Positions 1 to 37,706 of a DNA stretch of 37,706 nucleotides are shown here, piece after piece; within the stretch, counting starts at the first letter, position 1; every line of letters begins with the position of its first letter. The DNA comes from Campylobacteraceae bacterium (GTDB lineage Bacteria; Campylobacterota; Campylobacteria; Campylobacterales; Sulfurovaceae), in NCBI GenBank assembly GCA_027014605.1, contig JALWDJ010000043.1:1-37706 (forward strand), written 5' to 3'. The position numbers were made by a program, and so were the translations under genes. Below the pieces are notes generated by a model. The model ran no database searches and was not told the DNA's origin. It saw nothing but the letters and a program-made list of their open reading frames with translations.

Positions 1-41
1 TCTAGTTTAGTAAATTTATACTTTCTCCCTAAAATTAACAT
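1..41 (-). CDS. Possible 5' end of a leftward gene cut by the window edge
   Basis: On the minus strand an ATG at 41-39 opens a frame that runs without a stop to the window edge (13 codons, MLILGRKYKFTKL). A minus-strand TATAAT lies at 75-70, about 30 bases upstream, which fits a short leader. The Shine-Dalgarno match is weak (AGGT about 10 bases upstream). The fragment is too short to identify. It could be chance in AT-rich DNA, but the divergent promoter arrangement makes a real gene start plausible. Confidence 0.3.
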   Translation of the reverse strand, partial: MLILGRKYKFTKL

Positions 42-69
42 ATTTTAATAAACCTATTTTTCTTTATTT

Positions 70-77
70 ATTATAAT
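70..77. promoter_or_regulatory. Overlapping divergent -10 boxes
   Basis: TATAAT reads rightward at 72-77, and the same motif reads leftward at 75-70, so one 8-base core carries a -10 box on each strand. Rightward transcription from here would give a leader of about 80 bases before the polysaccharide export gene at 163. A second rightward candidate, TAAAAT at 122-127, would start the transcript at the hairpin at 131-155. No convincing -35 is seen, which is common in Campylobacterota sigma-70 promoters. Confidence 0.4.
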
Positions 78-130
78 ATCATAATTCCACTTCAGTCTCT
101 TTTACCTTTATCTATTTATGTTAAAATACT

Positions 131-155
131 CTTTATAAAAAAAAATTTTATAAAG
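131..155 (+). repeat. Perfect 10-bp inverted repeat in front of the export gene
   Basis: CTTTATAAAA (131-140) and TTTTATAAAG (146-155) are perfect inverted copies separated by AAAAA. The right arm runs into the ribosome-binding site (AAAGAGGG at 152-159) of the gene starting at 163. A folded leader would therefore hide part of the Shine-Dalgarno sequence, or the dyad could be a protein-binding operator. All pairs except the outermost are A-T, so the RNA stem would be weak. Confidence 0.55.
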
Positions 156-162
156 AGGGATA

Positions 163-954
163 ATGAGGATATTTTTTATAGCTTTAATAATACTATTTAA
201 TGGATGTAGTATTAAAGAATATACAATGTTTCAAAGTAAAAAGTCAGAATATCAACCACCACAAGAGTTAAATATCACAATAGAGAGTAGAATACTTCCT
301 GATGATGTATTGGTAATAGATATATATAATATGAACCAAAAATCTAATATTTTAAAAGATGCCAATATATTAAACTCTGGAGTTAATAATTATGACCCAA
401 GAAATAAATATATTGTAGAGCCAGATGGAACAATATATCTACCTCTAATTAAAGAGGTCTCTGTTGCAGGACTTACAACTCAAGAGTTAAATAGGAAATT
501 GACAAGAGCCTATGCCAAATATCTTAAAGAGCCTTATGTTAAGACTAAGATAGCTAACCATAGAGTATATGTGCTTGGAGAGGTAAGAAAACAGGGATTA
601 GTTCCTATTGTAGGGAGTAGCATATCTCTAATTGAGGCTATATCAAAATCTGGTGGTGTAACTGATGATGGAGTTTTAAGTAGAATACGAATTATTAGTA
701 AAGTTAATGGAAAAAGTATATTAAGAACAGTAAATCTTACTAAATTTAATACTTTAAATATAGATAATTTAATGTTAGCAAACAATAGCATAGTATATGT
801 AGAGCCAAGAAGCTCAAAAGCATTTAAACTTGGAATTGACAACTATCTGCCTCTAATAAATGCAATTGGAAGTATCTCTGGAACACTACTAAATATAGAT
901 ACATTGGGTACTAGTAATTTAATAGACTCAATTAGAAATCCTAATATGAAATAA
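163..954 (+). CDS. Polysaccharide export outer-membrane lipoprotein (Wza-like, short)
   Basis: This is probably the outer-membrane component that passes capsule or exopolysaccharide out of the cell. The N-terminus is a lipoprotein signal (MRIFFIALIILFNGC), with Cys15 as the lipidation site. Residues about 43-128 match the polysaccharide export (Wza/KpsD) domain, including the stretch VEPDGTIYLPLI. Residues about 130-185 form one SLBB domain (VYVLGEVRKQG then LIEAISKSGGV). At 263 residues it is shorter than E. coli Wza (about 380), so it should carry fewer ring-forming domains. The ATG at 163 follows a good AAAGAGGG site. The next gene, a Wzc-like co-polymerase, begins 8 bases downstream, the usual partner order. 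Its own locus symbol cannot be assigned. Confidence 0.88.
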   Translation: MRIFFIALIILFNGCSIKEYTMFQSKKSEYQPPQELNITIESRILPDDVLVIDIYNMNQKSNILKDANILNSGVNNYDPRNKYIVEPDGTIYLPLIKEVSVAGLTTQELNRKLTRAYAKYLKEPYVKTKIANHRVYVLGEVRKQGLVPIVGSSISLIEAISKSGGVTDDGVLSRIRIISKVNGKSILRTVNLTKFNTLNIDNLMLANNSIVYVEPRSSKAFKLGIDNYLPLINAIGSISGTLLNIDTLGTSNLIDSIRNPNMK

Positions 955-962
955 GGAAAAGT

Positions 963-3416
963 ATGAATAATTACGAACAGATTATGGAAGAAGATAAGAT
1001 AGATTTAAGAGAGTCATTTCGTACAATAAAAGAGAATTTTAAAACTGTTCTATTAATAACCTTTTTATTTATATTTTTAGCAGGAGCTTATCTCTATTGG
1101 TCTAAAAATATCTATAGCTCTAATACAATTATATCATTAGAACAAAAAAGTAATAATGGTGGACTTACTATGTTAAAAAGTAGTATGTTAAGTAATTTAG
1201 GATTAGGTGGGATTAATGATAATACAGATATAGGAACAGCAAAGGTTAAGTTACAATCAAGAAAATATATTACTACTCTTCTTAATAAATTAGATATTGA
1301 TATGGAGTACTATATTGAGAGAAATTTTAAAAAAATAGAATTTGAGAAGTTTAATAATTTTAAAATTAATTTAAAAATTAAAGATAAAGAGCTATATGGA
1401 GATAAAGATAAAGTTGAATTTAGATTAAAACCTATTAATAGTAAAAAATATATATTGGAAGTAAGAGCTATAAATTATAAAAAAGAGCATAATTATGGAG
1501 AGTTAGTTAATAATAGTCACTTTAGAATTAAAATATTAAAAAGAAAAGGGATAGACCCTTATGATATAGAAAAAGGAAAAGATAATCCAATTAGTGACTA
1601 TATATATAGTAATTTTAAATCTAAAATATATATTTTTAAAAAATTAGATAGAGATGCTCAAATAGATAAAATTATTAATAATCTTACTATAGAAGAGATA
1701 AAAAAAGTTTCTAATATGTTTAAATTAAAATATAATGGAACTTTACCCAAAAAAACAAAAGAGATTGTTAGCAGAATATCAAATAGTTTTATATTAGATA
1801 CTCGTAAAGAGAGAGAAAAAGAGTTAAATAGACAACTTAAAATTATTGATAATCAAATATCTGATATTCGTAAAAATTTAAATAGAAAGGTAAAAAAATT
1901 AGAAAAGTATCAAGAGAAGAGTGGTGTAGCAATTATGAGTGACCCAACACTTCTTTTAGAAGATATAGATAAAAAGAAACAGAGTATAGATACTATATTA
2001 TTACAGATAAAAGAGATTAATAATTTTATTAATAATTTAAATAGTAATAATGTATTAACTAGTGTTGCATTAATGGAAGTAGGGATAGATACAACCTCTA
2101 TACAGCCCCTTATGGATAGTTTTATAAGTAGTAATGAGAAGATTAGAGAACTTGAACTACAAAAAGAGAATATTAATAAATCTGTTACATCAAATAAGCA
2201 GATAGCATCTTTTATTGAAGATTTAAAAAATAAAAATAATACGCTAGAAAATCTATTATCAGATTTTACTGAAGACCATCCGCAAGTGATTAAACAGAAA
2301 AAAGAGATAGAGAGATTAATAGATAAGATTAATAATAATATTGATATAAATCTAAAAAAGTTTCGAAAAAATAGAGATATTATAAAATCAAATATATTAA
2401 CAAATATATTAATGGTTAAAAAGAGCCTACTTGCTAAATTAAATATTTTAGAAAAAGATATTAATAAAAGAGAAAAACTTTTAAAATTAATACCATCTAA
2501 AAAGATGGCTCATAATGAGTTAAAAAGAGAGTGGGGATTTGACCAAGGTCTCTACTCTACGTTATTGCAAAGAAGAGTAGAGGTAGAGATATCTAAAGTA
2601 TCAATGAAAGCTAATACTAAAATTTTAGAAGATGCATATATTGCTAAAAAACCAGATAGTCCTAAAAAGAAACTCGTTTTAATAGTAAGTTTAGTTACAG
2701 GATTTATACTTGGTATATTTTTTATATTTTTTAGAGAGTTTATAGATAGAAAGGTAAGAAAATTAAAAGATATTGAAGATCTAACCAATATGCCAATATT
2801 AGGAGAGATAAGACAAGGCAGATATAATAGATTATCTAAAGAGGATTTTAGAATGGTTAGAACAAATTTACAACTATCCTCTATTCATCAAGATAGTTGT
2901 AATATAATATTAATAACTTCTACCATAAACAGAGAGGGCAAAACTGTAATCTCTGCCAATTTAGCTAGAATTTTTTCAGAGATAAATAGAAAAGTATTAG
3001 TAATAGATTTAGATATGAGAAAACCTAGATTACATAATGAGTTTAAAAAGAAAAATAGCATAGGTATGAGTGATTATATATTACAAGATATAGAGATTTC
3101 TGATATTTTAATTAATATTAATCAAAATTTAGATTTTATTCCAGCAGGTTCTATTGTCTCAAATGAGTCCACACTCTTAATGAATAATAGATTTGAGAAA
3201 TTAATAGAAGAGTTAAAAGAGATATATGACTATATTATATTTGATACTCCATCTTTAACTCCATATTCAGATACAAGATTACTATTTGAATATAGTGATA
3301 TTGTACTATTTATTGTAAGAGCGAATATTAGTTTTAAAAACTATATTATAGATTTTGAGAGATTAAAAGAGACTCATAAGATTAAATCATCAGGAGTTAT
3401 CTTAAATGGAGTATAA
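963..3416 (+). CDS. Polysaccharide co-polymerase with C-terminal BY-kinase-type ATPase domain (Wzc/ExoP-like)
   Basis: This inner-membrane protein should control polysaccharide chain length and couple synthesis to the Wza-like exporter encoded just upstream. A Wzz-type N-terminal domain begins with a membrane segment at about residues 27-49. A long, Lys/Glu-rich periplasmic region of coiled-coil character follows, then a second membrane segment at about 569-592. The cytoplasmic ATPase domain has Walker A (INREGKT, near residue 655), Walker A' (VLVIDLDMRKP, near 680) and Walker B (YIIFDTPS, near 757). At 817 residues it is long for the family because of an extended periplasmic part. The protein stops right after the GVILNGV segment. 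The tyrosine-rich tail that bacterial tyrosine kinases autophosphorylate is absent. Confidence 0.88.
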   Translation: MNNYEQIMEEDKIDLRESFRTIKENFKTVLLITFLFIFLAGAYLYWSKNIYSSNTIISLEQKSNNGGLTMLKSSMLSNLGLGGINDNTDIGTAKVKLQSRKYITTLLNKLDIDMEYYIERNFKKIEFEKFNNFKINLKIKDKELYGDKDKVEFRLKPINSKKYILEVRAINYKKEHNYGELVNNSHFRIKILKRKGIDPYDIEKGKDNPISDYIYSNFKSKIYIFKKLDRDAQIDKIINNLTIEEIKKVSNMFKLKYNGTLPKKTKEIVSRISNSFILDTRKEREKELNRQLKIIDNQISDIRKNLNRKVKKLEKYQEKSGVAIMSDPTLLLEDIDKKKQSIDTILLQIKEINNFINNLNSNNVLTSVALMEVGIDTTSIQPLMDSFISSNEKIRELELQKENINKSVTSNKQIASFIEDLKNKNNTLENLLSDFTEDHPQVIKQKKEIERLIDKINNNIDINLKKFRKNRDIIKSNILTNILMVKKSLLAKLNILEKDINKREKLLKLIPSKKMAHNELKREWGFDQGLYSTLLQRRVEVEISKVSMKANTKILEDAYIAKKPDSPKKKLVLIVSLVTGFILGIFFIFFREFIDRKVRKLKDIEDLTNMPILGEIRQGRYNRLSKEDFRMVRTNLQLSSIHQDSCNIILITSTINREGKTVISANLARIFSEINRKVLVIDLDMRKPRLHNEFKKKNSIGMSDYILQDIEISDILININQNLDFIPAGSIVSNESTLLMNNRFEKLIEELKEIYDYIIFDTPSLTPYSDTRLLFEYSDIVLFIVRANISFKNYIIDFERLKETHKIKSSGVILNGV

Positions 3417-3471
3417 AAATAAATAAAATAGGTTAAGATATATACAATAAAAAATTTTATATAATAAAATT

Positions 3472-3524
3472 ATTACTAATTATGAGTTAAATTTTATAGT
3501 TAGTAATTAAAAATTTAATTTTTT
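3472..3524 (+). repeat. Two consecutive dyads between the co-polymerase gene and wlbA
   Basis: ATTACTAA (3472-3479) and TTAGTAAT (3500-3507) are perfect inverted copies 20 bases apart. The second arm overlaps a smaller dyad, AATTAAA (3505-3511) and TTTAATT (3514-3520), which is followed by TTTT. The arrangement could be a weak terminator or an attenuator separating export genes from sugar-nucleotide genes. All stems are A-T rich, so the call is tentative. Confidence 0.35.
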
Positions 3525-3543
3525 AGCTAGGGGGGATTATTAT

Positions 3544-4509
3544 ATGAACAAAAAAAATTTTGCACTTATTGGTGCTAGTGGTTATATAGCTCCAAGACAT
3601 ATGAGAGCAATAAAAGAGACAGGGAATGAGCTTGTAGCAACTCTTGATCCATATGATGGTATAGGCATTATAGATAGTTATTTTCCTAAAGCAGACTTTT
3701 TTACAGAGTTTGAGAGATTTGATAGATTTGTAGATAAGTGGCGAAGAGATACAGGAAAAAAGATAGATTATGTCTCAATCTGTTCTCCTAATTATTTACA
3801 TGATTCACATATTCGTTTTGCATTAAGAAGTGGAGCTGATGCTATTTGTGAAAAACCATTAGTTTTAAATCCTTGGAATATTGACCAATTAGAAATAATT
3901 GAGAAGGAGACAGGACAAAGAGTTTATAATATTTTACAACTTAGATTACACCCCTCAATTATAGCACTAAAAAAGAAAATAACTAGAGAGTTAAAAGAAA
4001 ATCCAAATAGATTTTATGATATTGATTTAACATATTTAACATCAAGAGGTAAGTGGTATTTTATCTCATGGAAAGGTAATGAGGCAAAATCTGGTGGAAT
4101 TGCATCAAATATAGGAGTACACTTTTATGATATGCTCACTTGGATATTTGGAGATGTACAAGAGAGTATGGTTCATATTAAAACTCCTGATTGTAATGCA
4201 GGTTCATTTAGACTTAAAAATGCCAATGTTCGTTGGTTTTTATCGGTGAATTATGATTATATCCCACAAGAGATAAAAGAGCAGGGACAACGAACATATA
4301 GAAGTATAACAGTTGATGGAGAGGAGATAGAGTTTAGTGGTGGTTTTACAGACTTACATACTAGAAGTTATAAAGAAATTTTGAAAGGTAATGGATTTGG
4401 ATTAAATGAGGCTCATAGCTCTATTAGTACTGTTTCAACTATTAGAAATTTAAAGGCTATAGGACTCAGAGGAGATTATCATCCATTTTGTAAGAAAGTT
4501 ATTAATTAA
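3544..4509 (+). CDS. wlbA: UDP-N-acetylglucosaminuronate 3-dehydrogenase (WlbA/WbpB type)
   Basis: This NAD-dependent Gfo/Idh/MocA oxidoreductase oxidises C3 of UDP-GlcNAc uronic acid to the 3-keto sugar. The N-terminal Rossmann motif is [14 protein letters not shown]. The family signature CEKPLV places the conserved lysine at K104 (E103-K104-P105). H193 in GVHFYD is the usual second active-site residue, with D196 just after. Length (321) fits WlbA/WbpB. A strong G-rich ribosome-binding site (AGGGGGG at about 3530-3536) precedes the ATG, hinting at high translation. The acetyltransferase and aminotransferase that follow within 2 bases are the next steps of the same pathway, which makes the assignment firm. 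The 6-dehydrogenase that makes UDP-GlcNAcA is not in the window. Confidence 0.9.
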
Positions 4510-4511
4510 TC

Positions 4512-5078
4512 ATGAGTTATTTTGTACATAAAACAGCTATTATAGATAAGAATGTAACTATTGGTAAAAATAGTAAAATCTGGCACTTTTCTCATATTCT
4601 CTCCAATACAACTATTGGAGAGAATTGCTCTTTTGGACAAAATTGCGTAGTTGGTGGAAATGTTGATATAGGAGATGGAGTAAAAGTACAAAATAATGTC
4701 TCTATCTATGAGGGTGTAGAGATAGAAGATGATGTTTTTTTAGGTCCATCTATGGTATTTACAAATGTCATTAATCCAAGGGCATTTATTGTTAGAAGAG
4801 ATGAATTTAAAAAGACACTTCTAAAAAAAGGTTGTTCTATTGGAGCAAATGCGACTATTGTTTGTGGTGTAACTATTGGAGAGTATTCTTTAATTGGAAG
4901 TGGAGCAGTAGTAAACAGAAATGTAAAACCTTACGCTTTAATGGTAGGTGTTCCTGCAAAACAGATTGGTTGGGTTGGAATTAGTGGAGATACTCTTAAT
5001 TTTATAGATAATATTGCTCATGATGAATTTGCTACATATAGATTAAAAGATAATAATTTAGAGGTTATAGAAAAATGA
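4512..5078 (+). CDS. wlbB: UDP-GlcNAc3NA 3-N-acetyltransferase (WlbB/WbpD type)
   Basis: This is the acetyl-CoA-dependent enzyme that acetylates the new 3-amino group of the uronic acid sugar. Imperfect hexapeptide repeats (for example [34 protein letters not shown]) run through the first two thirds, predicting a trimeric left-handed beta-helix. The end of the fold is marked by [10 protein letters not shown]. Length (188) is typical. The start lies 2 bases after the wlbA stop and lacks a clear ribosome-binding site, so translation is probably coupled. The gene overlaps the next by ATGA. Its chemical step comes after that of the aminotransferase even though the gene comes first, as in known wlb/wbp loci. 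Confidence 0.9.
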
Positions 5079-6172
5079 AGATAGATTTTGCAAAACTACA
5101 ATATCAATATCAACTCTACAAGAGAGAAATTGATGAAGCTATTCATAAAGTATTAGATAACTCTAATTATATTATGGGAGATGAAGTTAGAGAGTTAGAA
5201 GAAAGCTTACAAAATTTTACAAGTGCAAAACAGACTATAACTTGTAGTAGTGGAACAGATGCTTTGCTTCTAGCTATGATGGCTCTTGATATTAAAGCAG
5301 GTGATGAGGTAATTACAACTCCATTTACATTTATAGCCACAGCAGAAACTATTGCACTACTTGGCGCTAAGCCTGTTTTTGTAGATATAGATGAAAAAAC
5401 TTATAATATAGACCCATCTAAAATAGAAGAAAAGATAACTCAAAGAACGAAACTTATTATTTCAGTAAGTCTTTATGGACAACCAAGTAGTTTAGATGAG
5501 ATAGATAAGATTAGAAAAAAATATAATCTTTTTCATATTATTGATGGAGCTCAAAGTTTTGGAGCAACATATAAAAATAGAAATGAGATTTACTATTGTG
5601 ATATTTATACTACAAGTTTTTTCCCTGCTAAACCTTTAGGTTGTTTTGGAGATGGAGGAGCTGTTTTTGCTAAAAATAGTGATATAGCAGATAAAATTAG
5701 AATGTTAAGAGTTCATGGACAAAATAGAAGATATCATCATAAATATATTGGATTAGGTGGACGAATGGATACAATTCAATCTGCTATTGTAAATGTCAAA
5801 TTGAAACACTATAAAAAAGATTTATCCCTTCGACAAGAGGTAGCAAATCAATATAATCAGACTCTAAAAGATAAAAATTTAGTTTTACCCTTTATAGATA
5901 AAAAAGCTACTTCTGTTTTTGCTCAATATAGTATTAGAGTTCAACATAGAGATAAGGTTCAAGTTAAATTAAAAGAACAAGGTATTCCAACTGCTGTTCA
6001 CTATCCTATGCCTCTACATTTGCAAGAGTGTTTTGCATATTTAGGGTATAAAGAGGGGGATTTTCCTATTAGTGAATTAATCTCTAATGAAATTATGAGT
6101 TTGCCTATGAACCCCTATTTAAGTATTAATGAAATTAGATATATTGCAGATAATATAGCTAAATTTATTTAA
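5075..6172 (+). CDS. wlbC: UDP-3-keto-GlcNAcA aminotransferase (WlbC/WbpE type)
   Basis: This DegT/DnrJ/EryC1/StrS-family PLP enzyme should convert the 3-keto uronic acid sugar into the 3-amino sugar using glutamate. The substrate and cofactor motifs are present: [14 protein letters not shown] for phosphate binding, [11 protein letters not shown] with the Asp that contacts the pyridine nitrogen, and [15 protein letters not shown] with the Schiff-base lysine at K186. Length (365) matches WbpE. It overlaps wlbB by 4 bases and closes the three-gene operon. The pathway product UDP-GlcNAc3NAcA (or its ManNAc3NAcA epimer) is used in O-antigen, capsule or glycan synthesis. No epimerase gene is present here to decide which. 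Confidence 0.92.
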
Positions 6173-6174
6173 TA

Positions 6175-6227
6175 GATTTAAATTAAAGTCAAAATTTGCC
6201 ATTTAAATCCTATTTTAATAATTTTTT
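6175..6227 (+). terminator. Possible terminator after wlbC
   Basis: GATTTAAAT (6175-6183) and ATTTAAATC (6201-6209) are perfect inverted copies with a 17-base loop, starting right after the wlbC stop. T-rich sequence follows, including TTTTTT at 6222-6227. The stem is A-T rich and the T run is a little distant, so strength is uncertain. Confidence 0.45.
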
Positions 6228-6262
6228 CTGATTTTATACTCTCTATTTTTGCAAATAGGTGG

Positions 6263-6285
6263 TACAATACTATTTAAAAAATAGT
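6263..6285 (+). promoter_or_regulatory. -10 box and small dyad upstream of the Dsb-like gene
   Basis: TACAAT at 6263-6268 is a reasonable -10 box, about 50 bases ahead of the ATG at 6321. Just downstream, ACTATTT (6269-6275) and AAATAGT (6279-6285) form a perfect 7-bp dyad with a 3-base centre, near the expected transcription start. It could be an operator or a 5'-end stem-loop. Confidence 0.4.
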
Positions 6286-6320
6286 AAGATATAAAAAAAT
6301 AGATAAATAAGGAGATATAG

Positions 6321-7172
6321 ATGTCATTGATGTCGAAATTATTGACTACCACAATAGTAGTAGCAACAGTAAGTCTTAATGCTTCAACCTCAGAAGCAGA
6401 AGTTAAAAATTATATTATAAATCATATGGTAAATAATTCACGAATTAAGGTTACTAGCGTAGATATGATTGGTAAAAAAGAGTTAGAGAGACCAAAAGGG
6501 TGGACAGCTTTTTTTGTAAATATACATGCAGATGTAAAAAAGACTCCAACAGTTACAGATAAAATTACTGTACCAGAGACAGTTTTTGCAAAAGATGGTT
6601 TTGCAGTTCCAACTCTTATTGATATGAAAACAGGAAAAGATTTAAAATCCCAAATTAAACCTAAATTAGACCCAAAACTCTATGATGATGAACATCTATT
6701 TGCAGGAGATAAAAATGCAACACATAAAATTTTAGTCTTTAGTGACCCACAGTGTCCATTTTGTAAAGAGATTGTTCCAAAGATATATAAAGCAGTAAAA
6801 GAGAACCCTAAAACTCTTGCACTATACTATTATCATATGCCACTTCTTCGCATACATCCTGTATCAGATGCAATCTCAAGAGTAATGATGATAGAGCAGA
6901 AAAAGGGACATTTTGATAGAGTAATAGATATGTACTCTTTAGAGTTTAATCCAAGAGAAGTAAATGCTACTAAGATTTTAGGTAAAATTAATAAAAAATA
7001 TGGCTTAAATATTACAGAGAAAGATATTGATGCTAAAGATATTGCAGATAGATTAAGATATGATGAGAATATGGGAACAAAATCTATGGTAGCAGGAACT
7101 CCAACTGTATATATTGATGGAAAGTGGGATAAGACAAGAAAAGCTTATATGAAATATATTAAAGATAAATGA
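6321..7172 (+). CDS. Secreted thioredoxin-fold disulfide protein (DsbC/DsbG-like)
   Basis: This is a periplasmic thiol-disulfide oxidoreductase or isomerase. The N-terminus is an export signal (hydrophobic segment about residues 6-20, probable cleavage near ASTSEA). Residues about 25-125 look like a separate N-terminal domain, and a thioredoxin fold fills the rest. The active-site motif is C145-P-F-C148 in SDPQCPFCKEIVP, and the cis-proline loop is AGTPTVYIDG. The two-domain layout (283 residues) recalls DsbC/DsbG and the Helicobacter DsbC-like proteins; client proteins are unknown. The ATG follows AAGGAGATA. hemC begins 28 bases downstream and is likely cotranscribed. The haem link could suggest work on cytochrome cysteines, but that is only inference. 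Confidence 0.8.
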   Translation: MSLMSKLLTTTIVVATVSLNASTSEAEVKNYIINHMVNNSRIKVTSVDMIGKKELERPKGWTAFFVNIHADVKKTPTVTDKITVPETVFAKDGFAVPTLIDMKTGKDLKSQIKPKLDPKLYDDEHLFAGDKNATHKILVFSDPQCPFCKEIVPKIYKAVKENPKTLALYYYHMPLLRIHPVSDAISRVMMIEQKKGHFDRVIDMYSLEFNPREVNATKILGKINKKYGLNITEKDIDAKDIADRLRYDENMGTKSMVAGTPTVYIDGKWDKTRKAYMKYIKDK

Positions 7173-7200
7173 ACTATACTAAAAAAGATAAAGAGTTATT

Positions 7201-8160
7201 TTGAATAAATTAATAATAGCAACAAGAGCAAGTAAACTCGCTCTTTGGCAGGCATATCATATAAAAAATAGAATAGAAAAAGAGTTTTCTTATATTAAGG
7301 TAGAATTAAATGAGATTACATCAAGAGGTGATAAGATTTTAGATAAACCTTTAGCTCTAATTGGTGGAAAAGGGCATTTTACTAAAGAGCTTGAAGATGA
7401 GATGTTAGCAGGAAATGCTGATATGGCAGTTCACTCTCTCAAAGATGTACCAACATATATTCCAGATGGTTTAGAGTTAGTAGCAATTACTAAAAGAGAG
7501 GAACAATCAGATGTTTTTCTTTCTCACAAATTTAGTTCGTTAGATACTCTTCCTAAAGGTGCAATAGTTGGGACAACAAGTCTTAGAAGAAGAATGCAAC
7601 TCTTAAGAGTTAGACCAGATTTAGTAATTAGGGATTTAAGAGGAAATGTAAATACAAGACTTAGAAAATTAAAAGATGGACAGTATGATGCTATTATTTT
7701 AGCATATATTGGTTTAGCTAGATTAGATTTACTGAAGGATATACCATTTACTCAAAAATTACCTTTAGATATGATGATACCACCAATGGGACAAGCCTCT
7801 TTAGGAATAGAGATAGTTAGCTCTAATAGAGAAGTAAGAGAGATAGCTAAATTCTTAAATGATGAAGAGAGTTCTCTTTTAACAAAACTAGAGAGAGATT
7901 TTATATCAAAAATTGGAGCAGGTTGCTCTGCACCAGTGGCTGTTAATGCTACTATAGACGGGAGTAATGTAAAGATAGAGTCAATGATAGGATATCCAAA
8001 TGGAACTAATATCTTACATAAATCATTAGTAGCAAATAGAGAGGAGTCTAATAGTTTAGGTATAGAACTTGCATATTTAATGGTTGAAAATGGTGCATTA
8101 GATATTTTAAAAAATGCTGAGAAATTAGCATTTAAAGATGAGATGCCTCAGAGAATTTAA
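7201..8160 (+). CDS. hemC: Porphobilinogen deaminase (hydroxymethylbilane synthase)
   Basis: This cytoplasmic enzyme joins four porphobilinogen molecules into hydroxymethylbilane in haem and sirohaem synthesis. The N-terminus (LIIATRASKLALWQA) and the stretches SLKDVPT, GTTSLRRRMQLL and RDLRGNVNTRL are characteristic. C242 in GAGCSAPVAV is the attachment site of the dipyrromethane cofactor. Length (319) is normal. Translation starts at TTG; the family N-terminus begins exactly there and no better in-frame ATG exists. The gene sits 28 bases after the Dsb-like gene. Its last 29 bases overlap the convergent rsmH gene. Confidence 0.96.
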   Translation: MNKLIIATRASKLALWQAYHIKNRIEKEFSYIKVELNEITSRGDKILDKPLALIGGKGHFTKELEDEMLAGNADMAVHSLKDVPTYIPDGLELVAITKREEQSDVFLSHKFSSLDTLPKGAIVGTTSLRRRMQLLRVRPDLVIRDLRGNVNTRLRKLKDGQYDAIILAYIGLARLDLLKDIPFTQKLPLDMMIPPMGQASLGIEIVSSNREVREIAKFLNDEESSLLTKLERDFISKIGAGCSAPVAVNATIDGSNVKIESMIGYPNGTNILHKSLVANREESNSLGIELAYLMVENGALDILKNAEKLAFKDEMPQRI

Positions 8161-9073
8161 AACTTCTAAGTTTAGCACTTCTTGAACGAGGATTTATCTT
8201 TAACTCCTCTTTTGAAGCAGTAATAGGTTTTCTATTTAATATTTTACCTAGTTCGTTATTTTTTCCACAACTACATCTTATAGCATTGCTATCACAGATA
8301 CATCTCTTTGCCCACTTTTTGTATCTATTTTTAACTAATCTATCCTCTAGGGAGTGAAAAGTTATTAAAGATACTACTGTTCCATTAAGTTCTCCTCTCT
8401 TAGCTAATTGCTCTAAAATATTTAATAGTCTCTCTATCTCTTTTAATTCACTATTAACCTCTATTCTAATAGCTTGAAAAGGGAGTGTTGCAGGGTCTAT
8501 TTTACCTTTTGGAATAGTTTTAGATATTAAATTAGCTAACTCTTTTGCACTCTCTATAGGTTTTTTTGAACGAGCCTCTATAATGGCATTAGTGAGTTTC
8601 TTATACAAACGAACTTCTCCATACTCTCTAAATATATATTCTAATCTATCTTTAGAGTAGCTATTTACAACCTCATAAGCAGTAAGTTTAGATGAGCTAT
8701 CCATTCTCATATCAAGATTATCACTTTTAAAGCTAAAACCTCTCTCTTTTTTATCTAGTTGTAGAGATGATACACCAAAATCTGCCAACAGTCCACTAAT
8801 AGGTTTCTCTTCTAACTTTAAGAGAATTGAGCTAAAAGCACCTCTATATAGTGTAACTCTATTTTTAAAATCTCTTAATCTATTTTTAGAGAAGTTAATA
8901 GCCTCTAAATCTCTATCTATACCTATATGTTTTATATTCTTATATCTCTTTAATATCTCTATAGAGTGACCAGCATAGCCTAAAGTACAATCTATAAAAT
9001 ATCCATCTCTTATATCTCTAAAATTATCTAGTACCTTATCTAAAAGTACAGGAGTGTGTGGAGTAGTATTCAT
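8132..9073 (-). CDS. rsmH: 16S rRNA (cytosine-1402-N4)-methyltransferase RsmH
   Basis: This AdoMet-dependent methyltransferase modifies C1402 in the ribosomal P site of 16S rRNA. The family pattern is complete: HTPVLLDKVL at the start, an AdoMet-binding DCTLGYAGHS, DFGVSSLQLD, RMD-containing substrate loop, PFQAIRIEVNSEL, TFHSLEDRLVKN and a terminal NPRSRSAKLR. Length is 313. The ATG follows GGTAA on the minus strand. The gene stands alone rather than in a division/cell-wall cluster: no ftsL or penicillin-binding gene follows. Its 3' end overlaps hemC tail to tail by 29 bases, so the two transcripts must be antisense there. Confidence 0.96.
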   Translation of the reverse strand: MNTTPHTPVLLDKVLDNFRDIRDGYFIDCTLGYAGHSIEILKRYKNIKHIGIDRDLEAINFSKNRLRDFKNRVTLYRGAFSSILLKLEEKPISGLLADFGVSSLQLDKKERGFSFKSDNLDMRMDSSSKLTAYEVVNSYSKDRLEYIFREYGEVRLYKKLTNAIIEARSKKPIESAKELANLISKTIPKGKIDPATLPFQAIRIEVNSELKEIERLLNILEQLAKRGELNGTVVSLITFHSLEDRLVKNRYKKWAKRCICDSNAIRCSCGKNNELGKILNRKPITASKEELKINPRSRSAKLRSFKFSEASHL

Positions 9074-9140
9074 TACTTACCTTTTTAATTTATTATTGCT
9101 ATTTTAACATATTTAGCTCAAATATTCTTTATGTTAAAAT

Positions 9141-9174
9141 TTGTTATGATATAATTTCATATAATTTATAACAA
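9141..9174. repeat. Inverted repeat in the rsmH/9308 divergent region
   Basis: TTGTTAT (9141-9147) and ATAACAA (9168-9174) are perfect inverted copies flanking a very A-T-rich centre that contains a TATAAT at 9150-9155. The divergent position between rsmH and the gene at 9308 suits a promoter or operator. The rest of the 234-base gap shows no open frame worth calling. Confidence 0.35.
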
Positions 9175-9233
9175 AAGTCTTAAATATATTGTGTTTTATT
9201 ATGTTTCGCTTATGTAAATCTTTTAGTTATTCT

Positions 9234-9274
9234 AATTAATATTAAATTAATATTAAAGAAGTAGTATATATAAT
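9234..9274 (+). promoter_or_regulatory. 11-bp tandem repeat followed by a -10 box
   Basis: AATTAATATTA occurs twice head to tail at 9234-9244 and 9245-9255, each copy containing the palindrome TTAATATTAA with its neighbour. TATAAT follows at 9269-9274. The repeats therefore occupy the -35 region of the presumed promoter for the gene at 9308, a common place for an operator. A short leader with AAGGA at 9296-9300 leads to the ATG. Confidence 0.5.
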
Positions 9275-9307
9275 ACCCCCATTAAAGAAAAATTTAAGGA
9301 TTTTATT

Positions 9308-9784
9308 ATGAAGTTAAAAGAGATAGCAGATATAATTAAGGGTACTCATCTAAAAGAGAGAGAGGATAATAATAGTTCTCATTATATATATAAAGAGCTT
9401 ACTATGTTAGCATTAGAGCCTATCTCTTTCATAGATGAGAGAAAATTAATTGAAGTTGATAGTAATAAGGTAGTTTCTCCTAGAAATTTAACACAAGAGG
9501 GAGATGTAATTGTTAGTCTATATTTTCCTATGATGGCATGTTATGTAGAGGAGGGTCAATCTGGCTTAGTAGTTCCGCACTATATGGCTGTTGTTAGAAT
9601 GAAGCCTAATGTAAAGATAGATTCAAGATTTATAGTTCAATTTATAAACTCAAATAGAGGAAGAAAAGCTATATGTGAAAAGGTATCTAAATTATATACA
9701 ATTAAACCAACATCTCTTCCTCTAAAATATCTCAATAATGTAGATATTAGAGAAAAAGAGAATACTCTCTTAGAAAGTTTTTAA
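9308..9784 (+). CDS. Orphan HsdS-like target-recognition half subunit (tentative)
   Basis: The 158-residue product resembles one target-recognition half of a type I restriction specificity subunit. It begins with a helix-like MKLKEIADIIKGTHLK. It continues with a GDVIVSLYFP strand, then VPHYMAVVRMKPN and SRFIVQFINSNRGRKAI (the usual residue pattern of peptides that read xFLxxxLNS). It ends with LPLKYLNNVDI, where the family has its IPLPPL-type segment. Full HsdS proteins have two such halves and over 350 residues. No hsdM or hsdR gene is nearby, and the composition matches the neighbours. The gene ends one base before the convergent metH stop. It may be a stand-alone DNA-binding protein. The family call is by pattern only. 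Confidence 0.5.
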   Translation: MKLKEIADIIKGTHLKEREDNNSSHYIYKELTMLALEPISFIDERKLIEVDSNKVVSPRNLTQEGDVIVSLYFPMMACYVEEGQSGLVVPHYMAVVRMKPNVKIDSRFIVQFINSNRGRKAICEKVSKLYTIKPTSLPLKYLNNVDIREKENTLLESF

Positions 9785-9785
9785 T

Positions 9786-12700
9786 TTAAACAGCATAATA
9801 TGTCGCTTTTGGGTGATGTACAACTATAGCTGATGTACTCTGCTCAGGGTGTATTTGAAAAGTTTCACTAAGAGTAATGCCAAAATCTTCAGGCTTTAAC
9901 ATATCAAATAGCTCTCTACTCTGTTCTAAATCTGGACAAGCAGGGTAGCCAAATGAGTATCTAGCACCTTGATATCTATTCATTCTTACATCTCTAAGAG
10001 TTGCTCCTTCATCATCCCTTAAAATTCCTAAATCCATTCGTATCTGTTTATGCACAACCTCTGCTAATGCTTCTGCTAACTCTACAGAGAAACCATGAAC
10101 CATGTTATATTTAACATATTTTCCCTCATCATATAATTTTTTCTCATAGATAGAGAACTTCTCTCCTGCACTTACACAAGTTAGGGCTATTACATCATGT
10201 CTATTATGTCTAAAAAAATCACTTAAAGCCCTATGTGGTTTTCTTCTCTGTCTTGGAAAGTGAAACTTAACAACTGCCCTATCTTTTACCTTTTCAAAAT
10301 TTTCTCTATTTGCATTCTTATCGACATTCCACCCCTCACTCTTATCAAATATTAGTAATTCTTGGTTATTACTTCTACATGGAAAATATCCATATATAAT
10401 AGTTGGTTCAAATAAATTTTTTTGGATAAACTCTCTTTTAAGTCTTTCATATTCTGGATATACTTTATTTTCAAGTAATTTTTGATACTCTTCTTTTTTC
10501 ATGCCTTTACTCTTATATCCCCAATGCATCTTGATAACTGTTCTCTTATTTACCCAACTAAAAATCATATCTAAATCTAAATCACCTCTCTGCATAACGC
10601 GTCTTCCCCAAAATGGAGGTGTTGGAATATCTACCTCTATTGGCATTTTTATCTCTTGAAATGGTGGAATAACTACTTTTTCTTTTTTTTTCTCCTTTTC
10701 TCTTTTTTGCATATCTCCTGCTAACTTTGTATCTAATCCTATTGATGGGTCTTCATTATATTTTTCTATTCTATTCATAGCAATTACACTATCAAATGCA
10801 TCTCTACAGTAAAATATAGGTCCTTTATATATTGGACGACAAAAATCATCTACAAAACCTCTAGTTAGAGCTGCACCACCTAATAGTACAGGTATAGTTA
10901 TACCCATATTGGCTAGAGTCTCTAAATTATCTCTCATTACAGCAGTTGACTTAACTAATAGTCCACTCATGCCAATAGCTTGAATAGTCTGCTTTTCCAT
11001 AACATCTAAATAGACTTGAAGCTCTGTCTTAATACCTACATTAATAACCTTAAATCCATTATTAGATAAGATTATATCAACTAGGTTTTTACCAACATCA
11101 TGCACATCTCCTTTAACTGTACCAATAACTAGAGTTGTATCTGTCTCTTTCTCCTGCTTTGTAAGGTACGGATTTAAGTAATCAACAGTAGCTTTCATAG
11201 TTTCAGCAGATTGAAGTACAAATGGTAGTTGCATCTGCCCAGAGCCAAATAAGTCTCCAACTACTTTCATAGCATCAATTAGTATCTCATTAACTATCTT
11301 ATCAGGATTTATCTCATGTCGTACCTCTTCAACTAATGGTATCATTCTATCTTTATCTCCATCTAGTAGAAGTTTTGCAATCTTCTCTTCACTACTCATA
11401 GCCTCATACTCTTCATCTGTAGAGTTATCTTCAATACTCTTATCTGAAAAGTGTTCAATAAATTTAAATAGTGAGTTATCATCAGGATTAAATAGTAGCT
11501 CTTCACATATATCTATATCCTCCTTACTCATTTTAGAGAGTGGAATAATATGTTTTACATTAATAATAACAGATGTCATTCCTGCTTTTAAGCAGTGGTG
11601 TAGAAATACAGAGTTTAAAAATCTTCTAGCATTTATATCTAATCCAAACGAAATATTAGAGAGTCCCAAAGTTGAACCTACTTCCGGGTGTCTAATATGT
11701 AGCTCTTTTATAGCATTAAGAGTCTCTACTGCTGCATATCTATATTCTAAATCTCCAGAGCCTACTGTAAAGGTTAACATATCAAAAATGAGGTTTCTAG
11801 GATCAATTTTATGTCTATTTACTGCTAAATCATAAATCCTCTCTGCAATTCTTAATTTATCTTGAGTAGTTTTTGCCATACCTTTTTCATCAATGGTTAA
11901 ACAGACTAAAGCAGTACCATATTTTTTTGCTAGTTGACATATAGCATCTAATCTCTCCTCTCCATCTTCAAGATTAACAGAATTTATAATAGGTTTTCCA
12001 CCTATACACTTTAAACCCTCCTCCATAGTATTTACTCTTGTAGCATCTGGCATTAGAGGTAGAGGAATTTTCTGATTATAAAGCTCCATTACAGCTTTCA
12101 TATCTTTAGCTCCATCTCTTCCTGCAAACTCTACATTTACATCTAAAACATGAGCTCCATCTCTAACTTGTGCCTGTCCAACATTTAGTGTCCCCTCATA
12201 ATCACTAGCTAATATAAGCTCTCTAAATGCTTTTGAGCCTGTTGCATTACTCCTTTCACCAATTAATAGAGGTGCTGGTTCTTGAAATAGTGAAGTTGTG
12301 TTAAATAGTGAAGCCACAGAGGGTTCTATTTTACCTGTTGGGACTTTAGGTTTCATGCCACTAAGTGCTTTTTGAAGTGCATGTATATGTTGAGGGGTAG
12401 TTCCACAACAACCTCCTAAAAAGCTAACTCCATCAAACTTAGTAAACTCTAACTGTTTCTCTGTAAACTCAATAGGCCCCATAGGGTAATAGGTATATCC
12501 ACCTCTATTTTGAGGAAGTCCTGCATTTGCATGAACAGATATAGGGATAGAACAGAGTTCACTTAAGGTTTTGAGATGTTTTTTAACCTGCTCGGGTCCT
12601 GTGCCACAATTAAAACCTAAAGATAAAATATCAAATGGCTCTAATATAGTTACGATTGTAGAAGCATCTGTTCCAATTAACATAGTTCCACTAAGCTCAA

Positions 12701-13295
12701 TAGTAACAGATACCATAATGGGTAAATCTACACCTCTTTGTTTATTTGCTTCACTACATGCATGAATTGCTGATTTTATCTGTAGTGGGTCTTGACATGT
12801 CTCAAGTAGAAATATATCACACCCACCATCAATTAATCCTAAAGCAGTGGTTAAATATCCACTATACATCTCATCATAATAGATATGTCCTAAAGATGGT
12901 AGTTTCGTTCCAGGACCAATTGAACCCAATACAAATCTAGGTTTCTCAGAAGTAGAGTATTTTTCACATATCTCTTTTACAATATTAGCTCCCTTTTTAG
13001 ATAACTCATAGGCTCTATCTCCCAATCCATATTCATTTAAAACCCAAGGCATAGCTCCAAATGTATTTGTTTTAATTAAATCTGCACCTGCTTTAGCATA
13101 AGCGTTATGAACCTCTTGCATAAGATGAGGTGCAGTTGCATTTAAAAGCTCATTACACCCCTCTTGCTCATTTCCATTCTCATCAAGCCAAGCCTCTTTT
13201 GGAATATCTAAATTCTGTATCTGTGTACCTGTTGCTCCATCTATTACTAATATTCTATCTTTTATTAATTCTTTTATCTTTTCTTTTATATTCAA
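9786..13295 (-). CDS. metH: Cobalamin-dependent methionine synthase
   Basis: This large cytoplasmic enzyme transfers a methyl group from methyltetrahydrofolate via cobalamin to homocysteine. All four modules are present in 1169 residues. The homocysteine/zinc domain (about 1-325) has zinc ligands C230, C296 and C297. The pterin-binding domain (about 335-600) is next. The B12 cap and Rossmann domain (about 640-880) has the axial ligand H732 in GDVHDVGKN. The C-terminal reactivation domain (about 920-1165) has the AdoMet-site segment RYSFGYPACPD. Translation starts at TTG with AAGGA 8-12 bases upstream. A minus-strand TAGAAT at 13330-13325 is a fair -10 box. The leader is too short to hold a cobalamin riboswitch, so B12 control at this level is unlikely. 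Confidence 0.97.
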   Translation of the reverse strand: MNIKEKIKELIKDRILVIDGATGTQIQNLDIPKEAWLDENGNEQEGCNELLNATAPHLMQEVHNAYAKAGADLIKTNTFGAMPWVLNEYGLGDRAYELSKKGANIVKEICEKYSTSEKPRFVLGSIGPGTKLPSLGHIYYDEMYSGYLTTALGLIDGGCDIFLLETCQDPLQIKSAIHACSEANKQRGVDLPIMVSVTIELSGTMLIGTDASTIVTILEPFDILSLGFNCGTGPEQVKKHLKTLSELCSIPISVHANAGLPQNRGGYTYYPMGPIEFTEKQLEFTKFDGVSFLGGCCGTTPQHIHALQKALSGMKPKVPTGKIEPSVASLFNTTSLFQEPAPLLIGERSNATGSKAFRELILASDYEGTLNVGQAQVRDGAHVLDVNVEFAGRDGAKDMKAVMELYNQKIPLPLMPDATRVNTMEEGLKCIGGKPIINSVNLEDGEERLDAICQLAKKYGTALVCLTIDEKGMAKTTQDKLRIAERIYDLAVNRHKIDPRNLIFDMLTFTVGSGDLEYRYAAVETLNAIKELHIRHPEVGSTLGLSNISFGLDINARRFLNSVFLHHCLKAGMTSVIINVKHIIPLSKMSKEDIDICEELLFNPDDNSLFKFIEHFSDKSIEDNSTDEEYEAMSSEEKIAKLLLDGDKDRMIPLVEEVRHEINPDKIVNEILIDAMKVVGDLFGSGQMQLPFVLQSAETMKATVDYLNPYLTKQEKETDTTLVIGTVKGDVHDVGKNLVDIILSNNGFKVINVGIKTELQVYLDVMEKQTIQAIGMSGLLVKSTAVMRDNLETLANMGITIPVLLGGAALTRGFVDDFCRPIYKGPIFYCRDAFDSVIAMNRIEKYNEDPSIGLDTKLAGDMQKREKEKKKEKVVIPPFQEIKMPIEVDIPTPPFWGRRVMQRGDLDLDMIFSWVNKRTVIKMHWGYKSKGMKKEEYQKLLENKVYPEYERLKREFIQKNLFEPTIIYGYFPCRSNNQELLIFDKSEGWNVDKNANRENFEKVKDRAVVKFHFPRQRRKPHRALSDFFRHNRHDVIALTCVSAGEKFSIYEKKLYDEGKYVKYNMVHGFSVELAEALAEVVHKQIRMDLGILRDDEGATLRDVRMNRYQGARYSFGYPACPDLEQSRELFDMLKPEDFGITLSETFQIHPEQSTSAIVVHHPKATYYAV

Positions 13296-13324
13296 TATTA
13301 ATCCTTGAACTGTTTAGTATTCGT

Positions 13325-13330
13325 ATTCTA
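13325..13330 (-). promoter_or_regulatory. -10 box for metH
   Basis: TAGAAT reads leftward at 13330-13325, about 30 bases upstream of the metH TTG codon. The 159-base divergent metH-rpoD gap (to the rpoD start chosen here) contains this and the rpoD -10 box, with nothing resembling a structured riboswitch. Confidence 0.4.
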
Positions 13331-13415
13331 ACAAAAATATTTTTAGTTTATAACTTTAGATACAAGTAAAAATAAAGATTTTTTTAGATATAATTCATTC
13401 CTAAAAATCGTGCTG

Positions 13416-13421
13416 TATAAT
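13416..13421 (+). promoter_or_regulatory. -10 box for rpoD
   Basis: A consensus TATAAT lies at 13416-13421, predicting transcription from about 13428. The AAGGAG site at 13443-13448 then follows, and the TTG start is at 13455. This box lies inside the upstream extension that would be coding if the GTG at 13410 were used, which argues against that longer start. Confidence 0.55.
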
Positions 13422-13454
13422 ATAACCTACTACCAATATAACAAGGAGTCGCTT

Positions 13455-15317
13455 TTGGCTACCAAAGATATCAATAAGAGAATAGATGAAATTTTTGATA
13501 CGAGTAAAAAGGGGGATATTCTAACTTTTGAGGATATTGCCAAAGAGTTTGATAGACAACCAACACTTGTACAATCAAGAAGAATTTTAAAGCTATCTAA
13601 AAAAAAGAAGATTAGAGTTGTCTCTTCATCTGAATATGCAAAATATCTTTTTGAAAAAGAGGAAAAGAGAATTGCATTAGCAAGAAAAAATGCCGCTAAT
13701 AGTAGTGATGAAGAGTTTGATTTTTTAAAAGAGAAGGAGTTACTAGAGTGGAGTAGGTCTGATAGTCCTGTTAGAATGTATCTAAGAGAGATGGGTAAAA
13801 TTCCTCTTTTAACTAAAGAGGAGGAGGTCTATTTAAGTCGTGAGATTGAAGCTGGTGAAGATATTATATTAGATGCTATCTGTTCTGTTCCATATCTTAT
13901 TGACTATATTCTTAATTATAAAGAACCTCTTTTAAATCGTGAGAGAAGAGTTAAAGAGCTTTTTAGAAGTTTTGAAGATGAAAAAGATGACCCCGAAGAT
14001 GAAAAAGATAGCAGTGATGATAATTTAGACTCAAATGAAATTAAAAAACCTTTAAAAAAGGTAGATAAGAGAGTAAAACAGGTTGTTGATAGCTTTAAGG
14101 CACTTGCAAAAGCTAAAAAAGAGTGGTTAAAGAGTCGTGAAGAATTAGATAGCTTACTTGAAAAAGAGGATATAACAGAAGATAAGCTAATGCATGAAAA
14201 TATGAAAGTTGCATTTAAAAAACAGCTTTTAAAACAATCTTTAATTAACTTAGGTCCAACATCTAAACTTATTAATGAGCTAGTAAAAGCTATGGAGACA
14301 GCTCTAAGAAGTGATGATGGATTTGAAAAAGAGTTAAAGAGATTGGAGTATAAGCTTCCTCTATTTAATGAGACTCTAAGAGAAAATCATAGAAAAATCT
14401 TAGATAATATATTAGATATGGATAAAGATGATATAATTGATGCAGTACCTGAAACTACTATGGTTAGTACTTATGTTGAGATTAAAAAACTTTTTGAAAC
14501 AAGAGAGGCTAGTAAAGATAGTTTTAACCTTGACCCTGAAAAATTAGCTGAAATATTAGGTCAAATTAGAAGAGGTAAAGCAAAGAGTGAAAAAGCAAAG
14601 ACTAGAATGGCTAAATCAAATCTAAGACTTGTTGTATCTATTGCTAAACGATATACTAATCGTGGTTTACCATTTTTAGACCTAATTCAAGAGGGAAATA
14701 TAGGTTTAATGAAAGCTGTTGATAAGTTTGAGTATCAAAAAGGGTATAAGTTTTCCACTTATGCTACATGGTGGATACGACAAGCAATATCAAGAGCAAT
14801 CGCAGACCAAGCAAGAACTATTAGAATACCAATTCATATGATAGAGACTATTAATAGAATTAATAAAATTATTAGAAAAAATCTTCAAGAGTCAGGAAAA
14901 GAGCCAGATTTAGATACTATTGCTAAAGAGGTTGGCCTTTCTGTTGATAAGGTTAAAAATGTTATTAAAATAACAAAAGAGCCTGTAAGTTTAGAGACTC
15001 CTGTCGGAGATGAAGATGATGGAAGATTTGGAGATTTTATTGAAGATAAATCAACAGTTAGTCCATCTGATGCTGTACTTAAAGATGACCTTAATAATCA
15101 GATTGATGAGGTTTTAGACCAACTAAATGAGAGAGAGAAAGCTGTCATTAGAATGCGTTTTGGACTACTTGAAGATGAAAGTGATAGAACACTTGAAGAG
15201 ATAGGAAAAGAGCTTAATGTAACAAGAGAGAGAGTAAGGCAGATAGAGTCATCTGCAATTAAAAAGCTTAAACATCCAAGAGTTGGACGAAAACTTAAAA
15301 ATTATATAGAGGGGTAA
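13455..15317 (+). CDS. rpoD: Primary sigma factor RpoD (sigma-70)
   Basis: This is the housekeeping sigma factor that directs RNA polymerase to -10/-35 promoters. Region 1.2 is seen at [22 protein letters not shown] long acidic/lysine-rich non-conserved insert follows. Region 2 has [29 protein letters not shown] and [12 protein letters not shown]. Region 3 has [12 protein letters not shown]. Region 4 has the helix-turn-helix [20 protein letters not shown] place the start at TTG 13455 (about 620 residues) rather than the upstream GTG at 13410. AAGGAG sits 6 bases before the TTG, and a consensus -10 box lies inside the longer frame. It is transcribed alone, divergently from metH, and a hairpin overlaps its stop codon. 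Confidence 0.97.
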
Positions 15318-15333
15318 TTTCATTACCTCTTTT
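15308..15333 (+). terminator. Intrinsic terminator overlapping the rpoD stop
   Basis: GGTAAT (15313-15318), loop TTC, and ATTACC (15322-15327) form a perfect stem that can extend through AGAG/CTCT with a small bulge, and TTTT follows at 15330-15333. The rpoD stop codon is within the stem. Confidence 0.65.
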
Positions 15334-15516
15334 ACTTATAATCTTCTACTATAGACCTACTTATATATTAATATATAACAATATTAAAAATTATTATAAT
15401 AACATTTAATAACATTGATTTTTTAGCAATGTTTTGTTTTTTTCTATATTTTGATAATTTTGGCTTTTTGTGTAAAAAAAATGTAGAATTTCTTCACTAT
15501 TAAACTAATTATAGTA

Positions 15517-15570
15517 TATAATTATCATATGCAAGATATATTATTTAGATAAAATATCTTGATAAAGCAT
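15517..15570 (+). promoter_or_regulatory. -10 box and 5'-end stem-loop of the small secreted protein gene
   Basis: TATAAT at 15517-15522 predicts transcription from about 15529. Exactly there begins a hairpin: CAAGATAT (15532-15539) and ATATCTTG (15554-15561) are perfect inverted copies with a 14-base loop, and an outer pair ATGC (15529-15532) and GCAT (15567-15570) can close it. AAGGA at 15573-15577 stays outside the stem. A 5'-terminal stem-loop is a known way to protect an mRNA from decay. The remaining 200 bases back to rpoD are A-T rich and show no gene. Confidence 0.5.
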
Positions 15571-15587
15571 AAAAGGAAGCCTCAAAC

Positions 15588-15947
15588 ATGAAAATGAAAA
15601 AACTTAATTCAACACTTTTGATTGCTATGCTAAGTATATCCTCTCTATATTCCGAGCCATGTAAAAATTGTGTAGCTACTATTTTAAAGTCACCAGAACA
15701 TAAGACTCTTGCTCCTAAATTTAAAGCTATAAAGAAGAGTCAAGATGATAGTTCCAAACAATATACTAATGATGGTTTAATAGCATTAGATGATAATGAA
15801 GATAATTCGATAGTAATTACATTAGATAATATAGAGAGTAATATCTCTTCAAATAATAGTGACACTAAAAAGTTATATGCATGTAGTGATGATATGGCAA
15901 AGACTTTAATTTGTGATGATGTAACTAAAGTTTGCGAATGTGTATAA
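15588..15947 (+). CDS. Small secreted cysteine-containing protein, unknown function
   Basis: I do not recognise this 119-residue product. It starts with a clear signal peptide (MKMKKL, then a hydrophobic run to about residue 20, likely cleavage after LYS at residue 22). The mature part has six cysteines in two clusters: C25-K-N-C28 at the extreme N-terminus, and C99, C109, C116, C118 at the C-terminus. The middle is acidic and Asn/Ser rich, looking disordered. The even cysteine number and CxxC/CxC spacing suggest disulfides, metal binding or a thiol partner in the periplasm. The ATG follows AAGGA by 10 bases. The gene is monocistronic, with its own -10 box, a 5' hairpin and a terminator before convergent purL. 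Confidence 0.75.
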   Translation: MKMKKLNSTLLIAMLSISSLYSEPCKNCVATILKSPEHKTLAPKFKAIKKSQDDSSKQYTNDGLIALDDNEDNSIVITLDNIESNISSNNSDTKKLYACSDDMAKTLICDDVTKVCECV

Positions 15948-15979
15948 GAAATCCTTATTTGGGGGAGGGTTTCTATTTT
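15947..15979 (+). terminator. Intrinsic terminator between the small secreted gene and purL
   Basis: AGAAATCC (15947-15954) pairs with GGGTTTCT (15967-15974) through eight pairs including one G-T wobble, with a 12-base loop, and ATTTTT follows. It ends rightward transcription. The minus strand lacks a T run, so it should not stop purL transcripts efficiently. Confidence 0.65.
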
Positions 15980-15983
15980 TATA

Positions 15984-18215
15984 TTAAACATCTTGTTCTA
16001 TTACTTTCTTAAAACTATTAAAGTATATATCTTTTAATTTCTTTAAATCCATATCAATATCATTTAACTTAAATATATTTCCACCAACTTTACCAATAAT
16101 ATCAACTTTTAATCCAAGCTCTCTTGCCATGTCTATAACTGTTTCTAAACTTTCTTTACTATTAACCTCTAAAATTGCTCTACTTTGAGTTTCACTAAAT
16201 ATAGCTCTCTTATCTTCTACTCTAACTCCAGCAACTACTCCAAGTCCTGAAACTGCCGACATTTTTGCTAAGGTAATAGCAAGTCCACCTAAGTTTAAAT
16301 CTTTAGCTGAACAGAGTAACCCTTTTCTGTTTGCATTAATCACAAGCTCCCATAGTCTAAGTTCTTTGTTATAGTCTATATCTGAAATCTCTCCTGTTGT
16401 CTCATTAAATAGCTCTTTTATATAGAGTGAACCACCAAAATCCATATTGGTCTCTCCAATTAACAGAAGATGATTTTCTGCATATTGAAAATATGAAGGA
16501 AGAACTGATTTTTGATTATCATTAACACCAACCATTGCAATAGCAGGTGTTGGAAAAACAGATACCCCATTTGTTTCATTATATAGAGATACATTTCCAC
16601 TTACAACAGGAGTATTAAGTTTACTACAAGCCTCCTTTATCCCTTCGCAAGATTTTGCAAACTGCCACATAACTTCAGGATTTTCAGGATTACCGAAATT
16701 TAAACAATCTGTAATTGCTAAAGGTCTAGCCCCACTCATAGCCACATTTCTACCACTCTCCATAACAGCTAAAGCACTCCCCTTTTTAGGGTCAATATAG
16801 CAGTATCTAGGGTTGCAATCACTACTCATTGCTAAAGCTTTTCCATTCTCTTTTACTCTAATGCAACTTGCATCAAGGCTTCCAGGGTGTTTTATTGTAT
16901 TTGTCTGTACCATAGAGTCATACTGCTCATATATCCAACGCTTATCAACAACTTCCATAGATGATATAAGTTTTTCAAATGCCTCTTGATTATCTATTTT
17001 TGGATAGCTATCTATATTTTTATCTTTTATCTTATCTAAATACTTAGGTTTTGATATAGGTCTATCTAAGATAGGTGCTTCCTCGCTAACAGGTGCTATT
17101 GGCATATCACACACTTTCTCTCCATGCCAAAATAGCTCCATTCTACCACTATCAGTCACCTCTCCAATAGTTGCTACATCTAAATCCCACTTTTTAAATA
17201 TCTCAATAACCTCATCTTCTCTCCCCTTTTTAACACATATCAACATTCTCTCTTGAGATTCGCTTAACATAAAGTCATAAGGAGTCATTCCCTCTTCTCT
17301 AGCAGGAACTTTATCTAAATCCATTCTCATACCAGCACCACTCTTTCCTGCCATCTCAAAAGATGATGAGGTAAGCCCTGCAGCACCCATATCTTGAATA
17401 CCAATAACTATATCTTTTTTACTCTTAAATAACTCCAGACAAGCCTCTAATAGTAGTTTCTCTGTAAATGGGTCACCAACTTGAACAGTAGGTCTTAGAG
17501 ATTTGCTCTCTTCGGTAAAGCTATCACTACTCATAACAGCTCCACCCAATCCATCTCTACCTGTTTTAGAACCTACATACATAACAGAGTTTCCAATCCC
17601 CTCAGCAACACCTAAAAATATCTCATCACTCTTTACCAAACCTAAAGAGAAGGCATTTACTAATATATTTCCATTATAGCTCTCATCAAAACTAACCTCT
17701 CCACCAATTGTAGGAACTCCCATACAGTTACCATAATCACCAATCCCCTCAACAACACCCTTTACAAGATGTCTTTGGTATTTTGATATTTTATCTCTAT
17801 CTGTTATATTTCCAAATCTTAGAGCATTCATATTTGCAACAGGTCTAGCCCCCATTGTAAATATATCTCTAAGTATCCCTCCAACACCAGTAGCTGCACC
17901 TTGATATGGCTCAATAAAACTTGGGTGGTTGTGTGACTCCATCTTAAATACACCTGCCATTCCACCACCAATATCAATAATACCAGCATTCTCTCCCGGC
18001 CCTTGAATAACCCATGGTGCTTTAGTAGGAAAACCATTAAGATATTTTTTACTAGATTTATATGAGCAGTGTTCAGACCACATAGCTGAAAATATTCCAA
18101 GCTCAACAATATTTGGCTCTCTTCCATCAAGTATTTCTAATATATGTTCATACTCTTGATAACTAAGCTTATGTGATTTTAATATTTCATCTAAGTTTTC
18201 TAATGGTTTTGACAT
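15984..18215 (-). CDS. purL: Phosphoribosylformylglycinamidine synthase, PurL subunit
   Basis: This is the ATP-dependent FGAM synthase of de novo purine synthesis. It receives ammonia from a separate glutaminase subunit (PurQ) with PurS. At 743 residues it is the small bacterial type, not the 1300-residue fused type. Key stretches are [17 protein letters not shown] at the start, [23 protein letters not shown] with H95 and H97, [15 protein letters not shown] and [12 protein letters not shown]. The ATG at 18215 is preceded by AGGAAC on the minus strand. purQ and purS are not in the window. The gene stands between a convergent small secreted protein gene and the codirectional MBL hydrolase 96 bases upstream. 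Confidence 0.97.
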
Positions 18216-18311
18216 TATTTTAGTTCCTAATGTTATAGAGATTTTAAGTGCGTTATTTTATCAAAAACTATTAAATCTATCTTTAAATCAGAGAAATTTA
18301 ATCCTAAATAA

Positions 18312-18920
18312 CTAACTATTTTTGATATATTCAATCCATTGATTAAAAAATCTCTGCTCTCTTTTTAGAGTTGTACTTACTCCATGACCTGTATATAGAG
18401 TAAAATCCTCTTCTATTTTCATAGCTTTTTTTAAGCTTTTTATCATCTCATCTCCATTAGAGTATGGAAAATCCCATCTTCCAATAGAACCATTAAATAT
18501 AAAATCTCCACTTAACCATATATCATCAATCTCTATAATACTATTTGCTGGAGTATGCCCTGCAAATAGCCTATATTTAAACTTAACCCCATCTATACTA
18601 AACTCCTTATCACCATCAACGAATACATCAGGTTCGCTCGTAGGTGTTCCTTGATTAAATGGGTCATTTTGTAACATAAAAGCGTCGCCCTTAGGAACAT
18701 ATAGTGGAACTTTTAGCTCTCTTTGTAACTCTGCGTTACTCCATACATGGTCAAAGTGACCATGTGTATTTAATATAGCAATAGGATTTCTTATATTATC
18801 CAATACCCATCTAGTAGCTCCAACTCCAGGGTCGATTATAAGGTCTCTATTTTTAATAGTTACAATATAACAGTTAGTTTGATAAGCACCCATTGGTTGC
18901 ATTTTTATTTCAATCATCAT
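18312..18920 (-). CDS. MBL-fold metallo-hydrolase (glyoxalase II-like)
   Basis: This is a cytoplasmic metal-dependent hydrolase of the metallo-beta-lactamase fold, 202 residues. The metal motif H53-G-H55-F-D57-H58 is intact. The later ligands lie in FAGHTPANS, WLSGDFIFNGSIGR and YTGHG. The short length and SIGRWDFPYSN segment resemble the glyoxalase II-like proteins common in bacteria, which hydrolyse S-acylglutathione-like or other thioesters. The true substrate is unknown. AGHTPANS replaces the usual TPGHTPGS, a modest change. Two tandem ATG codons begin the frame; AAAGG lies about 9 bases upstream. It could be read through into purL, 96 bases downstream on the same strand. Confidence 0.85.
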   Translation of the reverse strand: MMIEIKMQPMGAYQTNCYIVTIKNRDLIIDPGVGATRWVLDNIRNPIAILNTHGHFDHVWSNAELQRELKVPLYVPKGDAFMLQNDPFNQGTPTSEPDVFVDGDKEFSIDGVKFKYRLFAGHTPANSIIEIDDIWLSGDFIFNGSIGRWDFPYSNGDEMIKSLKKAMKIEEDFTLYTGHGVSTTLKREQRFFNQWIEYIKNS

Positions 18921-19284
18921 TAGATAACCTTTTATAATATTTTGGATATTGTAGCTAAATTATCTAATATTTATTATGATAAAAAACTTTATAATAATTT
19001 ATTAATTTAAAATCTATTAAAAAGTATAAGTTGACTATGGCTATTATCTACATATCAATGTTTGTATTAATCTCAATATGAACTCTTAAAATATAATTTC
19101 TATAAATATAGATAAAATAGCTAATTTTTACTAAAGTTTTATAGTAAAATGTGAATTTTTAATACCTTTTTATAAATAACATAAAAAAATAGTATAAAAT
19201 ACCTATTGTTTACAATTAAATTTAATATTATTCATTGTATAATATCAAAGTGCAAGATAAAATATTAAAATAAAGAGAAAAAAA
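18921..19284. other. 364-base gene-free divergent region
   Basis: This very A-T-rich gap separates the leftward MBL gene from the rightward DegT-family gene. Four things can be seen. A hairpin TTTTACTA (19126-19133) and TAGTAAAA (19142-19149) has an 8-base loop, with TTTTT at about 19156-19160. A TATAAT at 19092-19097 lies just upstream of it. A 5-bp dyad ATTGT-TT-ACAAT is at 19205-19216. A -10 box is at 19238-19243, embedded in a 7-bp inverted repeat. The only open frame is a 14-codon hydrophobic one at 19037 without a ribosome-binding site, which I do not call. Confidence 0.5.
19205..19245 (+). promoter_or_regulatory. Promoter of the DegT-lpxK-lptB operon
   Basis: TATAAT at 19238-19243 is a consensus -10 box about 45 bases before the ATG at 19285. 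It overlaps the right arm of an inverted repeat, ATATTAT (19225-19231) and ATAATAT (19239-19245). Upstream, ATTGTTTACAAT at 19205-19216 is a 5-bp dyad with a 2-base centre. The overlap of dyad and -10 box is suitable for repression, but A-T richness makes chance dyads likely. Confidence 0.45.
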
Positions 19285-20421
19285 ATGGAAAATATAATTG
19301 AGTTCTTTAAACCGACAATTCAAGATAGTACGATGCAATATGTAAATGATGTTCTCTCTTTTTCTGATAATACAAAAGTAAAAAAGTTGGAGAATTCTTT
19401 TAAAAAGTTTATAGGTTGTAATTACGCCATATCTACTAATAGTGGGAGTTCTGCACTTCATTTAGCTATGTGTGCTTTAGATTTTAAAAGAGGTGATAAA
19501 GTTATATGTAGTATAAATGTATTTCCTTCTATCCCAGAAGCTGTCAGACATTTTGATGCAGAGCCTATCTTTGTAGATATTGAGAGCAGAAATTATACTA
19601 TGGATTTAAAAAAATTAGAAAATGCCTTAATAAAAAATCAGAGTAAAAAACTAAAAGCAGTAGTTGTAAGTCATATGTCAGGTAAGTTAGCTGATTTAGA
19701 TGCAATATACGCTTTAGCAAAAAAATATAAAGTAAAGGTTATTGAAGATGCTAGTAATAATATGGGAGCAAAATATAAAGATAGATATATTGGAAATAGT
19801 GGGGCTGATATAACTGTTTTTAGTTTTGCTCCACACTTATGTAACTCTATTATTAATGGTGGCATGTTAGTTACTAACAGTAAAAAGATATATCAAAGAG
19901 CAGAACTATTAGGTTTTCATGGTATGCAAAGAAAATCTTGTGATAATTATGGTAATGTTGATTATATATATGATGTTATCGATATTGGTTGGAAATATGA
20001 TATGTCTCAAATTAATGCAGCATATTGTCTTACAGATTTAGAGAATTTAAATAGTACAATTGCACGAAGACAAGAGATAGCTTCTAAATATGATAAGTTA
20101 CTTGCAAATCTTAATCATGTAAAATTACCTGAAAGAGATGAAGATGATATATGTGCATTATATATTGTAGAGATAGACAAAAATAGAGACCATTTTGTAA
20201 ATGAATTAAAAAAAGAGGGTGTAAAAGTTAATGTTCAATATATGCCACTACATTTAACTAAATATTATAAAAATAAATACTCTATGAAAGTCTTTGACTA
20301 TTCTGTTGCTCTAGGCTGTTTTCAGAGAGTTATGTCTCTACCTATATACCCGTCTTTAAGTGATAGTGATGTAGATAAAATTTGTGAAGCTGTCAAAAAA
20401 GTGGCCAGTGAACATGTTTAA
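19285..20421 (+). CDS. DegT/DnrJ/EryC1/StrS-family PLP protein lacking the Schiff-base lysine
   Basis: The 378-residue product has the full layout of a sugar aminotransferase. STNSGSSALHLAM is the phosphate-binding loop. SHMSGKLADLDAI and VIEDASNNMGA keep the Asp that contacts the PLP ring nitrogen. WKYDMSQINAAYCLTDLE and QYMPLHLTKYY are also typical. At the place of the catalytic lysine the sequence is S180-F-A-P-H184-L185-C-N, followed by INGG instead of GEGG, so the lysine position reads Leu with His next to it. In the WlbC protein of the same window the lysine is present (SFFPAK). It may be a dehydratase-like or non-catalytic relative. The 3' end overlaps lpxK, and C. jejuni makes a 3-amino lipid A sugar with a DegT-type GnnB, so a lipid A or LPS role is plausible but unproven. 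Confidence 0.8.
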   Translation: MENIIEFFKPTIQDSTMQYVNDVLSFSDNTKVKKLENSFKKFIGCNYAISTNSGSSALHLAMCALDFKRGDKVICSINVFPSIPEAVRHFDAEPIFVDIESRNYTMDLKKLENALIKNQSKKLKAVVVSHMSGKLADLDAIYALAKKYKVKVIEDASNNMGAKYKDRYIGNSGADITVFSFAPHLCNSIINGGMLVTNSKKIYQRAELLGFHGMQRKSCDNYGNVDYIYDVIDIGWKYDMSQINAAYCLTDLENLNSTIARRQEIASKYDKLLANLNHVKLPERDEDDICALYIVEIDKNRDHFVNELKKEGVKVNVQYMPLHLTKYYKNKYSMKVFDYSVALGCFQRVMSLPIYPSLSDSDVDKICEAVKKVASEHV

Positions 20422-21373
20422 TAATTTTATAGTCTCTTTATTTGAGAGACTATTTTTTAAACCAACTATATTTCACTGGTTTTTTATTATTCTCTTATCT
20501 CCATTATCTCTTATATATGGTTTATCTATGCTACTTAGACGACTATTAACTACTGAAGAGGATTTTCAAATTCCAATTATTAGTGTAGGAAATTTAATAG
20601 TTGGAGGGAGTGGTAAAACACCCTTTATAATTTCACTGGCTTTTAAATATAAAAATAGTTATATTATATCAAGAGGTTATGGTAGGAAAAGCAGGGGATT
20701 AATAGAGGTTAGTAGTAGAGGCAAGATATTAATAGATGTATTTAACAGTGGAGATGAGGCTATGCTTATGGCAAAAGAGTTACCTAATTCATCTGTTATT
20801 GTTAGTAAAAATAGAAAAGAGGCAATTAGATTAGCAAAAGAGAGAGGTGCTAGAGTCGTATTTTTAGATGATGGATTTAATAGAGTTGATATAAAAAAAT
20901 TTGAGATTTTATTATTTCCAAAAGAGATTAATAACTACTTACCATTTCCAGCAGGTGGATTTAGAGAGTTCTATTTTTCTAAAATCTTTGCCGATTTAAA
21001 TCTAATAGAAGATAGAGATTTTAGAAGAGTAGTAACAATTAAAAATCCTACAGATAGAATGATTTTAGTTACAGCAATATCAAATCCAAAGAGATTAGAT
21101 CCATATTTACCTAAAAATATCATAAAAAAGATATATCTAAAAGACCATAGCTATTTTGATAAAAATGATTTAAAAAAGACTCTATCTACGCTTAATGGTA
21201 CATCTTTACTTATCACTCAAAAAGATGAGGTTAAAATGAGTAGTTTTAACTTTCCCCTCTCTATTATGATATTAAAATTAGATATTAATAGTGTTGTTTT
21301 TAACAATGTAGATAGATATATTAAAAAATTTGATATAATCTCCAAAAAAAATAGGACTATAGATAATGGATAA
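20414..21373 (+). CDS. lpxK: Tetraacyldisaccharide 4'-kinase (lipid A synthesis)
   Basis: This inner-membrane kinase phosphorylates the 4' position of the lipid A disaccharide precursor. An N-terminal hydrophobic helix (residues about 14-36, ending in PLSLIYG) anchors it. The P-loop is G64-G-S-G-K68-T69 in GNLIVGGSGKTP. Other family stretches are SRGYGRKSRG, GDEAMLMA, VVFLDDGFNR and LLITQKDEVK. I choose ATG 20414 (319 residues) over the upstream GTG at 20384. The family N-terminus starts near MFNNF, and the extra residues would all lie in the overlap with the preceding gene. The start overlaps the DegT stop by 8 bases and the 3' end overlaps mog by 8 bases, so coupling is likely. Confidence 0.93.
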   Translation: MFNNFIVSLFERLFFKPTIFHWFFIILLSPLSLIYGLSMLLRRLLTTEEDFQIPIISVGNLIVGGSGKTPFIISLAFKYKNSYIISRGYGRKSRGLIEVSSRGKILIDVFNSGDEAMLMAKELPNSSVIVSKNRKEAIRLAKERGARVVFLDDGFNRVDIKKFEILLFPKEINNYLPFPAGGFREFYFSKIFADLNLIEDRDFRRVVTIKNPTDRMILVTAISNPKRLDPYLPKNIIKKIYLKDHSYFDKNDLKKTLSTLNGTSLLITQKDEVKMSSFNFPLSIMILKLDINSVVFNNVDRYIKKFDIISKKNRTIDNG

Positions 21374-21899
21374 GATTAAAATAGGTGTTATAACTACAAG
21401 TGACAGAGCAAGTAGTGGAATTTATGAGGATATTTCAGGTGTTGCTATTATGGATACTATGAGAGAGTATCTATTAAATGAGTGTGAGTATGAGTATAGA
21501 TGTATTCCAGATGAGCAAGATATTATAGAAAAGACTCTTATTAGTTTAGCAGATGAGTATGATTGTGATTTAATTGTGACAACAGGTGGTACAGGACCAG
21601 CACCAAGAGATGTAACAACAGAAGCAACTGAAAAAGTTTGTACTAAACTTCTACCTGGATTTGGAGAGCAGATGAGAGCAGTAAGTTTACAATATGTCCC
21701 AACAGCAATTTTATCAAGACAAACAGCAGGGATATACTCCAAATCATTAATTATAAATCTACCAGGTAAACCAAAATCTATTAGAGAATGTTTAGATGCA
21801 GTCTTTCCAGCAGTCCCATACTGTATTGACTTAATAGGTGGTGCTTATATGGAGGCTAATGAAAAAGTTATTAAGATATTTAGACCAAAGGCTAAATAG
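21366..21899 (+). CDS. mog: Molybdopterin adenylyltransferase
   Basis: This enzyme adenylates molybdopterin before molybdenum insertion in molybdenum-cofactor synthesis. The MogA/MoaB fold is shown by IGVITTSDRASSGIYEDISG at the N-terminus, T72-T-G-G-T-G-P78 followed by APRDVTTEAT, and NLPGKPKSIRECLDAVFP. The 177-residue length fits the MogA branch. It overlaps lpxK by 8 bases, and the next small gene starts in its stop codon (TAGTG). The presence of a Mo-cofactor gene inside a lipid A operon has no obvious functional logic. It implies Mo enzymes such as nitrate or formate enzymes elsewhere in the genome. Confidence 0.93.
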   Translation: MDKIKIGVITTSDRASSGIYEDISGVAIMDTMREYLLNECEYEYRCIPDEQDIIEKTLISLADEYDCDLIVTTGGTGPAPRDVTTEATEKVCTKLLPGFGEQMRAVSLQYVPTAILSRQTAGIYSKSLIINLPGKPKSIRECLDAVFPAVPYCIDLIGGAYMEANEKVIKIFRPKAK

Positions 21900-22108
21900 T
21901 GAATATAGATTTCATAGATAAAAAACTTCAAGAGATATATAAAGAGCTAGAAAAAGATATAATGAAAATTTTAATGGATGAATCTTTAGACAAAAAACAG
22001 ACAAATCTTAGAGTAAAACCAATAAGTTCTGCAAAAAAGATTTTAGAAAATGCATTAGATAGTATTAAAATGGTTAATAAATTATCTAAAGAGGAAATAG
22101 GAAAATGA
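21899..22108 (+). CDS. Small charged cytoplasmic protein, unknown
   Basis: I do not recognise this 69-residue product. It is Lys/Asp/Glu rich, has no signal peptide or membrane segment, and is predicted mostly helical (FIDKKLQEIYKELEKDIMK, then KKILENALDSIKMVNKL). It could form a short coiled coil. The start is GTG overlapping the mog stop as TAGTG, and its end overlaps the next gene as ATGA. These tight overlaps on both sides are the main evidence that it is translated. Confidence 0.65.
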   Translation: MNIDFIDKKLQEIYKELEKDIMKILMDESLDKKQTNLRVKPISSAKKILENALDSIKMVNKLSKEEIGK

Positions 22109-22350
22109 GGATAGTTCTAGTATTTATTTCTCTTCTAAGTAATATAATTTTATTAGCATCAAACAAACAAGCAAATACTCAAATACCCATGCCTTGGCTA
22201 TTACCATGGCTTATTATATATCTAATTTTAATATCTATTTTATTTTGGCTATTTTATAAAGCAATAAAAGCTAAAAATAAAAAAAAATATATTTATATGA
22301 TAATTTTTATATTTATTTTAATGACTATATTCTCATTTTTACCAATATAA
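22105..22350 (+). CDS. Small integral membrane protein, unknown
   Basis: This 81-residue product is very hydrophobic, with three probable membrane segments: about residues 3-19 (possibly a signal), 29-50 (rich in Trp and Pro, LPWLIIYLILISILFWLFY) and 60-79. A basic loop KAIKAKNKKK lies between the second and third. I recognise no family. It starts in an ATGA overlap with the preceding small gene, and AAGGAGAG after its end serves the S4-domain gene 12 bases downstream. The operon context (lipid A kinase, ABC ATPase LptB) allows, but does not show, an envelope role. Confidence 0.65.
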   Translation: MRIVLVFISLLSNIILLASNKQANTQIPMPWLLPWLIIYLILISILFWLFYKAIKAKNKKKYIYMIIFIFILMTIFSFLPI

Positions 22351-22362
22351 GGAGAGATTATT

Positions 22363-22608
22363 TTGCGTATAGATAAGTGGTTATCATCCGTTAATGTTAT
22401 AAAGAGAAGAACAATAGCATCAGATATGGTAAAAAGCGGGGTAGTATATATTAATGGATTAAAAGCAAAAGCAAGTAAGAATGTATCTATTGGTGATAAG
22501 ATAACTATTGAATATCTAAAAGGTACAAAAAATTATGAAGTTTTACAAATTCCTAAAACAAAAACTATTCCAAAAAGTAAAAAAGATGAGTATTTTAAGG
22601 AGATATAG
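22363..22608 (+). CDS. S4-domain RNA-binding protein (Hsp15-like)
   Basis: This 81-residue protein is almost only an S4 RNA-binding domain. MRIDKWLSSVNVIKRRTIA and the turn VYINGLKAKASKNVSIGDKI are the hallmark, followed by a basic tail KTKTIPKSKKDEYF. Hsp15 (HslR) relatives bind stalled 50S subunits or rRNA; the exact role here is unknown. Translation starts at TTG, with AAGGAG about 8 bases before it. In C. jejuni the corresponding gene (Cj0667) also precedes tsaE and lptB; here trpD has come between. Confidence 0.88.
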   Translation: MRIDKWLSSVNVIKRRTIASDMVKSGVVYINGLKAKASKNVSIGDKITIEYLKGTKNYEVLQIPKTKTIPKSKKDEYFKEI

Positions 22609-23579
22609 TGATAAAAGAGAAGTTTGAGAAACTATTTAAAGGAGAGTTAGATAAAAATGAGGCTAGAGAGTTTCTAATAAATTTATATAAAGTGGGGGAG
22701 AGTGCTAAAGATATAGCTATTGCTTCAGATATTATGAGAAAATATTCCATAAAATTACCAATACCTAAAGAACTACAAAATAGAGCAATAGATGTAGTAG
22801 GAACAGGAGGAGATAAAAGTGGAAGCTTTAATATATCTACAACAGTTTCTCTTCTTCTCTCATCGCTAGATTTAGTTGTTGCAAAACATGGTAATAGAAG
22901 TATAACTTCAAAATCAGGTTCAGCAGACCTATTAGAGGCATTAGGAGTTAATCTCAATCTAATACCAGATAAGCAGGTAAAAATGTTAGAAGAGACAGGA
23001 TTTACCTTTATATTTGCAATAAAACACCACCCAGCTATGAAGTATATTATGCCAATTAGAAAATCTATAGAGCATAGAACTATATTTAATATCTTAGGAC
23101 CTCTAACAAATCCAGCAGGGGCAAAAAAATATCTTTTAGGAGTATTCTCATCTAATTATATTGAAAAGATAGCTCAAGCTTTAGTAGAGTTAAATACAAA
23201 AAGAGCTTTTGTTGTAAGTAGCCGTGATGGAATGGACGAGATAAGCCTCTCTACAGTTACAGATTTTGCCTATATTGAAGATAAAAGGGTATCAAAAGGG
23301 GTAATTGACCCAGAAGAGTTTGAATTTAAATTAGCACCCAAAGAAGCAATTTTAGGAGGAGATGCAAATATCAATGCAGAGATAACCAAAGATATATTTT
23401 CAAATAGAGCAACAGATGCACAGAGAGATATAGTTATATTAAATGCAGGTTACGCACTATTTGCAGATGGAAAAGCTAGAGATATGCAAGAGGCTTTTGA
23501 GATGGGAAGATATGCAATAGAGAGTGGAAGAGCGTTAAAACATTTAGAGTATATAGTTAAAGTATCGAATAAATTATGA
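22608..23579 (+). CDS. trpD: Anthranilate phosphoribosyltransferase
   Basis: This enzyme joins anthranilate to PRPP, the second step of tryptophan synthesis. The PRPP-binding motif G65-T-G-G-D69 is present in DVVGTGGDKSGSFNIST. KHGNRSITSKSGSADLLEALG and RTIFNILGPLTNPA are intact, and the length (323) is normal. It starts with GTG overlapping the S4-domain stop (TAGTG), with AAGGAG just upstream, and overlaps tsaE by ATGA. No other trp gene is in the window, so the pathway is split across the chromosome. A related nucleoside or pyridine phosphoribosyltransferase is unlikely given the exact TrpD motifs. Confidence 0.95.
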   Translation: MIKEKFEKLFKGELDKNEAREFLINLYKVGESAKDIAIASDIMRKYSIKLPIPKELQNRAIDVVGTGGDKSGSFNISTTVSLLLSSLDLVVAKHGNRSITSKSGSADLLEALGVNLNLIPDKQVKMLEETGFTFIFAIKHHPAMKYIMPIRKSIEHRTIFNILGPLTNPAGAKKYLLGVFSSNYIEKIAQALVELNTKRAFVVSSRDGMDEISLSTVTDFAYIEDKRVSKGVIDPEEFEFKLAPKEAILGGDANINAEITKDIFSNRATDAQRDIVILNAGYALFADGKARDMQEAFEMGRYAIESGRALKHLEYIVKVSNKL

Positions 23580-23992
23580 AAAAGATATTTAGAGCTAATA
23601 TGGATGAACTTAATATAGTAGCTAATTATCTAAATAGAACTCTACCAAAAGATGCTATTATCTTTTTAGTTGGAGATTTAGCTTCAGGAAAGACAACTCT
23701 AACTAAAGCTATTGCTAAATCTAAAGAGGTTGATAGTGAAGTTACATCTCCTACATTTTCACTTCAACACATATATAGCAATGACTTTTTTCATTATGAT
23801 TTATATAGGATAGACTATATTGAGTTTATGCAGTTAGGTATATTCGAGGAGTTTAATAAGAGTGGCTGGCACTTAATAGAATGGGGTGATGATATATTAA
23901 AGAGTTTTCTTAAAAATGCTGGATATAATATATTTACTATTTCAATTACTCCCCATGAAAATAGTAGAGAATATATAATAAAGAAGAGTTAA
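23576..23992 (+). CDS. tsaE: tRNA threonylcarbamoyladenosine synthesis ATPase TsaE
   Basis: This small ATPase works with TsaB and TsaD to make the t6A modification next to the anticodon of ANN-decoding tRNAs. The P-loop GDLASGKTT has K39. The family segments SPTFSLQHIY, FFHYDLYRID and HLIEWGDDI are present in 138 residues. It overlaps trpD by 4 bases, and lptB begins immediately after its stop. The pairing of tsaE with lptB is conserved in Campylobacter. Confidence 0.93.
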   Translation: MKKIFRANMDELNIVANYLNRTLPKDAIIFLVGDLASGKTTLTKAIAKSKEVDSEVTSPTFSLQHIYSNDFFHYDLYRIDYIEFMQLGIFEEFNKSGWHLIEWGDDILKSFLKNAGYNIFTISITPHENSREYIIKKS

Positions 23993-24724
23993 ATGGAAGA
24001 AAAGCATATATTAGAAGCTCGACATCTATCAAAAACTATTAAAAAGATTAAAATTATCCATGATATATCTCTAAATATTAAATCTCGTGAAGTAGTTGGA
24101 TTACTAGGACCAAATGGAGCAGGGAAAAGTACAACATTTTATATGATTTGTGGTATTACAGATGTTACAGATGGTAAAGTTTTTTTAGATGAAAGAGATA
24201 TTACAAAACTTCCTCTTAGTGCAAGAGCAAGATTAGGAATTGGATATCTTCCACAAGAATCTAGTATATTTAAAGATTTAACAGTTGAAGAGAATTTATC
24301 AATGGGTGCAAAAGCTATGAAGTTAAATAGAAAATTAGCTCAAAAAAGAATAGAAGACCTATTAAATCTATTTAATATAGAACCAATTAGAAAAAGATAT
24401 GGTATTCAACTTAGTGGTGGAGAGAGAAGACGAGTCGAAATTGCAAGGGCTTTAGTAGCTAGACCTAAATTTCTGTTACTAGATGAGCCATTTGCAGGAG
24501 TTGATCCAATATCTGTTGAAGATATTCAAGGGATTATTAGGCAGTTAATAGAGCTTAATATGGGTGTTTTAATTACAGACCATAATGTAAGAGAAACTTT
24601 AAGTATCTGTGATAGAGCTTATGTAATGCGAAATGGAGAGATGTTAGCAACTGGTAGTAGCGAAGAGATAATGAATGATAAAAATGTGAAAAAATACTAC
24701 CTAGGGGAGAATTTTCACTTTTAA
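23993..24724 (+). CDS. lptB: LPS export ABC transporter ATPase LptB
   Basis: This cytoplasmic ATPase powers extraction of lipopolysaccharide from the inner membrane with LptF, LptG and LptC. It has Walker A GPNGAGKST (K45), the Q-loop in GYLPQESSIFKDLTVEENL, the signature LSGGERRRVEIARAL, Walker B LLLDEPFAGVDP (D164, E165), and the switch His in ITDHNVRETL, which is specific to the LptB branch. Length is 243. It abuts tsaE with no gap and ends the operon that begins with the DegT gene and lpxK. The sigma-54 gene rpoN, which follows lptB in C. jejuni, is not here. Confidence 0.95.
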   Translation: MEEKHILEARHLSKTIKKIKIIHDISLNIKSREVVGLLGPNGAGKSTTFYMICGITDVTDGKVFLDERDITKLPLSARARLGIGYLPQESSIFKDLTVEENLSMGAKAMKLNRKLAQKRIEDLLNLFNIEPIRKRYGIQLSGGERRRVEIARALVARPKFLLLDEPFAGVDPISVEDIQGIIRQLIELNMGVLITDHNVRETLSICDRAYVMRNGEMLATGSSEEIMNDKNVKKYYLGENFHF

Positions 24725-24824
24725 ATATAAATAAGTATATGTAACTAAAATACTCAAATTATTTAACTTATTTACTTAATCTTCGTTTATAATTCTTATA
24801 ACTCAATGCTAAGCAGTTCTAAGA

Positions 24825-24830
24825 TATAAT
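24825..24830 (+). promoter_or_regulatory. atpB: -10 box for atpB
   Basis: TATAAT at 24825-24830 lies 34 bases ahead of the atpB ATG, and AGGACGGA at about 24853-24860 provides the ribosome-binding site. The 139-base gap after lptB holds only this and A-T-rich sequence with a weak, long-looped dyad. Confidence 0.5.
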
Positions 24831-24863
24831 CTCTCAAAATAATTTATAACATAGGACGGACAT

Positions 24864-25553
24864 ATGGAAGGTGTTTTTACTTTTTTAGGTGCATTTACGG
24901 GGCATGGAGAGGGTATGGTTATGGCTCATATAATATTAGTAGCAGGACTTGCTCTACTCTTAGCTAAATATGCAACTACAACTCTAAAAGCTGTACCATC
25001 AGGTACTCAAAATGTTATGGAGGCATATCTTGGTGGTGTGATTTCTATGGGAAAAGATACCATAGGTGAGAAATTAGCTAGAAAATATCTACCTTTAGTT
25101 GCAACAGTTGGAATTTTTATATTTATAGCAAATGTTATTGGTATTATTCCTGGATTTGAATCTCCAACTTCAAATATTAATGTAACTCTCCCTCTAGCAA
25201 TAGTAGTATTTGTATATTATAACTATGAAGGAATTAGAGAACATGGTGTAGTTCATTACTTTGCTCACTTTATGGGTCCTGTAAAACTATTAGCTCCATT
25301 AATGTTTCCAATTGAGATAGTATCTCATATCTCAAGAATTATCTCACTATCGTTCAGACTTTTTGGAAATATTAAAGGTGATGACCTATTTTTATGGGTT
25401 CTTTTAATGTTAGTTCCTTATATTGCACCTCTTCCTGCATATCTACTATTAACATTCTCAGCACTACTTCAGACATTTGTATTTATGATTTTAATCTATG
25501 TATATCTAGCAGGTGCTGTATTGATGGATGCTGAACACTCAGAGGCTTTATAA
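24864..25553 (+). CDS. atpB: ATP synthase F0 subunit a
   Basis: This membrane subunit forms the two proton half-channels of ATP synthase. It has 229 residues and five to six hydrophobic helices. The essential arginine is R165 in [14 protein letters not shown]. Other family stretches are [41 protein letters not shown] and a C-terminal [15 protein letters not shown]. As in other Campylobacterota, it stands apart from the F1 and stalk genes, which are not in the window. It has its own -10 box, and a strong terminator overlaps its stop codon, so it is monocistronic. Confidence 0.96.
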
Positions 25554-25571
25554 AAAAGCTTTTATTTTTTT
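25543..25571 (+). terminator. Intrinsic terminator of atpB
   Basis: AGGCTTT (25543-25549) pairs with AAAGCTT (25555-25561) through seven pairs including one G-T wobble, with loop ATAAA. TTATTTTTTT follows. The atpB stop codon (25551-25553) is in the loop. This is the clearest terminator in the window. Confidence 0.8.
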
Positions 25572-25603
25572 ATGGAAGATGTATTTAGTCATTTTCCATT
25601 TTA
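25572..25603 (+). terminator. Second stem-loop after atpB
   Basis: ATGGAAGATG (25572-25581) pairs with CATTTTCCAT (25590-25599) through ten pairs including one wobble, with an 8-base loop, and TTTT follows. It comes directly after the atpB terminator. It may be a back-up terminator or a leader structure for the TenI/ThiE-like gene, whose AAGGG site lies at about 25610-25614. Confidence 0.5.
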
Positions 25604-25620
25604 ATATTAAAGGGATATTT

Positions 25621-26160
25621 ATGATTACCTATGCCATAACCGACCCTTCAACCCTAAACTTCAATAATCTCTCTTCAGACTTAAAAAAATTTTCTACAAA
25701 AGCAAATATAATTCTCTATCGAGATAAAAATAATAGTAATTACTCATATAATGCTAAGATATTTGTAAATGAAGCTAAAAAATACAATTTTGATAAAATC
25801 ATACTTCATCAAAATATAGATTTAGCGTGCCTCTTTCAAGCAGATGGAGTGCATCTCACCTCATCACAATTAAATTTAGTGGAGAAAGCTAAATTTTTTA
25901 AACTTTTTACCATTGTAAGTACACATACTCTCTCAGAAGTTAAAGAGGCTGAAAAATTAGGTGCTGATATGATAACATTTAGTCCTATTTTTAAAACACC
26001 AAATAAAGAAGAACCAAAAGGCTTAGATGTACTCAAAGAGATAACATCACGAGTCTCTATCCCTGTTATTGCATTAGGTGGTATATTAACTAAAGAACAG
26101 ATAGAGAATTGTATAAAAGTTGGTGCAAAAGGTTTTGCATCTATTAGATATTTTTCCTAA
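25621..26160 (+). CDS. Short TenI/ThiE-family protein (thiamin metabolism)
   Basis: The 179-residue product has the TIM-barrel pattern of thiamin phosphate synthase and thiazole tautomerase: MITYAITDP, QADGVHLTSSQ, IVSTHTLSEVKEAEKLGADMITFSPIF and IPVIALGGI. The family lengths are about 200-220, so it is short. The N-terminal phosphate/metal region is reduced, which favours the TenI tautomerase branch or a shortened ThiE; I cannot decide between them. I start it at ATG 25621, after AAGGG. An in-frame ATG at 25528 would run through atpB and two terminator hairpins and add residues unlike the family. No other thiamin gene is near. Confidence 0.75.
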   Translation: MITYAITDPSTLNFNNLSSDLKKFSTKANIILYRDKNNSNYSYNAKIFVNEAKKYNFDKIILHQNIDLACLFQADGVHLTSSQLNLVEKAKFFKLFTIVSTHTLSEVKEAEKLGADMITFSPIFKTPNKEEPKGLDVLKEITSRVSIPVIALGGILTKEQIENCIKVGAKGFASIRYFS

Positions 26161-26180
26161 AGATAACTCTAATTGTAACT

Positions 26181-26258
26181 CTTAGTTGTGTAGACTAAGC
26201 ATTATTAATTAAAGGTAATTAAACTGTTTACTGATTGTTAATAAAGTAGCTATATAAT
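26181..26258 (+). promoter_or_regulatory. Promoter region of the Bat operon
   Basis: TATAAT at 26253-26258 is a consensus -10 box 35 bases before the first gene. Upstream lie two dyads: CTTAGT (26181-26186) and ACTAAG (26194-26199) with a 7-base loop, and TTAATTA (26205-26211) and TAATTAA (26216-26222) with a 4-base centre. The first may be a weak terminator of the preceding gene, and either may be an operator. Confidence 0.4.
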
Positions 26259-26293
26259 ATATTAAATATTTATTTTAAGGAAAAATTTGACAG

Positions 26294-27241
26294 ATGAATA
26301 ATAAGATAGATAGTATAAAAAAAGAGGTCAAAAAGATTATTGTAGGACAAGAGGAGTTAATTGATTCTCTTCTTGTTGGACTTATTGCAGATGGACATAT
26401 CTTAGTTGAGGGTGTCCCAGGACTTGCAAAAACAACTGCTATTAATGCAATCTCGAAAGCTTTAGGAGTTAATTTTAAAAGAGTTCAATTTACTCCTGAT
26501 TTATTGCCAAGTGATGTAACAGGAACAGAGATATATAACCCTAAAGATGGAGAGTTTAGCATAAAAAAAGGTCCTATCTTTACAAATTTACTATTAGCAG
26601 ATGAGATAAATAGAGCTCCTGCTAAAGTACAATCAGCACTTCTTGAAGTTATGCAAGAGAGACAGGTAACAATTGGAGATAGAACTTTTAAGATTGATGA
26701 ACCTTTTCTAGTAATGGCTACAGAAAATCCAGTTGAACAGGAGGGGACATATAGACTTCCAGAAGCCCAACTAGATAGATTTATGTTAAAGGTCTTAGTA
26801 GGATACAATACTCTACAAGAGGAGTTAGAGATTGTAAATAGAGTAGCAATTAGTGGATTTGAAAAGGTAGAAGCTGTTGCATCTATTGATGATTTAGAAA
26901 AAATAAAAGAGGATTTCAAAAAAATACATGTAGATGATGCTATAAAAGAATATATGATAAAGATTATATTTGCTACAAGAAATCCAAAAGAGTATGGGGT
27001 AGATGAGGTAGATGACTATATAAGTTTTGGAGCAAGTCCAAGAGCCTCTATAGATTTATACAAAGCTAGTTGTGCTATTGCCTTAATTCGTGGAAATGAT
27101 TTTGTAACACCATTAGATATTAGCTATATAGCAATTAGTGTACTTAGACATAGAGTTATCCTAAACTATAAGGCACAAGCAAAAAATATTAAGACAGAAG
27201 ATATTATTCAAAAAATTCTTGAAAATATAGATACACCATAA
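26294..27241 (+). CDS. MoxR-family AAA+ ATPase
   Basis: This is a cytoplasmic AAA+ chaperone-like ATPase that works with VWA-domain proteins. Walker A is G40-V-P-G-L-A-K46-T47. Walker B is LLLADEINRAP (D103, E104). Sensor 1 lies in VMATENPVEQEGTY, and the sensor 2 region is near FGASPRASIDL, both typical of MoxR. The length is 315. The ATG lies 13 bases after AAGG, and a TGA two codons upstream excludes a longer start. It leads a seven-gene operon (MoxR, DUF58, a small membrane protein, two VWA proteins, a TPR protein and BatD), the standard Bat arrangement. Confidence 0.93.
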   Translation: MNNKIDSIKKEVKKIIVGQEELIDSLLVGLIADGHILVEGVPGLAKTTAINAISKALGVNFKRVQFTPDLLPSDVTGTEIYNPKDGEFSIKKGPIFTNLLLADEINRAPAKVQSALLEVMQERQVTIGDRTFKIDEPFLVMATENPVEQEGTYRLPEAQLDRFMLKVLVGYNTLQEELEIVNRVAISGFEKVEAVASIDDLEKIKEDFKKIHVDDAIKEYMIKIIFATRNPKEYGVDEVDDYISFGASPRASIDLYKASCAIALIRGNDFVTPLDISYIAISVLRHRVILNYKAQAKNIKTEDIIQKILENIDTP

Positions 27242-27253
27242 TAGGAAGTTCTT

Positions 27254-28087
27254 ATGCAACAGGTAGCAAAAGAGATACTCCTTAGAGCTAAAAAAGATGT
27301 ATTCTCTGGAAATCTAGGAAATTATCTAACCACATTTAAGGGTGATGGATTAGATTTTAGAGAGATTAGAGATTATGAGTATGGTGATGATATTCGTAAA
27401 ATTAATTGGAAGGCAACAGCTAAGAGTAATACTCTAAAGACAAATGTATTTAATGAAGAGAGAGAACTAAATATAGTTATTGTATTTATGCTTAGTGGAA
27501 CACTCCATTTTGGTTCGGTAAAATTAAAACAAGAGGTTGTTACAGAGATTATGGCACTCTTAGCTTTCTCTTCAATAAAGAGTGATAATCGTCTTCAAAG
27601 TATATTTTTTGAAAAAAAATTAGAGAAGTTTTTTGAACCGACTAAAAATGATGCTATTATATATCAACTAGTTGATAGTGCCATAGAGTTTGATACCTTA
27701 GAGAGAGAGTTTGATTATGGAGAATTTTGCAATTTTGTAAATGGAGTTTTAAAACAGAAATCTCTTATATTTATGGTTGGAGACTTCTATGGAGATGTAG
27801 ATTTAAGTGAGATAGCTCATAAGAATGAGGTCTATGCCATAATCGTTAGAGATAGATTAGAAGAAAATCCTATTTTAACTGGAGAGTTTGAGTTAATTGA
27901 CCCAAATAGTCTAAATGCAGAAGATATAACTCTAAATAGAGAAATAGCAGAGGAGTACAGAAAGATAGTAGAGAAGAGAGATAGAGAGATGTATGAGCAT
28001 TTCTTACAACATCAAATAGCTTATGGAAAGATATATACTAATGATGATATATATATTAGATTATCTGAAATCATAAAAGGTTCATAA
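27254..28087 (+). CDS. DUF58 protein of the Bat operon
   Basis: This 277-residue protein carries the DUF58 signature: GDGLDFREIRDYEYGDDIRKINWKATA, in which the charged and Trp residues are conserved. DUF58 proteins are degenerate VWA-like proteins found next to MoxR ATPases; the biochemical role is not known. No signal peptide or membrane segment is visible, so it should be cytoplasmic. It starts 12 bases after the MoxR gene, with AGGAAG upstream, and its stop overlaps the next start as TAATG. Confidence 0.9.
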   Translation: MQQVAKEILLRAKKDVFSGNLGNYLTTFKGDGLDFREIRDYEYGDDIRKINWKATAKSNTLKTNVFNEERELNIVIVFMLSGTLHFGSVKLKQEVVTEIMALLAFSSIKSDNRLQSIFFEKKLEKFFEPTKNDAIIYQLVDSAIEFDTLEREFDYGEFCNFVNGVLKQKSLIFMVGDFYGDVDLSEIAHKNEVYAIIVRDRLEENPILTGEFELIDPNSLNAEDITLNREIAEEYRKIVEKRDREMYEHFLQHQIAYGKIYTNDDIYIRLSEIIKGS

Positions 28088-28464
28088 TGGAGCAGTTAAA
28101 AGATATAAAAGATATAGTTGAAGTTCCTGAATACAGTTTTGAGATACTTTTAACAATAATTATCTTAACTTTAACTATTTTAGCAGTAGCTATATACCTT
28201 TATAAAAATAGAAGAAAAAGAAGAAAAAAATTATCCAGAAAAGAGATAGCACTAAATAGTTTAAAATCAATAGATTATACAAATTCAAAAGATGTAGCAT
28301 ATAGATTTACTCTTGATGGTGCAGTTTTAATAGATAAGGAGCATCAAAATGTATTTGATAATCTTGTAGAGGAACTTGAGAGATATAAATATAAAAAAGA
28401 TGTTCCACCACTAGATAAGAGTTTAGAGCATAGAGTAAAAGAGTTTATAAAGGAGCTTAAATGA
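28087..28464 (+). CDS. Small single-pass membrane protein of the Bat operon
   Basis: This 125-residue protein has one membrane helix at about residues 20-40 (FEILLTIIILTLTILAVAIYLY), followed at once by a very basic stretch (KNRRKRRKKLSRKE), which predicts a cytoplasmic C-terminal domain. Position and layout match the small DUF4381-type proteins that sit between DUF58 and the first VWA gene in many Bat operons, but the family match is by context. It overlaps DUF58 by one base and the BatA-like gene by ATGA. Confidence 0.75.
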   Translation: MEQLKDIKDIVEVPEYSFEILLTIIILTLTILAVAIYLYKNRRKRRKKLSRKEIALNSLKSIDYTNSKDVAYRFTLDGAVLIDKEHQNVFDNLVEELERYKYKKDVPPLDKSLEHRVKEFIKELK

Positions 28465-29351
28465 GTAGTATAGTATTTGAGTATCCATTAGCCTTTATTC
28501 TATTAATTATTTTTTTTATATGTAGCAAATGGTGTAAAGCAAGAGGATTAGCTATATATTTTCCAAATATATCTCTATTACAAAAAGCATCTAAAAAGAG
28601 TAGCCTATTAATAAATAGTCTAAAACTACTAATTGTTATACTATTAGTTACAGCATTAGCAAGTCCAGTAAAAGAGGATAGTGTAGTAATAAAAAATGAT
28701 AAAGGATATGAGATTTCACTTATATTAGATGCAAGTGGCTCTATGGCTGAATATAATAAGTTTGATATTGTAAAGAGTATTGTAAATAAGTTTATAGATA
28801 AGAGAAAACATGATAAGTTAGCACTTAGTATATTTGCAGATTTTGCATATGTAGCAGTCCCACTAACTTATGATAAAAAGAGTATAAAGAGACTTCTTAG
28901 TAGAATTAATGTAGGGATTGCAGGACGACAGAGAACAGCACTGTATGAAGCTCTATTTTTAAGTTCAAACCTTTTTAAAACAAGTAAAGCAAAAGAGAAG
29001 ATAGCTATTTTATTAACAGATGGAATGGATAATGCTCAAAATATCCCTTTAAGTGTAGCCATAAATACTGCTAAAAAGTATGGAATAAAAGTTTATACTA
29101 TTGGTGTTGGACAAGAGGGAATGGATTTTAATCCATCAGTTTTACAAAAGATTGCTAACGAGACAGGTGGAAAATATTTTGTAGGCGATAGCGTAGAGAG
29201 ACTTAAAGAGATTTATAACACTATTAATAAATTAGAAAAGAGTGATATAAAAGCTAATAAATATGTCAAAAAAACATATTATTTTCAATATATTCTATTT
29301 ATAGCACTCTTTGCACTAATGTTATATTTTTATTTAAAAAATAGGGAGTAG
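28461..29351 (+). CDS. batA: VWA-domain membrane protein BatA
   Basis: BatA anchors a periplasm-facing von Willebrand factor A domain to the inner membrane. Hydrophobic segments lie at about residues 8-24 and 50-70, and a C-terminal one at about 272-292. The VWA domain between them has a complete metal-ion site, D90-A-S92-G-S94 in LILDASGSM, and a later LLTDGMDNA. The Bat proteins are linked to aerotolerance, stress resistance or virulence in Bacteroides, Leptospira and Francisella; the mechanism is unknown. Length is 296. It overlaps the preceding gene by 4 bases and is followed 4 bases later by batB. Confidence 0.88.
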   Translation: MSSIVFEYPLAFILLIIFFICSKWCKARGLAIYFPNISLLQKASKKSSLLINSLKLLIVILLVTALASPVKEDSVVIKNDKGYEISLILDASGSMAEYNKFDIVKSIVNKFIDKRKHDKLALSIFADFAYVAVPLTYDKKSIKRLLSRINVGIAGRQRTALYEALFLSSNLFKTSKAKEKIAILLTDGMDNAQNIPLSVAINTAKKYGIKVYTIGVGQEGMDFNPSVLQKIANETGGKYFVGDSVERLKEIYNTINKLEKSDIKANKYVKKTYYFQYILFIALFALMLYFYLKNRE

Positions 29352-29355
29352 AGAG

Positions 29356-30333
29356 ATGATAACATTTTATAATATTGAGATTTTATGGTTACTACTTCTA
29401 CTTATTCCACTTATATATTTTATGAGTACAAAATCTTATGAATTAGATACTATTTTTAGTAAAAGGGTATTAGATAAAATTCAGATTAAAAATAGCTCTC
29501 TATCTAAAAGAGCTAAAAATATACTACTTATATCTACAATAGCCTTAACTATTATTGCATTAGCTAGACCACAGATAGATAAGGGAGAGATAAGAGTTAA
29601 ATCAAGCTTTATTAATGTAGTGACTGCTATTGATATGAGTAAATCTATGTTTGCAAATGATGTATATCCAAATAGATTTGAATTTGCTAAAAAGAAGTTT
29701 CTTGAGTCACTAAATTATTTTAAAAAGGCAAAAATCGCACTTATTGGATTTAGCTCACAGACATTTTTAATATCTCCTTTAACGGAGGACTACTATTCAC
29801 TTAAATTTTTAGCTAAAAATATTAAAATGGATTATCTAAGTCTAAAAGGTACAGATATATTAAATCTATTAAAAAGTTCAAATGAACTATTTGGAGAGGA
29901 GAAGAGAAAAATTCTATTAATTTTTACAGATGGTGGAGATAAAAAAGATTTCTCAAAAGAGATAGATTATGCAAAAGCTCACAATATATCAATCTATATA
30001 TATAATATTGGAACAACTAAAGGTGGAGTGATAAAAGAGAAAAATGGTGTCGTAAAAGATAAGAATGGAGACATTGTAGTTGTTAAGAGAAATGATAAGA
30101 TAAAAGAGTTGGCTCTAAAGAGTAGTGGAGCTTTTATGACATACTCTCTAACTAAAGATGATATCAAACTATTAGTAGATACTATAGAGAAGAGATATAA
30201 AGCAGAGGATGAAGAGAACTCTACTATTAAAGATAGACGAGAGCTATTCTACTATCCACTACTATTAGCTATTTTACTCTTTTTCGCTACACTCTTTTCA
30301 GCTCCAAAATTTAAAAAAGGAGATAAAAAATGA
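29356..30333 (+). CDS. batB: VWA-domain membrane protein BatB
   Basis: This is the second VWA protein of the operon, 325 residues, with the same plan as BatA: membrane segments near residues 8-24 and 54-70, a VWA domain, and a C-terminal membrane helix near 297-315. The metal-ion site is D93-M-S95-K-S97 in TAIDMSKSMF, with Lys in place of the common Gly. IFTDGGDKKDF follows. A charged insert (GVIKEKNGVVKDKNGDIVVV) lies in the VWA domain before the sequence returns to the fold. It overlaps batC by ATGA. BatA and BatB are expected to form a complex with BatC in the periplasm. Confidence 0.88.
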   Translation: MITFYNIEILWLLLLLIPLIYFMSTKSYELDTIFSKRVLDKIQIKNSSLSKRAKNILLISTIALTIIALARPQIDKGEIRVKSSFINVVTAIDMSKSMFANDVYPNRFEFAKKKFLESLNYFKKAKIALIGFSSQTFLISPLTEDYYSLKFLAKNIKMDYLSLKGTDILNLLKSSNELFGEEKRKILLIFTDGGDKKDFSKEIDYAKAHNISIYIYNIGTTKGGVIKEKNGVVKDKNGDIVVVKRNDKIKELALKSSGAFMTYSLTKDDIKLLVDTIEKRYKAEDEENSTIKDRRELFYYPLLLAILLFFATLFSAPKFKKGDKK

Positions 30334-31097
30334 GATATATCATATTAACTCTACTCCTAACTATTTTTAGCTCTGCATCACTATTAGATTTTAAATATTT
30401 AGATGATGCAAAAGAGGCATATCTAAAAAAGGATTACAAAAAGGCAGAAGAGTTATATAACAAAATAGAGAATGATAATGCCAAATTTAACTTAGCAGAT
30501 ACTCTATATAGAGAGAAAAAGTATAAAGATGCGATAGATGTATATAACTCTATAGATAGCAAAGATTTAGAATTTAAAAAACTACATAATATTGGAAATA
30601 GCTATGCTAAATTAAATAAGATAGATGATGCCATTAAGAGTTATGAGGAGGCTTTGAAGATTAAAGATGATAAAGATACAAAATTTAATCTTGAGTTACT
30701 AAAGAAAAAGAAAAAACAACAAGAAAAAAAGAAAAACAAGAAAAAAGACGATAAAAAAGATAAAAACAATAAGGATAAAAAATCTAATAACCAAAAAGAG
30801 CAAAATCAAAAAAATAGAGAAAATAAAAATAGTAAAGATAAGAAATCTCAAAAAAATAAAGAAAAAGAGAATAAAGATAAAAACTCTAATAAAGAGAAAG
30901 AGAAAAAGAATGCAAAGCAAGAGAAACAGAAAGATAAAAAAAATAAAATGAAAGAAAATAATAAAACTCAACCACCAATAAGTAATATGGAAGAGAGAAA
31001 GTGGCAAAAGATGTTAAATAGTAGAGGAGTTAATACTCTAATGTTACCATTAAGTAGAGGAAAAGGAGATAATAGAGATGAAGAAAATCCTTGGTAG
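30330..31097 (+). CDS. batC: TPR protein BatC with a long lysine-rich tail
   Basis: This protein has a signal sequence (MRYIILTLLLTIFSSAS) and about three tetratricopeptide units (residues about 25-113, such as YLKKDYKKAEELYNKIE and NSYAKLNKIDDAIKSYEEAL). After these comes a run of about 90 residues made almost only of Lys, Asn, Glu, Asp and Gln (residues about 120-210), probably disordered. A short more ordinary end follows (NTLMLPLSRGKGD). BatC proteins often have such low-complexity charged stretches. It overlaps the next gene by 20 bases in another frame. The long open frame on the opposite strand here is a by-product of the AAA/AAG-rich coding. Confidence 0.85.
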   Translation: MRYIILTLLLTIFSSASLLDFKYLDDAKEAYLKKDYKKAEELYNKIENDNAKFNLADTLYREKKYKDAIDVYNSIDSKDLEFKKLHNIGNSYAKLNKIDDAIKSYEEALKIKDDKDTKFNLELLKKKKKQQEKKKNKKKDDKKDKNNKDKKSNNQKEQNQKNRENKNSKDKKSQKNKEKENKDKNSNKEKEKKNAKQEKQKDKKNKMKENNKTQPPISNMEERKWQKMLNSRGVNTLMLPLSRGKGDNRDEENPW

Positions 31098-32577
31098 TTT
31101 AATAATAATATTCTTAAGTGTAAATATATTTGCAAATGTAGATGTATCTGTTAGCTCTCCAGCAGTATATAGAGGAGATATTGTAAACTATACAATAAGT
31201 GCAGATGGAACTAATATAGATTTTCCTAAAATTAAAGAGATTGATAAATATCCAATTATAGGTACATCTTCAGCTCAATCAATAAATATAATTAATGGAA
31301 CAACAACTAGAACTATATCTAAAACATATAGCTTTAGACCAGATAAGAGTCTAACTATACCATCTTTTACTGTTAAGGCAGACGGAAAGAGCTATAAGAC
31401 TAAAGAGTTAAAGGTAGAGGTTTTAAAACCTCAAGCTAGTAAAAATGGACAAGCATTTGTTTTAGAGATGAGGTTAAATAAAAAAGAGGCATTTGTAGGA
31501 GAGCCTATAAAACTTACTGTAGCTTTTAAGAGAAAACTGAATGCACATATAGACAAACTTCAACTTAGTGAACCAAAATTAGATAACTTTTGGGTAAAAA
31601 AGGTAGATAAAGTAGAGAATGGAAATGAGGGAGAGTATATATTTGAGAAAAGATATTATCAGATATTTCCTCAAAAAGCTGGAGAATTTAAAATTCCTCC
31701 TATTGAGGCTTTAATTGGGATAGTTCAAAGTGGTAATGGAGCATTTAATGACCCATTCTTTAGCTCATTTATTCAAGACCTTGATTGGCATAAGATTTAC
31801 TCAAATGATTTAAATCTAAAAGTTCACCCACTACCTGACAATTTAGAGCTATATGGAAGCTATAAGATAGAGGCTAAAGCAGACAGAACTAAAGTTTATG
31901 CAAATAAGCCTGTAAATTTAACTATAACTATAGAAGGTGAAGGGAATATTGATGATATTAAAAAATTTAATCCAACAATAGATAGTGCTATTGTATATGC
32001 TGATGAGCCAAAAATATCTTCACAACTTGTTGGAGGGGTATATAGAGGAACTTTTATCCAAAAAATAGCAATTATTGCAGATAATAACTTTACTATTCCA
32101 TCAATGGAGCTGAAATATTTTGATAAAGATACAAAAAAGGTTAAAACTATTAAAACTAAACCGATTGATATTGAAGTTATAGGTGGGGATAAATCTATAC
32201 ATAAATCATCATCTATAGAGGTTAGTCCAAGTAGTAAAATAGAAGCTCCAAAAGTTCAAACCATTACAAAAACTAAAATAGTAAAAGTTAAAGAGAAAGC
32301 CTATATTAAATATATATTCTTAGCAGTTGGATTTATCTTAGGTGCTAGTGGAGTATTAAGTTTTTATCTTATTAAAAATAGAGTTATAAAAAGAGAGAAT
32401 GATATGGTAAAAGCAATTAAAAAAGCTAAAAACGATAGAGAGCTATTTAATACTCTATTGCCTTATGCTAAAAAAGATAAGATTATCTCTAATGCTCTAA
32501 ATAGATTAGAGGAAAATATTTATAGAAATGGTAAAAATAAAATAGATAGAGAGGAGCTAATGGAGGTTTTTGAGTAA
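31078..32577 (+). CDS. batD: BatD (oxygen tolerance) membrane protein
   Basis: This 499-residue protein begins with a signal peptide (MKKILGSLIIIFLSVNIFA). A large periplasmic part of beta-sandwich character follows, with family stretches VYRGDIVNYTIS, SYSFRPDKSLTIPSFTV-like sequence (here after SKT) and FVGEPIKLTVAFKR. One membrane helix near residues 407-431 (YIFLAVGFILGASGVLSFYL) and a short cytoplasmic tail end the protein. This is the BatD layout. The start lies within batC, overlapping by 20 bases. It ends the Bat operon; a -10 box for the next gene lies 7 bases after its stop. Confidence 0.88.
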   Translation: MKKILGSLIIIFLSVNIFANVDVSVSSPAVYRGDIVNYTISADGTNIDFPKIKEIDKYPIIGTSSAQSINIINGTTTRTISKTYSFRPDKSLTIPSFTVKADGKSYKTKELKVEVLKPQASKNGQAFVLEMRLNKKEAFVGEPIKLTVAFKRKLNAHIDKLQLSEPKLDNFWVKKVDKVENGNEGEYIFEKRYYQIFPQKAGEFKIPPIEALIGIVQSGNGAFNDPFFSSFIQDLDWHKIYSNDLNLKVHPLPDNLELYGSYKIEAKADRTKVYANKPVNLTITIEGEGNIDDIKKFNPTIDSAIVYADEPKISSQLVGGVYRGTFIQKIAIIADNNFTIPSMELKYFDKDTKKVKTIKTKPIDIEVIGGDKSIHKSSSIEVSPSSKIEAPKVQTITKTKIVKVKEKAYIKYIFLAVGFILGASGVLSFYLIKNRVIKRENDMVKAIKKAKNDRELFNTLLPYAKKDKIISNALNRLEENIYRNGKNKIDREELMEVFE

Positions 32578-32583
32578 CTTTTA

Positions 32584-32589
32584 TATAAT
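32584..32589 (+). promoter_or_regulatory. -10 box for the copper receptor gene
   Basis: TATAAT at 32584-32589 begins 7 bases after the batD stop and 31 bases before the receptor ATG at 32620. The same 42-base gap holds two TTATATAA palindromes and an AAGGGC ribosome-binding site. The receptor may thus be transcribed separately from the Bat operon, or both together and alone. Confidence 0.4.
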
Positions 32590-32619
32590 AAACTTATATT
32601 TTATATAAGGGCAATAGAA

Positions 32620-34623
32620 ATGAACAAAAAGATACTATACTTATCATTAGCTACAGTAACTTTTCTTTATGGAGATGAGAGGTTAGAGGATATTAATATT
32701 GTAGAAAAAGCTACAACTCAAATGGTGCAAGATGTTAGTAGTGAAGAGATAAAGAGTGCTGATTTAGCTGAGGTTTTAGAGAGAAATATCCCATCCGTCT
32801 CACTTATTCGAAGAAGTGGTATAGCTAATGATATTATCTTAAGAGGACAGACAAGAGATAATATTAATGTAATAGTCGATGGTACAAAGACCTATGGAGC
32901 TTGTGTAAATAGAATGGACCCCCCATCATCTCATATTGTAACACATACAGTAGATAGTATAGAGGTTACAGAAGGAGCTTTTGATGTAGAAGATTTTGGC
33001 TCACTTAGTGGAACAGTAAAGGTTAGGACTAAAAAACCAACAAAAAAGCTATCTGGAGAGATTAATGCAAATATTGGTTCATTTGGATACAGAGAGTATT
33101 CAGGAACAGTAAGTGGAGGAACAGATAGATTTAGAGCCTTAATAACCTCATCAACAGAGAGTAGTAATCAATATAGAGATGGAGATGGAGATAATTTTGC
33201 AGAACAGTTAGATAACTATACAGAGGGTAGGGGAGTAGAGCAATATAACTATAGAGATAGAAATATGAAAGCCTATGAGAAAAATAGTGTAATGGGTAAA
33301 ATATTTATAGATGTAACTGACAATCAAGAGCTAAAAGCAAGTTATACAGCAAATAGAAGTGATGATGTTCTATATCCATCTAGTAAAATGGATGCTATAT
33401 ATGATGATAGTGATATTGCAAATTTAGAGTATAGTATTAAAAATTTAGGGGATTTTTCTAAAAGATTAGATTTGCAGATATATAACTCAGAGGTAGAACA
33501 CCCAATGAGTACAGAGTATAGAGTTATTGGAAAAAAGAACTATAAGACTCATAAATTAACTACTCAAATGAGTGGATTAAAGATTAAAAACAGTGCAGAT
33601 ACCTTTACCTATGGGATAGATAGCAGTAAAAGAAATTGGGACGGAGAGTATTATATTACAAATAGAGCAAATGGAGTAGTTAAACATATTGGAAAGAGTA
33701 TTGATGATGTTGATACAAAAAATTTAGGACTATTTTTAAAATCTAAAAAAGATTTAGGTAAAGTAAAACTCTCATGGGGAGTAAGATATGATGATACCTC
33801 AATAGATACCCATTCAATAGAGAGAGATAGAGACTATAATTCATTTTCAGCAAATCTATTTGCTAAATATAAAGTTGATAAAGAGCTAAATCTTTTTGGA
33901 GGAGTAGGTAAATCAAATAGAGTGCCTGATGCAAGAGAGCTATATAATACAAAATATACAAAAGCAGATAATAAGCTAAAAAGAGTCTTAAATGGAAATC
34001 CAAATTTAGACCAGACAAAAAATTATGAGGTTGATTTAGGGTTAGAGAAATCTTTTAGTGGTGGAAAAGTAAAGGTAAAAACATTCTACTCAAAATTAGA
34101 AGATTATATATATTATAATGGTAGTAGAATGAAAAATAGCTTTGAAAATATTGATGCTCATATATACGGAGTTGAATTAAATGGAGATTATATGGTAGGT
34201 GATGATTTAACTCTAAGTGGGAAGTTGGCATATAATAGAGGTAAAAAAGATACTCAACCAACAAATCAAAAAGATAAAGATTTAGCAAATATCGCTCCAA
34301 TGAAGATTAATCTATCAGCCCAATATGATTATGATGATAGTGGAGATATAGAACTATCACTACAAAACGCTACTAAATGGAAAAATATAGATAGTGATAA
34401 TGGAGAGCAGATATTAGATGGATATACAACTCTAAATTTAAAAACAACAAGGGAGTTTGATAATGGCTTGATATTTACAGCTGGAGTTGATAATATATTA
34501 GATGAAACATATACCACTACCAATACATATAAAGATTTAATCCTAATGAGTAATAGTAGTGATACAATGCTTATTAATGAGGCAGGAAGATATTTTTATC
34601 TAAATGCAAAATATCAGTTTTAA
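32620..34623 (+). CDS. TonB-dependent outer-membrane receptor, copper type (OprC/NosA-like)
   Basis: This 667-residue protein is a TonB-gated outer-membrane porin. The signal sequence ends near LYG; a TonB-box-like EDINIVE follows; the plug domain contains DIILRGQTRDNINVIVDG and the barrel ends in aromatic NAKYQF. Two features point to copper. The plug has C95-V-N-R-M99 inside GACVNRMDPPSSHI, which matches the CxxxM-DPP motif of Pseudomonas OprC/NosA. An H294-P-M296 motif lies in a barrel loop, matching the HxM of OprC, with about 199 residues between Cys and His (180 in OprC). The gene follows the Bat operon by 42 bases and is convergent with the propeller gene. Copper uptake is inferred, not shown. 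Confidence 0.87.
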   Translation: MNKKILYLSLATVTFLYGDERLEDINIVEKATTQMVQDVSSEEIKSADLAEVLERNIPSVSLIRRSGIANDIILRGQTRDNINVIVDGTKTYGACVNRMDPPSSHIVTHTVDSIEVTEGAFDVEDFGSLSGTVKVRTKKPTKKLSGEINANIGSFGYREYSGTVSGGTDRFRALITSSTESSNQYRDGDGDNFAEQLDNYTEGRGVEQYNYRDRNMKAYEKNSVMGKIFIDVTDNQELKASYTANRSDDVLYPSSKMDAIYDDSDIANLEYSIKNLGDFSKRLDLQIYNSEVEHPMSTEYRVIGKKNYKTHKLTTQMSGLKIKNSADTFTYGIDSSKRNWDGEYYITNRANGVVKHIGKSIDDVDTKNLGLFLKSKKDLGKVKLSWGVRYDDTSIDTHSIERDRDYNSFSANLFAKYKVDKELNLFGGVGKSNRVPDARELYNTKYTKADNKLKRVLNGNPNLDQTKNYEVDLGLEKSFSGGKVKVKTFYSKLEDYIYYNGSRMKNSFENIDAHIYGVELNGDYMVGDDLTLSGKLAYNRGKKDTQPTNQKDKDLANIAPMKINLSAQYDYDDSGDIELSLQNATKWKNIDSDNGEQILDGYTTLNLKTTREFDNGLIFTAGVDNILDETYTTTNTYKDLILMSNSSDTMLINEAGRYFYLNAKYQF

Positions 34624-34625
34624 AA

Positions 34626-34650
34626 ATAAGAAGATATCTACTCTTCTTAT
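34626..34650 (-). terminator. Intrinsic terminator of the leftward propeller gene
   Basis: ATAAGAAGA (34626-34634) and TCTTCTTAT (34642-34650) are perfect 9-bp inverted copies with a 7-base loop. On the minus strand the stem is followed by TTTTTA, so it should end leftward transcription from the gene at 34647-35801, whose stop codon is in the stem. On the plus strand no T run follows, so it may only partly stop the receptor transcript. Confidence 0.65.
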
Positions 34651-35801
34651 CTATGTAGATTACCTTTAAAATCAACTTTAAGAACCCAGACATTACTATC
34701 TCTACTTCTTGAAGTCTGTTTCTCTCCAACAATTAAATATCCATCATCAGCAGTCACAATATCATATCCAACATCATCATTCTCTCCACCATAGGTTCTT
34801 GACCATACAGTTTTACCTTTAGAGTTAATTTTTAGAATATATAGCTCATTTCCCTTACGGCGAACTTCAGATTTACCAACAATTACGTATCCATCATCAG
34901 GAGCTTTTGTGATTGCATACCCCTCATCATCATACCTACCACCATAAGAGTGTCTCCATATAACTTTTCCTCTCTTATTTATCTTTACAACAAATACATC
35001 TTTATAGTTAAGTCCAAAACTATCTGTGCTTCCAACAATAATATATCCATCTTTAGTTTCAATTATATCATGTGCAGTCTCATCATCTTTCCCACCATAA
35101 GCGTGATACCATACTCTTTTACCATTTTTCTTTAAGCCTACAACATAACTATCAAAATCACCATGCCCATAAGTTTCACTTCTCCCTACCATAATATAAC
35201 CATCTTTTGTACTAATAACAGCATTACCATAATCTTCATCTTTTCCACCATAATATCCTCTCCATATTAAATCTCCATTACTATTTACTTTGATTAATAT
35301 AGGATTTATCCGTGCAGAGAAGAATTTTAGGTGTCTCTCTGTTCCTGTAATAATTAAATTATTTCCATCTGCTACAATTGAATTTCCATAATACTCATCA
35401 TTACTACCTCTATAATATGTTTTTTCCCACTTAATTTTCCCATTTTTATCAATTCTTACAAAATAGAAACTTAAATTGTCATTTCCATAACTTTTAGTAG
35501 AACCAGCAAATACAAAATCATCTTTAAATTTAGTTATAGAGTTAGCCTCATCATCATCACTACCACCATATATCTTCGACCAGATTTTATTTCCATTTTT
35601 ATCTATTTTAATAAGATATACATTATAGTTTCTGTCACTATCTTGAAAACTCTTTGTTTTCCCTGCTATTAGATAGCCATTATTAGTCTTTACAACTGCT
35701 TTAGCGATATCACTCTCTTCACCACCAAATATTTTACTAAATGTGGTTGAAGAGTAGATTATTGAAGTTAAAATTATTAAGTTTAATAAATATTTTTTCA
35801 T
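34647..35801 (-). CDS. Secreted seven-repeat protein, predicted seven-bladed beta-propeller
   Basis: After a signal peptide (MKKYLLNLIILTSIIYSS, cleavage near residue 22) the whole protein is seven repeats of about 48-54 residues. Each carries a core like YGGxxDDxxxxI, then DGYxIVGxTxSxG, then VxKIDKxGKxxWxxxYGG. The count follows the seven Gly-Gly or Arg-Gly pairs. Such repeats belong to the beta-propeller-like families of secreted proteins; I cannot name a ligand. Seven repeats in 384 residues predict one closed seven-bladed propeller with no other domain. It has no lipobox. It is monocistronic, with a clear terminator, and lies back to back with xerH, 48 bases downstream of it on the same strand. 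Confidence 0.8.
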   Translation of the reverse strand: MKKYLLNLIILTSIIYSSTTFSKIFGGEESDIAKAVVKTNNGYLIAGKTKSFQDSDRNYNVYLIKIDKNGNKIWSKIYGGSDDDEANSITKFKDDFVFAGSTKSYGNDNLSFYFVRIDKNGKIKWEKTYYRGSNDEYYGNSIVADGNNLIITGTERHLKFFSARINPILIKVNSNGDLIWRGYYGGKDEDYGNAVISTKDGYIMVGRSETYGHGDFDSYVVGLKKNGKRVWYHAYGGKDDETAHDIIETKDGYIIVGSTDSFGLNYKDVFVVKINKRGKVIWRHSYGGRYDDEGYAITKAPDDGYVIVGKSEVRRKGNELYILKINSKGKTVWSRTYGGENDDVGYDIVTADDGYLIVGEKQTSRSRDSNVWVLKVDFKGNLHR

Positions 35802-35849
35802 CTCTATCTCCTATTTTTTATTATAAGATAATAGTATAATATTGCTTAA

Positions 35850-36950
35850 TTAATAGATATTTTTCTGCTTTTTTTTATTAAAAATAGTGTTTAATAAATT
35901 TGTTGCCTCTCTTCTTCGTTCATCTACAATATGGGTATATACTCTAGTAGTAGAGGGGTCTGCATGTCTCATCATATCTTGGACTAAGGCTAAATCTTTA
36001 ACTTTACTATATAGAAGTGTGCCGTAAGTGTGTCTAAGTAAATGAGCCCCTTCTTTATCTTTTACAATTCCACAATATCGCAATAGCTCTTTAATCTTAT
36101 GAGATACAGATGATGGATTAACTCTTTTTTGAGAATTTTGAGGAGAGTAGAATAGGAAACTACCATTTCCACTATTTAACCATAAACTATAATATGGCTC
36201 TAACGCCTCTTTGGAAACCTCAATTATAGAGTTTTTATTACCTTTTCCTACTATATTGATGAGAAGATAACCATCTTGTAGTTGAATTTTATCTCTTCTT
36301 ATATTTAAAACTTCAGATATCCTCATTCCTGTAAGTAAAATTAATCTAATAATAAGATTATAAAATAGGTATGAGCGTTTTGATACAAACTTATATTGCT
36401 TTAATCCATCTAAGAGAGTCTGAACCTCATCTTCTGTAAGATAAGATGGTATCTTATCTCCTCTATTTCCAGATAACCCTTTCCAATTCGATAGATTAAG
36501 ATGATAGATATATCCATTACCACTATTTGGACTATTTTCATTATGGTTAGATAGATAATTAAAGAAGTTTGTAATAGCATTTCTATAGTTTTTCTTAGTG
36601 GCGTTACTCATTCCTGCTGTGGTAGATGTTAAAAAATCAATAACTATCTCATCATCTATCTCTTTTAGAGAGTATAGTTTCTGTAGTAGTAGATAATCAA
36701 ATAGTTTAGATACAGGTATATAGAAAGTTTTAATCCCCTCGATTCCTGCTTTTCTAATCTCTTTTACAATAGCAGATAACTCCTCAATAGATGATGGAGA
36801 GCTATTTAGTTTAACCATAATATTTTGAATTTTAGACTGTTCTTTTACATTTCGAGAGGATAGAGTATTTACTTTATATTTAATGTATCGTGTTATCCAA
36901 AATATTAATGACTCTTCAATATTATTAGATATATCAAGTGGAAAACGCAT
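35850..36950 (-). CDS. xerH: Tyrosine recombinase XerH (chromosome dimer resolution)
   Basis: This site-specific recombinase should resolve chromosome dimers at a dif-type site with FtsK. The catalytic set is complete: R210 in LTGMRISEV, H303-L-L-R306-H, H329 in MRHADPSTT and nucleophile Y338 in VYTHI. The N-terminus (PLDISNNIEESLIFWITRYIKYK) and the 366-residue length match the single XerH of Helicobacter and Campylobacter, not the 300-residue XerC/XerD pair. The order of helices before the core-binding domain is also like XerH. No transposon or phage gene is near, so it is unlikely to be an integrase. I find no dif-like inverted site I can support in the flanks. Confidence 0.9.
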   Translation of the reverse strand: MRFPLDISNNIEESLIFWITRYIKYKVNTLSSRNVKEQSKIQNIMVKLNSSPSSIEELSAIVKEIRKAGIEGIKTFYIPVSKLFDYLLLQKLYSLKEIDDEIVIDFLTSTTAGMSNATKKNYRNAITNFFNYLSNHNENSPNSGNGYIYHLNLSNWKGLSGNRGDKIPSYLTEDEVQTLLDGLKQYKFVSKRSYLFYNLIIRLILLTGMRISEVLNIRRDKIQLQDGYLLINIVGKGNKNSIIEVSKEALEPYYSLWLNSGNGSFLFYSPQNSQKRVNPSSVSHKIKELLRYCGIVKDKEGAHLLRHTYGTLLYSKVKDLALVQDMMRHADPSTTRVYTHIVDERRREATNLLNTIFNKKKQKNIY

Positions 36951-37021
36951 TTTAATAAGCCTTTATTTATAAAAAGATTATAATAGTATAGCAATAAGAG
37001 TATTAAAAGGATTATAAAAAA

Positions 37022-37582
37022 ATGATAATATATGTTCATGGATTTGGAAGTTCAGGGCAGGGTGGAAAGGCAAGTCTATTTAGGGAATATTTTAAAAAAT
37101 ATAATATTCCATATATAGCTCCATCACTCTCATATATTCCAGACTTAGCAGTTACTACACTTGAAGAGTTAATTAATAGTTATCCAACAGTATCGTTAGT
37201 AGGTTCATCACTGGGTGGATTTTATGCTATCTATCTTGCAGAAAAATATAGACTAAAAGCAGTTTTAATAAATCCAGCAGTAAAATCTGAAAAGACACTA
37301 AAAAGACATGTAGAGTTAAAAGAGAGAGCAAAGAGCTATTATGATGGAAGTCATTTTGAATGGAGAGAGTCATACTTAGATATGTTAAGAAAATATGTAG
37401 TAGAGAAATTGAATAGAGGAGAATATCTTTTAATGTTAAATAAGGGAGATGAGGTTTTAGATTATAGAGATGCTTTAGAGAAGTTACCAAATGCAAAAAA
37501 GATAATAGAAGAGGGTGGAGACCATAGATTTGAGAATATAGATATATATTTAGAGGATATAAAAGAGTATTTAAATTGCTAA
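37022..37582 (+). CDS. YqiA-like alpha/beta-hydrolase (esterase)
   Basis: This 186-residue cytoplasmic protein matches the YqiA/UPF0227 esterases. It has YVHGFGSSGQG with the oxyanion-hole His-Gly, the nucleophile elbow G61-S62-S63-L64-G65 with S63 as nucleophile, and the acid D143 in NKGDEVLDY. The base is H168 in GGDHRF, and there is a cap helix. The substrate is unknown; E. coli YqiA hydrolyses acyl-CoA-like esters weakly. The start ATG is 8 bases after AGGATT. It is divergent from xerH with 71 bases between, which hold an A-T-rich shared promoter region. Confidence 0.85.
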   Translation: MIIYVHGFGSSGQGGKASLFREYFKKYNIPYIAPSLSYIPDLAVTTLEELINSYPTVSLVGSSLGGFYAIYLAEKYRLKAVLINPAVKSEKTLKRHVELKERAKSYYDGSHFEWRESYLDMLRKYVVEKLNRGEYLLMLNKGDEVLDYRDALEKLPNAKKIIEEGGDHRFENIDIYLEDIKEYLNC

Positions 37583-37590
37583 AAAGAGGG

Positions 37591-37619
37591 ACATAATCTC
37601 ACATTATGTTATGATTTTT
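37591..37619 (+). terminator. Stem-loop after the esterase gene
   Basis: ACATAAT (37591-37597), loop CTCAC, and ATTATGT (37603-37609) form a perfect 7-bp stem, followed by TATGATTTTTA. The short gap between stem and T run makes it a weak terminator. It could also be a regulatory hairpin for the next gene. Confidence 0.45.
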
Positions 37620-37642
37620 AAAAAATAGGAGTATTTTAGGGC

Positions 37643-37706
37643 ATGAAATTTGAGAAAGATACACTAATAGAGGATTTTAATCGCTGGTTAAAATCTTATC
37701 TAAGAA
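37643..37706 (+). CDS. 5' end of an unidentified gene cut by the window edge
   Basis: ATG at 37643 opens a frame that stays open to the end of the window (21 codons, MKFEKDTLIEDFNRWLKSYL and onward). AGGAG and TAGGG lie 16 and 5 bases before it. The hydrophilic N-terminus has no signal peptide. It is too short to name. Confidence 0.55.
   Translation, partial: MKFEKDTLIEDFNRWLKSYLR

Follow-up and report, generated by a model that had tools for sequence, protein, structure and literature searches.

A divergent OprC-like TonB-dependent receptor of Campylobacterota, predicted to import copper and linked to nos genes in some relatives

The window, a 37,706-nucleotide stretch (contig C43) from the genome of a Campylobacteraceae bacterium (1.98 Mb, 99.99% complete), encodes a TonB-dependent receptor of 667 residues (32620–34623, forward strand) that appears from its sequence to be a divergent OprC-like copper receptor, with copper very probably its substrate. 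The reading that best fits the evidence is a putative general copper importer that is sometimes linked to nos genes, with N2O reductase as one likely client. The translation of the open reading frame contains ...GACVNRMDPPSSH...VEHPMST..., and both Pfam domains expected of the class, PF00593 (TonB_dep_Rec_b-barrel) and PF07715 (Plug), score above their cut-offs. TIGR01778, TonB-copper, scored best among the NCBIfam models (166.2 bits, E = 1.4e-48), and it matched all 30 members scanned, with a best E value of 1e-63. However, 166.2 bits is far below the curated cut-off of 472.45 bits, so that the protein falls outside the TIGR01778 equivalog and more likely belongs to a divergent OprC-like subfamily. 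A profile search had been proposed in an earlier note on this DNA; its expectation of a TonB-copper model at the top, rather than a siderophore or cobalamin receptor, held, while the score stayed under that model's own cut-off. The siderophore model TIGR01783 also matched 30 of 30 members (best E 1.8e-34). Among PDB sequences, the window protein matched only OprC of Pseudomonas aeruginosa (6fok, 6z8q and others) at E ≤ 1e-3, the best at 2.9e-22, and a 30-row profile recovered OprC at 4.1e-43, followed by PhuR at 5.9e-14.

The earlier note had recognized a copper site in two short motifs, and both are present: C95-xxx-M99 followed by DPP in the plug (32902–32916, the C95 codon at 32902–32904), and H294-P-M296 in the barrel (33499–33507). 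In HMMER alignments all four residues fall on the OprC ligands Cys143, Met147, His323 and Met325, bearing out the proposed equivalence; in OprC these residues form the crystallographic copper site (PMC8610252). M257 (33388–33390) aligns with OprC Met286, which lies in the methionine track as part of the second silver site (PMC8610252). Despite these shared positions, identity to OprC is only about 20%, and the window receptor has, after CxxxM, the DPP sequence and an invariant histidine, H105 (32932–32934), which lies six residues past M99, corresponds to a tyrosine in OprC and might be an extra ligand. Moreover, M257 is the only residue of the OprC methionine track seen to be kept; the Met-rich loop just after the OprC HxM aligns with a Met-free stretch of the window protein, and the track is therefore largely missing. 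NosA of Pseudomonas stutzeri is described as having the same ligand motif and keeping some of the methionine track, and the legend of the OprC alignment names only Pseudomonas, Acinetobacter and enteric species, with ZnuD for comparison (PMC8610252).

An AlphaFold2 model built from 30 sequences (mean pLDDT 86.3, pTM 0.84) has the plug and barrel of a TonB receptor, in keeping with the Pfam domains. In a Foldseek search the first 28 rows were all OprC chains (E 5.6e-44 to 7.6e-40), and VIA-align superposed OprC with Z scores of 38.3–39.5 (2.3–2.6 Å over 585–593 residues), followed by ChuA at 36.6 and the zinc receptor ZnuD at 36.0.

The predicted ligands are conserved throughout the phylum. We aligned 100 receptors longer than 600 residues, the window protein and 99 from fetched loci; exclusion of two paralogues without the site left 98 sequences, other families of the phylum included. 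M99, H105, M257, H294 and M296 are each kept in 98/98 and C95 in 97/98, the lone exception being the orthologue of genome G071 (locus L099), in which glycine replaces the copper cysteine. A first set of 47 distinct sequences, including that of the window, had retained all six residues without exception (47/47), and of the seven histidines in the window protein H105 and H294 alone are invariant. As a control we hand-picked 20 other TonB receptors from the window's bacterial family, choosing one per genome among the strongest non-orthologous PF00593 matches (the pairs L162/L165 and L168/L169 are similar in the printed residues). None of the 20 has CxxxM anywhere or the aligned four-ligand set, and three have HxM somewhere. 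With the best profile, the PDB relatives (E ≤ 1e-3), the best folds and the phylum-wide ligands in agreement, the protein is probably a copper receptor of the OprC/NosA type, as the earlier note had suggested. In two loci, L098 (G037) and L148 (G484), the copper receptor has a nearby TonB receptor paralogue without any of the four ligands, and two tandem copies of the receptor itself occur in L150 (G293) and in G525 (C1:876175–880213).

The predicted fold by itself does not strongly separate copper receptors from those for heme or zinc, and a heme or hemoglobin receptor of the HemR/ChuA/HasR kind, in which the cysteine, methionines and histidine would have another role, has some evidence on its side. 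The heme models TIGR01785 and TIGR01786 come close behind TonB-copper (139.7 and 139.3 bits, E about 1e-40), TIGR01786 (hemoglobin/transferrin) matches 30/30 members (best E 2.1e-43), and the next folds behind OprC are ChuA, ShuA, HasR and PhuR together with ZnuD. However, the window protein does not reach the cut-off of either model (316.85 and 323.75 bits), TIGR01785 passes E 1e-10 in only 5/30 members as against 30/30 for TonB-copper, and no histidine stands between the RVPD box (434–437) and the GNPNL stretch (459–463), where heme receptors keep one. The recurrent neighbours of the gene are moreover NosL, nosZ and TonB, among profiled families that did not include heme genes, and we consider a heme receptor very unlikely. 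The zinc ligands of ZnuD differ from the copper-receptor set. ZnuD of Neisseria is likewise a metal-ion TonB receptor with its site in a similar place (PMC8610252), but the window protein matches the ZnuD profile only weakly (45 bits, cut-off 950). A copper receptor might also take chelated copper, as a chalkophore or carboxylate complex, rather than bare ions. Most of the OprC methionine track is missing here, suggesting a different route to the site, and CrtA (BfrG) of Bordetella and PA0434, copper TonB receptors tied to respiratory oxidases as this one may be, offer a precedent, since CrtA reportedly takes up Cu(II) in chelated form for heme-copper oxidases (PMC12914433). By its description, however, CrtA falls in a sequence cluster separate from OprC (PMC12914433), and the window protein keeps all four residues by which OprC directly binds ionic copper; chelated copper thus seems an improbable substrate, and import of ionic copper remains our preferred reading.

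The genome of the window contains candidate clients for such an importer. The earlier note had proposed a search for nosZ, cytochrome oxidase and copper chaperone genes, and we found nosZ (contig C42, 874 bits, cut-off 625), ccoN (711 bits) and four NosL matches. There is one TonB match, beside ExbD (identified by Pfam) and ExbB, and at E ≤ 1e-3 one PF00593 barrel and one PF07715 plug, both belonging to the receptor; the OprC-like receptor is the only TonB receptor detected in this genome. By a count made by eye, exactly one PF00593 match occurs in 17 of the 133 family genomes with a strong receptor match, nine of these 17 being at least 90% complete; that match was seen to be the receptor in some of the 17 and is presumably so in the rest. 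The sensor kinase that neighbours the receptor in relatives has only distant matches here (identity ≤ 31%). At the nosZ locus on C42 (L059), nosZ and an upstream Crp-type regulator gene are both transcribed away from the nosD cluster, which comprises nosD, NapG/NapH-like genes, ABC genes and two NosL genes.

Receptor matches at E ≤ 1e-3 were found in 140 of the 175 genomes of the window's family, seven of them only weak, and in 213 of the 397 genomes drawn across the phylum. Several other families have full-length matches, about 39–56% identical, but f2, f3 and f5 have nothing more than weak ones. One receptor locus, L045, is titled Gammaproteobacteria bacterium (nPCRbin5) and its receptor is 48% identical, which may reflect a mislabelled bin or a transfer. 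In the literature searched we found no copper receptor of Campylobacterota, nor one beside their nosZ, and the passages of PMC10092412 and PMC8267372 on copper in Nitratiruptor and Campylobacter jejuni do not mention TonB.

Unlike OprC, the receptor genes of the relatives often lie near tonB, NosL or nosZ. Neighbourhoods were scored with home-made profiles in 97 orthologues, of which 77 had 3.5 kb of sequence upstream, 77 had it downstream and 69 on both sides. On the same strand, TonB lies upstream in 29/77, and NosL and NosZ each lie downstream in 9/77; a sensor kinase is found upstream in 27/77. TonB, ExbB or ExbD lies within 3.5 kb on either side in 37/69, and in 23 of those 69 orthologues no linked gene that was scored lies nearby. 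Several genomes share the order regulator–kinase–tonB–receptor, behind which comes either nosZ, or NosL together with an ABC transporter, or something else. NosL begins only 5–102 bases behind the receptor in nine loci, suggesting a single transcript, and five of these belong to the window's genus (G142, G144, G150, G152 and G167). Further checking of the profile names confirmed NosD (TIGR04247 over its cut-off), while the NosG and NosH profiles fell to the NapG/MauM and NapH families and that of NosF to ABC ATPases generally. In locus L106 (9757–14795), the only one of its type annotated with Pfam, the receptor precedes NosL, a permease of the FtsX/MacB type, an ABC ATPase and an unknown membrane protein; the Pfam assignments rule out that the ABC proteins behind NosL are NosDFY. 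L063, L104 and L128 are arranged similarly, and by a home-made profile L106 and L128 hold an extra NosL-like protein. No nosZ match was present in the genomes of these loci (G077, G082, G144 and G060).

By match coordinates, the receptor is the gene immediately preceding nosZ, with the same orientation, in 14/175 family genomes (G034, G062–G067, G074, G078, G086, G099, G104, G109 and G121; the receptor match is partial in G034 and G086, and the nosZ match in G078). In the ten such loci that were read, about 210–390 bases separate the two reading frames, NosD follows nosZ in 10/10, and tonB directly precedes the receptor in nine (the tenth locus is truncated at the edge of its contig). In L131, where NosZ and NosD both score over their cut-offs, an 18 kb stretch (1306–18999) carries ExbB and ExbD and, about 5 kb on, tonB, receptor, nosZ and nosD, together with nos-like ferredoxin-type and ABC genes. 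Outside the family the nearest case noticed by eye was G484, with nosZ about 9 kb away. Five genomes (G069, G072, G089, G096 and G133) have two full nosZ genes on different contigs, and a third contig carries the receptor in G069, G072 and G096. In a quickly built tree of 100 receptor rows, the nosZ-adjacent state (nine rows) needs at least seven changes and is thus scattered rather than confined to one clade; the NosL-adjacent state (ten rows, one a paralogue) needs at least nine changes and the TonB/Exb-adjacent state (41 rows) at least eleven. The tree fits gain and loss of the nos linkage alike.

Presence of the receptor does not follow nosZ. Among all 175 family genomes, 47 have both genes, 86 the receptor only, 18 nosZ only and 24 neither (p = 0.46), and among the 94 that are at least 90% complete the counts are 31, 47, 10 and 6 (p = 0.11), so that strict co-occurrence was rejected. 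For ccoN, the 94 more complete genomes gave 76 with both, 2 with the receptor only, 12 with ccoN only and 4 with neither (p = 0.007), and the full 175 gave 126, 7, 31 and 11 (p = 0.0004); this test was post hoc, made after that for nosZ had failed, and its p values ignore phylogeny and missing contigs. In these counts, weak-only receptor matches were scored absent (G004, G010, G029, G076, G103, G106 and G115; E 5.6e-4 to 2.1e-9), as was nosZ where the NosZ match was weaker than E 1e-40, including G015 with fragments at E 2e-13. ccoN was scored absent in 13 genomes lacking any match and in another five whose matches were only weak (G023, G027, G031, G155 and G161), and partial ccoN in G004, G034 and G041 was scored present. 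Many of the genomes are fragmented drafts, and absences may therefore be gaps. The receptor tracks ccoN weakly. A general importer of copper for periplasmic copper enzymes, nosZ being one client that sometimes adjoins it, is the simplest reading.

A receptor dedicated to N2O reductase, the true NosA of Campylobacterota, would account for the 14/175 genomes in which it adjoins nosZ, with tonB directly in front in nine of the ten loci read, for the NosL genes downstream in others, and for the scatter of the nosZ-adjacent state on the tree. In this link by gene order, as in its ligand motif, the protein resembles NosA of P. stutzeri; the window gene, however, lies outside a nos cluster, and nosZ is absent from 47 of the 78 receptor-bearing genomes that are at least 90% complete. 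Conversely, many f3 genomes with nosZ have at most weak receptor matches, and nosZ is present without any receptor match in g7 and g8 genomes such as G041, G042, G048, G051 and G052. In one P. stutzeri strain a nosA knockout had no effect (cited in PMC8610252), and the same source notes that OprC and NosA also occur in non-denitrifiers and that NosZ maturation is not their general function; according to PMC7558416, NosA is perhaps a general import system too and is still considered a main copper route to NosZ. We therefore regard a dedicated NosA as doubtful. The link to N2O reductase that the earlier note had raised is genuine at the level of gene order, for a minority of the relatives, and is not exclusive, presence and absence giving it no backing.

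The same note had also connected the receptor with the Bat genes that precede it. MoxR, DUF58, a weak DUF4381, BatA, BatB, BatC and BatD (Pfam/NCBIfam; 26294–32577, forward strand) end 42 bases before the receptor, BatD stopping at 32577 and the receptor starting at 32620, and a search of 32300–35000 gave no terminator-like site, against 1.0 expected from shuffled sequences. The junction (32570–32625) folds weakly (z = −1.86, 11/200 shuffles as good), and promoter-like sites were fewer than in shuffles (11 vs 16.0). However, MoxR, BatA, BatB or BatD was near the receptor in none of the 77 orthologues with 3.5 kb upstream, and the nearest relative, 87% identical, has no BatD end in the 165 bases before its receptor, where 62/165 positions are identical without gaps. 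Adjacency of BatD and receptor was found in no locus examined except the window. The proposed Bat link therefore failed; a joint role of the receptor and the Bat system under copper or oxygen stress is barely credible, and we do not take the Bat genes as belonging to the copper system. Further downstream, a XerC/D-like tyrosine recombinase gene (35850–36950, reverse strand) lies between a beta-propeller-like gene and yqiA; it has no match in the 87% related locus (L003/L032), where the propeller gene and yqiA are present, and so may be an insertion.

We infer the identity of the metal, its transport and direction, the regulation and the enzyme fed, and propose that the receptor would act as an outer-membrane, TonB-energised importer of ionic copper, working like Pseudomonas OprC. 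Copper would be captured between C95 and M99 of the plug and H294 and M296 of the barrel, with M257, and perhaps H105, on its approach to the site. The single TonB, with ExbB and ExbD, would then act on the plug, allowing copper to enter the periplasm, where it would supply the cbb3 oxidase and, during N2O respiration, also N2O reductase through NosL.

Few receptors are known to take up copper across the outer membrane, and it is disputed whether NosA and OprC feed N2O reductase. The subfamily described here, spread across much of Campylobacterota below the cut-off of the copper model and linked in several genomes to nosZ, NosL and tonB, offers natural gene clusters for that question. The nosZ gene, which adjoins the receptor in some relatives, encodes a copper enzyme that breaks down nitrous oxide, a greenhouse gas. 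The subfamily also points to cells in which copper is apparently the sole task of TonB. It is possible, and we suggest it tentatively, that TonB-ExbBD serves copper alone in this organism and some relatives, and that tonB, the two-component genes, NosL, nosZ and the receptor form an exchangeable module that has repeatedly become linked to nos genes. If so, outer-membrane copper import would be a control point of N2O reduction.
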